Assembly: GCA_902168205.1 (NCBI GenBank)
Contig: CABHOK010000011.1
Span: 434,001 to 498,000, forward strand
DNA: 64,000 nt
Direction: 5' to 3'
Source of the DNA: an uncultured Chitinophaga sp.
GTDB lineage: Bacteria > Bacteroidota > Bacteroidia > Cytophagales > Cyclobacteriaceae
Shown here: positions 1 through 64,000 of the stretch, one piece after another
Layout: every line of letters starts with the position of its first letter
Numbering within the stretch: position 1 is the first letter of the stretch
Notes under the pieces: model-generated
What the model saw: the letters and a program-made list of their open reading frames with translations, nothing else
Database searches by the model: none
What the model was told of the DNA's origin: nothing
Program-made: the position numbers and the translations under genes

Positions 1-990
1 CGTCCGAACATGCTGAATATAGTACGCTGCAAGCGCGTATTGTTGCAAGGTGTAACGTTCCAGAATTCACCGGCATGGTGTCTTCATCCGTTGTTGACGC
101 AACATCTGGTGTTACGCGATCTTACCGTGCGTAATCCCTGGAATGCACAGAATGGCGATGGTGTAGATGTAGAATCTTGTCGCTATGTCCTTATCGAGAA
201 CAGTACATTTGACGTTGGCGATGATGGTATATGCATCAAGTCAGGTCGTGATGAAGAAGGGAGAAAGCGTGGCGTTGCAACCGAAGATGTGATCGTTCGC
301 AACAGCACAGTACTTCATGGCCATGGAGGTTTTGTTATTGGCAGTGAAATGAGTGGAGGTGCCCGCAATATATATGTATACGATTGTAACTTTTTAGGAA
401 CGGATGTTGGTCTTCGTTTTAAAACAACACGAGGTCGCGGTGGTGTTGTAGAAAAGATCTATGCCAACAACATCAGCATGGGTAATATTGGCGGAGCTGC
501 TATATTATTCGATATGTACTATATGGCGAAAGATCCGCTGGCAATGTTTGCCGGTGAAGAGAAACCGTCTATTGAGTTTCAGCCGGTAACAGAAGCAACA
601 CCGCAGTTCCGTGATTTCTACATTAAAGATATAGTTTGTAAAGGTGCTGAAACCGGCATATTCGTTCGTGGTCTTCCGGAAATGAATATCCGGAATATAT
701 CCATGGAGAATATATCCATTCAAAGTAAAAAAGGTTTCGAATGTACAGAGGGCGATAACATCACACTTAAAAACGCAACGCTCTACTGTGATGATAAAAA
801 CGTAGTGGAGATACACGACAGTAAAAACCTGCTACTCGAAAATATACAGTATAAACCAAACGATGTGTTGTTAAGTGTAAGCGGAAGTCGCTCGAAAGAC
901 ATCCGATTGTTGAATACCGATCCTTCGCATGCGAAGAAAGAAGTTGCTTTCGGTGCAGGCGTTTCGGAGAAGGTGGTTAAGAAGAAGTAA
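1..990 (+). CDS. GH28 polygalacturonase family protein (5' partial)
   Basis: C-terminal part of a glycoside hydrolase family 28 enzyme, which hydrolyses alpha-1,4-galacturonosyl bonds in pectin, probably in the periplasm. The frame is open from base 1, and the residues before the first Met at 10 continue the family pattern, so the true start lies upstream of the window. Counting from that Met, the four GH28 signatures are present: NGD (48-50), the DD pair (71-72), GHG (104-106) and RFK (136-138), followed by beta-helix repeats. It is first of a GH28, GH105, DUF4861 run with short spacing, which suggests it trims oligogalacturonides. Whether it is exo-polygalacturonase or rhamnogalacturonan hydrolase cannot be decided here. 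Confidence 0.9.
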   Translation, partial: RPNMLNIVRCKRVLLQGVTFQNSPAWCLHPLLTQHLVLRDLTVRNPWNAQNGDGVDVESCRYVLIENSTFDVGDDGICIKSGRDEEGRKRGVATEDVIVRNSTVLHGHGGFVIGSEMSGGARNIYVYDCNFLGTDVGLRFKTTRGRGGVVEKIYANNISMGNIGGAAILFDMYYMAKDPLAMFAGEEKPSIEFQPVTEATPQFRDFYIKDIVCKGAETGIFVRGLPEMNIRNISMENISIQSKKGFECTEGDNITLKNATLYCDDKNVVEIHDSKNLLLENIQYKPNDVLLSVSGSRSKDIRLLNTDPSHAKKEVAFGAGVSEKVVKKK

Positions 991-1018
991 GAAGTAGATA
1001 CTCCAAATATTATTATAC

Positions 1019-2218
1019 ATGAGGAAAGTAAAAATTTTGTTTGTCGGGGTGCTTTGTGGTTTTATGTTCTCGTGCGTGGCGCAGCAGAAGCCGTGGAGTG
1101 TTCGCATGGCAGAAACCATGATGAAGACATATCCTGATTCGATAGTTGTGAAACGCGCTGGAGAAACGGTTCCCAAACGTCCTACGCGTTGGGATTACGA
1201 ACAAGGCGTATTGTTGAAAAGCTTTGATGCATTGTTTCAGCATACAGGCGATAAAACCTATTTCAATTATTCCAAAAAGATCATCGATCATTTTGTACAA
1301 CCGGATGGTTCTATTCGAACGTACGATCTCCTGGAGTATAACATCGATCACATTACACCCGGACGTGTAGTGATGGCGTTGTATCGTGAAACCAAAGAGG
1401 AAAAATATAAAAAAGCTGCCGACTTGCTGCGCGAGCAACTCAACTGGCAACCGCGTACCAAAGAAGGTGGCTATTGGCACAAGCATCGCTATCCATACCA
1501 GATGTGGCTCGATGGACTATACATGGGCGAACCCTTCTCGGCAGAGTATGCACAGGTATTCAATCATCCGAAAGAGTTTGATGATGTGATCAACCAGTTT
1601 GTGTGGATGGAAAAACATTCCCGCGACAGCAACACCGGCTTGTTATACCATGCGTGGGATGAAAGCAGGAAGCAACGCTGGGCAGATCCGGAAACCGGTC
1701 GTGCGCCAGGTTTCTGGGGGCGCGGCATGGGCTGGTATGCTATAGCATTGGTAGATGTACTCGATTATATACCGAAAGATCATCCACGTAGAAAGGAGAT
1801 GATCGCTATATTACAACGTCTGGCTGCAGCACTTAAAAATTACCAGGACCCTGCATCCGGTGCATGGTGGCAGGTAGTGGATAAGGCTACCAAACAAGGT
1901 AATTATCTGGAAGCATCCGCTTCGTGTATGTTTGTTTATGCATTGGCAAAAGGATCAAGACTGGGGTATATTGATAAAAGTTTCAGTGCATTGGCCCGCA
2001 AAGGGTATGATGGTATACTGAAGAATTTTATTGAGACCGATGCGGATGGAACGATACACCTCACCAAAACGGTAAGCGTTGGCGGCCTGGGTGGTACACC
2101 GTATCGTGATGGAAGTTTTGAATACTATATCAGTGAACCGCTCCGCACCGATGACTTAAAAGGTGTTGGCCCTTTTATACAGGCAAGTATTGAAATGGAA
2201 TTGCTGGCTAAAAAATAA
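1019..2218 (+). CDS. GH105 unsaturated rhamnogalacturonyl/galacturonyl hydrolase
   Basis: 399-residue (alpha/alpha)6-barrel hydrolase of family GH105, which removes the 4,5-unsaturated uronate left at the non-reducing end by pectate or rhamnogalacturonan lyases. Visible hallmarks are WDYEQG (58-63), MWLDGLYMGEPF with the presumed catalytic Asp165, a YHAWDE motif and GFWGRGMGWYAIAL near 237-250. The N-terminus is a signal sequence ending in FMFSC, which could be a lipobox with Cys19. The length matches the family. It starts 28 bases after GH28 and ends 6 bases before the DUF4861 gene, so the three are almost certainly co-transcribed. Its product, unsaturated uronate, is the substrate of the KdgF-like cupin at 20021-20359. 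Confidence 0.9.
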   Translation: MRKVKILFVGVLCGFMFSCVAQQKPWSVRMAETMMKTYPDSIVVKRAGETVPKRPTRWDYEQGVLLKSFDALFQHTGDKTYFNYSKKIIDHFVQPDGSIRTYDLLEYNIDHITPGRVVMALYRETKEEKYKKAADLLREQLNWQPRTKEGGYWHKHRYPYQMWLDGLYMGEPFSAEYAQVFNHPKEFDDVINQFVWMEKHSRDSNTGLLYHAWDESRKQRWADPETGRAPGFWGRGMGWYAIALVDVLDYIPKDHPRRKEMIAILQRLAAALKNYQDPASGAWWQVVDKATKQGNYLEASASCMFVYALAKGSRLGYIDKSFSALARKGYDGILKNFIETDADGTIHLTKTVSVGGLGGTPYRDGSFEYYISEPLRTDDLKGVGPFIQASIEMELLAKK

Positions 2219-2224
2219 TACAAG

Positions 2225-3478
2225 ATGAAATATAGCATCATTTTACTCAGTATACTTTTAACAGGCAGTTTGTATGCACAGACGCTTGAAAAAGATTTTC
2301 CCGAATCATTCAAAGTAATGATCACAAATACAATCAAAGCTCCACGCGAGAATGTGTTGGTTGTGTTATCTCCGGATGCCATTGGTGAACAAACGAAGAA
2401 GTTCAACAGCAAAGCGTTTGTGGTTGTAAGTGGTGGCAAGGAAATTCCGAGCCAGTATAACGAGCACGACCAGGATAATGCCGGTGTTGTATTTGTATTG
2501 GACAGACTCAATGCTTCCGCATCAAGTGAAGTAACGGTGCGGTTTCATCCTACAGCCACTATACCAAGAAGCTATACCAAGAAGACACAGGCAGAGCTAT
2601 CGCACAAGATAGGAGGGGAGTGGAAGAACCGTGAATATATAGGTGGCAATTTCAAGAATGTGGATTTTCTGCAGGTGCCACCGGAGCATAAAGACCACTC
2701 CTGGTTTATTCGTTACGAAGGGCCGGGATGGGAATCAGATAAAGTGGGCTATCGCTTTTATCTTGATCAGCGTAACGCTACGGATGTCTTTGGAAAAACA
2801 ACTCCAGACATGTCGTTACAACTGGCTGGCCAGGATGGATTCGATTCCTATCATAACATGCAGCCGTGGGGTATGGATGTAATGAAGGTCGGTAAATCAT
2901 TGGGTGTAGGTTCGATCGGCTCTGTAGTTAACGGTGCGGCTATACGCGTAGAGAAGACTGATGCTGTGAACTGTCGCATTACAGAAAACGGAAATGTATA
3001 CTCATCGATCCTGACCAATTATATGGGCTGGCAGATTGGTGATAAGAAGCACGACCTGCATTCACGGTTGTCTATTCATGCAGGCACACGTCTTACGGAA
3101 ACCATCCTTGATGTAACTAACAATCCTGATAACATCGCGACCGGCATTGTAAAAGACAACGCCGCGAAACTATATACCAGTAAAGGTGATGCAAAGCAGT
3201 GGGCTTACCTGGCCACCTATGGCAAGCAAAGTCTCAACAGCGATGATCTTGGGCTGGCAGTGTTATTCAAACCTTCTGCCGTAATAGAGTTTACACAGGA
3301 TGAGTTCAGTAACATTGTGAAACTGAAACCCGAGCAAGGCAAAGTTATATACTATTTTCTGGCCACCTGGTCTGGTGAGCCGGGTGGTATAAAAGATGAG
3401 AAGCAATTTCTGGAGTATATAAATAAAGTTGCCGTTGAATTAGCCAACCCGGTAAAAATTGAAATAATGAAGAAATAG
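2225..3478 (+). CDS. DUF4861 family periplasmic protein
   Basis: 417 residues with a type I signal peptide (cleavage near LYAQ, about residue 19). I recognise the DUF4861 pattern: SWFIRYEGPGWESDKVGYRFYLD, then FGKTTPDM and a conserved DGFDSYHNMQPWGMDVMKVGKSLG block. Members are common in pectin loci of Bacteroidota next to GH28 and GH105. I know no secure biochemical activity for the family; a carbohydrate-active enzyme acting on uronate-containing oligosaccharides is an inference from context. It is the last gene of the first unit and is followed by a clear intrinsic terminator at 3506-3536. Confidence 0.8.
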   Translation: MKYSIILLSILLTGSLYAQTLEKDFPESFKVMITNTIKAPRENVLVVLSPDAIGEQTKKFNSKAFVVVSGGKEIPSQYNEHDQDNAGVVFVLDRLNASASSEVTVRFHPTATIPRSYTKKTQAELSHKIGGEWKNREYIGGNFKNVDFLQVPPEHKDHSWFIRYEGPGWESDKVGYRFYLDQRNATDVFGKTTPDMSLQLAGQDGFDSYHNMQPWGMDVMKVGKSLGVGSIGSVVNGAAIRVEKTDAVNCRITENGNVYSSILTNYMGWQIGDKKHDLHSRLSIHAGTRLTETILDVTNNPDNIATGIVKDNAAKLYTSKGDAKQWAYLATYGKQSLNSDDLGLAVLFKPSAVIEFTQDEFSNIVKLKPEQGKVIYYFLATWSGEPGGIKDEKQFLEYINKVAVELANPVKIEIMKK

Positions 3479-3505
3479 CAACCTGTAAATTGTTTAAAAG
3501 TGAAG

Positions 3506-3536
3506 GCTGTCTGAGAAATCGGGCAGCTTTTTTTTT
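3506..3536 (+). terminator. Intrinsic terminator after the GH28-GH105-DUF4861 unit
   Basis: A six-pair stem GCTGTC/GGCAGC (3506-3511 with 3522-3527, one G-U pair) is followed directly by nine T residues (3528-3536). It separates the first unit from the susC-1 unit. Confidence 0.8.
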
Positions 3537-3567
3537 GGCCGGAACCTTATAAATAAGGTATTTCTGT

Positions 3568-3735
3568 GCATTCGATTGTGCATTCAGTAAAACGTTATAA
3601 AAAACAATGAAATCGATTTCGTGATTTCGAAATAGTTGCTATTTTTACTTAATAAGTGCAATCGATTGCTCATCGTAGTGTTTTCCCGTTTCTCCCCGAT
3701 GGTTTCTGAAATAGCATGCGCGCGCAATCGGTTAA
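3568..3735 (+). promoter_or_regulatory. Operator cluster upstream of susC-1
   Basis: Several related palindromic elements lie in the 287-base gap before susC-1: GCATTCGATTGT (3568-3579, 10 of 12 positions match the 12-mer below), GAAATCGATTTC (3609-3620, perfect palindrome), ATTTCGAAAT (3624-3633, perfect palindrome), GCAATCGATTGC (3658-3669, perfect palindrome) and GCAATCGGTTAA (3724-3735, 9 of 12). A central CG flanked by AT-rich then GC ends is typical of LacI-family operators. The exact 12-mer recurs at 13578 and 27956. A weak candidate minus-7 element TATTTTTA (3640-3647) would put a start site near 3655, overlapping the 3658 palindrome, as expected for repression. The regulator gene is not in the window. 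Confidence 0.6.
3658..3669. promoter_or_regulatory. LacI-type operator candidate, copy 1 (susC-1)
   Basis: Perfect 12-bp palindrome GCAATCGATTGC, 97 bases before the susC-1 start codon and identical to the copies at 13578-13589 and 27956-27967. Confidence 0.65.
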
Positions 3736-3765
3736 CATAAAGAGACTCAATCACTTTAACCGCCT

Positions 3766-6700
3766 ATGAGTAAACCTATACAATCAAAAAAATGGACGAT
3801 CATGCTGCTGTTGGCTATTGTAGCCCTGATGGCTGGCACCGTCCCGCTGTACGCTCAAACCAGAACAGTTACGGGCGTTGTAAAATCCGATGATGGCGCT
3901 GCGCTTCCCGGAGTATCAATCGTGGAAAAAGGAACAACTAACGGATCCGTAACAGATGCCGAAGGAAGATTCTCACTCGCTGTCTCCAATGAAGCTGTCA
4001 TTATTGTCTCGTTCATTGGGATGAAACCACAAGAGATACCTGTAGGAAATCAAACCTCGCTCGACATCTCTCTTCAGCCCGACCTGACAACGCTTGATGA
4101 AGTTGTTGTTGTTGACTTCGGTTATGGTACGGTAAAGAAGTCTGACCTTACCGGATCGGTAGCGACACTCTCCGGTAAAGAACTGTCCAAGATACCGGTG
4201 TCCAGTGCGGCACAGGCGCTAACGGGACGGCTACCGGGCGTAAACGTATTGACTACAGATGGTTCGCCCGATGCAGAAGTTGTGATACGCGTTCGCGGAG
4301 GAGGATCGATTACACAGGATAATTCACCGCTTTATGTTGTAGATGGTTTTATAGTATCCAGTATACGCGATATACCGCCAACCGATATTGAAAGTATAAA
4401 TGTATTGAAAGATGCTGCCGCCACTGCTATATATGGTGCACGCGGTGCGAACGGTGTTGTAGTAATCACCACAAAACGACCTGTAGCTGGAAAGACTTCT
4501 ATATCCTATAGCGGCTTTTTCCAATTCAAACAACTTCCAAAAGACCGCAAGTATCAAGTGCTGTCACCATACGAGTATGTGATGGCAAACTACGAATATG
4601 CCAAGCTTCGTTCGGATGCTGACGTGCGCGGTTTCGAAAAGTACTTTGGCAAGTATGACGACCTTGAACTCTATAAAGATAAAAAGCCAACAGACTGGCA
4701 GGAAGAATTATTCGGTGATCCTAAACTATCGCAATACCATAACATCAGCATTAGCGGTGGTACGGAGAAAACAAAGTTGGGATTAAGCGTTACCAACAAC
4801 AACGATGAAGGGTTGCTGCTTAACTCCGCGTATAACCGTACCGTTGTAAATTTCAAAGTAGATCATGCTTTATCGAAACGCTTGCGATTCGAAACATCAG
4901 CGCGTATTACAACTACGGAAGTTGATGGTGTTGGTACCTCCGGCAATGCGCAGATCAATATAAAAGATGCTGTGCAAACACGACCTGTAAATGGTATAGC
5001 AGATGAACTTGATATTGATTTGGGCGAAGTAAATTCAGATGATGACTTTCAGTCGTTCCTGTTAAGTCTGGTAAGTCCAAGGGAACTTGCCAAACAAGAC
5101 TGGCGCCAACGCACTACCAACGCATACGTGCTTAACGCAGCCATTAACTGGGCTGCCCGCGATAACATAGATGTGAAGAGTACATTTACAACATCGCGTA
5201 CGTTCGATGAGAACCTGCGCTTTTACGGACCACTCACAAGCGAATCTTTCAACAACGGCAGCAGTTTACCACTCGGAGAAAAAACAGAGAATAATGATTT
5301 CTCATACCGTTGGTTTAATACAATCGCCTATCGTTTTAAAAATTTGGGCGAGCATAATCTTGATGTACTCGTAGGACAGGAGGTTTCTTCCGATGGAGGT
5401 AAACGAAACTTCGTTCGTTCAGAAGACTTCAGAGCCTCCATTACACCGGAAGAACTTTTTGCCAACATGGCTTTTGGAAGAACCGATCGTCATGAGACAG
5501 CAGAGAAAATCAGCAGCAATCGCTTTTCGCTGTTGGGCAGACTCAACTATCAATGGAAAAATAAATACCTCGCTACAGTAACATTTCGCTCCGATGCTTC
5601 AAGCCGATTTGCAAAAGGTAATCGTGTGGGATATTTCCCGGCTGTAGCGTTGGGTTGGAAATTGTCGCAGGAGAGTTTCATGTCCAGTCTCAATTTCGTA
5701 AACGAATTGAAACTCCGCGTAAGCTACGGTAAAACCGGTAATGATCGCATCGATGCGGGAGCAACACAGTTCCTCTTTTCAGGAACGACTACACGCGGAC
5801 CGGGCTGGGGCAATGTCGACAATGTATACTATACACCCAGCAGCACAGTGCTCTATAATCCGAATATCAAGTGGGAGACAACAATCAACCGGAACGCAGG
5901 TCTTGATTTCGCATTGTTCAACTCACGCATAGAAGGTAGTCTTGATGTATACTATAACACAACCAAAGATCTGCTATTGCCATCGGCTATACCACCCAAC
6001 ACCGGCTTTGCCACGCAATGGAACAATATAGGAAGCACATCGAACCGTGGTGTTGAACTGGGATTGAATACCTATATCATTGAAGGAAATAATTTCACAT
6101 TGTCTGCAAACTTTAACATCGGTGTAAACCGCGCGCGCATTGAAGAACTGGATGGTACAAATGAACGCTTCTTCCAGTCTAACTGGGCCAGCACTGATCT
6201 GAACAACATCAATGACTTCTACTTCCGTGTGGGCGGACGTGTAGGCGATATATTCGGTTATGAAACGGCCGGTATGTATACTACCGATGACTTTGAGAGC
6301 TACGATGCTGCCACTGGCAAGTATATATTGAAAGGCGATGTTCCTAACTCCGGTTCTGTTGTCGGATTTTCCAACATACGCCCGGGCTATCTCAAGCTTG
6401 TCGACAAGGTAACAGTAGATACAAACGGTGATGGTGTAGCAGATGCAACAGACGGCATCATCAACGCTGACGATCGTAAAATAATCGGTAACACGCTTCC
6501 TAAATTTCAAGGTGGTTTTGGTCTCAACGCAACCTATAAAGGATTCGATCTCTCTGCATTCTTCAACTTCCAGTATGGTAACGATGTATATAATACCGGT
6601 AAGATCCAGTATAACCAGTACAGACGTGTTACCTATGGTAATATGCTGAATACCATGAACTCTGATAATCGCTTTACTTATATCGATGTGGATGGAACCT

Positions 6701-7086
6701 ATACCGGTACACCTGGCGAAGTGGTAACGGATTTAGGACAACTCTCGGAAATGAATGCCGGCAAAACCATGTGGTCGCACAACAGCTTCGGTATAGCTGG
6801 CGCTGTAATTCACTCGTGGGCGGTAGAAGATGGTTCGTTCATACGGCTTAACAATTTGTCTATTGGATATTCATTGCCACGTTCACTCATATCCAAAGCT
6901 GGTATGTCCCGCTTCCGGGTATATTTCACCGGTAACAACCTGCACATCTGGACCAAATATTCGGGTTACGATCCGGAAGTAAGTACTTCGCGGAGTTCGG
7001 AATATGCAGCTCTTACACCGGGCGTAGACTACTCGTCTTTCCCGAGAAGCCGCTCTTATACTATAGGTGTTGATATTACTTTCTAA
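3766..7086 (+). CDS. SusC/RagA-family TonB-dependent oligosaccharide transporter (pectin locus)
   Basis: 1106-residue outer-membrane TonB-dependent transporter. Domain order: signal peptide (about 1-31, ending LYAQ), a carboxypeptidase-regulatory-like domain (about 32-112, starting TVTGVVKSDDGAALPGVSI), a TonB-box-like stretch DEVVVVDFGYG, a plug domain with PLYVVDGF and IESINVLKDAAATAIYGARGANGVVVITT, and a long beta-barrel ending in an aromatic residue (DITF). It forms the import channel with the SusD protein 24 bases downstream. Pectate lyases in the same unit and the upstream operator cluster point to oligogalacturonide import. Confidence 0.95.
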   Translation: MSKPIQSKKWTIMLLLAIVALMAGTVPLYAQTRTVTGVVKSDDGAALPGVSIVEKGTTNGSVTDAEGRFSLAVSNEAVIIVSFIGMKPQEIPVGNQTSLDISLQPDLTTLDEVVVVDFGYGTVKKSDLTGSVATLSGKELSKIPVSSAAQALTGRLPGVNVLTTDGSPDAEVVIRVRGGGSITQDNSPLYVVDGFIVSSIRDIPPTDIESINVLKDAAATAIYGARGANGVVVITTKRPVAGKTSISYSGFFQFKQLPKDRKYQVLSPYEYVMANYEYAKLRSDADVRGFEKYFGKYDDLELYKDKKPTDWQEELFGDPKLSQYHNISISGGTEKTKLGLSVTNNNDEGLLLNSAYNRTVVNFKVDHALSKRLRFETSARITTTEVDGVGTSGNAQINIKDAVQTRPVNGIADELDIDLGEVNSDDDFQSFLLSLVSPRELAKQDWRQRTTNAYVLNAAINWAARDNIDVKSTFTTSRTFDENLRFYGPLTSESFNNGSSLPLGEKTENNDFSYRWFNTIAYRFKNLGEHNLDVLVGQEVSSDGGKRNFVRSEDFRASITPEELFANMAFGRTDRHETAEKISSNRFSLLGRLNYQWKNKYLATVTFRSDASSRFAKGNRVGYFPAVALGWKLSQESFMSSLNFVNELKLRVSYGKTGNDRIDAGATQFLFSGTTTRGPGWGNVDNVYYTPSSTVLYNPNIKWETTINRNAGLDFALFNSRIEGSLDVYYNTTKDLLLPSAIPPNTGFATQWNNIGSTSNRGVELGLNTYIIEGNNFTLSANFNIGVNRARIEELDGTNERFFQSNWASTDLNNINDFYFRVGGRVGDIFGYETAGMYTTDDFESYDAATGKYILKGDVPNSGSVVGFSNIRPGYLKLVDKVTVDTNGDGVADATDGIINADDRKIIGNTLPKFQGGFGLNATYKGFDLSAFFNFQYGNDVYNTGKIQYNQYRRVTYGNMLNTMNSDNRFTYIDVDGTYTGTPGEVVTDLGQLSEMNAGKTMWSHNSFGIAGAVIHSWAVEDGSFIRLNNLSIGYSLPRSLISKAGMSRFRVYFTGNNLHIWTKYSGYDPEVSTSRSSEYAALTPGVDYSSFPRSRSYTIGVDITF

Positions 7087-7110
7087 GTATTTGATCATTA
7101 TCACAGGAAT

Positions 7111-8928
7111 ATGAAAATCAAAAATATTTTAATGGCTACAACGGTACTGATATTGTCCGCTTGTAGCGATTTTCTGGAACCGGATTCACTGTCTACTTTC
7201 GATACCGAGTATGTATACTCGAATGTGGATGACGCCCGCAAAGGCGTGAACGCTATATATTCATATTTTGGACAGGATGCATTCCGTTCGCGCTTATCTA
7301 ACAATATGGCCGGCAATACCGATATAGAACATCAAAGCGGTTGGAGCAACGGTGGTGATCGATACCAGATATGGGACCTTAATGCACTCGCGAGCAACAA
7401 AGACCTCGATATTGTATGGACGTATGCTTACCGTGCTATACGCGATGCTAATATTTCCATAGAAGGTATTCTAAAAAGCAGCGCACTCAATTCTGCTGAT
7501 CCGGCTACGTCCAAAAGTATGCACCATCTGTTGGGGGAAGCCTATACGCTGCGTGCGTACTGGTATAGCATGCTGATCTTTTACTTTGGCGATGTTCCCT
7601 TTATAACCGAAGCTCCGAAGGCAGGAAATGATTTTTACCTTCCAAAGGAAGACCGCAATGTAATTCTCGCGCAGGTAATACAAGACATGATCGATGCTGA
7701 AGACGGGATGCTTTGGGCTGATCAGACACCGTATGGTATAGAACAGGTTAATCGTGAATATACGCTCGGCATGATTGCACGCCTGGCGTTGCAACGTGGT
7801 GGCTGGTATCTGAAGCCGGACTTGACCATGGCACGCGAAAGTGATTATCTCCAGTACTACCAGATTGCGAAAGACTATAGCAAGAAGCTGATCGATTTGA
7901 AAGATCGTCCGTTGCCAACAGACTATCGCCAGGTATTTATGAACGAATGCAAGTTTATATCTCCCGTGAACAGCGATATACTCTTTGAAGTCCCCTTTGC
8001 TATTGGAAACGGTGATGTAGGTTGGAATATCGGGATAACCGTACAGGGTGGAACAACTGCGCAGCACGATTATGGGTCCGGTAACAACTACATGGCTATA
8101 CCGCCAACGTATTATTTCTCTTTTGATACAACGGACGTTCGCAGGGATGTAACCTGTGCATTGTATAAAGTAAACACGAGCTTCGAGGAAGAATTTATCG
8201 GTGTAGGTACATCAGCCAATGCCACGAATATAGCACAAGGAAAATGGAGCCGTCACTTCCTGCCATCACCTCCCGGTAAGTCAACAGCAAAAGGTACAGG
8301 TATAAACTGGCCGATGCTTCGCTATGCCGATGTATTGCTCATGTATGCAGAGTCCGAGAACGAACTGAACGGCCCGACAAGTGAAGCACAGGGAGCACTT
8401 CGCAGAGTACGTCAACGTGCGTTCCCCGAAGTGTACTGGTCAACGAAAGTAGAGGAGTATATCAACACGGTATCGGCCGGTAAAGAGTCATTCTTCAATG
8501 CCATTGTCAATGAACGTGCGTGGGAATTTGGTGGGGAGATGATCCGTAAATACGAACTTATCCGCTGGGGTAATTATTCGCAGAAGATGACTGAGACGGT
8601 GGAAGGATTGAAGAAGCTTGCCGATGATGCATACAACGGTACGGGTACACTACCAGACTATTTATACTGGAAGCGCGACAACAACGGTAAATTTACAGTG
8701 CTGAATCCGAACCGTAAGCTGATTGCTGCTCCGGATGAAACGTGGACACGCAGCGCATTCCTGTTAGACCTGCACGACAATACACTTACGTATGATGAGT
8801 GGATCTCACGCGACTGGGCTAATTATACCAATGGTACGGTGCGCTATATATTCCCGATTCCTACCGTGGGTATCGACAACAGTAAAGGTGTTCTGAAAAA
8901 TGACGGTTATGGTTTTGGAGGTGGCTGA
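7111..8928 (+). CDS. SusD/RagB-family glycan-binding lipoprotein (pectin locus)
   Basis: 605-residue outer-membrane lipoprotein: signal peptide with lipobox LSAC (Cys18) followed by SDFLEPD, the usual SusD start. The N-terminal SusD domain has WTYAYRAIRDANI and a TLRAYWYSMLIFYFGDVPF helix; the C-terminal part has MLRYADVLLMYAESENEL and the IVNERAWEFGGEMIRKYELIRWG motif. It lies 24 bases after susC-1 and would form the lid of that transporter, capturing pectin oligosaccharides at the surface. Length is in the upper range for SusD. Confidence 0.95.
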   Translation: MKIKNILMATTVLILSACSDFLEPDSLSTFDTEYVYSNVDDARKGVNAIYSYFGQDAFRSRLSNNMAGNTDIEHQSGWSNGGDRYQIWDLNALASNKDLDIVWTYAYRAIRDANISIEGILKSSALNSADPATSKSMHHLLGEAYTLRAYWYSMLIFYFGDVPFITEAPKAGNDFYLPKEDRNVILAQVIQDMIDAEDGMLWADQTPYGIEQVNREYTLGMIARLALQRGGWYLKPDLTMARESDYLQYYQIAKDYSKKLIDLKDRPLPTDYRQVFMNECKFISPVNSDILFEVPFAIGNGDVGWNIGITVQGGTTAQHDYGSGNNYMAIPPTYYFSFDTTDVRRDVTCALYKVNTSFEEEFIGVGTSANATNIAQGKWSRHFLPSPPGKSTAKGTGINWPMLRYADVLLMYAESENELNGPTSEAQGALRRVRQRAFPEVYWSTKVEEYINTVSAGKESFFNAIVNERAWEFGGEMIRKYELIRWGNYSQKMTETVEGLKKLADDAYNGTGTLPDYLYWKRDNNGKFTVLNPNRKLIAAPDETWTRSAFLLDLHDNTLTYDEWISRDWANYTNGTVRYIFPIPTVGIDNSKGVLKNDGYGFGGG

Positions 8929-8976
8929 TCGTTCGTGATACCATCCTAAATATTTCAGTCTCAAAAAGTTTTAGAT

Positions 8977-10647
8977 ATGACAACCAAGAAACTTAATATA
9001 CTCTCGATATTCTTTTCGGTAGCAGCCTGTGCAGGATTTTTCTGGGCATGCGATGATGAAGACGTCTACCCGGAAACACGACTATTCCGTCCGGTGCTTA
9101 CCGAAGATCTGCGCGCTGAAGGTAACTCCATCATCGTGAACATGGGCAGCATGAAACGTGCGGTGTCCTATACGTTGGAAGTGAGCCGCGATACGTTCAA
9201 AACAATCGACTATACCATTCAATCCGATACAAGCTATATAGTGCTCAATGATGAATCGTTGAAGGGTGATCCGTTGTTCTGGAATACACTGTACCAGATA
9301 CGTGCTACTGCGCATGCCGAGAAAGCTGAGTATGACAGCAAGCTGTCCGATCTCGGCAGTGTACGTACCGATCGCTTCCCTACTATTTTGAATTTACCGG
9401 AGAGTTATGATGTTACCGATGTGGCAGCACGCGTTACGTGGACTGTGGCCGGTGCTAAAGTAACAGCCATCAAACTCTTTGCTGCTACCGACCTGAAGCT
9501 CACAACACCGCTGGGAGAGATATCAGTATCCGAAGAAGATCAGAATGACGGTGAAGCCATTGTTACTAGTCTCACACCGTCAACCGGATACCAGATTGCC
9601 ATCTATAGTGATGAGACACTTCGCGGCTGGGCCGACTATAAAACACTGGTACAGGATATAGATCCTGCATCGGCTGGTGTAATTGATCTTCGTGATGCCA
9701 CCGATCCACAGGCCGTAGCAACTGCAGTTGCGGGTGCAGCTGATGGCGCCATTATACTGGTGAAACGCGGTGTCTCATTTGATCTCCCCACAACAGCGCT
9801 GAACAAATCCATTACCATTCGTGCAGCCTATGGCTTTGGTGCGCAGAAGGCTCGCCTGTATACTACTACCAACTGGAATATAGCAGGCGGATCAACGATT
9901 GATCACATTCATTTCATCGGTCTCGAATTGCGGGGAGACGATTATGGCGGTGACTATATTTTCAATCCTTCATCTAATGATATATCTGTCAATGAAGTTG
10001 TCTTTAACGATTGCGAGATCGGTACGCTGCGTGGCATCATGCGTATTAGAGGTACCAATGTAGTGGTAAACAATTTCGTGATCACAAATTCTGTTGTTGA
10101 CAGTCTGGGCAGCTACGGTATATTTACTACCGATACTGATCCGAATGCTTCCAACCCGACAGCGCGTGTTAACAATATCGTGTTGCAAAACAGTACCTTC
10201 AATAAACTGCAGGCTGGTATTACTTCACGGAACAACTCGCAATCTATCCTCATCGAGGGATGTACCTTTGCAAACCTGGTGCAAGCCGGAAGCAGTAACT
10301 ATATATTCCGGTACCGCGGAGGAAGCGGCAACAATGATGTTGCCAATGGTATATCGATTCGCAATTCAATCTTTGGACATGGATGGGATGAGGCTGGTAC
10401 CAAAGTATATTCCATTCGTGGAAAAGAAGGATTGCCGAACACATCGGTTGAACTCGTAAACAACTATAGTACATCGGATTTCTCATTCATCGCTACGTAT
10501 GAGATCGCAGGATTCCCGGTAGGTAATTATGCAAATGGACAGGATGCACTGTGGACAAATGTGGCGAATAACAATTTTAACTTCAAGGATGGTGGTTTTG
10601 CCGGACGATTCGATACCGGTGATCCACGCTGGAGAGTGAAACTATAG
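8977..10647 (+). CDS. Beta-helix surface lipoprotein, DUF5123/DUF4957-like
   Basis: 556-residue predicted lipoprotein (signal ending FFWAC, Cys25, then DDED). Residues of about 30-215 look like two fibronectin-III-like beta-sandwich units (YTLEVSRDTFK, TPSTGYQIAIYSDE). Residues of about 225-540 form a right-handed beta-helix with repeated N-rich turns (IDHIHFIGLELRG, VNNFVITNSVVDSLGSYGIF, NNIVLQNSTFNKLQAGI) and end GRFDTGDPRWR. This matches DUF4957/DUF5123 proteins that follow SusCD in pectin loci. It holds the place usually occupied by SusE or a surface glycan-binding protein. Binding of polygalacturonate is likely; catalysis like that of other beta-helix pectinases is not excluded. Confidence 0.75.
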   Translation: MTTKKLNILSIFFSVAACAGFFWACDDEDVYPETRLFRPVLTEDLRAEGNSIIVNMGSMKRAVSYTLEVSRDTFKTIDYTIQSDTSYIVLNDESLKGDPLFWNTLYQIRATAHAEKAEYDSKLSDLGSVRTDRFPTILNLPESYDVTDVAARVTWTVAGAKVTAIKLFAATDLKLTTPLGEISVSEEDQNDGEAIVTSLTPSTGYQIAIYSDETLRGWADYKTLVQDIDPASAGVIDLRDATDPQAVATAVAGAADGAIILVKRGVSFDLPTTALNKSITIRAAYGFGAQKARLYTTTNWNIAGGSTIDHIHFIGLELRGDDYGGDYIFNPSSNDISVNEVVFNDCEIGTLRGIMRIRGTNVVVNNFVITNSVVDSLGSYGIFTTDTDPNASNPTARVNNIVLQNSTFNKLQAGITSRNNSQSILIEGCTFANLVQAGSSNYIFRYRGGSGNNDVANGISIRNSIFGHGWDEAGTKVYSIRGKEGLPNTSVELVNNYSTSDFSFIATYEIAGFPVGNYANGQDALWTNVANNNFNFKDGGFAGRFDTGDPRWRVKL

Positions 10648-10682
10648 CAAGCCCTGCGCTAACGTGCAATAAACATGTACCC

Positions 10683-10704
10683 GGTGTGGCCGGAAGGTCA
10701 CACC
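10683..10704 (+). terminator. Terminator-like hairpin before the first PL1 gene
   Basis: An eight-pair stem GGTGTGGC/GTCACACC (10683-10690 with 10697-10704, one G-U) with loop CGGAAG is followed by a short ACTTTT run. It may partly terminate or stabilise the upstream susCD-lipoprotein message. It would lie inside the coding region if the ATG at 10675 were used, which favours the start at 10723. Confidence 0.45.
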
Positions 10705-10722
10705 ACTTTTAAAAAACAGCAG

Positions 10723-12213
10723 ATGTATATATATACTTTTTTTCGTACGGTTCGCTCGGGTATACTGGTGGCCGCGTGTGCTATAGGCATGTGTTGTTCA
10801 GGAGCGGATGCAGACCCCAACGGCAACACGGATACCGAACCTGAAAAGCCAATACAAGTTGTAGAAGATGCTTACGCTTTTCCCGGAGCGGAAGGCTTCG
10901 GGCGCAACGCTACGGGTGGGCGCGGAGGCAAAGTTCTGTTTGTTACCAACCTGAACGATGCCGGTGAAGGAAGTTTGCGTGCTGCTGTACAAGCCAGTGG
11001 TGCGCGCTATATTTTATTTAAAGTATCGGGAACAATCGCGTTGAAATCCAGCATCAACATTTCCAATGGAGATGTTACCATTGCCGGGCAAACCGCTCCG
11101 GGCGATGGTATATGTTTAAAAAATTACCCGGTAAACATCAGTGCCGATAATGTTATTATCCGCTATATGCGTTTTCGCATGGGCGATGAAGCCAAACAGG
11201 AAGCCGATGCAATTGGCAGTCGCTTTCGTAAGAACATAATCATTGATCATTGTTCCATGAGCTGGTCAACGGATGAATGTGTTTCGCTTTACGCCAATGA
11301 AAATACAACGGTGCAATGGTGTATCATTTCAGAGAGTCTTCGTAACTCGGTGCATGACAAAGGAGCTCATGGCTATGGAGGTATATGGGGTGGTAAATAT
11401 GCATCGTTCCATCACAACCTGGTAGCGCATCATGATAGTCGCAATCCGCGACTCGGTGAAGAAGCCGGTAAAGCATTTGCACTTACCGATCTGGTTGATC
11501 TTCGTAACAACGTCATTTACAACTGGGGCAATAACAGTTGCTATGGTGGTGAAGCGATGAACGTGAACATTGTGAACTGCTACTATAAACCTGGTCCTGC
11601 TACAGTAAAAAAGGAACGCATTATCTCCATTGATAAGAATAAAAATGAAGGCACTGAAGTATATAATATCTGGGGCAAGTTTTACATTGACGGAAACTAC
11701 ATAGAAGGAAGCACCCGCGCCACTGCCGATAATTGGACATACGGAGTATATAACCAGTTTCACAACAGTTATGGCACAGTATCGGATACTGATAAGGGAG
11801 CTATGAAAAAGAGCGAGCCGCATCCCATCGGTAACAATGTAACTACGCATACCGCTACCGTAGCGTACGATCGCGTGCTTGATTATAGCGGAGCATCCTT
11901 AAAACGTGATGCTATCGATTTGCGCGTAATCGACAACGTACGCAAGCGTGAATTTTCATTTCCCGGTTCGAATGGAAGTACGAATGGTATCATCGATACA
12001 CAAAGCGATGTAGGCGGATGGCCGCTGTTAAATTCATCAACGGCTCCGGTAAATACATCCGGTGATGGTATACCGGATGAATGGAAAATTGGGCACAAAC
12101 TCGATCCCGCCAGGGCACAGGCAAACGGCCGCGATCTGAGCACGGCTTATGATAATATAGAAGTATATATAAATGATCTCGTTCGGACGATCACCGAATC
12201 GCAGAACAAATAG
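10723..12213 (+). CDS. PL1-family pectate lyase, probable lipoprotein
   Basis: About 496 residues from the preferred ATG at 10723; an in-frame ATG at 10675 would place the 10683-10704 hairpin inside the gene. The enzyme would cleave polygalacturonate by beta-elimination. PL1 features of the Bacteroidota type are AFPGAEGFGRNATGGRGG, VTNLNDAGEGSLR, DHCSMSWSTDECVS, HGYGGIWGG and HHNLVAHHDSRNPRL, the last with the presumed catalytic Arg region. The N-terminus has a hydrophobic stretch ending GMCCSGADAD, so lipid anchoring is plausible. The C-terminus has a GDGIPDEWKIGHKLDP calcium-loop-like motif. A close paralogue follows after a few bases, indicating tandem duplication. Confidence 0.9.
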   Translation: MYIYTFFRTVRSGILVAACAIGMCCSGADADPNGNTDTEPEKPIQVVEDAYAFPGAEGFGRNATGGRGGKVLFVTNLNDAGEGSLRAAVQASGARYILFKVSGTIALKSSINISNGDVTIAGQTAPGDGICLKNYPVNISADNVIIRYMRFRMGDEAKQEADAIGSRFRKNIIIDHCSMSWSTDECVSLYANENTTVQWCIISESLRNSVHDKGAHGYGGIWGGKYASFHHNLVAHHDSRNPRLGEEAGKAFALTDLVDLRNNVIYNWGNNSCYGGEAMNVNIVNCYYKPGPATVKKERIISIDKNKNEGTEVYNIWGKFYIDGNYIEGSTRATADNWTYGVYNQFHNSYGTVSDTDKGAMKKSEPHPIGNNVTTHTATVAYDRVLDYSGASLKRDAIDLRVIDNVRKREFSFPGSNGSTNGIIDTQSDVGGWPLLNSSTAPVNTSGDGIPDEWKIGHKLDPARAQANGRDLSTAYDNIEVYINDLVRTITESQNK

Positions 12214-12224
12214 ACAACGTGGGA

Positions 12225-13550
12225 ATGATAAAGTATTGGACAAGTATAGTTTTATTGGGAATCACCCTGACGGGATTTGGACAAGAGCATAAGCCACTGG
12301 CATTTCCCGGTGCCGAAGGATTTGGTAAATATACTACAGGCGGCCGCGGAGGAAAAGTATATATTGTTACCAACCTCAACGATAGTGGTCCGGGAAGTTT
12401 ACGTGAAGCCATCAGTGGCAAAGAAGCGCGTACAATAGTATTTGCTATATCTGGCACGATTGCACTGGAGTCACCACTGTTTATTAATAATGGCGATGTT
12501 ACCATTGCTGGCCAATCTGCCCCGGGCGAAGGTATATGTCTGAAAAATTATCCTGTAACCATTCAGGCCGATAATGTTATTGTGCGATACCTGCGTTTCA
12601 GACTGGGTGATGAAAAAGGACAAGAGGCCGATGCCTTTGGAGGTACCAAAGGAAAAAGTAATATCATCATCGATCATTGCTCGATGAGTTGGGCTACCGA
12701 TGAGTGCGCATCATTTTATCGCAACAGGAATTTTACGCTGCAATGGTGCATCATATCAGAGAGTCTCAATCATTCTATACATCAGAAAGGTGATCATGGA
12801 TACGGTGGTATATGGGGAGGAGAGAAGGCAACGTTTCATCACAACCTCATTGCCAATCACACCAGTCGCATGCCTCGCTTTAGCGGCTCATCAACTACAC
12901 CAAACGCTGCAGACGAACTTGTTGACTTTCGGAACAACGTGATTTATAACTGGAGAACAAACAACACGTATGGCGGTGAAAAGGGACGCTATAACGTAGT
13001 GAATAATTATTATAAACCTGGTCCCGCTACTTCGCCCAAAAAGATATGGATGGTGGATCCCACGCCACCATACGGAAAGTTCTATATACAGGGAAATTGT
13101 CTCGAAGGAAATACACAAGTCTCAAAAGATAACTGGAATGGCGGCATGCGATATAAACAGGCAGACTCTGCGCGCATGCAGCAGCCTTTTGCTATTGAGA
13201 CAATCGAAGTACAATCCGCCGAAGACGCATTTATACAGGTATTGAAAAATGCCGGGGCGAGTTATCGCAGAGATATAGTAGACAAACGGATTGTGGAGGA
13301 AGTAAAGACCGGTAAATCCGTCAGCGGAAAAGAACAAAATGGAATTATCGATTCACCCAAAGATGTAGGTGGATGGCCGGTATTAAAATCAGAACCTGCA
13401 CCAGCAGATAAAGATACCGATGGTATACCGGACGATTGGGAGGCAAAACATAAACTTGATCCTGCCAACGAAGCGGATGGAGCAAGCTATACATTGTCGA
13501 AGTCCTATACCAATCTCGAAGTATATTTAAATGAACTGGTAAAGCAGTGA
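12225..13550 (+). CDS. PL1-family pectate lyase, second tandem copy
   Basis: About 441 residues from ATG 12225 (a GTG at 12219 is the alternative). It repeats the architecture of the preceding gene: AFPGAEGFGKYTTGGRGG, VTNLNDSGPGSLREA, DHCSMSWATDECAS, HGYGGIWGG, HHNLIANHTSRMPRF and the terminal DTDGIPDDWEAKHKLDP loop. Its signal peptide (MIKYWTSIVLLGITLTGFGQ) has no lipobox, so this copy is probably released or periplasmic, unlike its neighbour. A terminator overlaps its stop codon. Confidence 0.9.
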   Translation: MIKYWTSIVLLGITLTGFGQEHKPLAFPGAEGFGKYTTGGRGGKVYIVTNLNDSGPGSLREAISGKEARTIVFAISGTIALESPLFINNGDVTIAGQSAPGEGICLKNYPVTIQADNVIVRYLRFRLGDEKGQEADAFGGTKGKSNIIIDHCSMSWATDECASFYRNRNFTLQWCIISESLNHSIHQKGDHGYGGIWGGEKATFHHNLIANHTSRMPRFSGSSTTPNAADELVDFRNNVIYNWRTNNTYGGEKGRYNVVNNYYKPGPATSPKKIWMVDPTPPYGKFYIQGNCLEGNTQVSKDNWNGGMRYKQADSARMQQPFAIETIEVQSAEDAFIQVLKNAGASYRRDIVDKRIVEEVKTGKSVSGKEQNGIIDSPKDVGGWPVLKSEPAPADKDTDGIPDDWEAKHKLDPANEADGASYTLSKSYTNLEVYLNELVKQ

Positions 13551-13564
13551 GAACTGCTTTTTTT
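13541..13564 (+). terminator. Intrinsic terminator overlapping the PL1 stop codon
   Basis: A perfect eight-pair stem AAAGCAGT/ACTGCTTT (13541-13548 with 13553-13560) with a GAGA tetraloop, running into a T tract to 13564. The TGA stop at 13548-13550 lies within the hairpin. It ends the susC-1 unit. Confidence 0.85.
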
Positions 13565-13577
13565 AAAGACGGTCTGT

Positions 13578-13589
13578 GCAATCGATTGC
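13578..13589. promoter_or_regulatory. LacI-type operator candidate, copy 2 (PL9)
   Basis: Perfect palindrome GCAATCGATTGC, 14 bases after the T tract of the previous terminator and about 165 bases before the PL9 start. Its flanks (CTGT before, TTAATAA after) resemble the susC-1 region. It indicates that the PL9 gene has its own promoter under the same regulator. Confidence 0.65.
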
Positions 13590-13754
13590 TTAATAAAAGG
13601 AAATGAAACCTAAAGCTATATATACCCTTAAAGACTAACACATGGAAAAATGAAAGCAGTGAAAAACGAATGAGACGATGAAGATATGAGGGAAGGGAAC
13701 GTGTGAACATCCATGTACTGAAGACGCATGAGAACCCACATAAAAATAATCGTT

Positions 13755-16238
13755 ATGAAAAACAAACTAGTTATCCTCATCCTGATGTTGATGGCAATTC
13801 AAGGATTTGCACAGTCAACGCTATATGTAGCACCTGGTGGTTCTGCCAGTAATGCCGGTACGATAAGTTCTCCTACAACCCTGGAGAAAGCGATCACCAC
13901 CATAGCCGCAGGTGGAACGATCTATATGCGCGGTGGCACCTATAATTACTCGGCTTCCATTGTTATACAACGCGGTAACGATGGCAGCTCCGGTTCAACC
14001 AAAAAGATATTTGCCTATAACAGCGAAGTGCCGGTGTTGAATTTCTCCGGACAAAGCGTAGGCACTTCCAACCGAGGTATTGTACTCGATGCGCTATACT
14101 GGCATATAAAGGGTCTCATCATTGAGAAGGCTGGTGATAACGGCATGCTGCTGTCGGGTAATAACAACACCATTGAGAGCTGCATCTTTCGTGGCAACAG
14201 CGACAGCGGATTACAACTCAGTCGCTATAATACTTCCTATACCAGCATCAGTCAGTGGCCTGCAAACAATTTAATTCTGAATTGTGAAGCGTATGATAAC
14301 AAAGACCCTGACAACGAAGATGCCGATGGCTTTGCTGCCAAGCTTACGAGTGGTACAGGCAATGTTTTCAGAAACTGTGTGTCACACCACAACATTGATG
14401 ACGGCTGGGATTTATATACCAAAACCGATACAGGTCCCATTGGTGCTATACTGCTTGAGAATTGTATAGCGCACAGCAACGGTACACTTACCACCGGTGG
14501 TACATCGGGCAATGGCGATAAGAACGGGTTCAAACTGGGCGGTGAAGATATATCTGTCAACCACATGGTGCGCAGATGCATAGCGTTTAACAACGGTCAG
14601 CACGGATTTACCTATAATCGTAACCTGGGCACAATTGAAATGACCAACAACACTGCGTATAATAACACAGAACGTAATTTTAATTTTGATGGCGGTACTT
14701 CTACTTTTAAAAACAACCTCTCGTATTTCTCAAGTTCACATACCAATGATCGTATTGTTGGTACACAATCCGGTACAACCAATGCCTTCTGGACAAACAA
14801 TGCGTCTGCAAACTTCTCGGTAAACAGTGCAGACTTTGTAAGCCTCACACCGGGAGCCAACGCAAGTCCTACGGCAAATGGTTTTCTGAACCTTGCCTCG
14901 GGCAGCGACCTGATCAACGCAGGTGCTACATCTACCGGTATAACGTACAATGGTTCCGCTCCGGATATAGGCGCGATCGAATCAGGTAGCACCACTACAC
15001 CAACATCGTATAGCCTTACCGTTAACATCAGTCCGTCAGCAGGAGGAAGTGTCTCACGCAGTCCGAACAATACAACCTATACGGCAGGTACCGTAGTAAC
15101 GCTCACGGCTACACCTGCGAGCGGCTATACCTTTAGCGGCTGGAGCGGTGCTGCAAGTGGTACATCTGCATCTACTACCGTTACTATGAATGCAAACCAG
15201 ACTGTAACAGCAACTTTCACAGCATCTACCGGTACACCGGAGATCGTGTTAAGTTCAACAGCCGGTAACGCACAGGTAGCTTTGAATTGGACAGTAAGTA
15301 ATATTACATTGACCGGACAGGAAGTATACCGCGATACAGATTCTGATCCGGCAGGTCGTACACGCATCGCGACAGTATCTGCCAGCACAAGAAGCTATAC
15401 CGATACTACACCCGTCAATGGAACAACGTATTATTATTGGATCAAAGGTATCACCAGCACGACATCCTATAATTCAAATGCAGCGCAGGCAACGCCACAA
15501 GGCAGCAGCGGTACAGCAACCATTCGTCTGGAAGAAGCGGAGACACCGACATCCGGTTATTGCAGCGCAGACGGATCTCGCCAAAGCAGTTATAGTGGTG
15601 CCAGTAATGGATACTATATTAACCTTTCAAACTCTTCGGCAAAGGGTATAAACTGGAACGTTAGTGCGCCATCATCGGGATCGTACACACTTACGTGGCG
15701 TTATGCCAATGCCGGGTCAAGCAGTGCCACAACGGCACGGCTACTGGTAAATGGTTCGGTTGTATCGTCTAGTGTGCCGTTCCCGAAAACCAATGCCTGG
15801 ACAACGTGGACAACCACTACAGCAACGGTAAGTCTACCGACAGGAACCAGTACGATTCGTTTGGAGACAAGTGTAGCGGCAGAATTCGCGAATATAGATT
15901 GGATGGAAGTAACCGGAAACAGTCCGGCAGCAGCAGCGTGTAGCGGAAGCGCGAGACTGGCTGTTGAAGATAATGAGGTATTTAATGGCGCTGATTTCAA
16001 AGCGTATCCTAATCCATCCAACGGTAGGGTTACTGTACGTTTTGAACTTGAACGGCCGGCTCCTGTCAGCGTAGTAGTGTATAATACACTCGGACAGGCA
16101 GAGGTTACATCGCCCGCAAAAGTATATGAAGCAGGAACGCACGAGATGAATGTATCGGTAGGCACCGGAAAGGGAACCTATATTATGGCATTAAAGCGTG
16201 GACACCAGACAACCCGGAAGCGGATTGTAGTAGAATAG
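13755..16238 (+). CDS. PL9-family pectate lyase with InlB-like, FN3-like, CBM and T9SS sorting domains
   Basis: 827-residue secreted enzyme from ATG 13755; the upstream ATG at 13728 would extend the signal peptide unusually. Order: signal peptide (1-20), PL9 beta-helix (about 21-410) with DADGFAAKL, GNVFRNCVSHHNIDDGWDLY and GNGDKNGFKLGGED; a divergent InlB B-repeat-like domain (about 418-492, YTFSGWSGAASG); an FN3-like domain (about 493-582); a CBM6/CBM35-like beta-sandwich (about 587-722, starting IRLEEAE); and a type IX secretion C-terminal domain (about 745-827, YPNPSNG to a terminal KRIVVE). It is the only type IX substrate in the pectin locus and probably acts as the extracellular endo-lyase. 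It has its own operator upstream and terminator downstream. Confidence 0.9.
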   Translation: MKNKLVILILMLMAIQGFAQSTLYVAPGGSASNAGTISSPTTLEKAITTIAAGGTIYMRGGTYNYSASIVIQRGNDGSSGSTKKIFAYNSEVPVLNFSGQSVGTSNRGIVLDALYWHIKGLIIEKAGDNGMLLSGNNNTIESCIFRGNSDSGLQLSRYNTSYTSISQWPANNLILNCEAYDNKDPDNEDADGFAAKLTSGTGNVFRNCVSHHNIDDGWDLYTKTDTGPIGAILLENCIAHSNGTLTTGGTSGNGDKNGFKLGGEDISVNHMVRRCIAFNNGQHGFTYNRNLGTIEMTNNTAYNNTERNFNFDGGTSTFKNNLSYFSSSHTNDRIVGTQSGTTNAFWTNNASANFSVNSADFVSLTPGANASPTANGFLNLASGSDLINAGATSTGITYNGSAPDIGAIESGSTTTPTSYSLTVNISPSAGGSVSRSPNNTTYTAGTVVTLTATPASGYTFSGWSGAASGTSASTTVTMNANQTVTATFTASTGTPEIVLSSTAGNAQVALNWTVSNITLTGQEVYRDTDSDPAGRTRIATVSASTRSYTDTTPVNGTTYYYWIKGITSTTSYNSNAAQATPQGSSGTATIRLEEAETPTSGYCSADGSRQSSYSGASNGYYINLSNSSAKGINWNVSAPSSGSYTLTWRYANAGSSSATTARLLVNGSVVSSSVPFPKTNAWTTWTTTTATVSLPTGTSTIRLETSVAAEFANIDWMEVTGNSPAAAACSGSARLAVEDNEVFNGADFKAYPNPSNGRVTVRFELERPAPVSVVVYNTLGQAEVTSPAKVYEAGTHEMNVSVGTGKGTYIMALKRGHQTTRKRIVVE

Positions 16239-16253
16239 TATAAATTGAAAGTA

Positions 16254-16306
16254 AAAAATGAAGGTACAGGATGCAAGAGTGGGTAGAATCCTATACCTTC
16301 ATTTTT
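16254..16306 (+). terminator. Long-stem intrinsic terminator after PL9
   Basis: A 13-pair perfect stem AAAAATGAAGGTA/TACCTTCATTTTT (16254-16266 with 16294-16306) with an inner AGGAT/ATCCT pairing. A and T tracts at both ends allow it to work in either direction. Confidence 0.85.
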
Positions 16307-16326
16307 CTTTGAAACAGAAACAGTAA

Positions 16327-17982
16327 ATGGAAATGAGGCAGGTTTTTCAGGTATCTTTTTTAGGAGCTTGTATTTTATTTTTTAACAACGCACAGGCACA
16401 GCAGACCGAAGCAAAGAACTATATATCCAAAGTGTGGGTGTCTGATCTGGGGAATGGATCATACAAGAACCCCGTGCTAAATGCAGATTACTCTGATCCG
16501 GATGCATGCCGCGTAGGAGATGATTTTTACCTGGTGGCCTCAAGCTTCGATGCTATACCGGGATTGCCGATCCTGCATTCAAAAGACCTGGTTAACTGGG
16601 CCATCACCGGTCATGCACTGAAGCGCCAGCCTCCTTTTGAACATTTTGAAAAGACACAACACGGTAATGGTGTATGGGCACCAGCCATTCGTTATCATAA
16701 CCATGAATTTTATATATACTATCCCGATCCGGACTTCGGTATATATATGACCAAAGCTAAACAGGCGGCTGGTCCGTGGAGTGAGCCAATACTGGTGGAA
16801 GCCGGTAAAGGTCTGATCGATCCATGTCCGCTGTGGGATGAAGATGGAAAGGTATACCTGGCGTATGCCTACGCGGGGAGCCGTGCCGGTATAAAAAGTA
16901 TTATCGCGATAAAGCAATTGAACGCAGAAGGATCTGCAACCCTCGATGAAGGTAAACTGGTATACGATGGGCATACAACGGATCCAACCATTGAAGGACC
17001 GAAACTCTATAAGCGAAACGGATACTACTATATATTTGCTCCGGCCGGTGGCGTTTCTACCGGGTGGCAGCTTGTGCTGCGATCGAAGAGTATATATGGA
17101 CCGTATGAACGCAAGGTTGTGATGGATCAGGGAACCACTTCGATAAACGGTCCGCATCAGGGCGCATGGGTTGATACACCGAATGGCGAACATTGGTTTT
17201 TACATTTTCAGGACAAAGGTGCGTACGGTCGCGTAGTACATCTGCAACCAATGAAGTGGGTAAGCGATTGGCCTGTGATTGGTATCGATAAAGATGGCAA
17301 TGGTAACGGTGAACCCGTGCTTACCTATAAGAAACCCAATGTCGGAAAGGTATACCCGGTAGCAACACCTGCGGACAGCGATGAATTTAACGATGTTGTA
17401 CTGGGACGTCAATGGCAGTGGCAGGCTAATCCTAAAGCAACATGGTCGTTCATGAATGTAACCCAGGGAGCGTTGCGTTTATACTCGGACAAGATTCCCG
17501 GAGAAGCAAAGAATAACTGGGATGTTCCGAACATACTTCTTCAGAAATTTCCGGCTGATGAATTTATAGTGACAACGAAATTTACCTTCGCACCAAATGA
17601 AAAACTGCAAAGTGAAAAGACGGGGCTGATTGTGATGGGACAAAGCTATGCATCGCTTGCTTTGAAGCATTCAAAGGAAGGTATATACCTGGTATATACA
17701 ACGTGTAAAGATGCAGCGAAGGGAAGTGCCGAAACGGAAAAGATATTGACGAAGGTGAGCGATGCAACCATTTATGCCCGCGTTACGGTTCGTAAGGGTG
17801 CTGTATGTAAATTCAGCTATAGCACCGATGGTAAACAGTTTGAGACAGTGAACGAAGATTTTCAGGCTGAAGCCGGTCGGTGGATCGGGGCAAAGGTTGG
17901 ACTTTTCTGTACGCGTACCTCGCAGATCAACGATTCGGGGTTTGCAGATTTTGATTGGTTCCGTTTCGAGCCTGTACAATAA
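16327..17982 (+). CDS. GH43-family glycosidase (arabinofuranosidase/xylosidase type)
   Basis: 551 residues with signal peptide (about 1-24, ending AQA). The five-bladed GH43 propeller has the three acidic residues in their usual settings: Asp57 in YSDPDA, Asp165 in LIDPCPLWDEDG and Glu223 in TIEGPKLYKRNGYYYIF. Residues of about 345-551 form a C-terminal beta-sandwich of the DUF1349/GH43 C2 type (DSEFNDVVLGRQWQWQANP). Likely role: removing arabinose, xylose or galactose side groups from pectin so the lyases and esterases can act. First gene of a unit with two methylesterases and KdgF. Subfamily and exact substrate cannot be read from the sequence. Confidence 0.9.
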   Translation: MEMRQVFQVSFLGACILFFNNAQAQQTEAKNYISKVWVSDLGNGSYKNPVLNADYSDPDACRVGDDFYLVASSFDAIPGLPILHSKDLVNWAITGHALKRQPPFEHFEKTQHGNGVWAPAIRYHNHEFYIYYPDPDFGIYMTKAKQAAGPWSEPILVEAGKGLIDPCPLWDEDGKVYLAYAYAGSRAGIKSIIAIKQLNAEGSATLDEGKLVYDGHTTDPTIEGPKLYKRNGYYYIFAPAGGVSTGWQLVLRSKSIYGPYERKVVMDQGTTSINGPHQGAWVDTPNGEHWFLHFQDKGAYGRVVHLQPMKWVSDWPVIGIDKDGNGNGEPVLTYKKPNVGKVYPVATPADSDEFNDVVLGRQWQWQANPKATWSFMNVTQGALRLYSDKIPGEAKNNWDVPNILLQKFPADEFIVTTKFTFAPNEKLQSEKTGLIVMGQSYASLALKHSKEGIYLVYTTCKDAAKGSAETEKILTKVSDATIYARVTVRKGAVCKFSYSTDGKQFETVNEDFQAEAGRWIGAKVGLFCTRTSQINDSGFADFDWFRFEPVQ

Positions 17983-17992
17983 ATTAAAATGT

Positions 17993-18976
17993 ATGCAGCA
18001 GATGAAGTATCTTATAGCGTTTAGTGTTGTTGTAACGCTGCTGTTGGCGAATACCCGTATAGCCTCGGGACAGACGGTTTACAAAGACAAATATACCGTA
18101 GCGCAAGATGGAAGCGGAGATTATAAAACACTGCAGGAGGCAATCAATGCCTGCAAGGTATTTCCGGATGGCAGGATCACAATTTACCTCAAACCCGGTA
18201 TATATCGAGAAAAGGTAGAAGTATACTCCTGGACTAATAAAATTTCATTGTTAGGAGAAGATGCTGCTACTACCATTATCTCATTCGATGATTATTCAGG
18301 CAAGGGATCGCACAATACATTTACTTCTTATACTGTAAAAGTTATAGGCGATGATTTTTATGCCGAGAATATAACGTTTGAGAATGCTGCCGGTCCTGTA
18401 GGACAAGCTGTAGCGCTGCATGTAGAAGGCGACCGTTGTGTCTTTAAAAATTGCAGGTTTCTGGGTAACCAGGATACGATCTATACCGGAGGTGATAGCA
18501 GTCGTCAGTACTTCAGTCATTGCTATATAGAAGGAACAACCGATTTTATCTTCGGAGCAGCAACAGCTGTATTTGAAGATTGCACGATACACAGCAAGAA
18601 AAACTCATACGTAACAGCAGCGTCTACGCCAGAAGGTAAGCTATACGGATATGTATTCCTCAACTGTAAACTCACAGCAGCACCAGAAGTAACCAAAGTA
18701 TATTTAGGGCGTCCGTGGCGGAACTATGCCAAGACAGTTTTTGTGAACTGCGAACTGGGCGAACATATACTGCCGGAAGGCTGGCACAACTGGAGCAAAC
18801 CGGATGCAGAGAAGACGACATTCTATGCTGAGTATAATTCTTCAGGTAAAGGTGCCAACGCAGCAGCACGCGTGCCGTGGTCGCACCAGCTCAATAAAAA
18901 AGAAGCACAGCTCTATACAGTTAATAAAATATTGGCAGGTACGGACGGATGGAACGGGGCGATAAAATCAAGATAA
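17993..18976 (+). CDS. CE8 pectin methylesterase, copy 1
   Basis: About 327 residues from ATG 17993 (or 18002). Earlier in-frame ATGs overlap the GH43 gene, and only the later starts give a signal peptide (ending IASGQ). Family CE8 removes methyl esters from homogalacturonan. Catalytic signatures, counted from 17993: GQAVAL with Gln138, NQDT with Gln160 and Asp161, DFIFG with Asp184, and LGRPW with Arg240. The product is low-ester pectate, the substrate of the PL1 and PL9 lyases. It starts 10 bases after GH43, and the next gene is a tandem paralogue. Confidence 0.93.
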   Translation: MQQMKYLIAFSVVVTLLLANTRIASGQTVYKDKYTVAQDGSGDYKTLQEAINACKVFPDGRITIYLKPGIYREKVEVYSWTNKISLLGEDAATTIISFDDYSGKGSHNTFTSYTVKVIGDDFYAENITFENAAGPVGQAVALHVEGDRCVFKNCRFLGNQDTIYTGGDSSRQYFSHCYIEGTTDFIFGAATAVFEDCTIHSKKNSYVTAASTPEGKLYGYVFLNCKLTAAPEVTKVYLGRPWRNYAKTVFVNCELGEHILPEGWHNWSKPDAEKTTFYAEYNSSGKGANAAARVPWSHQLNKKEAQLYTVNKILAGTDGWNGAIKSR

Positions 18977-18978
18977 TC

Positions 18979-19932
18979 ATGCGTAGATGTATATTTATAT
19001 TGATACTGGTATTCCCGATGTTTTTACAGGCGCAGGTAAAATATGATTTTACAGTGGCTGCCGATGGCACCGGTACATTTCGCACGGTACAGGAGGCGAT
19101 TAATGCCGTTCCTGATTTCAGGAAGAATCAAACGACCATTTATATCCGGAATGGTATATATAAAGAGAAGCTGGTGTTGCCCACGTGCAAGACGAATGTG
19201 AAGTTTGTCGGTGAAGACGTGATGAAGACAATATTGACATTCGATGATTTTGCACAGAAGAAAAATCGCTTTGGCGAGGAGATGGGTACAACGGGTTCAT
19301 CGAGTTTTTTTGTTTTCGGAGATGATTTCACTGCGGAGAATATCACGTTCGAGAATTCCGCTGGTGCTGTCGGACAAGCCGTTGCTGTACGCATTGATGG
19401 CGATCGCGTAACATTTCGGAACTGCAGGTTCCTCGGGAATCAGGATACATTATATCCGCACGGAGAAAAAAGCAGGCAATACTATAAAGATTGTTATATC
19501 GAAGGAACCGTAGATTTTATATTTGGTTGGTCTACTGCCGTGTTTGATGGTTGCACAATTTTCTGCAAGTCGAATGGTTATGTAACGGCGGCCTCTACAT
19601 TGCAGGAGACTCCCTATGGATTTGTATTCATCAACAGTAAAATTACCGGGAGTGCTGCGGAAGGTTCATTTTATTTGGGACGACCATGGAGACCTTTTGC
19701 TAAGACAGTTTTTGTAAATTGCTACCTCGATAAACAGATCAAACCGGAAGGCTGGCATAATTGGGACAAGAAAGATGCAGAGAAGACAGCTTACTATGCC
19801 GAGTATAAATCGAAAGGACCAGGTGCCGATGATAAAGCGCGCGTAAGCTGGTCGCACCAGTTAACGGATGAAGAGGTGAAGGCATTTACGGTCGAGAAGA
19901 TTTTTGGAGATTGGGGAGTCGTTGTCCGTTAA
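18979..19932 (+). CDS. CE8 pectin methylesterase, copy 2
   Basis: About 317 residues from ATG 18979, two bases after the stop of the first copy; an upstream in-frame ATG at 18949 lies inside that gene. Signal peptide ends LQAQ. Catalytic positions, counted from 18979: Gln133 (GQAVAV), Gln155 and Asp156 (NQDT), Asp179 (DFIFG) and a later LGRPW arginine. It has an insertion FAQKKNRFGEEMGTTGSSS not found in copy 1, close to the substrate cleft in this fold, so the pair may differ in pattern of de-esterification (inference). Confidence 0.93.
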   Translation: MRRCIFILILVFPMFLQAQVKYDFTVAADGTGTFRTVQEAINAVPDFRKNQTTIYIRNGIYKEKLVLPTCKTNVKFVGEDVMKTILTFDDFAQKKNRFGEEMGTTGSSSFFVFGDDFTAENITFENSAGAVGQAVAVRIDGDRVTFRNCRFLGNQDTLYPHGEKSRQYYKDCYIEGTVDFIFGWSTAVFDGCTIFCKSNGYVTAASTLQETPYGFVFINSKITGSAAEGSFYLGRPWRPFAKTVFVNCYLDKQIKPEGWHNWDKKDAEKTAYYAEYKSKGPGADDKARVSWSHQLTDEEVKAFTVEKIFGDWGVVVR

Positions 19933-20020
19933 TCGTTATCCGTGCATGCACTTTTAACGTTGTGTCTCCTTCGTGTTCTGTGCAATTGGATTTTGAAATA
20001 GTAACTATAAATATATACAC

Positions 20021-20359
20021 ATGCCGGTTTTACGAGCGAAGGATGCAGTGATTACAAAAGTTAAGGATGGTGTCGAAAGAAGACTGATTTACACCAACGA
20101 CCTGATGACAGCAGTTATTGATTTTAGCAATGGCCCCTGGAGCGAGCCGGAGCCTCCGCATTATCATGTGCATGAACAAACTACTTATGTAGCAGAAGGG
20201 GAGATTATCTTCTTTTGTGAAGGTGAACCCGATCAACGTTTACGTGCCGGTGATATGTTCAGCGTCCCATCGAATAAAAAACATACCATCCAGTTGCTTA
20301 CCAAACACGTTCGCCTTATCGACAGTTTTAATCCGATACGACAGGAATTCATTTCTTGA
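20021..20359 (+). CDS. kdgF: KdgF-like cupin, unsaturated uronate-opening enzyme
   Basis: 112-residue single-domain cupin. The metal-binding motif is PHYHVHEQ (His47, His49, Gln53) with His88 in PSNKKHTI, matching the two His, Gln and His set of KdgF. The end DSFNPIRQEF matches the conserved KdgF C-terminus. KdgF converts 4,5-unsaturated galacturonate from pectin lyases and GH105 into the linear ketone that feeds the 2-keto-3-deoxygluconate pathway. No signal peptide, so cytoplasmic. It is followed after one base by the esterase gene. Assignment rests on motif pattern and context; a generic cupin is the alternative. Confidence 0.78.
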   Translation: MPVLRAKDAVITKVKDGVERRLIYTNDLMTAVIDFSNGPWSEPEPPHYHVHEQTTYVAEGEIIFFCEGEPDQRLRAGDMFSVPSNKKHTIQLLTKHVRLIDSFNPIRQEFIS

Positions 20360-20360
20360 T

Positions 20361-22322
20361 ATGCGTGCCGCGGTTGTCATTTTTCTTCTGGGTATAAGTT
20401 GCCTTACAGCAAAAGGTCAGAAGCTATATAGTGTTTTTGACTGGAAAGCCGAATATACACTAAACACATACCTGCTTCAGCAGGTACACGGGCAGTATGA
20501 TGCCAGAAGGAAAACTTTGCAGCAGGCGCTTCAATCACGCGAAGCCATGCTGGCCTATCGTGAAGAATGCAAGGCTCGGTATAAAAAAATACTGGGCGAA
20601 TTACCAGCGAAGACAAGTCTCAATACAAAAGTAGTTGGTGTCATAAAACAGAACAGGTATCGTATTGAGAAGATTGTCTACGAAAGTATACCGGGACATC
20701 ATGTTACGTCCAATCTATATATACCAGAAGGTAAAGGCCCCTTTCCTGCAGTGCTGTTGTTTTGCGGGCACGAACAGGAATCAAAAGCAACCGAGTCGTA
20801 CCAGAAAACGGCAATCCTGTTTGCACAGCATGGCTTTGTTGTATTTGTCATTGACCCGATATCACAGGGCGAACGTCATCAGCTTACAGATAAAGATGCA
20901 AAACCTGTTACACGCGGAGGTACCACCGAGCACACACTGGTGAACGCAGCTGCCAATCTTGTCGGCAGTGGAGCAGTAGCCTATGAGTTGTGGGACAATG
21001 TTCGTGGATTGGACTATCTCGTTACGCGACCCGAAGTGGATAAAGAACGAATTGGTTGTCTTGGTAATTCCGGAGGCGGTACACAAACCACATACTATAT
21101 CGCATTTGACGAACGTATAAAGGTGGCAGCTCCGTGCAGCTTCATCGCGCGTAGAGAACGAAACCTGGAGTTGATGGGCGCAAGCGATGGTTGTCAGCAT
21201 ATACCGTATGAAGGCAGCGAACAACTGGAGATCAGCGACTTCCTCATTGCCTTTGCGCCCAAGCCTCTGTTAATACTCGCAGGACGTTATGACTTTGTTG
21301 ACTATACCGGTGCAGAAGAAGTATATAACGAGTTGAAGCAAGTATATTCTGTTTTGAACAAGCCGGACCAGGTAAGTCTTTTTACAGTCGAAGATGGTCA
21401 TGGAATATCCAGGCCAAAACGTGAAGCTGCTGTACAATGGTTTTGCAAGTGGCTATATGCAAAAGATGAACCTGTAACAGAAGGATCGTTAATCACGCTT
21501 TCACAAAAGGAATTGAACTGCACCGTGAGCGCACAGGTAAACGGTGATTTTAAAAATGAAGTAAATGATATCGCCCGTGCATCCGCAGTCGCGCGGATGT
21601 TGCAGCAAAAGCGCTTGTCTCTGTCGCTTGCTGAAAAAGTAAGAACAGCTTTGCGGATTGCACCACTTGAAAGTGCTGTTGTTGTAGAGGACAAGAGCAT
21701 CGTTCAACGGGAGGGCTATACGGTTCATAAATCCATTGTTAGGAAGGAGGGTGAGGTTCCGCTTCCCGTATTAACGGTTTACCCTGAAGGGGAAGTTCGC
21801 GAAACGATTCTGTGGCTACACGAACAGGGCAAGCAAAAGATAGCCGATAGTACTGTACTGATAAAAGAGTACCTGGCGCGTAGCTATGCCGTTGTAATGG
21901 CCGACCTGCGCGGGCTGGGAGAGATGAAAGACCTCGCTTCATTCAATGACGCCAAATACTATAACCAGGAGTATCGCAATGCTATGATTGCCCTGCATGT
22001 TGGAAAGCCATTAGTGAGTCAGCGAACGATAGATGTTATTACCCTGGCAGACTATATCTATCAACAGGAACGATTGTCTAAAAGTAATATACATATTATG
22101 GCGAACGGTATTGCTGCATTGTCGGTTTTGCATGCTGCCGTTCTCGACAGCCGGTTGAAGAAGCTTACGATATCGCAGTTGTTGCCATCGTTCACAGCTA
22201 TCTATACCGATCCTACACGGTTGAATTGGTATTCATCGGTTGTTCCAAATGTGCTTGCTTATTATGATATCCCCGATCTTGTTGCCTATTTAAAAGATCG
22301 CGGTGCAATGGCTAATCCCTAA
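20361..22322 (+). CDS. Secreted alpha/beta-hydrolase esterase with two hydrolase-like halves
   Basis: About 653 residues from ATG 20361, one base after the kdgF stop; an upstream ATG in the same frame (20217) lies inside kdgF. Signal peptide ends TAKGQ. The N-terminal half is a complete alpha/beta hydrolase of the acetyl-xylan-esterase-like type: nucleophile Ser237 in GNSGGGTQT, Asp in LILAGRYDFVDY and His in EDGHGISRPK. The C-terminal half (about 430-653) repeats the fold, but the nucleophile-elbow position reads ANGIAA with Asn582, so it is probably non-catalytic. Context suggests removal of acetyl or other ester groups from pectin; relation to CE7, CE15 or CE19 cannot be settled by eye. 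A terminator follows. Confidence 0.7.
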   Translation: MRAAVVIFLLGISCLTAKGQKLYSVFDWKAEYTLNTYLLQQVHGQYDARRKTLQQALQSREAMLAYREECKARYKKILGELPAKTSLNTKVVGVIKQNRYRIEKIVYESIPGHHVTSNLYIPEGKGPFPAVLLFCGHEQESKATESYQKTAILFAQHGFVVFVIDPISQGERHQLTDKDAKPVTRGGTTEHTLVNAAANLVGSGAVAYELWDNVRGLDYLVTRPEVDKERIGCLGNSGGGTQTTYYIAFDERIKVAAPCSFIARRERNLELMGASDGCQHIPYEGSEQLEISDFLIAFAPKPLLILAGRYDFVDYTGAEEVYNELKQVYSVLNKPDQVSLFTVEDGHGISRPKREAAVQWFCKWLYAKDEPVTEGSLITLSQKELNCTVSAQVNGDFKNEVNDIARASAVARMLQQKRLSLSLAEKVRTALRIAPLESAVVVEDKSIVQREGYTVHKSIVRKEGEVPLPVLTVYPEGEVRETILWLHEQGKQKIADSTVLIKEYLARSYAVVMADLRGLGEMKDLASFNDAKYYNQEYRNAMIALHVGKPLVSQRTIDVITLADYIYQQERLSKSNIHIMANGIAALSVLHAAVLDSRLKKLTISQLLPSFTAIYTDPTRLNWYSSVVPNVLAYYDIPDLVAYLKDRGAMANP

Positions 22323-22324
22323 AA

Positions 22325-22358
22325 TGAAAAAGCCCTGCCGGATAAGCAGAGCTTTTCA
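22325..22358. terminator. Bidirectional terminator between the esterase and PepSY genes
   Basis: Stem AAAAGC/GCTTTT (22328-22333 with 22351-22356) with inner CTGC/GCAG pairing, lying between two convergent genes. Arms are A-rich on one side and T-rich on the other. Confidence 0.75.
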
Positions 22359-22381
22359 TGCTTTAAATTATAGTCTCGATT

Positions 22382-23656
22382 TTAGCTAACAGTAATTTCT
22401 TTTTTGCCGATCAGGGGTACATCAATCGAGGATTGCTTCTTTGCAGCTTTTTTATTCTTCTTTTTCTTTTCTTTGCTCAGGCGGTTTATCCAGAGTATAG
22501 TTCCTGTAATTGGGAATGTTACACCAGCTACACAGGCGAGAAATGCTATAATTCTTCCTGCCGTGCCACCGATGGAACCTACGTGTATCGGGTAAAATAT
22601 ACCGCGTACACGTTGCCCGAGATTTCGATCTTTATAGAGGGCAGTTCCCAGCAGTTTGCCGGTATATTGATCGAAGAAATATTGATCCGATGCTTTCTCA
22701 TGAACCGGATCGATCGGCATCACCGTAACGGCATACGCAGCCGTTGAATCTTTAGGTTTATTAACGGTATAAAAAACAGCATTCGGAACCTGGTGCTGTG
22801 CAATCTCCAGTATCTGATCTATACCCATAGGAGCTGTGCTGGCAGCAACTGATATAGGAGGCTCGGGGCGTTTGTTCTCCGTTCCGGTTATCCAATATAT
22901 ACCATTGTTGAACCACTCGAACGACCAGGCAAGGCCGGTAAATGCAAAGGCAAACAGAAATATAGCGGTATAGAAACCAATCACTACGTGCAGGTCGTGG
23001 TTGATGCGTTTCCATCCCGCCCATTTTAAGGTAAGATGCTGTTTCAGTTTTGCCTTCGTCTTCGGCCACCAGAGAATGATGCCGGTAATCAGGATGAAGA
23101 GGAATATAGATGTACTGATGCCTACAATGAGTTTACCAACGTCACCCGCCAATAACCAGCGATGCAGTGAGAACATGGTAAAGAAGAATGAGTTTCGATG
23201 GGTATATAAACTGATGACTTCACTGGTATATGGATTTACGAACGCCTGGCTTCCGCCTCCTCCGCCTTTACCAGCTTCCGGTTTTTTGCCTTCGCCTTTT
23301 TTGCCACCCTCTTTTTCAGAGGATTTTTTGTCTTCGCGTTTCTTCTGTCCGTCACGATTACCTTTTTCTTTTTTCTCTTCACTGTACGATAGCTCCAGAG
23401 ACCGGGTGGGGTCGCTATATACTTTGGCACTGGTAACCGATATACCTTTTACATTCTTTTGGAGCGCAGTAGCTGCGTCATCAATCGATACACGTTTCTC
23501 ACCGGGTGCTACTGTATATCGCTCCGGGTATATATACATCTGCAACTCTTTTTCAAACACAAGCGTGGCGCCTGTAAAGCACACAATCATAATCACAATG
23601 CCGGCCGCCAGACTCAGGTACAGGTGAATGTTTCTCCAGAAATTTTTCATCAGCAA
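22382..23656 (-). CDS. PepSY-associated TM-domain membrane protein
   Basis: 424 residues with four hydrophobic membrane segments (about 10-33, 165-195, 220-242 and 365-390). The start, MKNFWRNIHLYLSLAAGIVIMIVCFTGATLVFEKEL, is typical of PepSY-TM (PiuB-like) inner-membrane proteins, which accompany siderophore receptors and are thought to reduce or release iron at the inner membrane. Residues 92-136 are an insert made almost only of Lys, Glu, Gly, Ser and Asp, ending in a five-glycine run, in the periplasmic loop; a second lysine-rich run lies near the C-terminus. It follows the TonB receptor on the same strand but is separated from it by a terminator. Confidence 0.85.
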   Translation of the reverse strand: MLMKNFWRNIHLYLSLAAGIVIMIVCFTGATLVFEKELQMYIYPERYTVAPGEKRVSIDDAATALQKNVKGISVTSAKVYSDPTRSLELSYSEEKKEKGNRDGQKKREDKKSSEKEGGKKGEGKKPEAGKGGGGGSQAFVNPYTSEVISLYTHRNSFFFTMFSLHRWLLAGDVGKLIVGISTSIFLFILITGIILWWPKTKAKLKQHLTLKWAGWKRINHDLHVVIGFYTAIFLFAFAFTGLAWSFEWFNNGIYWITGTENKRPEPPISVAASTAPMGIDQILEIAQHQVPNAVFYTVNKPKDSTAAYAVTVMPIDPVHEKASDQYFFDQYTGKLLGTALYKDRNLGQRVRGIFYPIHVGSIGGTAGRIIAFLACVAGVTFPITGTILWINRLSKEKKKKNKKAAKKQSSIDVPLIGKKEITVS

Positions 23657-23734
23657 TTTTTTAAGTTACGAGCTGTGTGTTAAAATTTTTAGTGTGTGCG
23701 GGAGTGAGGTATTCCTTCAAGGTTCGATCATATT

Positions 23735-23770
23735 AAAAACACAGAACCACCTGGTGTCAGGTGGCTTGTG
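23735..23770 (-). terminator. Terminator of the siderophore-receptor gene
   Basis: Read on the minus strand, a CCACCTG/CAGGTGG stem with a four-base loop, extended by outer CAC/GTG pairing, is followed by a T tract (the A run at 23735-23739 on the plus strand). Confidence 0.75.
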
Positions 23771-23793
23771 AATTTATACTATCGTGATTGTAA

Positions 23794-26169
23794 TTACCAT
23801 TTATAACTTACCGTTGCGGAGAACATGCGTGGTGCGATCGGGTTCACGCTGTTGTCATCGTGTACGTTATAGCTGAGTTCGTTCAACAGGTTTGATACTT
23901 TTACGCGAAGTGAAACCTGTTGCAAGGTATAACCTGCTGAAAGATCGAACAGGAAGTAATTCGGTATCTCCATCAGTTTATACGTATCGTTTGCTACGGT
24001 TGTACGTGTTGATCTTCCGGCTACGCGATCACCAACATAAAATGTAGTGAAGCCGAGATTGAAGTTTTTCAGAACATTGTCTGCGAAAGTATAGTATACG
24101 CTGGCGTTAGCGGTGTGTTGCGGGTTGTAACGCAGACGGCTGTTATTAATATACTGTGAGCTTTCTGTATAGCGTGTGTCGTTGTAACTGTAACCAGCGA
24201 TTACCGATATACCATTGATCGGTTTGCTCATAATATCTAACTCAAGACCTTTGCTGGTAACTTCACCGGCAAGCTCCTGCGGGTTAGACTGATTAACCGC
24301 ATCTGCAGGTATAGGCAGTACAGATTGCGCCAGATTGCTGTTCACAATGCGGTAAGCTGTTATGTTAGCAGAAAGAAGTCCTTTCAGGAATTCGTTCTTG
24401 ATACCAACTTCGTATTGATCAATAACAGAAGGAGCGAGGCGTTGATTGTTCACATCAAGACCGGTGTTAAGCGTAAAGGAGTTTGCATAGCTGGCAAATA
24501 CAGACATCTCTTTCAACGGCTGATATACCAGTCCTACTCGTGGACTAAAGGCATCGTCATACGTTTCATTATTGCCCGTGCCTGATTCCATATAGCTATA
24601 GCGGAGTCCTGCGAGCAATTTTACTTTTTCAACAACCGTGATAAGATCCTGTACATATACACCTACACGGGTAAGCGGGTTTTCGGTAATCGTATTCAGG
24701 CGTATAGCCGGTATATCGGTGCGTTGCTGATAGCGCGACAGATCATATATATTGATGGTATCATATACGTTCTTGTTCCCCAATGCTGCATTCTCGTAAA
24801 CATAGGCAAGTGCTTTGTTTGTATACTTATCGTTATCAGCACCTACCAATACCTGGTGTTTGATGGAACCGGTTGAAAATTTACCCGTAAGATTTACCTG
24901 TGCTATATAGTAGTCCTGATCAGTACCCGAACGTTGCAAACCTCTTACCCAGCGTCCGTCAGTAGCTACAAATTGTCCTGATGCATTCGGACGAGTTGTT
25001 CCATACTGATCGTTGTAATATCCCTGGTAAGATCCCAATACGTTGATAGACCAGTTGCTGTTCAGTGCATGGTTAATGGTTACCGTAGCACTTTTCTGTT
25101 CAGCTTCATAGTACGACCAGCTGGCTCCGAGAAAACGGCTGCGTGGTATATTTGCAATTTCGTAGTTGATCGCTCCTGTACCATAATCGAGTGTGCGGTT
25201 GTCTTTCAGGTAATCTCCTTCAATAACGATCTCTGTATTTTTACCAGCTTTTACCAGGAACGAAGGATTGAAATATATACGGTCGGATTTTACTTCATCG
25301 CGGAAGCTTCTTGCATTTTCATAACTGGTGTTGATGCGATAGGCAACTTTGCTGCTGTTGTTTACAGATCCATATATATCCAGTGAAGGTTTATAGTAAT
25401 CATAGCTGCCTGTACGGAATGATATCTCGCCACCGTCTTGGAATTTAGGTTTCTTGGTAACAAGGTTCAGCACACCACCAGCTGTTACGTTTCCAAACAG
25501 AATCGCGGCACTTCCTTTTAGTACTTCTACGCGTTCCAGTCCGCTTATCTCCGGCATCACACCGTTGTTATAGCGAACACCGTTTTTAAATGTATTGCTG
25601 CTTCCGTAGCTAAAGCCACGTCCTGCTATTTCTTCCTGTACACCCCCGGTGGTTCCCATCAGGTATATACCGCTGGTGTTAGCCAGTACATCGCTGAGGC
25701 GACCTACCTGCTGGTTTTCCAAAACGGTTTTATCAATCACAATTATACTTTGCGGAAGATCCATTGGTTTGATACCGGCCTTGCCGATCTCCACCGTTTT
25801 TTCATTCAGGCTTCGCGTATCGCTTACCACAATCTCTGCGAGTTGTTCAGAGCTTTCGGATAAGGAGAAATCAACTACCGTGGTTTCGTTGGCCGTAACT
25901 TCGACTTGTTTTTCCTGCGGTTGAAATCCTACAAAAGAGGTGATGAGGGTGTAGCTTCCTGCCTTCACATTTTTGAGCGTAAAAGAGCCATCTTCTGCAG
26001 TGATGGTTCCCTTGTTATTCTCTTTCAAGGCCACATTAACAAAGGCAGCGGGTTGCCCATCGCTCGTTTTAACAAAACCTTTTACAGTACCTTGCTGGGC
26101 CAGGGCAGCAATGCTAACGATACTGAAAATCAATACAATAAAGACCTTGCCGGTAGAGGTAGCAATCAT
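23794..26169 (-). CDS. TonB-dependent siderophore-type receptor
   Basis: 791-residue outer-membrane receptor: signal peptide (to about residue 24, ALAQ), a carboxypeptidase-regulatory-like domain (about 25-110), a plug with LPQSIIVIDKTVLENQQVGRLSDVLANTSGIY, EEIAGRGFSYGSSNTFKNGVR and ERVEVLKGSAAILFGNVTAGGVLNLVTKKP, then a 22-strand-type barrel ending in VSYKW. These plug motifs are those of FhuA/FpvA-like siderophore receptors, not SusC. The PepSY gene downstream and an inverted repeat just upstream of the start support iron uptake under iron-responsive control. Confidence 0.9.
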   Translation of the reverse strand: MIATSTGKVFIVLIFSIVSIAALAQQGTVKGFVKTSDGQPAAFVNVALKENNKGTITAEDGSFTLKNVKAGSYTLITSFVGFQPQEKQVEVTANETTVVDFSLSESSEQLAEIVVSDTRSLNEKTVEIGKAGIKPMDLPQSIIVIDKTVLENQQVGRLSDVLANTSGIYLMGTTGGVQEEIAGRGFSYGSSNTFKNGVRYNNGVMPEISGLERVEVLKGSAAILFGNVTAGGVLNLVTKKPKFQDGGEISFRTGSYDYYKPSLDIYGSVNNSSKVAYRINTSYENARSFRDEVKSDRIYFNPSFLVKAGKNTEIVIEGDYLKDNRTLDYGTGAINYEIANIPRSRFLGASWSYYEAEQKSATVTINHALNSNWSINVLGSYQGYYNDQYGTTRPNASGQFVATDGRWVRGLQRSGTDQDYYIAQVNLTGKFSTGSIKHQVLVGADNDKYTNKALAYVYENAALGNKNVYDTINIYDLSRYQQRTDIPAIRLNTITENPLTRVGVYVQDLITVVEKVKLLAGLRYSYMESGTGNNETYDDAFSPRVGLVYQPLKEMSVFASYANSFTLNTGLDVNNQRLAPSVIDQYEVGIKNEFLKGLLSANITAYRIVNSNLAQSVLPIPADAVNQSNPQELAGEVTSKGLELDIMSKPINGISVIAGYSYNDTRYTESSQYINNSRLRYNPQHTANASVYYTFADNVLKNFNLGFTTFYVGDRVAGRSTRTTVANDTYKLMEIPNYFLFDLSAGYTLQQVSLRVKVSNLLNELSYNVHDDNSVNPIAPRMFSATVSYKW

Positions 26170-26181
26170 AATTTATTTAGA

Positions 26182-26224
26182 CTTATTTTAAACAGTGCAA
26201 ATGTATATCTCTGTTTAGAATAAG
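26182..26224 (-). promoter_or_regulatory. Inverted repeat before the siderophore receptor, candidate iron-regulator site
   Basis: CTTATTTTAAACAG (26182-26195) and CTGTTTAGAATAAG (26211-26224) are inverted repeats matching at 13 of 14 positions around a 15-base spacer, 13 bases upstream of the ATG. The arms contain TTTAGA..TTTTAAA-like sequence similar to AT-rich Fur boxes proposed for Bacteroidota. That it is a Fur site is inference. Confidence 0.5.
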
Positions 26225-26235
26225 TACAAATAAGC

Positions 26236-26260
26236 AAGGGGATTAATTTATAATCCCCTT
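26236..26260 (-). terminator. Terminator-like hairpin after uxaA
   Basis: A perfect ten-pair stem AAGGGGATTA/TAATCCCCTT (26236-26245 with 26251-26260) with a five-base loop, 27 bases beyond the uxaA stop on the minus strand. The T tract is weak. Confidence 0.65.
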
Positions 26261-26286
26261 TCTATAGCACTTTTGGTGTGTTTTGA

Positions 26287-27933
26287 CTACAAAGATACTC
26301 CCCTCTTCCATGGTATGAAGTCGTCCTGGTTCAGCTCGACAGCTTTTGCGGTTACGCGTCCGCTGGCCACTTCGATGATAAAATCAAGAATATCTTCACC
26401 TTCCTGCTCAATGGTTTTTTCACCGGATATGATACCGCCGGTGTTATAGTCGATGATGTCCGGCATGCGCTGGGCAAGCTTGGTGTTGGTTGCAATCTTG
26501 ATTACCTGTGATACCGGGTTGCCCGTAGGTGTACCAAGGCCTGTTGTAAAGAGAATGATCTGTGCACCGGAGCCTGTAGTACCTGTAGTACTTTCAACAT
26601 CGTTACCAGGAGTGCAAAGTAAATTTAGTCCTGGCTTTTTGATATACTCTGCATATTGCAACACATCGGCTACCGGGGCGTTTCCTCCTTTTTTAGCTGC
26701 ACCTGCTGATTTGATAGCATCCGTGATCAGGCCATCTTTAATGTTACCGGGTGATGGGTTCATATCAAAACCTGAACCTACTGCCTCGGCAGCATTTGAA
26801 TAGGTGCGCATTAATTTGATAAAGAGTTCTGCAGCGCTGTCTTCTTCACAACGGTTGATCAGTTCCTGTTCAACACCACACAATTCAGGAAACTCTGAAA
26901 GTATAGTGCTACCTCCCAGGGTAACGAGTACATCTGATGTATGTCCTATAGCAGGGTTTGCAGATATACCGGAGAAACCATCCGAGCCACCACACTTCAA
27001 ACCTACTACAAGTTTACTGAGTGGCGCGGGTTTACGCTCGATCTTGTTTGCTTCAATAAGCTCGAAGAAAGTTTTCTGTATAGCTTGTGTGAGCAACTCT
27101 TGCTCTGTACCGGATTGTTGCTGATCAAGAATGATCACCGGCTTGGTGCCTTTCGGATCAAGTGTCTGAAGTTTCTCACGCAGTGTTTTGATCTCTGCAT
27201 TCTGGCATCCAAGACTTAATATAGTAGCACCCGCTACGTTCGGGTTGTGAATATACCCTGCAAGCAACGCACACAGTGTTTGTGAATCCTGGCGTGTACC
27301 ACCACAACCTCCCTGGTGCGTCAGGAATTTTATACCATCTATATTTTTGAAGATGCGTGAGTGACCGTTTTCAGCAGCAGGTTGAAAAGATATAGAAGAG
27401 ATTTTATCCGTCTTTCCTTCTTTATACAGACTTACCAGTTCGTGAACGTAGTTCTTGTAAGCATCCGGTTTGCTGAAGCCGAGTTCTTCGATAAAGGCTT
27501 TGCTGATTACTTCAACGTTTCTGTTTTCACAGAACACCAGCGGTATAACCAGCCAGTAGTTTGCTGTACCTACCTGTCCATCGGCACGGTGATAGCCCAT
27601 GAATGTTTTGTTCTTGAACTTCGAAACATCCGGCGGAGTCCATTGATAGGTTTTTGTTCTGCCAGAGTATGGAGCAGCTTTGTGCTTGATGTTGTGCGTA
27701 CCAATAACACCACCTTCCTTAATAGGAGAGAGTGCCTTGCCCACCACGGTTCCGTACATAATTACTTCTTCTTCGGGCTGAAGCGGTTTCTCCAGGAATT
27801 TGTGTTTGGCCGGTACATCGTCTACCAGGGTGAGTGATCCACCATTGAGCGTTAGCTTTTCTCCGGCTTTGAGGTCTGTTAATGCTACATAAACATTATC
27901 AGACGGATGAATTTTTAGAAATCTGTTTGACAT
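26287..27933 (-). CDS. uxaA: Altronate dehydratase
   Basis: 548 residues, the usual length of full UxaA. An N-terminal SAF domain (about 1-95: FLKIHPSDNVYVALTDLKAGEKL, then IKEGGVIGTHNIKHKAAPYSGR) is joined to the catalytic UxaA domain with HQGGCGGTRQDSQTLCALLAGY, GLKCGGSDGFSGISANPAIG and TPGNDVESTTGTTGSGAQIILFTTGLGTPTGNP. It dehydrates D-altronate to 2-keto-3-deoxygluconate in the cytoplasm, the third step of galacturonate catabolism. It is divergent from the aldolase-like gene, and both share a region with a 20-bp perfect palindrome. Tagaturonate reductase and uronate isomerase genes are not in this window. Confidence 0.95.
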   Translation of the reverse strand: MSNRFLKIHPSDNVYVALTDLKAGEKLTLNGGSLTLVDDVPAKHKFLEKPLQPEEEVIMYGTVVGKALSPIKEGGVIGTHNIKHKAAPYSGRTKTYQWTPPDVSKFKNKTFMGYHRADGQVGTANYWLVIPLVFCENRNVEVISKAFIEELGFSKPDAYKNYVHELVSLYKEGKTDKISSISFQPAAENGHSRIFKNIDGIKFLTHQGGCGGTRQDSQTLCALLAGYIHNPNVAGATILSLGCQNAEIKTLREKLQTLDPKGTKPVIILDQQQSGTEQELLTQAIQKTFFELIEANKIERKPAPLSKLVVGLKCGGSDGFSGISANPAIGHTSDVLVTLGGSTILSEFPELCGVEQELINRCEEDSAAELFIKLMRTYSNAAEAVGSGFDMNPSPGNIKDGLITDAIKSAGAAKKGGNAPVADVLQYAEYIKKPGLNLLCTPGNDVESTTGTTGSGAQIILFTTGLGTPTGNPVSQVIKIATNTKLAQRMPDIIDYNTGGIISGEKTIEQEGEDILDFIIEVASGRVTAKAVELNQDDFIPWKRGVSL

Positions 27934-27951
27934 ATTGATAAATCGCGTATC

Positions 27952-27971
27952 TTGCGCAATCGATTGCGCAA
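27952..27971. promoter_or_regulatory. 20-bp perfect palindromic operator, copy 3 (uxaA/aldolase-like divergent promoter)
   Basis: TTGCGCAATCGATTGCGCAA is a perfect 20-bp palindrome holding the same GCAATCGATTGC core (27956-27967) as the copies before susC-1 and PL9. It lies 19 bases upstream of the uxaA start codon on the minus strand and 51 bases upstream of the plus-strand gene, so one site could control both directions. Confidence 0.7.
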
Positions 27972-28021
27972 TTTACACAGTTTTAATATTAAAGCAAGGG
28001 ACGAAATTAATATAATTAATC

Positions 28022-28726
28022 ATGCACCGCAGCGAAACAATAACGCTTCAGAAACTAAAATCTACTATCAGCAGAAACGGCATGCTTCCTTTTTTTAATC
28101 ATCAGAATATAGACTGTGTGCTGGAGGTTATGAAGATTTTAAAACGTTGCGAGTGCGATGTGTTTGAATTCACACACCAGCGCGATGCGCGCGGTATACG
28201 CATGTTTGCCTGGCTGGCCGATCGTGCTAAAGAACTTGGTATTACCATGGGAGCCGGTACGATACTCGATGCATCGCAGGCAAACCGCTATATACGGGTC
28301 GGTGCTCAATTTATAGCATCTCCGTTTCTGCACGAAGATGTGGCGCAGGCCTGTCATGATAACGATGTCTTGTGGATACCCGGATGCACAACCTTAGCCG
28401 ATGTACAACAGGCAACGGCATGGGGTGCGACTGCGGTAATGATTATACCCGGTAATATTCTCGGACCGGACTTTGTAAAACAAGTTGTTACCATTCATCC
28501 GGAACTCATGTGTATACCTTCCGGTGGTGTTACCGTGGCGAAAAATAATATCGGGAGCTGGTTTGATGCAGGTGCTTTATGTGTTAGGTTGGGTGACGCA
28601 TTGTTTACACGCGAAGATGTGGCGGTGAAAGATTGGGGAAAAATAGAGAGCAATGTTTTCCATGCGTTTCAGGGAGTCAAGCAATTAAAATCGTCTATCC
28701 TAAGAACCAAATCGATCAGCATCTAG
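28022..28726 (+). CDS. KDPG-aldolase-like protein lacking the Schiff-base lysine
   Basis: 234-residue TIM-barrel protein of the KDPG/KHG aldolase family (CDVFEF, MGAGTILD, FIASPFLHEDVAQACHDNDVLWIPGCTTLADV, PSGGVTVAKNNIGSWFDAGALCVRLG). At the position of the catalytic lysine, three residues before the conserved Pro (KVFPG in the paralogue at 31982), it has Met140 (MIIPG). The active-site Arg four residues after the conserved Glu is replaced by Gln53, while Glu49 is kept. It therefore cannot form the usual Schiff base as drawn. First gene of the plus-strand uronate unit, directly under the palindromic operator; the next gene begins one base after its stop. A sensor, a regulatory subunit or an enzyme with changed chemistry are possibilities. 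Confidence 0.8.
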   Translation: MHRSETITLQKLKSTISRNGMLPFFNHQNIDCVLEVMKILKRCECDVFEFTHQRDARGIRMFAWLADRAKELGITMGAGTILDASQANRYIRVGAQFIASPFLHEDVAQACHDNDVLWIPGCTTLADVQQATAWGATAVMIIPGNILGPDFVKQVVTIHPELMCIPSGGVTVAKNNIGSWFDAGALCVRLGDALFTREDVAVKDWGKIESNVFHAFQGVKQLKSSILRTKSISI

Positions 28727-28727
28727 C

Positions 28728-29777
28728 ATGGCTACAGTTCCTATTGTTACAGCATTACTCTCTTATGGAATGTCGGGCGAAGTATTTCACGCCCCACTCA
28801 TTGCCGCACATCCACAGTTTCAACTCCATACAATCGTACAACGCAGCAGTACACATGCCACCCAACGGTATCCGCAAGTGCGTGTGGTTGATCGTGTTGA
28901 AAAAGTATTTCTGGATGATGCGATAGAACTCATTGTAGTAAACACGCCCAACGACACGCATACCGATTTTGTAACGCGGGCACTCGAAGCCGGTAAACAT
29001 GTTATTGTTGAGAAACCGTTTACCGTTACGGCCGCAGAAGCCGATCAACTTATCGCACTCGCTAAAAAGAAAAATAAAATACTCACGGTATTTCAGAACA
29101 GACGGTGGGATGGCGGCTTTCTCACGGTAAAAAAAATACTCGATAATAATTTAATAGGTAAGATGGTAGAGCTGGAAGTACACTACGATCGCTTCCGAAA
29201 CTATATACAACCTGCTACCTGGAAAGAAGAAACCGGCAGAGGTACCGGTATACTATATAACCTCGGGTCGCACATGCTCGATCAGATCATTTTGCTGTTT
29301 GGATTTCCACGCGAAATAGATGCACGCATCGGTATACAACGCCCCGGAGGAAAAGTGGATGATTACTATGATATACGTTTACAGTACAACGGCTTTCATA
29401 TTATAGTCAAGTCAAGTTACCTCGTGCGCGAACAAGGCCCGCAATATATACTGCATGGCACAGAAGGTTCGTTTGTGAAGTATGGTATAGATCCGCAGGA
29501 GCAGGCATTGAAAGAAGGAAAGACACCTGGCACGAGTGGCTGGGGCACCGAAGATAAACAATACTGGGGCAAGCTCAATACATCAATACAAGGTATACAT
29601 GTAGAGGGCGTGATCGAAACACTGCCGGGCGATTACCTGGCTTTTTATCAAAACATATACGAGGTGATCCGGCAGAATAAACCACTGGCGGTTAAACCGG
29701 AAGAATCGCGCGAAGTGATCCGGTTGATCGAACTATGTTATGAAAGTAATCGCACACGTCAAACTGTTAAACTCTAA
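28728..29777 (+). CDS. Gfo/Idh/MocA-family oxidoreductase
   Basis: 349-residue NAD(P)-dependent oxidoreductase. The Rossmann motif reads SYGMSG (12-17), with the first glycine of GxGxxG replaced by Ser, followed by EVFHAPLI as in the YdgJ/YhhX-like subgroup. EKPF at 95-98 carries the conserved Lys. The C-terminal half has the family beta-sheet with LYNLGSHMLDQIILLFGFP containing the catalytic-type His. It starts one base after the aldolase-like gene and is followed by an SDR, so it probably handles a uronate- or aldonate-derived sugar. The substrate is unknown. Confidence 0.85.
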   Translation: MATVPIVTALLSYGMSGEVFHAPLIAAHPQFQLHTIVQRSSTHATQRYPQVRVVDRVEKVFLDDAIELIVVNTPNDTHTDFVTRALEAGKHVIVEKPFTVTAAEADQLIALAKKKNKILTVFQNRRWDGGFLTVKKILDNNLIGKMVELEVHYDRFRNYIQPATWKEETGRGTGILYNLGSHMLDQIILLFGFPREIDARIGIQRPGGKVDDYYDIRLQYNGFHIIVKSSYLVREQGPQYILHGTEGSFVKYGIDPQEQALKEGKTPGTSGWGTEDKQYWGKLNTSIQGIHVEGVIETLPGDYLAFYQNIYEVIRQNKPLAVKPEESREVIRLIELCYESNRTRQTVKL

Positions 29778-29787
29778 ATCGAATCCC

Positions 29788-30609
29788 ATGTATATTCAAG
29801 ATATATTCAATCTTCAAGGTAAAGTAGCCGTTGTAACCGGGGGAACCGGTGTATTGGGAAGTGCCATGAGTAAAGCACTCGCCAAAGCAGGAGCAAGCGT
29901 AGTTATACTCGGAAGAAGAAAAGAAGCTGCCGATGCATTGGCAGACGAAATAAAAAAAGCAGGCGGTACAGCAACAGGTGTTTCTGCCGATGTACTGAAT
30001 GAACAACAACTAAAGGACGCCAGAAAAATTATTACCGACCAATACGGAACAATTGATATACTGGTAAACGGTGCAGGTGGAAACATGCCGGGCGCCACTA
30101 TACTTCCCGATAAAAGTTTTCTGGATCTCAAGATCGATGACTTTCAAAAGGTAGTCGACCTTAATCTTACCGGCACGGTTTTACCATCACAAGTATTTGG
30201 TGAAGTTATGGTGACGAAACGCCAGGGTAACATCATCAATATATCTTCCATGACATCGTTTCGTCCACTGACACGCGTGGTGGGATACTCGGCAGCCAAA
30301 GCAGCCATCAGCAATTTAACGCAGTGGCTGGCGGTGGAGATGGCTAAAAAGTTTGGTGAAGGTATACGCGTGAATGCTATAGCCCCCGGATTCTTTTTAA
30401 CCGAACAAAACCGAACATTGCTTACAAATACCGATGGAAGTCTTACACCTCGCGGAGAGTCAATTATTCGCAGCACACCGTTCGGTCGCTTCGGACAGGC
30501 CGATGAATTGAACGGTACATTGATATGGTTATGCTCCGATGCTTCGAAATTTGTATCGGGAATTGTAGTGCCGGTGGATGGCGGGTTTAGTGCATTTACA
30601 GGGGTGTAG
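29788..30609 (+). CDS. uxuB: SDR-family oxidoreductase, D-mannonate oxidoreductase-like
   Basis: About 273 residues from ATG 29788, 10 bases after the previous stop; an ATG at 29740 lies inside that gene. Classical SDR: TGGTGVLG cofactor motif, NGAGG, catalytic Ser in NISSMTSF and YSAAK with catalytic Tyr and Lys. The blocks EVMVTKRQGNIINISSMTSFRPLTRVVGYSAAKAA, APGFFLTEQNRTLL and the end PVDGGFSAFTGV match the SDR-type D-mannonate oxidoreductases of Bacillus and Bacteroidota, which interconvert fructuronate and mannonate. A KduD-like role in unsaturated-uronate catabolism is an alternative, since no other KduD is visible here. Confidence 0.75.
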   Translation: MYIQDIFNLQGKVAVVTGGTGVLGSAMSKALAKAGASVVILGRRKEAADALADEIKKAGGTATGVSADVLNEQQLKDARKIITDQYGTIDILVNGAGGNMPGATILPDKSFLDLKIDDFQKVVDLNLTGTVLPSQVFGEVMVTKRQGNIINISSMTSFRPLTRVVGYSAAKAAISNLTQWLAVEMAKKFGEGIRVNAIAPGFFLTEQNRTLLTNTDGSLTPRGESIIRSTPFGRFGQADELNGTLIWLCSDASKFVSGIVVPVDGGFSAFTGV

Positions 30610-30907
30610 AAGTGGGGAGGTCCCAAAGTCGGGAAGATGGGAAGCCCGGAAGTAGAGTGGAGTTGGGGGAGATGTGCGGTGGACGGAAGAGAAGTAAGAA
30701 TTGATAGGTAAGAATTAGTAAGGATATAGTTTGATATGTAGTTAGTGTGCTGGGTTAGTATCTGTCGTTGTAGATATATACTTCAAAAACGAGTACAGCT
30801 TCAGAAGTAAAGCATGGCAAAAAAACTTCCGGTCTTTCGGAATTCCCGACTTTCGGACTCTTCTCCGACTCTCGGTCTCCGCCTCCGGACTTAAAAAGAA
30901 ATAAGGA
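30610..30907 (+). other. Intergenic region with purine-rich and pyrimidine-rich inverted segments
   Basis: 298 bases without a convincing gene between the SDR and kdgK. The first about 90 bases are strongly G/A-rich on the plus strand and the last about 65 (30828-30892) are C/T-rich with repeated CGACT, CGGACT and CTCGGTCTCC units. CCCAAAGTCGGGAA (30622-30635) pairs with TTCCCGACTTTCGG (30843-30856) at 13 of 14 positions, so a transcript could fold the region into one long imperfect hairpin ahead of kdgK. Confidence 0.5.
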
Positions 30908-31906
30908 ATGAACAAAAAAGTAATCACCTTCGGAGAAATCATGTTACGGCTCTCTACTCCGGGGTTTGCACGGTTTACGCAGGCTGAAAGTTTTAAAGCA
31001 CTGTATGCAGGATCGGAAGCAAATGTAGCAGCATCACTCAGTCACTTTGGTATTCCAACGGCTCATGTTACGCGCTTTCCGGAGAATGATCTGGGCAAAG
31101 CCGCAACGCAAACACTGAAGCGCTACGGTGTGGATACACGCTATATTGTATATGGTGATGAACGCATGGGACTATATTTCCTGGAGAACGGTTCCATGCA
31201 ACGAGCTTCACGCATTGTATACGATCGTTTCAATTCTGCCTTCGCACATATAAAGCCGGGCATGATCGATTGGACAGAGGTGCTGAAAGATGCCGCTTGG
31301 TTTCACTGGACGGGTATAACTCCGGCTATATCGCAAGGTGCTGCCGATGTTTGTAAAGAAGCTATAGCCGCAGCACGCAAAATGAACATCACCATCTCGG
31401 GCGATATAAACTACCGGAGAAATCTCTGGCAGTATGGAAAAACGGCTCGTGATATTATGCCTGCACTCATTGAATCCACGAATGTGATTATAGCCGGCAT
31501 TACCGATATGGAAAATTGTGTAGGTATATCAGGTGCCACGTTTGAAGAGGCATGCAAGGCATTCAAACAGGCTTATCCATCAACTACTAAAATATCTACT
31601 ACACTGCGCGATTCTATAAGTTCATCGCATAACCGACTTACCGGTTTGCTATGGAACGGCAAAGAGCTACTGCAATCACAGGAGTATGATATGCCGAACA
31701 TTGTAGATCGTGTAGGCGGAGGCGATGCCTATATGGCGGGCTTGATCTATGGTATACTTACCTCCAAGACCGATGCAGCCACGGTTGAGTTTGCAACGGC
31801 AGCCAGTGTGCTCAAACACTCCATCGAAGGTGATGTTAACTTAGTAACGGCCGATGAAGTAGAGCAACTGGTAAAAGGCGAAAATGTAGGCAAACTACTA
31901 CGATAG
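30908..31906 (+). CDS. kdgK: 2-keto-3-deoxygluconate kinase
   Basis: 332-residue PfkB-family sugar kinase. N-terminal VITFGEIMLRLSTPGFARF and the GSEANVAASLSHFG glycine-rich motif (35-48) are typical of KdgK. The C-terminal PfkB signature reads DRVGGGDAYMAGL with the catalytic base Asp273. It phosphorylates 2-keto-3-deoxygluconate, made by UxaA and from KdgF-derived intermediates, giving KDPG. The next gene is the intact KDPG aldolase, so the two adjacent genes complete the route to pyruvate and glyceraldehyde 3-phosphate. Confidence 0.92.
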   Translation: MNKKVITFGEIMLRLSTPGFARFTQAESFKALYAGSEANVAASLSHFGIPTAHVTRFPENDLGKAATQTLKRYGVDTRYIVYGDERMGLYFLENGSMQRASRIVYDRFNSAFAHIKPGMIDWTEVLKDAAWFHWTGITPAISQGAADVCKEAIAAARKMNITISGDINYRRNLWQYGKTARDIMPALIESTNVIIAGITDMENCVGISGATFEEACKAFKQAYPSTTKISTTLRDSISSSHNRLTGLLWNGKELLQSQEYDMPNIVDRVGGGDAYMAGLIYGILTSKTDAATVEFATAASVLKHSIEGDVNLVTADEVEQLVKGENVGKLLR

Positions 31907-31981
31907 CAATAGGACACAAGTTATCCGGAATATATACGAATAACTATTAACTGATAACGATTAACAATTAACGGCTAAAGA

Positions 31982-32644
31982 ATGAAATTCACCAATCAGC
32001 AAATAGTAGATACCATGAAGCGCACTGGTGTGGTGCCATTATTCACACACGACAATGCCGAAGAAGCGCAGCAGGTTATAGAGGCAGCGTATCGCGGAGG
32101 CGTTCGTGTGTTTGAATTTACCAACCGGAAGAAAAACTCGTACGATGTATTTGTACACATTCTGAAACAACGGAGTAACTACCCGGATCTGATGATTGGT
32201 ATCGGTACTATTATGGATGGTGCGACTACTAAGAAATTTATTGACGCAGGAGCAGACTTTATTATATCTCCGATTCTGAAACTGGAAATGGCTGAAGTAT
32301 GTCGCGCGCACAATAAACTGTGGATGCCAGGCTGCGCTACGCTTACGGAAATTGTAACTGCAAAAGAAAACGGAGCTGAAGTAATAAAAGTATTTCCGGG
32401 TTCTGTACTCGGGCCGGGCTTTGTTTCGTCTATCATGCCCGTTGTGCCGGATCTGCAATTGATGATTACCGGAGGTGTAGAGCCCAATGAGAAAAATCTG
32501 TCTGCGTGGTTCAAGGCAGGGGCTATGTGTGTAGGGATGGGATCGCAGTTATTTACAAAAGAAATTATAGCGGAGAAAAATTGGACACTGTTGGAGAAGA
32601 ATGTAACGGAGGCGTTGGATATTGTGAAGAAACTGCGTAGCTGA
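31982..32644 (+). CDS. eda: KDPG/KHG aldolase
   Basis: 220-residue class I aldolase that cleaves KDPG to pyruvate and glyceraldehyde 3-phosphate. All key residues are present: Glu45 and Arg49 in VFEFTNRK, and the Schiff-base Lys136 in GAEVIKVFPG, followed by the phosphate-binding ITGGVEPNEKNLSAWFKAGAMCVGMGS. It is a paralogue of the protein at 28022, which has lost Lys and Arg at these positions. It lies between kdgK and the hexuronate transporter on the same strand. Confidence 0.93.
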   Translation: MKFTNQQIVDTMKRTGVVPLFTHDNAEEAQQVIEAAYRGGVRVFEFTNRKKNSYDVFVHILKQRSNYPDLMIGIGTIMDGATTKKFIDAGADFIISPILKLEMAEVCRAHNKLWMPGCATLTEIVTAKENGAEVIKVFPGSVLGPGFVSSIMPVVPDLQLMITGGVEPNEKNLSAWFKAGAMCVGMGSQLFTKEIIAEKNWTLLEKNVTEALDIVKKLRS

Positions 32645-32713
32645 AAGTAGCTGCAGTTGTTGAGACAGTATATATAAACCTATAAAGAGATTTTACAACC
32701 AAACCCATAAACC

Positions 32714-34096
32714 GTGGAAAAACTTCATAATGCAAACCAGGCCATTGGTAAATACCGATGGACGATCTGTGCCCTGGTATTTTTTGCCACCACCATTAAC
32801 TATCTCGATCGGCAGGTATTGAGTTTGTTGCAGCCAAGACTTGAGGAACTTTTCGGATGGACCAATAGTGACTACGCCAGCATTGCTGCCGTTTTTCAGT
32901 TTACGTATGCTATATCCATGTTGTTTGCCGGACGCCTGGTTGATAAGCTCGACACGAAGTGGGGCTATGGTTGGGCTATTATTATCTGGTCTGCGGCTGC
33001 GGTTGTTCATGCGTTGGCATTACCCATTGGCGAAAATATAGCATCGATACTCGGTTGGTTCGGTGTGGGTGCTGTATCCATTTCGGTTGCCGGGTTTATG
33101 TTCTCGCGCGCATTTCTGGCGTTGGGTGAAGCCGGTAACTTTCCCGCTGCGATCAAAGCTACAGCTGAGTATTTTCCGAAACGCGAACGTTCTTTTGCTA
33201 CCGGTATATTTAACTCGGGCGCAAATATTGGGGCTATACTCGCTCCGATAACGGTACCGTGGATCTATAGCAATTGGGGATGGGAGGCAGCCTTCATCAT
33301 TATCGGTGCGATTGGCTTTCTGTGGCTGTTGTTCTGGCTGACGCTCTATGAGAAACCGGAAAAACAAAAACGTCTTTCTGCTGCCGAGTTGAACTATATC
33401 AACAGTGATGAAGATAAAAGTACACCAACGCAAACTGTTACACCCGATGAAAAGGTTTCATGGTTTCAACTGCTTGGCTATAAACAAACCTGGGCCTTTG
33501 CTTTTGGTAAATTTATGACGGACGGTGTGTGGTGGTTCTTCCTCTTCTGGTTGCCGGCATACCTCAAAGCACAATATGGCATTATTGATAAGGCTGTAAC
33601 ATTACCGTTAACGGTATTGTATACATTGGCCATGGTGGGGAGTATAATGGGCGGATGGTTCCCGATGTATTTTATTCGCAAAGGCTATGCGGTATACGAT
33701 GGTCGCATGCGCGCGATGCTGGTAATTGCGTTGTTCCCGTTATTGGTACTGGCAGCACAACCTTTGGGTGATATCAGTTTCTGGCTCCCGGTGTTATTCA
33801 TTGGTATAGGAGCATCGGCACACCAGGCATGGAGCGCAAATATATTTACGACTGTGTCTGATATGTTTCCGAAAAAAGCAGTGGCATCAGTGGTAGGCAT
33901 TGGTGGTATGGCCGGTGGTATTGGTGGTGTTATTCTCACTAAATTAGGAGGAGCACTCTTCGATCATTACAAGGCATTAGGACACATCGAGACGGGGTAT
34001 ACCATCATGTTCACCATTTGTTCGGTTGCCTACCTGGTGGCGTGGTCTGTTATGAAAGCACTGGTGCCGAAGTATAAACCGATCACAGACCTCTAG
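32714..34096 (+). CDS. MFS hexuronate transporter (ExuT-like, ACS family)
   Basis: 460-residue, 12-helix major-facilitator transporter starting with GTG at 32714; no ATG gives a better start. Motifs of the anion:cation symporter family are present: TTINYLDRQVLSLLQP, GLxEAGNFPA-type LALGEAGNFPAAIKATAEYFPKRERSFATGIFNSGANIGAILAP, and YEKPEKQKRLSAAELNYI in the central loop. ExuT-type members import galacturonate and glucuronate across the inner membrane with protons. Its position after kdgK and eda supports that substrate. Confidence 0.88.
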   Translation: MEKLHNANQAIGKYRWTICALVFFATTINYLDRQVLSLLQPRLEELFGWTNSDYASIAAVFQFTYAISMLFAGRLVDKLDTKWGYGWAIIIWSAAAVVHALALPIGENIASILGWFGVGAVSISVAGFMFSRAFLALGEAGNFPAAIKATAEYFPKRERSFATGIFNSGANIGAILAPITVPWIYSNWGWEAAFIIIGAIGFLWLLFWLTLYEKPEKQKRLSAAELNYINSDEDKSTPTQTVTPDEKVSWFQLLGYKQTWAFAFGKFMTDGVWWFFLFWLPAYLKAQYGIIDKAVTLPLTVLYTLAMVGSIMGGWFPMYFIRKGYAVYDGRMRAMLVIALFPLLVLAAQPLGDISFWLPVLFIGIGASAHQAWSANIFTTVSDMFPKKAVASVVGIGGMAGGIGGVILTKLGGALFDHYKALGHIETGYTIMFTICSVAYLVAWSVMKALVPKYKPITDL

Positions 34097-34210
34097 GGAA
34101 AATTTGCTTCATCGTAATTCCTGAAATATATACTCAAACTCTCGCTGACCTGTATAGGGTATAAAAATTTATTTTTTATATTTCACTTCCTCAACCAGAG
34201 GTAGAGCCCC

Positions 34211-37200
34211 ATGCCAGCGAGAGTACTTGTATTTTGTTTGTTTATACTGGTGTTGTCTCATCATTGTGTGCGTGCACAAAACGGACAATACCGGTTCTCA
34301 CACCTTGATGTCAACCAGGGCTTGTCCAACAGCCAGGTAAAGACATTTCTGAAAGATAGCAGGGGGTTTCTCTGGATCGGTACCATCTCCGGGCTGAATC
34401 GATTTGATGGCAGCACATTAAAAATATTCCGCAACGACCCGCGCGATACAACAACGCTTCTCGATAATGATATCTATAGGATATTTGAAGATCCTTCCGG
34501 AAGAATATGGGTTTATACGTATGCCGGCATGTGTATATATGATCCCGCCACCGAAAAATTTACCCGCAACGTATATCGCGTACTGCGGGAGTATAACATG
34601 CCGGAAGGCTTTTTGACAGAGATACTAAAAGACCGTGAAGGTAATTTCTGGTTTCTCCACAACACGGGCAGACTCTATAAATATATACCTGCTCAGAAAA
34701 AAACGATTTCCGTTCTTCAGCATGATACGGACACAACGCTTGCCCATAGTAATCCGATATTTTCCATCGCGAAAGGAGCCAACTGCCTGTGGCTGCTGCA
34801 TCGCAACGGTATGCTTGAAAAACTCGATGTCCAATCGCTGCATATACTATACCGCAATCTGACCTTCCATCAGCAGAATAAAAATGAGACACCAGAGTAT
34901 AGTCTGACAGCCGACAATGATGGTGATTTATGGATATACTTTGTGAACACAAACAATGGCGTATATCATTTCAGAACTTCCGAGAAGAAGATTTATCATT
35001 TTAATAAAACGTCATCGCCCGTTCATCTGAACACCGATATTATACGCGGAGTTGTACAGGATAACAAAGGTCTCATCTGGATCGCGACCGATCATGGCGG
35101 TGTTAACGTCATCAACAAGAAAGATTTTTCGGTTCACTATATTTTACACAATACCGAAGACGAGAGAAGTCTGAGCCAGAACAGTATACAGACGATGTAT
35201 AAAGATTACGATGGTTTTATCTGGATTGGTACGTATAAGCGCGGTGTTAATTACTATCATGAAAATGTGATTCGTTTCCGGCTCTTTCGCCATTCAACAT
35301 CCAATAAAAATAGTTTGCCTTTCAATGATATTAATTGCTTTGCCGAAGATGATGATGGTAACATTTGGATCGGTACAAATGGTGGAGGTCTTATCAAGTA
35401 CGATCGGAAGACAGAACACTTTACCCAGTATACGCATGAGCCGGGTAATCCAAACACCATTGGCAGCAATGTAATTGTAAGTATGTTCTTTGACAGCTAT
35501 AAAAAGTTGTGGATCGGTACATACTATGGCGGCTTGAACAGTTTTGATGGTCGCAACTTTACCCGCTACAGGCATTCGGCAGATCCGAAGAGTATAAGTG
35601 ATGATAATATCTGGGAGATCTTTGAAGACTCGCAGCGAGAACTCTGGATTGGTACACTGAAATCAGGTATAGATGTATTCGACCGGGATTCAAAAACATT
35701 CAGACATTATCCCTCCATACAATTTCACCTCGACAGCTCAGTACACTCAACCTATATACCCGCTATTGTTGAAGATGCAGAGAAAAACATCTGGATAGGC
35801 ACGGGTTATGGAATTGATTTTTACGATCGTAAAACCGGAAAGTTTACACACTATCTGAATGATGTAAATAATCCGAAGAGCCTCGGGCATAACAATGTAT
35901 TTTCTATTCTCGATGACGGGAAGGGAACGATATGGATCGGTACCAAAGAAGGATTGAATTTATTCGACAAGAAAACAAAAACATTTCGCGCACTGCGACA
36001 AGAAGACGGTTTGCCGCATAACACAGTGTTGACGCTGCTGCAAGACAGTGGCGGTAATTTGTGGATGAGTACACCGCAGGGATTGTCCAATCTCATATTG
36101 AGGCGAAAGCCTGATGGCACGATTGCATCTTTCCGCTTTAAGAATTACGATGAGTCGGATGGTCTGCAAGGCAAATCTTTCAACGAAGGTGCCGCCTATA
36201 AAACACGTAAAGGAGAATTGATCTTCGGTGGTGCCAATGGTTTTAATCTTTTCAAACCGGAAGATATAGTACTCAATGACAAGAAGCCGGTAGTACGTTT
36301 TACCGGTTTACAGATTTTCAATAAAGAAGTAAAGATAGGCGAGAAGGTAAAGGGCAGTGTTATACTGGATAAGTCGATAACGCTCACGCCCGGGATCAGG
36401 CTTGCACACAGCGATAATGTTTTCTCGATCGAGTTCACTTCGCTTAATTATTTTCTTCCGGAGAAGAGCCGGTATAAATATAAACTTGAAGGCTTTAATA
36501 AAGAGTGGCTTGCCACCGATGGTAACTCCAGGCGCGTAACCTTTACCAACCTCGATCCGGGTGAATATACCCTTCGCGTAAAAGCTTCCAATAACGATGG
36601 TATATGGAATGACGAAGGCACTTCGATGAAAATTGTTATACTGCCCCCGTTCTGGAAAACGAAGACAGCTTTTGTACTTTATATATTCCTGGTGATGGCG
36701 GCACTGCTGGTAACGCGTAAACTGATTCAGCAACGCGAGCGTCTCAAATTCATTATTGAGCAGGAACGACAAGAGGCACAACGCATGCACGAGCTTGATA
36801 TGATGAAGCTTCGGTTTTTTACCAACGTTAGTCATGAGTTTCGCACACCGCTTACCTTAATACTTGCCCCCGTAGAAAAACTGATGAAAGCTGCCAACGA
36901 AGAGCAGCGAACACAATTTCAACTGATCCACCGCAATGCAAGACGACTGCTTAACCTGGTCAATCAACTGCTCGATTTCCGGAAGCTCGAAGTGCAGGAA
37001 ATAAAATTCAATCCATCGGAAGGCGACATCGTACGGTTTATCCGCGAGACTACATTTTCGTTCTCGGATATGTCGGAGAAGAAAGATGTCTCACTGGATT
37101 TCAAAACTTCGGTAGATTCCCTCGAAACTATTTTTGATCGGGATAAGCTCGAAAAGATCTTGTTCAACCTCCTGTCCAATGCATTCAAATTTACTCCCGG

Positions 37201-38323
37201 TAATGGAAATATAACGGTAACTATAAACGAGGTGCATGGTGAAGAAGGCAAGTGGCTGGAGATACGCGTAACGGATACCGGTATAGGTATACCGCTGGAT
37301 CAGCAGGAAAAGATATTCGAACGGTTCTTTCAGCACGATCTCCCCGGAAGCATGGTAAACCAGGGCAGCGGTATAGGACTGTCTATTACAAAAGAGTTTA
37401 TACGTATACATGGCGGTAACATTACTGTAACCAGCGAACCCGGAAAAGGAAGTTGTTTTACTGTAACTATACCGGTAAAGGATGTTACTGCACATGAAGT
37501 TCCTGCAGCACTGGAAGAAGCTGAGATACCCGAATGGGAGGCGGAACTTCAATCGGATAAACCTAGCATTTTGCTGATTGAAGACAACGAAGATTTCCGT
37601 TTCTACCTGAAGGATAATTTACGACTGCACTATAAAATTATAGAGGCGCGTAATGGTAAAGAAGGTTGGAACCAGGCTTTGTCCACATTGCCCGACCTGA
37701 TTGTAAGTGATGTGATGATGCCGGAGATGAACGGAATTGAACTTTGTAAAAAGATTAAAAACGATCCGCGGGTGTCGCATATACCGGTAATTCTGCTTAC
37801 CGCGCGCACCGCAGAAGAACAGAAGATGGAAGGTTTTGAATCCGGAGCAGATGATTACATCACCAAGCCTTTCAACTTTGAGATATTGCAATCGCGGGTT
37901 CGTAACCTCATTCATCAGCGCGAAGCATTCCAGAAAGACTTCCGCAGGCAGATCGAAGTAAAGGCCAGCGATGTAAACATTACGTCTCTGGATGAAAAAC
38001 TTATTCAGCGCGCCATCAAATGCGTAGAAGACAATATTTCCGACACCGCCTTTTCTGTTGAGACACTAAGTCACGAGCTCGGCATGAGTCGGGTACACCT
38101 CTACAAGAAACTGTTGGCGCTAACGGGCAAGAGTCCGATCGAATTTATCCGCGTCATTCGCCTGCAGCAAGCCGCACAGTTACTGGAGAAAAGTCAACTC
38201 ACCGTATCGGAAGTAGCCTATAAAGTTGGCTTCAACAATCCGAAATACTTTACCAAGTACTTTAAGGAAGAGTATAAAATGCTGCCATCTGCCTACGCTG
38301 TCTCCAAGCGATCGAAGGAGTAG
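34211..38323 (+). CDS. Hybrid two-component system regulator (HTCS)
   Basis: 1370-residue one-protein phosphorelay. Signal peptide (1-22), two periplasmic beta-propellers with at least 13 visible WIGT-like blades (about 25-690), a Y_Y_Y domain (about 725-805), one transmembrane helix (about 815-838), HisKA with His875 in VSHEFRTPLT, HATPase (NLLSNAFKFTP, DTGIGIP, GSGIGLSI), a receiver with phospho-acceptor Asp1167 in VSDVMMPEMNG, and an AraC-type DNA-binding domain at the end (about 1265-1370). Proteins of this class sense an oligosaccharide in the periplasm and activate a polysaccharide locus. Placed after the uronate genes, it most likely responds to a pectin fragment. Confidence 0.95.
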   Translation: MPARVLVFCLFILVLSHHCVRAQNGQYRFSHLDVNQGLSNSQVKTFLKDSRGFLWIGTISGLNRFDGSTLKIFRNDPRDTTTLLDNDIYRIFEDPSGRIWVYTYAGMCIYDPATEKFTRNVYRVLREYNMPEGFLTEILKDREGNFWFLHNTGRLYKYIPAQKKTISVLQHDTDTTLAHSNPIFSIAKGANCLWLLHRNGMLEKLDVQSLHILYRNLTFHQQNKNETPEYSLTADNDGDLWIYFVNTNNGVYHFRTSEKKIYHFNKTSSPVHLNTDIIRGVVQDNKGLIWIATDHGGVNVINKKDFSVHYILHNTEDERSLSQNSIQTMYKDYDGFIWIGTYKRGVNYYHENVIRFRLFRHSTSNKNSLPFNDINCFAEDDDGNIWIGTNGGGLIKYDRKTEHFTQYTHEPGNPNTIGSNVIVSMFFDSYKKLWIGTYYGGLNSFDGRNFTRYRHSADPKSISDDNIWEIFEDSQRELWIGTLKSGIDVFDRDSKTFRHYPSIQFHLDSSVHSTYIPAIVEDAEKNIWIGTGYGIDFYDRKTGKFTHYLNDVNNPKSLGHNNVFSILDDGKGTIWIGTKEGLNLFDKKTKTFRALRQEDGLPHNTVLTLLQDSGGNLWMSTPQGLSNLILRRKPDGTIASFRFKNYDESDGLQGKSFNEGAAYKTRKGELIFGGANGFNLFKPEDIVLNDKKPVVRFTGLQIFNKEVKIGEKVKGSVILDKSITLTPGIRLAHSDNVFSIEFTSLNYFLPEKSRYKYKLEGFNKEWLATDGNSRRVTFTNLDPGEYTLRVKASNNDGIWNDEGTSMKIVILPPFWKTKTAFVLYIFLVMAALLVTRKLIQQRERLKFIIEQERQEAQRMHELDMMKLRFFTNVSHEFRTPLTLILAPVEKLMKAANEEQRTQFQLIHRNARRLLNLVNQLLDFRKLEVQEIKFNPSEGDIVRFIRETTFSFSDMSEKKDVSLDFKTSVDSLETIFDRDKLEKILFNLLSNAFKFTPGNGNITVTINEVHGEEGKWLEIRVTDTGIGIPLDQQEKIFERFFQHDLPGSMVNQGSGIGLSITKEFIRIHGGNITVTSEPGKGSCFTVTIPVKDVTAHEVPAALEEAEIPEWEAELQSDKPSILLIEDNEDFRFYLKDNLRLHYKIIEARNGKEGWNQALSTLPDLIVSDVMMPEMNGIELCKKIKNDPRVSHIPVILLTARTAEEQKMEGFESGADDYITKPFNFEILQSRVRNLIHQREAFQKDFRRQIEVKASDVNITSLDEKLIQRAIKCVEDNISDTAFSVETLSHELGMSRVHLYKKLLALTGKSPIEFIRVIRLQQAAQLLEKSQLTVSEVAYKVGFNNPKYFTKYFKEEYKMLPSAYAVSKRSKE

Positions 38324-38671
38324 ATATACTGATATACTTTTGCTCTTCAGTAAATTTACTAGGAAGAAGAAGTCTGTCGGGTAGGGTATGACTGAACGCC
38401 AAGTAACCTCGCGTACGAAAAACGCGAATGTAAGATTATACAGGAAAACAGATTTTAGTGGTATATCTATACCATTCTCATTCTATACCTTATAACGATG
38501 AAATCATACTATGTGCCTACGTACGCGGTTGAGACAGTGTAACTTTTCTATAATGCTTTTTTAGAAAACGATTTCATTTAAAACATTTTTAAGGTAAGCT
38601 TTTGCCATTTATTGAACGGTCTATAATAAATGGGTTGGGTAGCTTTGTTCAAACACCCAAATAACAGTTTT
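38324..38671 (+). other. Non-coding region between the regulator and the PKS gene
   Basis: 348 bases with no gene. It holds the short inverted repeat GGTATA-TC-TATACC (38460-38473), a CGCG..CGCG small hairpin, and TAGCTTTG (38640-38647), which fits the Bacteroidota minus-7 consensus TAnnTTTG and lies 24 bases before the PKS start. The nearest TTG (38612-38614) is 25 bases further upstream, longer than the usual spacing, so the promoter call is tentative. Confidence 0.35.
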
Positions 38672-41600
38672 ATGAAATCTTCAAGCACCCCACACAGCGA
38701 GGATTCGATCGCTATCATTGGAATGTCATGCCGTTTCCCGAATTCAAACTCACTCGATGAATTTTGGGAGTTACTAAAAAATGGAAAAGATACTATTGCC
38801 GAAATTCCCAAAGAGCGCTGGGATGCAGACCGATATTACGATCCGGATCCACAGGCTACGCGCAAAACGCATCAGCGTCACGCATCACTGTTGAGCAATA
38901 TCCACGATTTTGATCCACTGTTCTTTAATATATCTCCGGCGGAAGCAAGCGAGATGAGCCCGTCTCAAAAACTGATGATGGAGCTGGCGTGGGAAGCGAT
39001 TGAAAACTCTTCATTACCCTATAACGATGTGAAGGGTAAAAATGTAGGTGTGTTTGTGGGCAATATATGGACAGACTTTGAACATTACCGTAAAGCCAAG
39101 AATGCAAAAGCAACGTTGCACTCGGCTGTGGGGATGTCATCTAACGTAGTGGCTAACCGCGTGTCGTTTGCCATGGGTTTTACCGGTCCGAGTCTTGTTA
39201 TCGACACCGGGTGTTCTGCATCACTTGTAGCGTTGCATATGGCGTGTCAAAGCTTGCTCCATGACGAATCAACGATGAGCATTGTGGGGGGTATCAATCA
39301 TATACTGGATCCGGATAAATATATAGAGCTTACACAGTTCGGTGGACTTTCTGTAAAAGGAAAGTGCAGCACGTTTGATGTGGATGCAGATGGTTTCGTA
39401 CGCGGTGAAGGCGGGGGGGTATTGCTGTTGAAGAAACTATCGGAAGCCGAACGTGACGGTAATAAAATATATGCAGTGATTCGTGGATCGGCTGTAAACA
39501 ACAACGGCTTTAACGATACGTTGCCGGCCACCAGCACCGAAGGACAGATATCACTTTTCGAAAAAGTATATACCAGTGCAGGTATCGATCCGCACGATGT
39601 TCATTACCTGGAAGCACACGGTACCGGTACTAAACTTGGTGACCCGAACGAAGCAATAGCCATTGGTGAATTTTTTGGCAAAGGCAGAACAGGCAAAAGC
39701 CTGCGTATCGGTTCTGTAAAAACAAATATAGGGCATACCGAAGCTACGGCCGGTATAGCTGGTCTTATTAAAGTGGTGTTGGCTATGCAGCATAAAGTGC
39801 TTCCTCCAAACCTGAACTTTAACAATCCCAATCCAAATATACCTTTCGAAGAACTTCACCTGGAAGTACAAAAAGATTTATCATCATGGCCTGTTAACAA
39901 TGGCGAAACATTTAAAGCCGGTGTTAACTCGTTTGGCTGGGGTGGTACAAACGCTCACGTGGCGCTTGAAGAATATCGCGCTCCCCGTACAGAGTCAGTT
40001 ATACCAGCCAATAGTTCAGAAGTATATGCATTGCCGCTATCGGCCAAATCATCGCAGGCATTGAAAGATTATGCACGTGCCTATGCAAAATCAATTGAAC
40101 TTGGTGACGAAGATAATTTCAAGGCTATATGTGTAGCCGCATCGATTCGTAAGCCGGAATTCGATCATCGTATACTCTTTACAGCAAGCACGCGCGAGCA
40201 GATGCTGGCAAGTCTCAAAAACTTTTTTGAAGACGAAGCAGAGGCAACACCCTGCATGCCACTGACTGAAAAAGCAAAAGTTGTTTTTGTATTCCCGGGT
40301 CAGGGTGCGCAATGGCTGGGCATGGGCCGTGAGTTGCTGGTAAAAGAGAAAGTATTCAGAGATACTATATTGGCGCTGGATGCAGCGTATCGTACCTATA
40401 CCGATTGGTCGCTGGTAGATCAGATCAACGCTACACCGGAGACTGATCGTTTGAAAGAGATCAACGTGATTCAGCCCGCTATATGTGCTATGCAGATAGC
40501 TCTTGCCAAACTTTGGATGTCGTGGGGTATACAACCACAAGCTGTAGTAGGACACAGCATGGGCGAAGTTGCAGCTGCCTATATTTCAGGCGCTATAAAA
40601 ATGGAAGATGCAGCACGCATCATCTGCGAACGCAGCCGCCTGATGAAAACCGTAAGCGGTAAAGGTGGTGCGATGGCCGTAACAGAACTAAGCCGTGAAG
40701 AAGCAGAGAAAGTTGCTGCTAACTATGGCGGTAAACTTTCTGTAGCCGTTAACAACAGCTATAAATCTACAGTACTTGCTGGCGATAAAGCTTCTATTGA
40801 TGAAGTGCTGGCGCAACTGGAGGCAAAAGAATTATTCTGCCGCCTGGTGAAAGTAGATGTAGCATCGCATAGCCCGCAGATGGATCCGTTGAAAGAACCG
40901 CTGCGTAAAGAACTGCAAGGCGTAGTACCGCAGCCGACTGTGATACCTTTTGTATCAACCGTACATAATAAAGTAATGCAGGGCACCGACATGGGCGCTG
41001 ACTACTGGGTTGATAACCTGCGTGGCACTGTACAGTTTGCATCCGTAGTTGAAAATCTGCTGAAGGATGAACACATTGTTTTCATTGAAGCAAACCCGCA
41101 CCCGGTATTGGTAAATGCTGTTACCGAATGTGCAGAGCACGTTCGTAAAAAAGTAATCACCATTGCATCTACACAGCGAGATAACCCGGAGCTTGATGTG
41201 ATGTTCAAAAACCTGGGCGACTTATATAGCAAAGGTTACTCTGTAAACTGGAAGACATACTATGGTACGGCTACTGCTCCGCAAGCACAACTTCCTGCAT
41301 ATCCGTTCCAGCGCGAGCGCTACGAAATAGAAGATCTTTCCAAGGAACTTGATAATGCTAAAGATGTTGTTGCAAAGTACCCGCTGCTGGGAAGCAAGAT
41401 CAACCTCGCGAACATAGAAGATATATACTTCTGGGAATCATCCATAAGCTTGAACAAGTTTCCATACCTGCGCGAACGGCTCGTACAGGATCGCGTGGAA
41501 TTGCCGGTGTCATGCTATATTGAAATGGTATTGGAAGCTGTTGCCGAAGTATACAACGATGTTCCGGTACGCGTGGAAGACCTCAAGTTTACCCGCAGTC

Positions 41601-43393
41601 TCAATTTGTCAGACAACTCCCGCGTAGATGTACAGGTTAAACTTGTGATCCGCGAGAATAAACTTGGACAGGTATATATCTTCAAAAAAGAAGATCAGGA
41701 GTCAGGATGGATACAATTGGCGCAGGGAGGAATTGAGATCACGGAAGAAAGTAAATATGTTCCGGAAATATTTGAGCAGATTGAATACCATGCACCGGAT
41801 TATACCGAAGGTGTAAGTTATTATAATTTACTCCGCTCCATTGGATTTAATTTTGGCAAGCATTTTCAACAACTCACCGGACTTGATAAAGTTGGTAACA
41901 AGCCGTTCCCGAATGTATTGTTCTCCATCAAGGCTGATCCGAACGTACACCTGACATCATCCAAGTATAAAATACATCCGGCATTGATGAGCAGTTTCTT
42001 CCAGCCTATATACGGACAACTCGTATCCATACTGGAAGAAGGAAATTTACTGGATGTTCGTTTCAGCAATATTGACCAGGTAGCGATGCATGCAGCTGTT
42101 AATTATAGTCGTGAGTTACGCGGTTTCCTGGTTTTCCACCCGTTGGTAAAACACGAAAGCAATTCAAATGCATGGCGCTTCACAGCCGATATTACCATCG
42201 CTAATTTTGATAACACTCCGGTAATGACAATAACCGGTTTGCAAGGTATAGCAGAGCGCAAAACGCCTAAAGCAAACAGCAGTGGTCAGAAAGCAGGAGG
42301 CTTTGTATTTCTTGAACACTATGCAACGATCAAAACTGAAAGCGAGAAACAACTTGCGCTGGAACAGATGATCACACACCACGTGTCGAAGATCATCAAG
42401 ATATCCGCCAATCGCATCAAGCATACCATGACCTTTAAAGGAATGGGACTCGATTCACTGATGGCTGTGCAATTAAGAAATCTTCTTGAAAAAGAACTGG
42501 CTATCAAATTAACCGTTGGTTTGTTCTGGTCGCACCCAAGTATACAGGAGTATGCCGCATACCTGAAAGATATACTTACGGCACAGAATCACGGCACTAC
42601 CGTAGCCGTGCAGCCCGCGGTTGATAAAGTTGTTAACTGGTTCACGATTCCGAAGGCAAACCCGAATGCTTCATTCCGCGTATTCTGTTTCCATGATGCA
42701 GGCGGAAGCGCTTCACTCTTCAACGGTTGGGAAAACCTTTTGGACAATGCCACCACTGAACTGGTACTGGTTGAAATGCCGGGAAGAGGAAGAAGAATGG
42801 AGGAAACGCCATACGTGGATTTCCAAACATTCATGCGTGACATTATGCCGTCTATCATTCCGATGCTGAATAAACCCTATATATTTCTGGGACACAGCAT
42901 GGGTGGTATGGTTGCTTACGAAATTGTACGCGAGCTGCGCAGAAGAAAACTGGCTTTGCCGGAAACGCTATACATCTCTTCAACGTCTGGGTTAGGCGCG
43001 TACGAGAAAAAACAGGTGGACTACACATTGTCTGATGATGAACTTGTACAGATGTATCCGCACCTGGCATTGAGCAATGTTGGTGATGTGGAGATCCAGA
43101 GTCTCATGATCAACATTCTGCGGGCCGATCTTCAGTTCCTGTATCACTACGAGTTCATCACGGAAGAGCCGTTGAACATACCAATCATTGCCATCCACGG
43201 ATCAGAGGATGAACGTGTAAAACGTAACCAGATCGAGCAGTGGGAAAAAGAGACAGCAGTATCTTTCAATTTGATCTCACGCACCGGTGGACACCGCTAT
43301 ATCGAGCATGACGGTGCATTTGTTGCCCAGCTTGTGCAAGACAATATCTATAACAGAATGGTAACGCACCAGCCGGCCAAGACTCTTTTGTAA
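38672..43393 (+). CDS. Single-module type I polyketide synthase, KS-AT-(inactive DH)-ACP-TE
   Basis: 1573 residues from ATG 38672; an in-frame ATG at 38630 would add 14 residues before the conserved start. Ketosynthase (about 10-435) with Cys181 in DTGCSASL, EAHGTGT and NIGHTEA; acyltransferase (about 555-850) with Ser629 in GHSMGE and a VASH motif at the extender-specificity site; a dehydratase-fold domain (about 905-1215) in which the catalytic His is Arg936 (YLRERLVQDRVELP) and the catalytic Asp is Ser1107 (HPALMSSFFQ); carrier protein with Ser1262 in GLDSLMA; and thioesterase (about 1330-1560) with Ser1409 in GHSMGG. No ketoreductase or enoylreductase is present. It would make a non-reduced short chain or act iteratively. 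The product is unknown. Confidence 0.92.
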   Translation: MKSSSTPHSEDSIAIIGMSCRFPNSNSLDEFWELLKNGKDTIAEIPKERWDADRYYDPDPQATRKTHQRHASLLSNIHDFDPLFFNISPAEASEMSPSQKLMMELAWEAIENSSLPYNDVKGKNVGVFVGNIWTDFEHYRKAKNAKATLHSAVGMSSNVVANRVSFAMGFTGPSLVIDTGCSASLVALHMACQSLLHDESTMSIVGGINHILDPDKYIELTQFGGLSVKGKCSTFDVDADGFVRGEGGGVLLLKKLSEAERDGNKIYAVIRGSAVNNNGFNDTLPATSTEGQISLFEKVYTSAGIDPHDVHYLEAHGTGTKLGDPNEAIAIGEFFGKGRTGKSLRIGSVKTNIGHTEATAGIAGLIKVVLAMQHKVLPPNLNFNNPNPNIPFEELHLEVQKDLSSWPVNNGETFKAGVNSFGWGGTNAHVALEEYRAPRTESVIPANSSEVYALPLSAKSSQALKDYARAYAKSIELGDEDNFKAICVAASIRKPEFDHRILFTASTREQMLASLKNFFEDEAEATPCMPLTEKAKVVFVFPGQGAQWLGMGRELLVKEKVFRDTILALDAAYRTYTDWSLVDQINATPETDRLKEINVIQPAICAMQIALAKLWMSWGIQPQAVVGHSMGEVAAAYISGAIKMEDAARIICERSRLMKTVSGKGGAMAVTELSREEAEKVAANYGGKLSVAVNNSYKSTVLAGDKASIDEVLAQLEAKELFCRLVKVDVASHSPQMDPLKEPLRKELQGVVPQPTVIPFVSTVHNKVMQGTDMGADYWVDNLRGTVQFASVVENLLKDEHIVFIEANPHPVLVNAVTECAEHVRKKVITIASTQRDNPELDVMFKNLGDLYSKGYSVNWKTYYGTATAPQAQLPAYPFQRERYEIEDLSKELDNAKDVVAKYPLLGSKINLANIEDIYFWESSISLNKFPYLRERLVQDRVELPVSCYIEMVLEAVAEVYNDVPVRVEDLKFTRSLNLSDNSRVDVQVKLVIRENKLGQVYIFKKEDQESGWIQLAQGGIEITEESKYVPEIFEQIEYHAPDYTEGVSYYNLLRSIGFNFGKHFQQLTGLDKVGNKPFPNVLFSIKADPNVHLTSSKYKIHPALMSSFFQPIYGQLVSILEEGNLLDVRFSNIDQVAMHAAVNYSRELRGFLVFHPLVKHESNSNAWRFTADITIANFDNTPVMTITGLQGIAERKTPKANSSGQKAGGFVFLEHYATIKTESEKQLALEQMITHHVSKIIKISANRIKHTMTFKGMGLDSLMAVQLRNLLEKELAIKLTVGLFWSHPSIQEYAAYLKDILTAQNHGTTVAVQPAVDKVVNWFTIPKANPNASFRVFCFHDAGGSASLFNGWENLLDNATTELVLVEMPGRGRRMEETPYVDFQTFMRDIMPSIIPMLNKPYIFLGHSMGGMVAYEIVRELRRRKLALPETLYISSTSGLGAYEKKQVDYTLSDDELVQMYPHLALSNVGDVEIQSLMINILRADLQFLYHYEFITEEPLNIPIIAIHGSEDERVKRNQIEQWEKETAVSFNLISRTGGHRYIEHDGAFVAQLVQDNIYNRMVTHQPAKTLL

Positions 43394-43413
43394 TCAGCAA
43401 TCAATAGTTTTTT

Positions 43414-43459
43414 ATACCAGTATACGTGCAGCATATATAGCCTGCACGTATATTGGTAT
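43414..43459 (+). terminator. Long hairpin terminator after the PKS gene
   Basis: An 18-pair stem (43414-43431 with 43442-43459, one G-U pair) carrying ACGTGCAG/CTGCACGT, followed by a loose T-rich stretch TGTTATTTT. Confidence 0.65.
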
Positions 43460-43492
43460 TGTTATTTTCTGAACTCATAAAACGTATACATC

Positions 43493-43903
43493 ATGAAAGA
43501 ATCAGTTAAGGATAAAATTATAGGAACGTGGAAGCTTGTTTCGTGGAAATATATGGATGGTGATAAGGAGCCTGCGGATTTCTTTGGTGAAAATCCAAAA
43601 GGTATACTTACATATGATACGAGCGGCTATATGAATGCACAGTTGATGAAAAGCGGTCGGAGTAATTTCAATGCTGAATCAATGACAGGTGGCACGACCG
43701 AAGAAATAAAAAATGCGTACCTGAGCTATGCAGCTTACTGGGGAAAGTACTATGAGCGAACGCCAGGTGAACTGGTGCATGAAGTAGAAGGAAGTCTTTT
43801 TCCGAATTGGGTTGGTCACGATGAAATTCGATATGCACAGATTGATGGAGATACGCTCGTGTTAAGTATACCTCCATTTCGGGTTACGTGGAAACGCGCA
43901 TAA
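43493..43903 (+). CDS. Lipocalin-like domain protein
   Basis: 136 residues, no signal peptide. The start IIGTWKLVSWKYMDGDKEPADFFGENPKGILTYDTSGYMNAQL is the pattern of the lipocalin-like family (Lipocalin_5 type), a small beta-barrel, and the chain ends in a barrel strand LVLSIPPFRVTWKRA. The family is thought to bind small hydrophobic compounds. Located 99 bases after the PKS, on the same strand and just beyond its hairpin, it may bind, cyclise or protect the polyketide; this is inference from position only. Confidence 0.7.
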   Translation: MKESVKDKIIGTWKLVSWKYMDGDKEPADFFGENPKGILTYDTSGYMNAQLMKSGRSNFNAESMTGGTTEEIKNAYLSYAAYWGKYYERTPGELVHEVEGSLFPNWVGHDEIRYAQIDGDTLVLSIPPFRVTWKRA

Positions 43904-43910
43904 AAAAAAA

Positions 43911-43962
43911 ATCTCCGAAAATCTTCTGCTCCAACACAGGATTTTCAGAGATATATTTTTTT
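43911..43962. terminator. Bidirectional terminator between the lipocalin-like and STAS-like genes
   Basis: Stem ATCTCCGAAAATC/GATTTTCAGAGAT (43911-43923 with 43940-43952, one mismatch), flanked by an A run at 43902-43910 and a T run to 43962, as expected between convergent genes. Confidence 0.8.
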
Positions 43963-43972
43963 AAGCTTAAAG

Positions 43973-44395
43973 TTATTTTGCTACAGTTGCCTGTTCTTTT
44001 AACCACTTGCGTGCATCAGGCTCCGAATTGAAAATAGCTACGGTATAAACACCTTTTGTAGCTTTTGTGAAACCTTGCAGTGAAAGCTGGGTAAATATAT
44101 TGTCAGACATGATCACTGCCATATCCGTGAGTCCTTCTTTTGCTGCGCGTGGGTTCCAGTCTGTCTGATACCACTCGTTGGCAGCTTGCCATGGACCTGA
44201 TACTTTACGGTTATCAACCAATACTCTACTGCATTTCACTTCTTTGATAATTTTAAGTAATTCTTCTGAGCCTGCCTTTACTTGATCTACCGTAAGGAAG
44301 CCGTTCCAATCAACATAGATAATGTCGGTGTCCCTTTCGTGGGTAATGGTAACGTAGATCTCTTTACCGTTAGGCCGCTTAAATTCTCTTTTCAT
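43973..44395 (-). CDS. Small STAS/SpoIIAA-like protein
   Basis: 140 residues, cytoplasmic. The pattern is alternating strands and helices: IYVDWNGFLTVDQVKAGSEELLKIIK, RVLVDNRKVSGPW, then WNPRAAKEGLTDMAVIMSDNIFTQLSLQGF and VAIFNSEPDARKWL. It resembles small STAS/SEC14-like proteins common in Cytophagales and Chitinophagales. Two relatives lie at 63028 and 63619. No function is known to me; it is convergent with the lipocalin-like gene and divergent from the phosphopantetheinyl transferase. Confidence 0.65.
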   Translation of the reverse strand: MKREFKRPNGKEIYVTITHERDTDIIYVDWNGFLTVDQVKAGSEELLKIIKEVKCSRVLVDNRKVSGPWQAANEWYQTDWNPRAAKEGLTDMAVIMSDNIFTQLSLQGFTKATKGVYTVAIFNSEPDARKWLKEQATVAK

Positions 44396-44537
44396 AATTT
44401 TTAAAACTTTTAATAGTGTTGAATGTATTTACAAGTTGGGGTATTGTGGGAATATATACCTGGTTTAAATATTGAAAATGTTACACTCACAAAATAATAA
44501 TGTTATGATTGTTGGTTCGCGTTTTTATGTAATTCAA

Positions 44538-44621
44538 CTTCAATCTGAAAATACAACGGTAAGGCTATACTAGATTGAAGACAATTTCCGTATTGCCGGC
44601 TTACCGCTATTACGGTTTTTT
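44538..44621 (+). ncRNA. Structured RNA candidate (attenuator-like) before the phosphopantetheinyl transferase
   Basis: Two hairpins lie in the 268-base gap. The first has a perfect nine-pair stem CTTCAATCT/AGATTGAAG (44538-44546 with 44572-44580). The second is terminator-like: CCGTA/TACGG (44588-44592 with 44611-44615) followed by six T residues (44616-44621). CGGTAAG (44557-44563) in the first loop is fully complementary to CTTACCG (44600-44606) in the second loop, allowing a kissing or alternative antiterminator fold. The T run ends 42 bases before the downstream ATG. It is either an attenuated leader or a small RNA ending here. Confidence 0.4.
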
Positions 44622-44663
44622 AAAGAGATCAAGTATATTTATTACATACAGCCCCCATGTAGT

Positions 44664-45296
44664 ATGGTTAAGGTTCTGATTTCGACAGCATCGGAGATCG
44701 CAAAGACAACAGATTTACAATCTGTGAGTAATAAATTAAATATACATTTTTTGAATGATGATGACTACCTCTTTCCTGACAAAATGTTTATCAGCACTAT
44801 AGGACGTTTAATGTTGCAACGCTTATTTGTAGAAGCAAATATAGATGCAGCCGTGTTACAAACTTTACATCGCGGTCCCTATGGTAAATGGCAGCTGTCT
44901 GCTCCGGTAGATTTCAATGTGTCTCATGCAGATGATAAGATTGTCGCTGTATTTTCAGATGAAGGTGTTGTCGGTGTTGATATCGAGAAAGTACGAGACT
45001 TTGCATGGCAAGAGTATAAAGAAAGTTTTTCGCTTGCCGAGTGGACAACTATTTATACTGCAGTATCTCCAGAGGAAATATTTTTTGATTTGTGGACAAA
45101 GAAGGAGAGTATTCTGAAAGCGTATGGGTATGGCTTACAGGTGCCTCTTGCGCAAGTGAGTATTGAGAATACTTTTGGACAAGTCGAAAGCTCCTCCATG
45201 ACCGGTTACTTTCATGAAGTAAAGATACCGGGCTATAAATGCCATGTGTGTACGCAACAACAGACACACCTTCAATCAGATGTATTTGTGCTTTAA
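44664..45296 (+). CDS. Sfp-type 4'-phosphopantetheinyl transferase
   Basis: 210 residues. Sfp-family motifs: VDFNVSHADDKIVAVFS, GVVGVDIEKV with the magnesium-binding Asp and Glu, and FFDLWTKKESILKAYGYGL, the W-x-x-KE(S/A)-x-x-K signature. The enzyme transfers phosphopantetheine from coenzyme A to the serine of carrier proteins. Located 1.3 kb from the PKS, it very probably activates Ser1262 of its ACP. It is preceded by the RNA element at 44538-44621. Confidence 0.9.
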   Translation: MVKVLISTASEIAKTTDLQSVSNKLNIHFLNDDDYLFPDKMFISTIGRLMLQRLFVEANIDAAVLQTLHRGPYGKWQLSAPVDFNVSHADDKIVAVFSDEGVVGVDIEKVRDFAWQEYKESFSLAEWTTIYTAVSPEEIFFDLWTKKESILKAYGYGLQVPLAQVSIENTFGQVESSSMTGYFHEVKIPGYKCHVCTQQQTHLQSDVFVL

Positions 45297-45331
45297 CAAA
45301 TATTGAAGGAGATTATATATAATAGAGACCA

Positions 45332-45898
45332 TCACTGCATATTCCTGCCAAACAGGTTCAGTTCTTCGGTGTTGATCGTGATGTGCTTCTCAAATTGAAA
45401 TTCTAGGCGTCCGAGAAGCTTGATAGAACTGGTGTTGTCCTTTGTAGTGATTGCCAGGATTCGGGGAAGTCCTAAAACATTTTTACCATAAGTCAATACC
45501 TCAGCAGCAGATTCAAAGGCATAGCCGCGACCGGTAAATTTTTGAAGGAAGGCAAAGCCTATATCAGGATCGTCAAGTGTGTCGCGTTTCAGTAATCCAC
45601 ACATACCAACCGGCTCCAGTGTATCTTTCAACGCAACGAGGTATAAGCCGAATCCAAATTTTTCATAGCTCGTCATGGGCCCGTTAATAATATATTGCTC
45701 GGCATCGCGTAGCGTTCTTACTCCGCGATCTCCAATGTACTGAAGCCAGGAAGGCATATTTACCAATTCAAAAATGAAAGGCGCATCATCAGCACATAAT
45801 TTTCGAATGATGAGATTTTCGGTCTGCAGAAGTGTTGTTGTGTTAGAAGCCAATATAAGATCGTGTTTATGTTTCAAGATAAAGATTGTCTCATTCAC
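45332..45898 (-). CDS. GNAT-family N-acetyltransferase (RimJ/RimL type)
   Basis: 188 residues. LQTENLIIRKLCADDAPFIFELVNMPSWLQYIGDRGVRTLRDAEQYI is the usual RimJ/RimL-like start, and FTGRGYAFESAAEVLTYGKNVLGLPRILAITTKDNTSSIKLLGRLEFQFE contains the acetyl-CoA-binding loop RGYAFE and the late Asn. The substrate may be a protein N-terminus or a small molecule. It is convergent with the phosphopantetheinyl transferase. Any link to the polyketide is only positional. The first in-frame Met gives an N-terminus about 20 residues longer than typical; a later start is possible. Confidence 0.85.
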   Translation of the reverse strand: MNETIFILKHKHDLILASNTTTLLQTENLIIRKLCADDAPFIFELVNMPSWLQYIGDRGVRTLRDAEQYIINGPMTSYEKFGFGLYLVALKDTLEPVGMCGLLKRDTLDDPDIGFAFLQKFTGRGYAFESAAEVLTYGKNVLGLPRILAITTKDNTSSIKLLGRLEFQFEKHITINTEELNLFGRNMQ

Positions 45899-46212
45899 AG
45901 CAACTTCTTCTTATTTGGACAATTATATATAGAGGAGGAGAGGTATTATCACGTTATTAATTGCCTTTGCATATAATATATATTTTGAACTCCCATATAT
46001 TTTATGATGGATGATAATTGCATGAATTTACTTTTCTCTCTAAACCTATCAGCATATTTCCACGAAAGCGTTATGAAGAAAATATAGAGTAAAACAGCAA
46101 TTTCGAATAAGCAGGTAACAAATGCTACCGGAAACATAACGATTTCATGGTGTTGTACAGAACGAGTTGAATGTACATTTGATAGAACCCAAAAATAAAA
46201 TTCGTTTTACCC
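45899..46212. other. AT-rich gap with a doubtful minus-strand ORF
   Basis: 314 bases. A 62-codon minus-strand ORF (45949-46137) would encode one N-terminal hydrophobic helix (FPVAFVTCLFEIAVLLYIFFITL) and a basic tail, but I see no start signal or recognisable family. It may be a small membrane protein or chance. Confidence 0.2.
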
Positions 46213-46311
46213 ATGAACGACCTCCGTAGAAAAACTAAGTGGATGTTTGTGCTGGAAGTTCTTATTTATCTCGCAGTAGCGATTTCCATTTCACTGGCCA
46301 TTACGCTATAA
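46213..46311 (+). CDS. Possible 32-residue single-helix membrane protein
   Basis: ATG 46213 to TAA 46309-46311 encodes a basic N-terminus (MNDLRRKTKW) followed by one hydrophobic helix (MFVLEVLIYLAVAISISLAITL), the layout of bacterial small membrane proteins. A strong terminator follows 40 bases downstream (46352-46400) with no other plus-strand gene to explain it, which supports a short transcript here. No family recognised. Confidence 0.4.
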   Translation: MNDLRRKTKWMFVLEVLIYLAVAISISLAITL

Positions 46312-46351
46312 TTCAGCTTGATTTAGCTTCTTTCCTCTAATCTTCCTGTAC

Positions 46352-46400
46352 GGTCTAAGCTTCCTTTTCATCCATTGAAGGGAAGGTTAGATCGTTTTTT
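46352..46400 (+). terminator. Strong intrinsic terminator
   Basis: GGTCTAAGCTTCC (46352-46364) pairs with GGAAGGTTAGATC (46381-46393) over 13 positions with one mismatch and one G-U, with further inner pairing, followed by GTTTTTT. The only plus-strand candidate it could serve is the 32-residue ORF at 46213. Confidence 0.8.
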
Positions 46401-46489
46401 GTTTCTTCCATTTTGAAATCTGTCTTGCTCGTTTGGTGCCCTTTCATTTTCCCCGAATGGTTGTATCTAACCAGTTTGAGTTACCCGGT

Positions 46490-46518
46490 TTTGGCGTGTT
46501 ATTAACAAAATAGGTATG
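46490..46518 (+). promoter_or_regulatory. Candidate Bacteroidota promoter for susC-2
   Basis: TTTG (46490-46493), a 17-base spacer, then TAGGTATG (46511-46518), one mismatch from the TAnnTTTG consensus. The predicted start is near 46525. Confidence 0.3.
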
Positions 46519-46705
46519 GTTTGGAAACATTTTAGACCTCCTGTTAACGTTTGCACCCAAACTCCCTAACAAAAACATACCCTTCAAAAGCCCTTTCCGG
46601 GCCTACATTTACAACAATCGTTTGCAGGAATAATGTCTTGTAATTCGATTGAAATCTGAAATCTAACCTATTGAATAGATGCATACTCGAAACTTTATCC
46701 TGCTA

Positions 46706-46731
46706 AAAAGGGGCATGTCAGATGCCTTTTT
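46706..46731 (+). promoter_or_regulatory. Terminator-like hairpin inside the susC-2 leader
   Basis: GGCAT-GTCAG-ATGCC (46712-46726) followed by five T residues (46727-46731) and preceded by five A residues. If the upstream promoter is real, this would be an early termination site in the leader. Confidence 0.4.
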
Positions 46732-46941
46732 ATGGCTGAGATACCCGGTTCTGAAGTCGGGGCATCCCAACCGCACCTGCTGCAATCCATCGTACGAAAG
46801 AGGTATAGCCATTAGCGTTTTTTCGGTAGAATCTAATCAACCATCATACAGTATGCTAAGCCCGATTCGACTGCGTACGCGATCTTTTTAACCTATCAGA
46901 CACTTGAAATAAAACACAATTACTAAACCAAATTAACACCT

Positions 46942-49900
46942 ATGACAAAAATTTACGGGAAACAATTACGAGTCTTCGTGATGCTGTTTCTGTTAGGAAC
47001 TGTTACCAGCGTGTATGCGCAGAAACAGGTCGTAACGGGAAAGGTTACGGATGCAACCGGCCAGGGAATGCCGGGAGTTAACGTTCTGCTGAAAGGCAGT
47101 ACTGTGGGAACTACCTCTGATAAAGAAGGAAACTTCTCGATCGAGGCTGCTCCTACAGATATACTGGTGCTGTCTTTCATTGGGTATAAATCGCAGGAAC
47201 TTCCGGTGGGCAATCAAACCAATGTCAATGTAGCATTGGAAGAAGATGTAGAAACTCTTTCAGAGATCGTTGTGATTGGTTATGGTGAAGTAAAGAAGAG
47301 TGATCTCACCGGTGCCGTTGCTTCTGTAAAAGGAGAAACATTAACAAAGACACTAACCTCTGGTATAGATCAGGCGTTGATCGGTAGAGTTGCGGGTGTT
47401 TCAGCAGTACAAATGTCTGGACAGCCCGGTGCGAGTGTTTCCATTCGTATACGAGGTACATCCTCTATATATAGTGGTGTTGAACCTCTGTATGTAGTAG
47501 ACGGTGTTCCGCTTTCCGGTAACAACGGAACGGTATATGATATAGGCCTTGGTGCAGTAGGTGGCGGTGGTAAAACAACCTATAGCCCGCTCTCAACCTT
47601 AAACCCGAATGATATAGAGTCTATTGAAGTATTAAAAGATGCATCAGCGACTGCTATATATGGAAACCGTGGATCGAATGGTGTTGTAATCATTACAACA
47701 AAGCGTGGTAAATCTGGTCAGACAAAAGTAAGCTATGAAGGATATTATGGTTTGCAGCAAGTGTCGAGAAGACTTGACATGATGAACCTGCGCGAGTATG
47801 CAGAATTCAGAAATGATTTTGCTGCAGAAACGGCAGGAGAAACTCCTACACCCGAGTTTGCTGATCCTTCCTTATTAGGAGCAGGTACCGATTGGCAGGA
47901 AGAAATATTCCGCACAGCTGCCATGCAAAATCATCAACTTACGTTATCGGGAGGTTCTGATAAAGTACGCTATTCAATGGGCGGTAACTACTTTAATCAG
48001 GATGGTGTTGCGATAGGTTCAAATTTCGAACGCTATCAAATGCGCATAAACCTGGATGCAGATATAGCAAAATGGTTAAAAGTGGGTAACAGCTTATCGA
48101 TAAGCCGCACCGATGAACGCTTAGGACAATTCGATCGTGGTGGTATCATTAACACCGCATTGAAAGCACGTCCGGATGTACCGGCTCGTAATTTTGACGG
48201 AACATTTTCAGGTGGCGAAGGTGAAGGTTCTTTTGTTAGTCCACTAGCCCAGGCGTTGGATAAGAAAAATACTTTGAAGCGCGCACAGATACTCGGCAAC
48301 CTATATGCTGAAGTAAAATTACTTCCTACACTTTCGTTCCGTACAGAGTTCGGTGGTAACGTTGACTTCAGTAATTCATCTTCATGGAACCCTATGTACG
48401 ATTACGGTGGTGGCGCTGTAAATACACAGAACAGTCTCCGCAAGCAGCGTAACATAAATTATTTCTGGCAATTCAAGAACTACGTAACCTATAACAAAAC
48501 ATTCATGAACGATCACAACACAACGTTCATGTTAGGACAGGAAGCTTCCGAGTGGGGTTATGATAATGTGTGGAGCTACTCTGCAGGTTTACCTACGAAC
48601 GATGTACAGTCTATTAATTTAGGAACAACCCTTAACCAACGTGCGGGTGATGCGTATGGAAGCGGAGCGCTGAGTTCATACTTCGGTCGCTTGAACTATA
48701 ATTTCCGCGAGAAGTACTATTTGACATTTACATACCGGGCAGACGGTTCATCTAATTTTGCAGAAGGTAATCGCTGGGGGTACTTCCCATCAGCAGCGTT
48801 GAAATGGAAAATTTCAGGTGAGTCATTCATGAGTGGTGTTGAAAATGTTCTGAACGATCTGAATATTCGTGCAGGTTGGGGTCAAACCGGTAACTCAAAT
48901 GTTAGTGGATATTTATATGGTGCTGCGTTTGACTTGATGCCTACTAATCTTGGTTTAGGTTTCCGTGTGAAGAACCACCCGAATCCTGATCTCACCTGGG
49001 AAACTGCAGAACAAATCGATCTTGGTATAGATGCCGGATTTCTCTCCGGTCGCATTCAGTTGAATGTTGATTTATATAGAAAGCGTGTTAAAGATCTGTT
49101 GAACCCATATCCGCTGCCAGGCTATATGGGAAGTTTAGGAAACCCGGCTATATCGCTGAAAGCTCCATGGACAAACGCTGGTGAAATAGAAAATAAAGGT
49201 TTGGAGATAGCTGTAAAAACAATTAACACAAGAGGTGTATTGCAATGGGAAACCGACTTCAACATAACCTTCAACAGAAACAAACTGGTTGACCTTGGTA
49301 TCAAAGATGCTGCACTGGATGGATTTACCGGTGGTGCAGGAAATATACTTATATCGCGTACCATGAACGGAATGCCATTAGGCGAGTTCTATGGCTATAA
49401 AGTTGTAGGTATATTTAAAGATAAAGCAGATATACTCAACAGTCCTGTACAGTGGGATCCTACCGAAGTAGACTCAAACGGCAACCCTGTATTTGAACGC
49501 AACGGAACCGTATGGCCTGGTGATTTGAAATTTGCTGATATAGATGGTAACGATACCATCGATGTTCGCGACAGAACGTACCTTGGGTCACCTCAGCCTA
49601 AATTTACATTTGGTTTCAACAACACATTCCGCTATAAAGGTTTTGAACTTGAGATATTCCTGGTAGGAAGCTACGGTAACAAAATCTATAACTTCAACAA
49701 ACAAGGTGATGGAAGCGGTATAGCAGATATGCGCAGCGCTTGGAACAACCAGCTTACCGAAGTAACAGGTCGTGCTAAACTTCAGCCGGTAACAGAAGCC
49801 GTTGATGGCTGGTGGAATAATATAGATAATGTGCAGGTTAGTAACGTAGGTACAGATATACCACGTGCCACTAATCAGGATCCGAACCAGAATTCACGTG

Positions 49901-50169
49901 TATCCGATCGCTACATAGAGGATGGATCCTATATCCGTGCACGTAACATCACACTGTCATATACTATACCAGATGTGGTTACCCGCCGGATTAAATTCAG
50001 CCAGTTGAAAGTATATGCACGCGTGCAGAATGCATTCACCATTACAAACTACTCAGGCTACGATCCGGAAGTTGGTCAGGATACCTGGGATCCACTGATC
50101 TATGGTTTGGATAACGGTCGCTATCCTTCACCGAGAACGTATTCACTTGGAGTTATTGCAAATTTCTAA
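46942..50169 (+). CDS. SusC/RagA-family TonB-dependent transporter (second glycan locus)
   Basis: 1075 residues: signal peptide (about 1-27, VYAQ), carboxypeptidase-regulatory-like domain (VVTGKVTDATGQGMPGVNVLLKGSTVGTTSDKEGNF), a TonB-box-like stretch SEIVVIGYGEVKKSDLTGAV, a plug with PLYVVDGVPLSG and SIEVLKDASATAIYGNRGSNGVVIITT, and a beta-barrel ending YSLGVIANF. It pairs with the SusD gene 20 bases downstream. The cargo is an oligosaccharide released by the GH enzymes of this unit; identity is not readable from the sequence. Confidence 0.95.
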   Translation: MTKIYGKQLRVFVMLFLLGTVTSVYAQKQVVTGKVTDATGQGMPGVNVLLKGSTVGTTSDKEGNFSIEAAPTDILVLSFIGYKSQELPVGNQTNVNVALEEDVETLSEIVVIGYGEVKKSDLTGAVASVKGETLTKTLTSGIDQALIGRVAGVSAVQMSGQPGASVSIRIRGTSSIYSGVEPLYVVDGVPLSGNNGTVYDIGLGAVGGGGKTTYSPLSTLNPNDIESIEVLKDASATAIYGNRGSNGVVIITTKRGKSGQTKVSYEGYYGLQQVSRRLDMMNLREYAEFRNDFAAETAGETPTPEFADPSLLGAGTDWQEEIFRTAAMQNHQLTLSGGSDKVRYSMGGNYFNQDGVAIGSNFERYQMRINLDADIAKWLKVGNSLSISRTDERLGQFDRGGIINTALKARPDVPARNFDGTFSGGEGEGSFVSPLAQALDKKNTLKRAQILGNLYAEVKLLPTLSFRTEFGGNVDFSNSSSWNPMYDYGGGAVNTQNSLRKQRNINYFWQFKNYVTYNKTFMNDHNTTFMLGQEASEWGYDNVWSYSAGLPTNDVQSINLGTTLNQRAGDAYGSGALSSYFGRLNYNFREKYYLTFTYRADGSSNFAEGNRWGYFPSAALKWKISGESFMSGVENVLNDLNIRAGWGQTGNSNVSGYLYGAAFDLMPTNLGLGFRVKNHPNPDLTWETAEQIDLGIDAGFLSGRIQLNVDLYRKRVKDLLNPYPLPGYMGSLGNPAISLKAPWTNAGEIENKGLEIAVKTINTRGVLQWETDFNITFNRNKLVDLGIKDAALDGFTGGAGNILISRTMNGMPLGEFYGYKVVGIFKDKADILNSPVQWDPTEVDSNGNPVFERNGTVWPGDLKFADIDGNDTIDVRDRTYLGSPQPKFTFGFNNTFRYKGFELEIFLVGSYGNKIYNFNKQGDGSGIADMRSAWNNQLTEVTGRAKLQPVTEAVDGWWNNIDNVQVSNVGTDIPRATNQDPNQNSRVSDRYIEDGSYIRARNITLSYTIPDVVTRRIKFSQLKVYARVQNAFTITNYSGYDPEVGQDTWDPLIYGLDNGRYPSPRTYSLGVIANF

Positions 50170-50189
50170 AGACCTGAAAAGAATTTAAT

Positions 50190-51920
50190 ATGAAACGATA
50201 TTATAAAACCTTAAGTCTGGTTGCGTTGCTCAGCATCGGGACATTTGGATGTGGTGATGACTTCTTGAATCGTCCGCCACAGGATAGTTACGTAGTAGAT
50301 GAATGGTATCAAACCGATGAACAGCTTGAGCTTGCTGTTAACCCCCTCTATGGAGGTGTTTGGTTTGACTACCAACGTTCATGGCTGAATATAGGCGATG
50401 TTATGGCCGGTAATTTTCACAAAGGTGATGAAGATGCCTTCTATACCTTTAGCGTGAACCAGGCTACATCCGGAATTTCTGATGCCTATAATTCATTGTG
50501 GATGGCTGTGGCATATTCCAACAGTGTTATCGATAACGTGAAAGAACGTGCCGGAGGTAAAGTAACCGAAGCTGCCAAGAACAAAGCGTTAGGTGAAGCA
50601 TTGGTATGGAAGTCTATGGCGTACTTTTACCTGGTAAGAGGCTGGGGCGCAGTTCCGATCATCGAGAGCAATTCAGCGCTCATCACGTCAGGCGAAGCCA
50701 ATACAGTATATCGCAATCGTACCGAAGATGTATATGAGTACATCGTAAGGATGTTAACCTATGCAGCTGATCTGCTTCCGACAACAAACACGGCAGGACG
50801 TATCAATAAGTATGCAGCGTATGGTCTGCTCGCCAAAGTATATTTAACACGGTCGGGCTACACGTCAGCAGGAAACAGCGGAACGCGAAACCAGGCTGAT
50901 CTTGATAAAGCAAAAGAGTATGCTGGAAAAGTTGTGAACGGAAGCGGCCTCGTGCTGGAACCGGAGTATTCAAACCTTTTCAATATCAATGAGACAAAAG
51001 GAAATCGCAATCCTGAAAACCTGATTTCATGGCACTGGATCTCGACTGCTAACTGGGGAACTCAGAATGCTATACAGGCTGACCTTGCTGTACAAACCTT
51101 AACGGGTTTTGGTGATGGCTGGGGAACGTGGTCTGGTCCTTCGGTAGATTTGCAACAATTGTTTGGTGAAGATGCAACGGAGATTGATGCGTCAGATCGC
51201 GTCAACATAGACAAGAGAAGAAAAGCTACCATGATGATGAACAACGATTATTATGCTGATCTGAACCGCGATGGTAAAATGCTTGTGGATGGCCCCGGAG
51301 TAGCTCCTTCTCCTTATGAAGTTGATGGAAAAGGTTTACGGGTATACTGGGATGCTAAAGGAGTATTTGCATCACCCACCGGTGCATGGGCTAGAAAACA
51401 TATTGTTGGGAACAAAGGAGATAATGATGCAGAAGGTGGTGGTCCGATTGACTTCATGAAAACCTCACTCTCTACACATATACTTCGCCTGGCAGATATA
51501 TACCTGGTATACGCTGAAGCCATTCTTGGAAATGCAAGCACAACGGGTGATGGGGAAGCATTGAAAGCTTACAACGCAGTGCGCAGACGTGCTATACCTT
51601 CGCACACGGATGTTACCGAGATTTCATTCGATGAAATTTTTGATGAACGCAGACGCGAGCTGGCCTATGAAGGTGACAACTGGTTTGATTTTGTTCGGTT
51701 ATACTACTACGATGAAGTAAAGGCCGTTCAAAAATTATCGAGTCAGGAGAGAGGATGGTATGGCGGCAATGCTGCAGCTGGAGGTATTACTCTTACTTCC
51801 AAAAGTTATACACCATCAGCCGGTGATTTTGAATTGCCGATTCCGGAAGTAGACATTCTTAAAAATCCAAACCTGACTGCTGATCCGGTAGCGTATGACT
51901 TCAGTAAGCTGGATTTCTAA
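50190..51920 (+). CDS. SusD/RagB-family glycan-binding lipoprotein (second glycan locus)
   Basis: 576 residues. Signal peptide with lipobox TFGC (Cys21) followed by GDDFLNRPPQ, the standard SusD start. Typical helices follow: NSLWMAVAYSNSVIDNV, ALGEALVWKSMAYFYLVRGWGAVPII, INKYAAYGLLAKVYLTRSGY, and the C-terminal THILRLADIYLVYAEAILG and FDEIFDERRRELAYEGDNWFDFVRLYYY. It would form the surface lid of the adjacent SusC. Confidence 0.95.
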   Translation: MKRYYKTLSLVALLSIGTFGCGDDFLNRPPQDSYVVDEWYQTDEQLELAVNPLYGGVWFDYQRSWLNIGDVMAGNFHKGDEDAFYTFSVNQATSGISDAYNSLWMAVAYSNSVIDNVKERAGGKVTEAAKNKALGEALVWKSMAYFYLVRGWGAVPIIESNSALITSGEANTVYRNRTEDVYEYIVRMLTYAADLLPTTNTAGRINKYAAYGLLAKVYLTRSGYTSAGNSGTRNQADLDKAKEYAGKVVNGSGLVLEPEYSNLFNINETKGNRNPENLISWHWISTANWGTQNAIQADLAVQTLTGFGDGWGTWSGPSVDLQQLFGEDATEIDASDRVNIDKRRKATMMMNNDYYADLNRDGKMLVDGPGVAPSPYEVDGKGLRVYWDAKGVFASPTGAWARKHIVGNKGDNDAEGGGPIDFMKTSLSTHILRLADIYLVYAEAILGNASTTGDGEALKAYNAVRRRAIPSHTDVTEISFDEIFDERRRELAYEGDNWFDFVRLYYYDEVKAVQKLSSQERGWYGGNAAAGGITLTSKSYTPSAGDFELPIPEVDILKNPNLTADPVAYDFSKLDF

Positions 51921-51938
51921 TTCATAAATCTTGAATGT

Positions 51939-53087
51939 ATGAAAGTAAAAAGTATAATAATAAATATATGTATAGGGTTGATCTTGTGCTCTGCCTTCAT
52001 CATATCGTGTAGTGAAGACGAGGATAGTCAACCTATAATTACCAACGTGCGGGTTACTGTAAAAGACAGCACGATTACTGCAGGGGAGTTCAACCTCGTA
52101 GTTGCTATACAAGGTAGTGGGCTTGAAGGTGTACAGAAAGTATTGTTCAATGATGTTGAAGCCAATCTGAAGCCGGTATACGTTACGTCTACCAATATTA
52201 TTTGTCCTATACCAGACTCGCCTCCTGGTGAACTTCTCAATAAGATTACCGTAGTAACATCATCCGGTAAATCTGCATCGTATGATTTTACAGTGATCCT
52301 GCCAGAGCCCGTGGTAAGTGGAGTATATAATGAACTCGCGGCACCGGGTGCTGAGAACCGCGTTCTGGGTAACTACTTCTATTTTGTGTCTAAAGTATTG
52401 GTAGGAGACCAGGAAGCTCAGATCACGAAAGTAAATGCAACCGAAATTACCTTTACGATGCCGAGTGGTGATCCTACTGGCAAAACAGTAACAGTAATAT
52501 CTGCTGGCGGGACTGCAACATCAACTTTCATTCTGAACTCTGCCTCCATCGGTAATATGGTTAACTTTGATATACCGGCCACAGGTTGGGGATCCGATGT
52601 ATGTTGGGGAAGTGCCGAACGGGTTGATCCAGCTAATTCAGATCTTGAAGTTTTGAGCGGTCGCTATACCATGATTCGTCAGAGTAATTTACCAAAATCA
52701 GGCTGGCAGGATAACTGGGTAATCTCAACATGCGGTTTTGATTTCGGATTACCGGCCGCCAGCCATGCAACAAAAATGTTCAAGTTTGAGCACTATGTAG
52801 TGGAAACCTGGAAAGCCGGATACTATGAGATCATGATTAAGTCCGATGGTGTAGAGTATAGATACCTGTTTAAGCCGTGGGATTCGGAAGCATACAGAGC
52901 TTCCGGTTATGCCACTTCAGGTTGGAGAACAGCCTATATACCATTGTCTGAGTTCAAATCTGCAGCGGGTGGTCAGATTGCAGATATATCGAAGATCAAC
53001 GACTTCCAGTTTATCTTCAAAACACCAGATGCTGCTATTGATAATTTCTATACTGCTGCTGATAACTTCAGAATCGTAGATAAATGA
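51939..53087 (+). CDS. IPT/TIG-domain surface glycan-binding lipoprotein
   Basis: 382 residues with lipobox IISC (Cys24) followed by SEDEDSQP. Residues of about 33-115 and 120-205 are two IPT/TIG-like Ig domains (VVAIQGSGLEGVQKVLFNDVEANL; VLGNYFYFVSKVLVGDQEAQITKVNATEITFTMP). The C-terminal about 170 residues form a beta-sandwich rich in Trp and Tyr (GWGSDVCWGSAERVDP, EHYVVETWKAGYYEIMIKSDG), the likely carbohydrate-binding module. It is the third gene of the susCD unit, the usual place of a surface glycan-binding protein, and is followed by a hairpin terminator. Confidence 0.85.
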   Translation: MKVKSIIINICIGLILCSAFIISCSEDEDSQPIITNVRVTVKDSTITAGEFNLVVAIQGSGLEGVQKVLFNDVEANLKPVYVTSTNIICPIPDSPPGELLNKITVVTSSGKSASYDFTVILPEPVVSGVYNELAAPGAENRVLGNYFYFVSKVLVGDQEAQITKVNATEITFTMPSGDPTGKTVTVISAGGTATSTFILNSASIGNMVNFDIPATGWGSDVCWGSAERVDPANSDLEVLSGRYTMIRQSNLPKSGWQDNWVISTCGFDFGLPAASHATKMFKFEHYVVETWKAGYYEIMIKSDGVEYRYLFKPWDSEAYRASGYATSGWRTAYIPLSEFKSAAGGQIADISKINDFQFIFKTPDAAIDNFYTAADNFRIVDK

Positions 53088-53112
53088 TGAAGTGTTAATT
53101 GGTTTAGCACTT

Positions 53113-53153
53113 GAAGAGGCTTGTCTTTCTTTGGAAGGACGGCCTCTTCTTAT
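53113..53153 (+). terminator. Hairpin terminator after the glycan-binding protein
   Basis: Perfect GAAGAGGC/GCCTCTTC (53113-53120 with 53142-53149) with inner GTC/GAC pairing; the T run is short. It also rules out use of the ATG at 53121 for the next gene. Confidence 0.65.
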
Positions 53154-53177
53154 TACAGCCCTTTAATAAAATACTTT

Positions 53178-55112
53178 ATGTGCTCTAAGGAAAAGATATT
53201 ACTTCTGATCATGATACTGTTAGTGATGAGTATCATGTCGTATGCGCAAGATTCGCAGGGATTTTTTCTAAATGATTCCGAAGAAAAATCAATTACAAGT
53301 CCTCCATTTAAAAGCCAGGAGAAGCCTTCTAAAAGCAGTACGGCTACCGTTGTGATCGACTATGCCAATGAAGTAGCCACTGTGTCTAAGTATATCTATG
53401 GTAACAATACCAATCCATACATGACACAGATGGTAGATCAACCTGTACTGATCAATAATATAAAAACACTATCGCCTAACCTGCTTCGTTTCCCCGGGGG
53501 AAATATCAGTAGTGTATATTTCTGGAATGCAAAAGATAAAAACGATCTCGCAGCTGATGTTCCGGAATATATCATTGACGACAAAGGCGTAAGTAGTGCT
53601 TCATATCCGTATTGGTTTGGCGGTAACACAAGTGGCTGGACGCTATCGTTGGATAATTACTACAAGATGTTGGGCATGACCCAAAGTACCGGTATGATCA
53701 CGGTAAACTATTCCTATGCGAGGTATAGCAAAGCGGATAATCCCGTGGCAGCCGCAGCACATCTGGCCGCCGAATGGGTACGGTACGATAATGGAAGAAC
53801 TAAATTCTGGGAGATCGGTAATGAAAGTAATGGAACGTGGCAAGCCGGGTATCGCATCGTAACCAGCGATAACAAGGATGGTCAGCCGGAGATCATAACG
53901 GGTGCCCTATATGGAAAACATCTGAAAGTATTTGCAGACTCCATGCGGACTGCTGCTGCCAAGATCGGTGCAACTATATATATAGGTGCGCAGTTACTTC
54001 AGGAAGAGCCAGCAAGCTGGGCTACTGAAACGGATAAATCGTGGAATGATGGCGTCTTCAAAGAATCGGGTAACACACCTGATTTTTATATCATTCATAG
54101 TTACTATACGCCTTTTGCTACAAATTCCACAGCAGCAGAAATACTAGGTACAGCAGCATCCGTAACAAAAAATATGATGCAGTACGTTACCAATGCAATG
54201 ACGGCCGCAGGTGTTACTCAAAAGCCCGTGGCACTTACGGAATGGAATATATTTGCGGAGGGATCAAAGCAACAAGTGTCCTATATTAATGGCATGCATG
54301 CTGCACTTACGCTGGGAGAGTTGATCAAGAATAAATATGGTGAGGCAAGTCGCTGGGATCTCGCTAATGGATGGAATAATGGCAATGATCATGGTGTATT
54401 CAATCAGGGCGATGAACCGGACAATAAAACGAAGTGGACGCCACGCCCGGTGTTTTACTATATGTATTACTTTCAGAAGTATTTTGGCAGTCATATGGTA
54501 CAGGCAACGGTGTCAGGAAGTAATGATGTAGTTGCCTATGCCTCGAGGTTTGCATCCGGACAGTCGGGAATTGTAGTTGTTAACAAGGGCACCACCGAAC
54601 AGATTGTAAATATAGACTTGAATAATTTTGGTTATGGTGATAGGTACTATGTATATACCTTGACCGGTGGAACCGACAATGGAGAGTTCTCACGCAAGGT
54701 GTTTGTCAACGGCATGGGTACTTCGCTGGCTTCCGGAGGACCAGAAAATGTAGAGTTGATACAAGCCTGGGGAATAAACATCGGTTCCGGCATAAAAGTA
54801 ACTGCACCGCCACGGTCTGTGAACTATGTGCTGGTTGAAAATGGAACGAACGTGATTACAGGAAACGAGACAAGTACCGTTAAGCAACTGAAAGTATATC
54901 CCGTTCCGGCAAGCGATTCGTTTACAATAGAGTTTCCGTCTACGGGGTTCACTCAAATTGAAATAAGCGATGTTACAGGAAGAAATATAAGAACAGAGAC
55001 TGTAGAGGGGTTACAAACTTCTTGCAGGATCAATGGTATATTTGTTCCAGGTGTATATCTCATTCGGCTAACAGGAAAGGATACTTTGAATACGAGAATT
55101 GTGATTAAATGA
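53178..55112 (+). CDS. Clan GH-A glycoside hydrolase with T9SS sorting domain (alpha-L-arabinofuranosidase-like)
   Basis: About 644 residues from ATG 53178. Signal peptide ends MSYAQ. The catalytic domain (about 50-450) has LRFPGGNISSVYFW, FWEIGNESNGTW with the acid/base Glu after Asn, and PVALTEWNIFAEG with the probable nucleophile Glu, an arrangement typical of clan GH-A families such as GH51. A C-terminal beta-domain follows, then a type IX secretion sorting domain (about 570-644, LKVYPVPASDSFTIEF to a terminal RIVIK). It is therefore secreted or surface-attached. Arabinofuranosidase is my best guess; an endo-acting hemicellulase of another GH-A family is possible. Confidence 0.75.
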   Translation: MCSKEKILLLIMILLVMSIMSYAQDSQGFFLNDSEEKSITSPPFKSQEKPSKSSTATVVIDYANEVATVSKYIYGNNTNPYMTQMVDQPVLINNIKTLSPNLLRFPGGNISSVYFWNAKDKNDLAADVPEYIIDDKGVSSASYPYWFGGNTSGWTLSLDNYYKMLGMTQSTGMITVNYSYARYSKADNPVAAAAHLAAEWVRYDNGRTKFWEIGNESNGTWQAGYRIVTSDNKDGQPEIITGALYGKHLKVFADSMRTAAAKIGATIYIGAQLLQEEPASWATETDKSWNDGVFKESGNTPDFYIIHSYYTPFATNSTAAEILGTAASVTKNMMQYVTNAMTAAGVTQKPVALTEWNIFAEGSKQQVSYINGMHAALTLGELIKNKYGEASRWDLANGWNNGNDHGVFNQGDEPDNKTKWTPRPVFYYMYYFQKYFGSHMVQATVSGSNDVVAYASRFASGQSGIVVVNKGTTEQIVNIDLNNFGYGDRYYVYTLTGGTDNGEFSRKVFVNGMGTSLASGGPENVELIQAWGINIGSGIKVTAPPRSVNYVLVENGTNVITGNETSTVKQLKVYPVPASDSFTIEFPSTGFTQIEISDVTGRNIRTETVEGLQTSCRINGIFVPGVYLIRLTGKDTLNTRIVIK

Positions 55113-55283
55113 GATCACTTATACCAACTGGAAAGTTTTGATGTACAGATACTAATGGATTGTGGTCTAAAATTGTCAATTATGTTCCGATAATATAGGA
55201 AATTGTGTTAACTAAAAACAATTACGAGAAAAAAGTTGAACTGTTGCCTTGGTAACCTCAATTTGATGCGCTGAAATTAATTT

Positions 55284-55652
55284 ATGGATAACAAATTGAT
55301 CTTGTCAATAATAAAGTCTTTTCTGATTTTGCTTTTTATTGTCATAGTCCTAATTAATACTTCTCGAAATGTACAATGCTCTAAGGAAGAGGAAGCGACA
55401 AAGATGATTATAAAGGGTAAAGTAATTCGGGCATTTTTAGATTCTACTCACCATAGTTATGAAACACTTGATTTTGTCATGGATGGTGAAGAAAAGCGAT
55501 CCTATATATTTCTTTTTGAAAAAAGTGGATGCTTCGAGTATTTGGAACCTGGTGATTCCATAACCAAAGAACCGCAAAGTCTGGTATTGAAAGTATTTCG
55601 GAATAATAGAGTTGAAGTGTTTAATTTAAACTATGGGTGCGTCAATAAATAA
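55284..55652 (+). CDS. Hypothetical membrane-anchored protein
   Basis: 122 residues. The N-terminus is one hydrophobic helix (ILSIIKSFLILLFIVIVLINTS) that could be a signal anchor; the rest is a small predicted beta-rich domain (MIIKGKVIRAFLDSTHHSYETLDFVMDGEEKRSYIFLF, then FEYLEPGDSITKEPQSLVLKVFRNNRVEVFNL), reminiscent of an OB-like or Sm-like fold. I do not recognise a family. It is more AT-rich than its neighbours and sits between two hydrolase genes in a region without clear co-transcription. Confidence 0.55.
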   Translation: MDNKLILSIIKSFLILLFIVIVLINTSRNVQCSKEEEATKMIIKGKVIRAFLDSTHHSYETLDFVMDGEEKRSYIFLFEKSGCFEYLEPGDSITKEPQSLVLKVFRNNRVEVFNLNYGCVNK

Positions 55653-55701
55653 CTACATTCAATAGATGTAGAGTGCCTTAACTAAATTTAATCGATGGTA
55701 T

Positions 55702-57471
55702 ATGTGCAAGCTAATTGGACTTTTCACGTTCGCAACGCTATCTGTTTTACAGGTACAATGCCAGCAAAAAGATAAATTCCCGGCAGACCTCATCCGCCTC
55801 AACCAAATAGGCTATTACCCGGAGGCTCCTAAATCTGCGGTAGTAATTGGCGATAAGGCTACAGAGTTTTATATCGTGGCAAAGGGCACTGGTAAAGAAG
55901 TATACCGGGGGAAGTTGAGCGAAGTGCGAAAATCGATTTTCTCGGATAAGAAAACAAGAATTGCAGATTTCTCTGCATTGAAAACAGCGGGTACCTATAC
56001 CGTTGTGGTGCCTTCGGTGGGGGAGTCGTATACCTTTGAGATTAAACAAAATGTACACGATGCGGCTGCACGTGCTTCGATAAAGGGATTTTACTATCAG
56101 CGGTTATCAACAGCATTACCGGAACCGTATGCAGGCAAATGGCATAGACCGCTTTCGCACCCGGATAATAAAGTACAGATTCACCCATCCGCGGCATCTG
56201 CGGGGCGTCCTGCCGGAGCAACTATATCTTCTTCGAAGGGATGGCTGGATGCAGGGGATTATAACAAATATATAGTGAACAGTGGCATTACAATGGGTAC
56301 GCTGCTCTCCGCTTATGAGGATTTTCCGGTATATTTTGATTCGCTGAATTTAAATATACCCGAAAGCGCAAATGCTATACCCGACTTGCTGGATGAAGCA
56401 CTGTGGAATCTCCGCTGGATGTTAACGATGCAAGATCCTGCTGATGGTGGTGTCTATCATAAACTCACCAATGAGAAATTTGATGGTATGATTATGCCGC
56501 ACCTGGCAACACGTCCGCGATATGTAGTACAAAAAGGTACCGCTGCAACATTAGACTTTGCAGCGGTAACAGCGCAGGCAGCGCGCGTGTTTAAGAAATT
56601 TGAACATCAGCTTCCGGGACTTTCTGATTCTTGTCTCACGGCTGCTACACGGGCATGGCAGTGGGCTGTTAAAAATTCAACTATAGTATACGATCAGGAC
56701 GCTATGAACAAAACCTTTGATCCGGATGTAACTACGGGCGGTTACGGTGATGGTAACTTTGCTGATGAGTTTACATGGGCTGCGGCTGAATTATATGCTT
56801 CCACACAGGATGGACAATATCTCGACAAAGTTGAAGTGCTGGCAGATCATAATCTTCCGCTGCCATCATGGGGCGGAGTGCATTTGCTGGGATACTATAC
56901 CATGATTCGTTTTGAGACATCGCTGCCGGAAGCTGCTCAGGCAAAGGTAACGTTGATGAAGCAGGGTGTTGTGCGCTTTGCCGATGTCCTGATTAACGGT
57001 GTGGATACACGCGCATTCAATACCGTAATGGGCGGTTCTGCCAAAGACTATATCTGGGGGAGCAGCGCGGTGGCGGCCAACCAGGGTATAGAATTGATAC
57101 AGGCTTATAAAGTTACCGGTGACAAGAAGTACCTGAACTATGCGTTGTCCAATCTGGATTTTCTATTGGGAAAAAATGGTACAGGTTATTCTTTCCTCAC
57201 CGGCTATGGTAAAAAGACACCAATGCATCCGCACCATCGTCCTTCCATTGCCGATGGTATTGCAGAGCCGGTTCCGGGTTTACTGGCAGGCGGACCGAAC
57301 CCGGGCATGCAGGATAAATGCCGGTATCCTTCTTCGGTAGCCGATGAAGCCTATACCGATAATGACTGTTCTTACGCCTCTAATGAAATTGCTATTAATT
57401 GGAATGCTCCTTTCGTGTATCTTGTATGCGCGCAAGAGGCACTGCAACCCCGGGTTGCTACATCCAATTAA
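55702..57471 (+). CDS. GH9-family endoglucanase-like hydrolase
   Basis: 589 residues. Signal peptide with VQCQQ (possible lipobox). An N-terminal Ig-like domain (about 30-115, IRLNQIGYYPEAPKSAVVIGD) precedes the (alpha/alpha)6 catalytic domain, as in the CelD-type GH9 subgroup. Catalytic region: GWLDAGDYNKY with Asp183 and Asp186, the HPHHRPS motif, and DNDCSYASNEIAINWNAPFVY with Glu562 as proton donor. It acts on beta-1,4-glucan or mixed-link and xyloglucan backbones. First gene of a four-gene run with short gaps (alpha/beta hydrolase, GH2, GH43). Confidence 0.9.
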   Translation: MCKLIGLFTFATLSVLQVQCQQKDKFPADLIRLNQIGYYPEAPKSAVVIGDKATEFYIVAKGTGKEVYRGKLSEVRKSIFSDKKTRIADFSALKTAGTYTVVVPSVGESYTFEIKQNVHDAAARASIKGFYYQRLSTALPEPYAGKWHRPLSHPDNKVQIHPSAASAGRPAGATISSSKGWLDAGDYNKYIVNSGITMGTLLSAYEDFPVYFDSLNLNIPESANAIPDLLDEALWNLRWMLTMQDPADGGVYHKLTNEKFDGMIMPHLATRPRYVVQKGTAATLDFAAVTAQAARVFKKFEHQLPGLSDSCLTAATRAWQWAVKNSTIVYDQDAMNKTFDPDVTTGGYGDGNFADEFTWAAAELYASTQDGQYLDKVEVLADHNLPLPSWGGVHLLGYYTMIRFETSLPEAAQAKVTLMKQGVVRFADVLINGVDTRAFNTVMGGSAKDYIWGSSAVAANQGIELIQAYKVTGDKKYLNYALSNLDFLLGKNGTGYSFLTGYGKKTPMHPHHRPSIADGIAEPVPGLLAGGPNPGMQDKCRYPSSVADEAYTDNDCSYASNEIAINWNAPFVYLVCAQEALQPRVATSN

Positions 57472-57479
57472 GAACAAGT

Positions 57480-58286
57480 ATGAAGAGACACCTATTCGTT
57501 ATAGCACAACTCTGCTGGTTGTCAGTAGTTGTACAGGCCCAAAGTAAACCTGACTCTGTTACATTTTTCACTTCGTTTGACGGTGTTAAGATACACTACG
57601 AAGTAAAAGGCTTTGGTGACCCCGTTATACTCATACATGGATTTATAGTAGATGGTGAATCGTGGAAGCGCACGGCACTATACAACGATTTGCTAGTAGC
57701 GGGGTTCAAAGTAATTACACTCGACCAGCGTGGCAATGGTTTGTCTGATAAGCCTCACAAACCTGAAGCGTATGAGAAAGATGCCGAGGCCCGCGATATT
57801 ATGGAACTTGCTGATAAGCTTGGCTTCAAGAAATATAGCGTTGTCGGGTATTCGCGTGGATCTATTATAGCATCGCGACTTCTTGTTTTTGATCCGCGTA
57901 TAGAGCGTACGGTGTTGGGTGGTATGGGAGCAGACTTTACAAATCCTGCGTGGCCTCGCAGAGAAATGTTTTACAAGGCCCTGATGGGAGAAAATATTCC
58001 TGAACTTGCCAATGCAGTGCAGTATGTAAAACAACAAAAGCTTGATCAGCTTGCATTAGCCTATCTTCAAAAGGCGCAGCCTTCTACCAGTGTTGAAGAG
58101 TTGTCGCGAATTAATAAACCGGTGCTTGTACTTTGTGGTGATCGCGATGAAGACAATGGCTCATCGGAGAAACTTGCATCCCTGATACCGCAGGCACTGT
58201 ATAAACGTGTACCGGGCGATCATAACAACACAGCTCGTTCACAACCGTTCTCCGACCAGGTAGTAACCTTTCTCAAAAAGAAATAA
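57480..58286 (+). CDS. Secreted alpha/beta-fold hydrolase
   Basis: About 268 residues from ATG 57480, eight bases after the GH9 stop; an ATG at 57399 lies inside GH9. Signal peptide ends VVQAQ. Standard alpha/beta hydrolase: oxyanion HGFIVDGESW, nucleophile Ser in GYSRGS, Asp in LVLCGDRDEDN and His in PGDHNN. A small esterase of this type in a glycan locus may remove acyl groups from the polysaccharide, but lipase-like or haloperoxidase-like activities cannot be excluded. Confidence 0.8.
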   Translation: MKRHLFVIAQLCWLSVVVQAQSKPDSVTFFTSFDGVKIHYEVKGFGDPVILIHGFIVDGESWKRTALYNDLLVAGFKVITLDQRGNGLSDKPHKPEAYEKDAEARDIMELADKLGFKKYSVVGYSRGSIIASRLLVFDPRIERTVLGGMGADFTNPAWPRREMFYKALMGENIPELANAVQYVKQQKLDQLALAYLQKAQPSTSVEELSRINKPVLVLCGDRDEDNGSSEKLASLIPQALYKRVPGDHNNTARSQPFSDQVVTFLKKK

Positions 58287-58298
58287 TCTATATACACG

Positions 58299-61070
58299 AT
58301 GGTACGATTTACCTTTACTGTACTGGCTATAGTATGCAGTACACATTTATGGGCGCAGGTAAAAACAACAGAAACGCAACGTCATTATCTCTCGGGTATA
58401 GACAAAGATCACACCGCACGCTGGGATTTTTTCTGTACTGCCGGTAACAATTCAGGTAGGTGGACAACCATTCCGGTGCCATCTAACTGGGAACTACAGG
58501 GTTTCGGAGAATATACCTACGGACGTGGCCAAAAGAAGATCGGTGAGCAAGGACTCTATAAATATACCTTTCCTGCAGCGAAAGAGTGGAAAGGTAAAAA
58601 GATATTCCTCGTGTTTGAAGGTTCGATGACTGACACCGAAGTAAAGATCAACGGTAAGGCTGCAGGCCCGATACACCAGGGAGGGTTTTATCAATTCCGA
58701 TACGATGTTTCTGCATTGGTAAAACCCGGCACTGATAATTTACTGGAAGTGAAGGTGAGCAAACTATCGGCCAATGAGTCGGTACGAAAGGCAGAATCTG
58801 AAGGCGACTTCTGGGCGTTGGGTGGTATATATAGGCCGGTATACCTGGAAATAAAACCAACCGCCTACATAGAGCGTGTCGCGATCGATGCGAAGGCGGA
58901 TGGGAAATTTACCATGGATATTATAGCGGGTAATATTTCAGCAGGCCATACCGCTCATGTGCAAATAAAGGATTTACAAGGTGCCGAGATAGGAACTATA
59001 TCTTCCGGAAAATTTCTGAAGGAACATGGTAAGTTTGCAGTATCCCGATCATTTCAGAATATAAAAGCATGGAACCCGGAGTCACCGAATTTGTACGAAG
59101 CCATTGTCTCCTTGCGTGATAAGAAAGGAGAGGTGCATACGGTGCGCCAGCGTTTCGGTTTTCGAACGGTGGAGGTCCGAAAGCATGATGGTATATATGT
59201 AAATGGCAAGCGTGTTATTTTCAAAGGCGTAAACCGTCATAGTTTCTGGCCGGAGAGCGGACGTACGCTGAGTAAAGCCATCAGTCTGCTGGACATTAAC
59301 CTGATCAAAGACATGAACATGAATGCTGTGCGCATGTCGCATTACCCGCCCGATCAGCACTTTCTCGATGCCTGTGATTCACTTGGTTTATTTGTGCTCG
59401 ATGAACTTACCGGCTGGCAAGCGAAGTATGATACTGAAGCAGGGAGAAAGCTGGTGAAGGAATTGGTCGTACGCGATGTTAATCACCCCAGTATTGTGTT
59501 ATGGGCAAATGGTAATGAAGGCGGGTGGAACACGGAACTTGATGATGATTTTCCGAAGTATGATATACAGCAGCGTTTTGTATACCATCCATGGGAAAAA
59601 TTCAGAGGCACCGATACAAAACATTACCCAGACTATAATTATGTAACCAACTCGGTTTTATATGGAAACGAGATATACTTTCCTACGGAATTCATGCACG
59701 GCTTATACGATGGCGGCCACGCAGCCGGACTGGATGATTTCTGGGATGCCATGCTTTCGCACCCGTATGGAGCCGGAGGATTTCTCTGGGCGTTTCATGA
59801 CGAAGGCATCGTACGTCACGACCGAAGCGATAGTATTGATACCTATAAGAACAATGCTCCCGATGGTATCGTAGGTCCGCATCGTGAAAAGGAGGGAAGT
59901 TTTTTTACAATAAAGGAAATCTGGTCACCTGTATATATAGGGATGAAGTCGTTGCCTGTTGCTTTCGATGGCACAATCCCGGTTACCAATCGCTATATCT
60001 ATACTGATCTTGGCCAATGCACATTTCAATGGCGTTTAGTATCGTTCCCTTCGGCGTTTGATGCGAGTATATCAGCGCATACTGATGCGTCCGGTAAAGC
60101 AACCTTACCTGCACTTGCTCCGGGTGCCAGTGGATTTTTAAACCTGACGTTGCCGCAAGACTGGAAGAACAGTGATGCATTATACCTTACGGCTATCGAT
60201 CCGCATCAGCGTGAAATATATACCTGGTCCTGGCCGGTAAAATCTCCGGCAGAAGTTTATTCAACATTACCGGCTCCGCCTGCAACGGCTTCACCGCAGG
60301 TACAGGAAGCGGCATCAACGTTGACAGTATCGCTAGATGGTATCCAGTATATATTTGATAAAACAACCGGTTATCTCACGAAAGTAATTACACCGGTCTC
60401 CACGGTGTCACTTTCAGATGGTCCCGTACAGGCTGGAGTCAATCATACCTTAAAAAAATTCACGCACCGGAAGGAAGATGATCGGTATATAGTAGAGCCG
60501 GTGTACGAAGGTGAATCGTTCTTTTGGGTAAAATGGATTTTTACTTCCGGCAAGCCTGTCAAGTTAGAGTATATGTATTCGGTAAAAGGCGAAGCAGATT
60601 TTATGGGTATATCATTCCGTTACCCGGAAGCTAATGTTACCGGTATGAAGTGGCTGGGCCGTGGTCCGTATCGTGTGTGGAAGAACCGACAGAAAGGAAC
60701 GCCCTTTGGTGTGTGGGAGAAAAAGTATAACAATACCATTACCGGTGAAAGCTGGGAGTATCCGGAGTTCAAAGGATATCATGCGAATCTGTACTGGGTA
60801 CAAGTACAAACCAAAGAGGCTCCTTTTACGATATATACCGAAGATGAGAATATATACTTGCAGATGTTAAAGCCACTTCCACCGAAAGGTGCCTACAACG
60901 ACTACACGAGTCCTGCATTCCCCAAAGGAGACATAAGTTTTTTACAAGCCATCGCACCGATTGGTACTAAATTTCAGGATGCCAGACTGATGGGACCGCA
61001 GAGCCAGAAGAACATTATGCTGAATTATACGCCCATAAGCGGAACGCTTTGGTTTGATTTTGGACATTGA
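58299..61070 (+). CDS. GH2-family beta-galactosidase-like hydrolase
   Basis: 923 residues. Signal peptide ends LWAQ. Domain order: N-terminal jelly roll (about 40-195, WTTIPVPSNWELQGFGEYTYG), Ig-like domain, TIM barrel (about 300-560) with GVNRHSFWPESGRTLSKA, acid/base Glu407 in ANGNEGGWN and probable nucleophile Glu464 in FPTEFMHG, then C-terminal beta-domains with a small-chain-like end. The KGVNRH motif and overall length fit beta-galactosidase, yet beta-glucuronidase or arabinopyranosidase members share this layout. Co-directional with and 12 bases after the alpha/beta hydrolase. Confidence 0.88.
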   Translation: MVRFTFTVLAIVCSTHLWAQVKTTETQRHYLSGIDKDHTARWDFFCTAGNNSGRWTTIPVPSNWELQGFGEYTYGRGQKKIGEQGLYKYTFPAAKEWKGKKIFLVFEGSMTDTEVKINGKAAGPIHQGGFYQFRYDVSALVKPGTDNLLEVKVSKLSANESVRKAESEGDFWALGGIYRPVYLEIKPTAYIERVAIDAKADGKFTMDIIAGNISAGHTAHVQIKDLQGAEIGTISSGKFLKEHGKFAVSRSFQNIKAWNPESPNLYEAIVSLRDKKGEVHTVRQRFGFRTVEVRKHDGIYVNGKRVIFKGVNRHSFWPESGRTLSKAISLLDINLIKDMNMNAVRMSHYPPDQHFLDACDSLGLFVLDELTGWQAKYDTEAGRKLVKELVVRDVNHPSIVLWANGNEGGWNTELDDDFPKYDIQQRFVYHPWEKFRGTDTKHYPDYNYVTNSVLYGNEIYFPTEFMHGLYDGGHAAGLDDFWDAMLSHPYGAGGFLWAFHDEGIVRHDRSDSIDTYKNNAPDGIVGPHREKEGSFFTIKEIWSPVYIGMKSLPVAFDGTIPVTNRYIYTDLGQCTFQWRLVSFPSAFDASISAHTDASGKATLPALAPGASGFLNLTLPQDWKNSDALYLTAIDPHQREIYTWSWPVKSPAEVYSTLPAPPATASPQVQEAASTLTVSLDGIQYIFDKTTGYLTKVITPVSTVSLSDGPVQAGVNHTLKKFTHRKEDDRYIVEPVYEGESFFWVKWIFTSGKPVKLEYMYSVKGEADFMGISFRYPEANVTGMKWLGRGPYRVWKNRQKGTPFGVWEKKYNNTITGESWEYPEFKGYHANLYWVQVQTKEAPFTIYTEDENIYLQMLKPLPPKGAYNDYTSPAFPKGDISFLQAIAPIGTKFQDARLMGPQSQKNIMLNYTPISGTLWFDFGH

Positions 61071-61081
61071 AAATTAACCGC

Positions 61082-62005
61082 ATGAAAATATATAGTATAA
61101 TTCTATTCTTACTCATCAGCTGTGCAGTACAGGCGCAGACCAATACCGAAGTATACCTCTTCTCATACTTCAAAGGAAATGGTGAAGACGGATTGCACCT
61201 GGCCTATAGCGATGATGGTTATCGCTGGCAGTCGCTTCGCCACGACAGTTCCTTCCTGAGACCAACTGCCGGTAAAGACAAACTGATGCGCGACCCGTGC
61301 ATTGTCCAGTCACCGGATGGTACATTTCACATGGTGTGGACCGTGAGTTGGAATGAAAGGGGCATCGGTTATGCGCATTCCAAAGATCTGATCCATTGGT
61401 CAGAACAGCAATATATACCGGTAATGGAACATGAGCAGGATGCCCGCAACTGCTGGGCACCGGAGATTTTTTATGATGCAGCCAGTAAGCAGTTCATGAT
61501 ATACTGGGCCACCACGATCACCGGCCGTTATCCGGAGACACAAAGTGCAAAGGAGGACTTCTATAATCACCGCATGTATTATGTTACTACAAAAGATTTT
61601 AAAACGTTCAGTAAGACCGCGTTGCTATATAACAAGGACTTTAACGTGATTGATGCAACCATTCACTTCATTGATAAGAAGTATGTGATGTTTTTGAAAG
61701 ATGAGACAGTGGAGCCTGCGCAGAAAAACATTCGCGTGGCAACGAGTAACTATCTGATGAAGGATTATTCAAAACCAGGCAAGCCGATTACCGGTAACTA
61801 TTGGGCGGAAGGTCCTACCAGTATCAGGATCAAAGATCAATGGATCGTATATTTTGATAAGTACCGCGATCACCAGATGGGTGCCGTTGCTTCATCAGAC
61901 CTGGTAAATTGGACAGATATATCTGATAAAGTAAAATTCCCGGAAGGCGTGCGCCATGGAACAGTCTTCAAAGTGTCGAAGGTCGTGTTTGACAAGTTGA
62001 AATAA
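61082..62005 (+). CDS. GH43-like glycosidase
   Basis: 307 residues from ATG 61082, 11 bases after the GH2 stop (a TTG at 61067 overlaps that stop and is rejected). The N-terminus could be a lipobox (LLISC) or a type I signal ending VQAQ. Five-bladed propeller features: GLHLAYSDDGYRW, MRDPCIVQSPDGTFHMVWTVSW with Asp71, CWAPEIFYD, FNVIDATIHFIDKKYVMFLKDE and YWAEGPTSIRIKDQWIVYFDKY with the probable acid Glu. It is shorter than the GH43 at 16327 and has no C-terminal sandwich. It probably removes arabinose or galactose units in the periplasm. Confidence 0.83.
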   Translation: MKIYSIILFLLISCAVQAQTNTEVYLFSYFKGNGEDGLHLAYSDDGYRWQSLRHDSSFLRPTAGKDKLMRDPCIVQSPDGTFHMVWTVSWNERGIGYAHSKDLIHWSEQQYIPVMEHEQDARNCWAPEIFYDAASKQFMIYWATTITGRYPETQSAKEDFYNHRMYYVTTKDFKTFSKTALLYNKDFNVIDATIHFIDKKYVMFLKDETVEPAQKNIRVATSNYLMKDYSKPGKPITGNYWAEGPTSIRIKDQWIVYFDKYRDHQMGAVASSDLVNWTDISDKVKFPEGVRHGTVFKVSKVVFDKLK

Positions 62006-62030
62006 ATATATACTTGTCAGCCGTATAAAT

Positions 62031-62065
62031 AAAGGAGGCTACCTCTATGGAGATAGCCTCTTTTT
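62031..62065 (+). terminator. Intrinsic terminator ending the second glycan locus
   Basis: GAGGCTA/TAGCCTC (62035-62041 with 62054-62060), extended by A/T pairing and followed by five T residues. Confidence 0.8.
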
Positions 62066-62083
62066 ATTTTGGATGAGTATATA

Positions 62084-62527
62084 TTACCCTTCTACTTCTT
62101 TGATAACAATTTTCTCCATTACATCGCCCTGGCGGATCTGATCGATCACATCAAGACCTTCGTATACTTTTCCGAATACAGTATGGTTACGATCGAGATG
62201 CGCTGTGTTCTGGCGGCTGTGGCAAATGAAAAATTGTGAGCCTCCTGTATTTCTTCCGGCATGTGCCATGGAAAGAACACCGCGATCATGATATTGATTG
62301 TCGCCTGTCAGTTCACAGTCAATTTTATAACCCGGGCCACCATTACCAATGCCGTTAGGACAACCACCCTGAATAACGAAATTCGGAATTACACGGTGAA
62401 ACGTGAGTCCATCATAGAATCCTTTTTCTGATAGTGTAATAAAGTTTTTAACAGTGTTTGGGGCATCCTTCTCAAAGAACTTGATCTTCATCACGCCTTT
62501 TTTTGTATGGATCTCTGCTATTTTCAT
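62084..62527 (-). CDS. Peptidyl-prolyl cis-trans isomerase, cyclophilin type
   Basis: 147-residue cytoplasmic cyclophilin: [34 protein letters not shown] with the catalytic Arg in [43 protein letters not shown], and a short C-terminal strand. No signal peptide. It catalyses proline isomerisation during protein folding. It is convergent with the second glycan locus and unrelated to it. Confidence 0.95.
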
Positions 62528-63027
62528 AGTTGAAATTTAGTTAATTGGCCGCAAGATAATAAAATAGTTTATTCAGCCATTTCCTGCGAAGACGGTGATT
62601 CTTTTTCCAGGATACATGAAAAATGTGATCCTCTTTTTTTGTGTCGTGTTCGGCATCATTAACAAACGTCAAAAAAAAAATCTTTTCTACTTTTTTAGTG
62701 CTTGTTGATTTCAATATACTGATGAACAAGTACGTGAATTCACGGAGACGAATCTTTGTGATAAGACATACAAACGCCAACACTTTTTCATAAATCCATA
62801 TAAATCTTACAGCGATGCTGTTCATACCGTTAACATAATCTCTGTTTGTATTGATTGTAGATTTTTGTGCTGCTATATATCAGGTAAATTCTAGTTGGCT
62901 ATATATAGTAAAAATAGTAATATATACATTGGAACCGGTATCACTGTAAACTATAGAATAAGAATTACTCATGCTGGCAACGTGGATTGATAAAACGATT
63001 TTAACAATACAATTTAATTTTTGAATA
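62528..63027. other. AT-rich non-coding region with an orphan terminator-like hairpin
   Basis: 500 bases. A 94-codon minus-strand ORF (62541-62825) is lysine- and aromatic-rich with no recognisable pattern and is probably chance. AGGAT/ATCCT with inner CAT/ATG (62609-62632), followed by seven T residues (62634-62640), looks like a plus-strand terminator with no upstream gene. Several TATATA runs lie at 62870-62930. Confidence 0.4.
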
Positions 63028-63456
63028 ATGGAAATGAAAGAACTTGTAAAATTGTCAGAGAAAGGAAAATGCTATTTAACCATTAGCACACTGGGCAACG
63101 TAATGTTGATGAAATGGGAAGGACTGACTCCGGAAGAAATTTTCAAAAAAGGTATCGATAAAATTGAAGAGCTTTTGTTTGCTCATAAACCAGCATGTTG
63201 TTTATATGACTTAACCACGCATGCAGGAATAAGCCCGGGTTCACAGAAATATGCGGCAGACGCAGTATCAAATTATGTAAAGAAAGAATTCACTGTAGCA
63301 CATAGTAATAAAAAATTCCGGCAGGTATTTATAGTACCAAATGATATTTTTGTTTCGGTGAGCGCAAAAGGATATAAAAACAAACTGGATGGAGACATGG
63401 AAACCATCTTTACAAATAGCATAACAGAGGCGCATCAATTAGTAGAACTGAAGTAA
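63028..63456 (+). CDS. Small STAS-like protein, second paralogue
   Basis: 142 residues, cytoplasmic. It shares the layout of the protein at 43973: an early Trp strand (MLMKWEGLTPEEIFKKGIDKIEELL), a buried strand (CCLYDLTTHAGISPGS), a helix, then QVFIVPNDIFVSVSAKGY, which aligns with VIMSDNIFTQLSLQGF of the first paralogue. No catalytic motif is visible. Function unknown; a role as a stress- or density-responsive regulatory protein would be guesswork. Confidence 0.6.
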   Translation: MEMKELVKLSEKGKCYLTISTLGNVMLMKWEGLTPEEIFKKGIDKIEELLFAHKPACCLYDLTTHAGISPGSQKYAADAVSNYVKKEFTVAHSNKKFRQVFIVPNDIFVSVSAKGYKNKLDGDMETIFTNSITEAHQLVELK

Positions 63457-63618
63457 TCTTAATTAGAGACTAAAGCCAAGATCTGGTCTCTTAAGATATT
63501 CGGTGACCGAGCTGTAAAGTACAAGGAAAGTAAGGTCGAAAGTTTTTTGTGACTTTCCATCGGAATATATATCTAATGTAAAGGTGATATACTAATCATT
63601 AACTGAAGTACGGGAAAC

Positions 63619-64000
63619 ATGCAAAACTATTTTGAAACTGAATTTATTGTTATCGGGTATAGTAAAGTAAATCACGCTGTAGTGGCAACCTGGAAGACTC
63701 CACCTACGTCCGATGAATTCAGGGTTGGAATGGATAATATGCTTCAGGGTATGATTGATTTTAAAACCGGTAAGATAGTAGCCGACACTATATATATGGG
63801 GGCTGTTCATCCCGATGATCAGGCGTGGGCAGCTTCACATTGGTATAATCGTGCAGAAAAAGCTGGCTTTTCTCACAATGCCATTATAGTGCCTTCGGAT
63901 ATCTTTACAGAGATGTCAGTAGAAGGTATTCTGAACCAGGTGCAAGATAATGTTGCCGTCATTGCCTATTTTCCAAGCAAGGAGGAAGCCATCGCGTGGA
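63619..64000 (+). CDS. Small STAS-like protein, third paralogue (3' partial)
   Basis: Open from ATG 63619 to the window end, 127 codons visible. Layout matches the two relatives: NHAVVATWKTPPTSDEFRVGMDNMLQGM, KIVADTIYMGAVHPDDQAW, then NAIIVPSDIFTEMSVEGIL and VIAYFPSKEEAIAW. It resembles the 43973 protein in the DIF..MS..G block and in the W..H.WYNRAEKAGF segment. It is a tandem relative of the gene at 63028, 162 bases upstream. Only a few residues are likely missing. Confidence 0.6.
   Translation, partial: MQNYFETEFIVIGYSKVNHAVVATWKTPPTSDEFRVGMDNMLQGMIDFKTGKIVADTIYMGAVHPDDQAWAASHWYNRAEKAGFSHNAIIVPSDIFTEMSVEGILNQVQDNVAVIAYFPSKEEAIAW

Follow-up and report, generated by a model that had tools for sequence, protein, structure and literature searches.

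We analysed a 64,000-nucleotide stretch of DNA (hereafter the window) from an uncultured Chitinophaga sp., in which the forward-strand open frame at 38672..43393 encodes a type I polyketide synthase (PKS) of 1573 amino acids with the order KS-AT-DH(like)-ACP-TE. With a probability of about 0.55, we conclude that this type I PKS is non-reducing and presumably iterative, keeps a pseudo-dehydratase (pseudo-DH) as a scaffold and releases a pyrone or a β-keto acid. The domain order, the non-reducing character and the double inactivation of the dehydratase had been proposed in an initial annotation of the sequence, and are borne out by Pfam and by a family alignment in which Arg936 and Ser1107 occupy the His and Asp columns. 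Our analysis adds a likely origin by ketoreductase (KR) deletion, an apparent stepwise loss of the catalytic dyad and a lipocalin-like partner gene. An open-licence literature search returned no title or abstract opening that names this PKS clade or its lipocalin-like gene.

Pfam and alignment place the KS domain at residues 11–383 (38702..39820), the AT domain at residues 538–840 (40283..41191), the ACP domain at residues 1237–1298 (42380..42565) and the TE domain at residues 1336–1546 (42677..43309), all on the forward strand. The KS Cys motif (178), the AT Ser motif (GHSMGE, 627), the ACP Ser motif (1259) and the TE Ser motif (GHSMGG, 1407) are intact. The DH-like domain as modelled spans residues 896–1202 (41357..42277, forward strand; Pfam, structure model and fold search), with PKS_DH_N at residues 904–1004 (E 8.4e-16) and PS-DH at residues 1049–1191 (E 3.8e-7). 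No KR lies between it and the ACP: the KR region is missing in the alignment with relatives, and neither KR, ER nor SAT is found among the 18 Pfam families matching the protein at E ≤ 1. With KS, AT and ACP present and KR, active DH and ER absent, the enzyme belongs to the non-reducing type I PKSs. An in-frame ATG at 38630 provides an alternative start (1587 amino acids); the Met equivalent to 38672 is the start in four relatives. The genome has 12 KS-family matches, of which only that of the window PKS falls in a large frame (1587 aa), the other frames measuring 366–423 aa; since the window PKS is the genome's sole type I PKS-sized frame with a KS, it would build its chain iteratively. Four KS-family matches with frames of 366–423 aa lie within about 10 kb on contig C3 of genome G000 (872047-882363), a group that we take to be perhaps a type II or aryl-polyene cluster.

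At E 1e-10, 73 of 390 family genomes matched the DH-to-TE part of the enzyme, many through single thioesterases or longer PKSs. Selection by score and frame length left a clade of 33 in this draw, comprising six KR-less enzymes (1561–1588 aa), the window PKS among them, and 27 others (26 of 1984–2137 aa, and G003, cut at a contig end). The 29 KR-bearing members examined (26 from the family, another three from the order; G003 left out) all have the order KS-AT-DH-KR-ACP-TE. These synthases, from Cytophagales and relatives, are similar to the window PKS in KS (identity 0.61–0.70), lipocalin-like neighbour and domain order, but they possess a KR, and 27 of the 29 also carry the His/Asp dyad. Seven genomes of the window's genus comprise four with the KR-less form, two with the KR form and one with neither. 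A genome-collection scan with the DH-to-TE query confirmed 4 relatives among 175 stretches, all KR-less; KR-less PKSs occur in Ohtaekwangia koreensis (L065, 80% over the query), in Chryseosolibacter indicus (L066, 57%) and in metagenome-assembled genomes (L067 and L068). The order-wide draw (26 of 390 genomes at E 1e-150) and the phylum-wide draw (6 of 395 genomes matching), which are samples from larger groups with two candidates scored per genome, list no frame of about 1560–1590 aa besides the window's. The initial annotation had proposed looking for the same architecture elsewhere in Bacteroidota: it recurs in the six KR-less clade members, and none further is listed in the phylum-wide sample. 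A plasmid search yielded 1297 records matching the window PKS, all below 60% identity; a match on a Paenibacillus plasmid was set aside, having another layout and lying beside NRPS genes.

Residue 936 (41477..41479, forward strand) is Arg where 27 of the 29 KR-bearing members have the catalytic His, and residue 1107 (41990..41992, forward strand) is Ser where the same 27 have Asp. The initial annotation had asked whether the true His and Asp might be offset and present. The window PKS was aligned with 20 relatives and then with 35, with the outgroup L058 in both (L039 was left out of alignments A1–A3), and no shifted catalytic His or Asp was found in either; offset residues were rejected because the motif columns line up in both. 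Compared with an active PKS dehydratase (PF21089/PF14765), the domain has the double-hotdog fold and lacks the His, the Asp and a KR in the module; it is a DH fold without the canonical active-site residues, as in the CalA3-type non-catalytic domain.

In KS-AT trees with L058 as outgroup, the KR-less six form one clade (SH-aLRT 100 in one tree, bootstrap 100 and SH-aLRT 100 in the other) surrounded by KR-bearing lineages, with the clade base unresolved. Given this fully supported monophyly among KR-bearing relatives, the KR would most simply have been deleted once. On the second of these trees, KR function must have been lost three times or more. Of the 29 KR-bearing members, 26 have both an intact KR Tyr motif and an intact DH dyad; the dyad is thus intact in 26/26 enzymes with the Tyr motif, and wholly or partly lost in 6/6 KR-less and in both point-inactivated members. 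The latter are the sisters L055 and L105 (G242 and G274), whose KR and DH domains are whole with both sites broken, the DH columns holding Lys and Glu; judged from their sequences, they represent a second, independent route to a non-reducing synthase, by point changes. In L117 (G577) the KR catalytic Tyr is gone and the DH dyad is intact, possibly an early stage of the same change. Among the KR-less enzymes the dyad reads His/Asn in L043, His/Ser in L042, a Chryseosolibacter enzyme, and Arg/Ser in all four enzymes from the window's genus: both residues are lost only in that genus (4/6), the other two having kept His and lost Asp, a pattern that points to stepwise erosion of the dyad. Overall, of three independent cases of KR loss, two also show dyad loss (sign test p 0.5, too few for significance), and L117, which keeps its dyad without the KR Tyr, counts to that extent against our preferred reading.

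AlphaFold2, run with 20 sequences, predicted a full double hotdog for residues 896–1202 (pLDDT 88.0, pTM 0.89). The top Foldseek matches of this model are the DH domains of CurF and CurK, and VIA-align Z values reach 33.0 for DH domains, 28.9 for the PksA product template (5kbz, rmsd 2.6 over 282 residues), 27.7 for CalA3 (7wvz) and 27.6 for the RhiE branching module (4kc5). The retention of the DH fold, suggested in the initial annotation, agrees with this prediction. By these scores the modelled domain is somewhat nearer in fold to DH domains than to the product template of fungal PksA; it has one fold in common with DH, product-template (PT), CalA3 and RhiE domains alike, which does not reveal function. 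The AviM PT (7VWK) is not among the matches listed by Foldseek and VIA-align, whose library may or may not hold that entry. PksA is likewise a non-reducing PKS whose double hotdog sits between AT and ACP, but this fungal product-template system has two features absent from the window PKS: a His-Asp dyad and, ahead of the KS, a SAT starter domain. The KS of the window PKS begins at residue 11. RhiE resembles the window domain in its DH-like double hotdog region, though at 9% identity; its B domain is non-catalytic and its branching module sits in a trans-AT assembly line. The calcimycin release module CalA3 contains a likely inactive DH that forms part of a structural region, as described in the available portion of its report (PMC10006239); unlike the window PKS, it retains a KR region, has no ACP and serves as the release module of a modular system rather than as a synthase on its own.

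The domain could alternatively be a bacterial product template as in AviM, performing the C2–C7 aldol ring closure of that type and giving an orsellinate-like product. The orsellinic acid synthases AviM and CalO5 (Streptomyces, Micromonospora) have a KS-AT-DH-fold-ACP layout without KR and a DH-like fold, according to the accessible part of PMC9135731, so that the layout of the window PKS is the same apart from its TE, which they lack. That part of the report describes an AviM H949A mutant in which orsellinate was abolished and tetraacetic acid lactone was made, a D1104A mutant that kept most activity, a double mutant that behaved like H949A (tetraacetic acid lactone), and an enzyme without the PT domain that made only a little lactone (PMC9135731). 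L042 and L043, with His and no Asp, correspond to the mostly active D1104A, in line with a product template, whereas the essential His, which AviM and CalO5 keep, is replaced by Arg in 4/4 members of the window's genus. We consider this explanation quite unlikely for the window PKS, and the likeness to product templates drawn in the initial annotation is not supported as far as catalysis goes, the window PKS having Arg for a His that AviM needs (within the portion of PMC9135731 available) and a fold somewhat nearer to DH. By analogy, the window enzyme resembles the AviM His/Asp double mutant, and the small amount of lactone left after domain deletion in the same excerpt (PMC9135731) suggests that a dead DH fold still helps the synthase.

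Nei-Gojobori dN/dS for the DH-like domain was 0.040 between the window PKS and L039 (298 codons; L039 contains a run of N) and 0.022 for the L040–L041 pair, compared with 0.030 and 0.024 for KS and 0.022 and 0.078 for TE in the same two pairs. These two pairs are the usable ones: window–L040 gave a DH-like dN/dS of 0.085 at a dS of 1.6, near saturation, and dS was not computable for deeper DH pairs. The DH-like domain is not decaying but under purifying selection, which fits the structural or product-shaping role that the initial annotation had envisaged for a domain kept without catalysis. At KS identities of 0.60–0.72, mean DH identity is 0.257 for the 52 pairs that combine a KR-less with a KR-bearing enzyme versus 0.313 for the 67 pairs within the KR-bearing set, with no comparable drop for AT, ACP or TE between the two groups; the pairs have branches in common, so the comparison is descriptive, and L055 was left out. 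In four KR-less enzymes, the three old DH motifs, with limits chosen by the analyst, are conserved at 25/47 positions versus 82/246 in the rest (p 0.013), and in four KR-bearing enzymes at 27/47 versus 42/246 (p 3e-8). From these counts, which leave out L039 (whose DH-like part contains a run of N) and L041 (a near copy of L040), the pocket of the KR-less DH appears to have undergone some relaxation, not loss. In addition, 31 positions do not vary among the six KR-less enzymes and have the same residue in at most one of 26 KR-bearing enzymes (L055, L105 and L117 left out).

These data bear on two further explanations. That the domain is a decaying remnant without a role would agree with its lost catalytic residues, its greater divergence between groups than that of the other domains, and a weaker contrast between old motifs and the rest than in KR-bearing enzymes. 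We give this very little credence: vestigial decay is disfavoured by the low dN/dS (0.040 and 0.022), identity among the same four KR-less enzymes, again without L039 and L041, is 0.57 for DH and 0.56 for TE, and the PKS frame is open in 6/6 KR-less members. The other explanation, in which the old pocket was remodelled to carry out a different reaction or to bind a specific ligand, with Arg936 and the clade-typical residues taking part, is unlikely but has points in its favour, namely Arg in 4/4 members of the window's genus, the 31 clade-typical positions, the pocket motifs still conserved and the DH-specific identity drop between groups. A bare scaffold need not show more conserved old motifs or clade-typical positions, so these count against it. 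However, Arg936 is absent from the two other KR-less enzymes, the identity pairs have common branches, and the clade-typical positions are those of the alignment.

The remaining possibility is a KR and a dehydratase supplied in trans, leading to a reduced product. There is one SDR gene in the window (29740-30609), and fatty-acid FabG and FabZ presumably occur in the window's genome. The SDR, however, lies within a sugar-acid gene run together with aldolase, MocA-type and kinase genes, and a scan of 15 neighbouring genes at the two more distant KR-less loci, L042 and L043, turned up no KR or SDR (the Pfam neighbour scan left out small genes at L042 and, bar one, the neighbours of L040/L041). 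The initial annotation had raised a trans-acting KR at homologous loci as a point against it; with none found at these two, we regard reduction in trans as very improbable.

The low dN/dS, the full predicted DH fold, the AviM and CalA3 precedents and the lack of a neighbouring KR together argue for a pseudo-DH kept as a scaffold. In the mechanism we propose, an ancestral KS-AT-DH-KR-ACP-TE synthase would have lost its KR by one deletion, after which KS, AT and ACP would condense malonyl-type units without reduction. The pseudo-DH would dehydrate nothing, and would instead lie between the condensing half and ACP-TE as a scaffold and a chamber. An unreduced tri- or tetraketide would then undergo O–C cyclisation to a 4-hydroxy-2-pyrone or, alternatively, be hydrolysed by the TE to a β-keto acid; the presence of a TE favours active release. 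The lipocalin-like partner may bind or handle the product.

This partner (PF13924, E 2.6e-27; 136 aa) is encoded at 43493..43903 on the forward strand and begins 99 bp downstream of the PKS gene. It lies directly 3' of the PKS in 35/35 clade loci (the window and 34/34 others) and is absent beside the PKS at the outgroup L058 locus; this constant pairing is new. A profile of 16 lipocalin-like proteins matched 44 of 390 family genomes at E 1e-10. All 32 matches at E 1.6e-50 or better neighbour a clade PKS and have its orientation (16 of these were in the profile, and the remaining 16 provide independent support), and the other 12 are at E 1.9e-34 or weaker. The L039 relative was predicted as a small barrel (pLDDT 91.3), its best fold match being 4gzv, a Bacteroides lipocalin-family protein (Z 11.9, rmsd 4.1 over 110 residues). 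Searched against PDB sequences, the profile gave one match (E 0.21, taken as chance), and the spirocyclase OssO was rejected as a fold match (TM 0.35, too weak). The aligned proteins have invariant His, Arg, Tyr and Asn residues, which would suit a binding or catalytic pocket; the window protein has a 9-residue in-frame gap near its C-terminus relative to its relatives. It is conceivable, though we think it improbable, that the clade transferred product shaping to a partner in trans. The pseudo-DH would then do no more than hold the reactive unreduced chain, with the lipocalin-like protein serving the entire PKS family as cyclase or release chaperone; if true, this would be a new solution, based on two proteins, for directing how polyketide rings close.

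A 4'-phosphopantetheinyl transferase gene (PF01648; 44664..45296, forward strand), with homologs in 14/20 relative loci examined, probably activates the window ACP. A convergent SpoIIAA-like gene (PF11964, 25.9 bits, the cut-off being 25; 140 aa; 43973..44395, reverse strand) has homologs in 16/20 and may or may not belong with the PKS locus. A long hairpin (43414-43459) lies inside the 99-bp gap between the PKS and lipocalin-like genes, and hairpins of other sequence occupy the same gap in L039, L040 and L041, with minimum free energies, computed without a shuffle control, of -29.9, -22.4, -25.6 and -35.8 kcal/mol for the window, L039, L040 and L041; in L042 and L043 the gap is short (21 and 46 bp). 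An inverted repeat followed by a T run (43910-43961), between the lipocalin-like and SpoIIAA-like genes, reads by eye as a two-way terminator. Upstream, the sugar-acid run (28022-38323) contains two KDPG-type aldolases, a MocA-type oxidoreductase, the SDR, a PfkB kinase and an MFS transporter, and ends in a hybrid two-component regulator; the hybrid regulator upstream of the PKS at L039 (11571-15729, G213) appears as two overlapping frames, reflecting either a break or an assembly error. Downstream, a SusC/SusD pair and a xyloglucan-binding surface protein (46942-53087) probably form a polysaccharide utilisation locus.

The clade provides a natural series that starts with reducing enzymes (KR and His/Asp dyad), continues with KR-less enzymes that retain only the His and finishes with enzymes that have lost both residues. 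A few extant enzymes would thus suffice to test how a dehydratase domain turns into a cyclase or a bare scaffold. Its KR-less members are a natural experiment in how one-module PKSs change product, and an uncharacterised lipocalin-like family tied to one PKS clade offers a target for the role of small barrels in polyketide biosynthesis.
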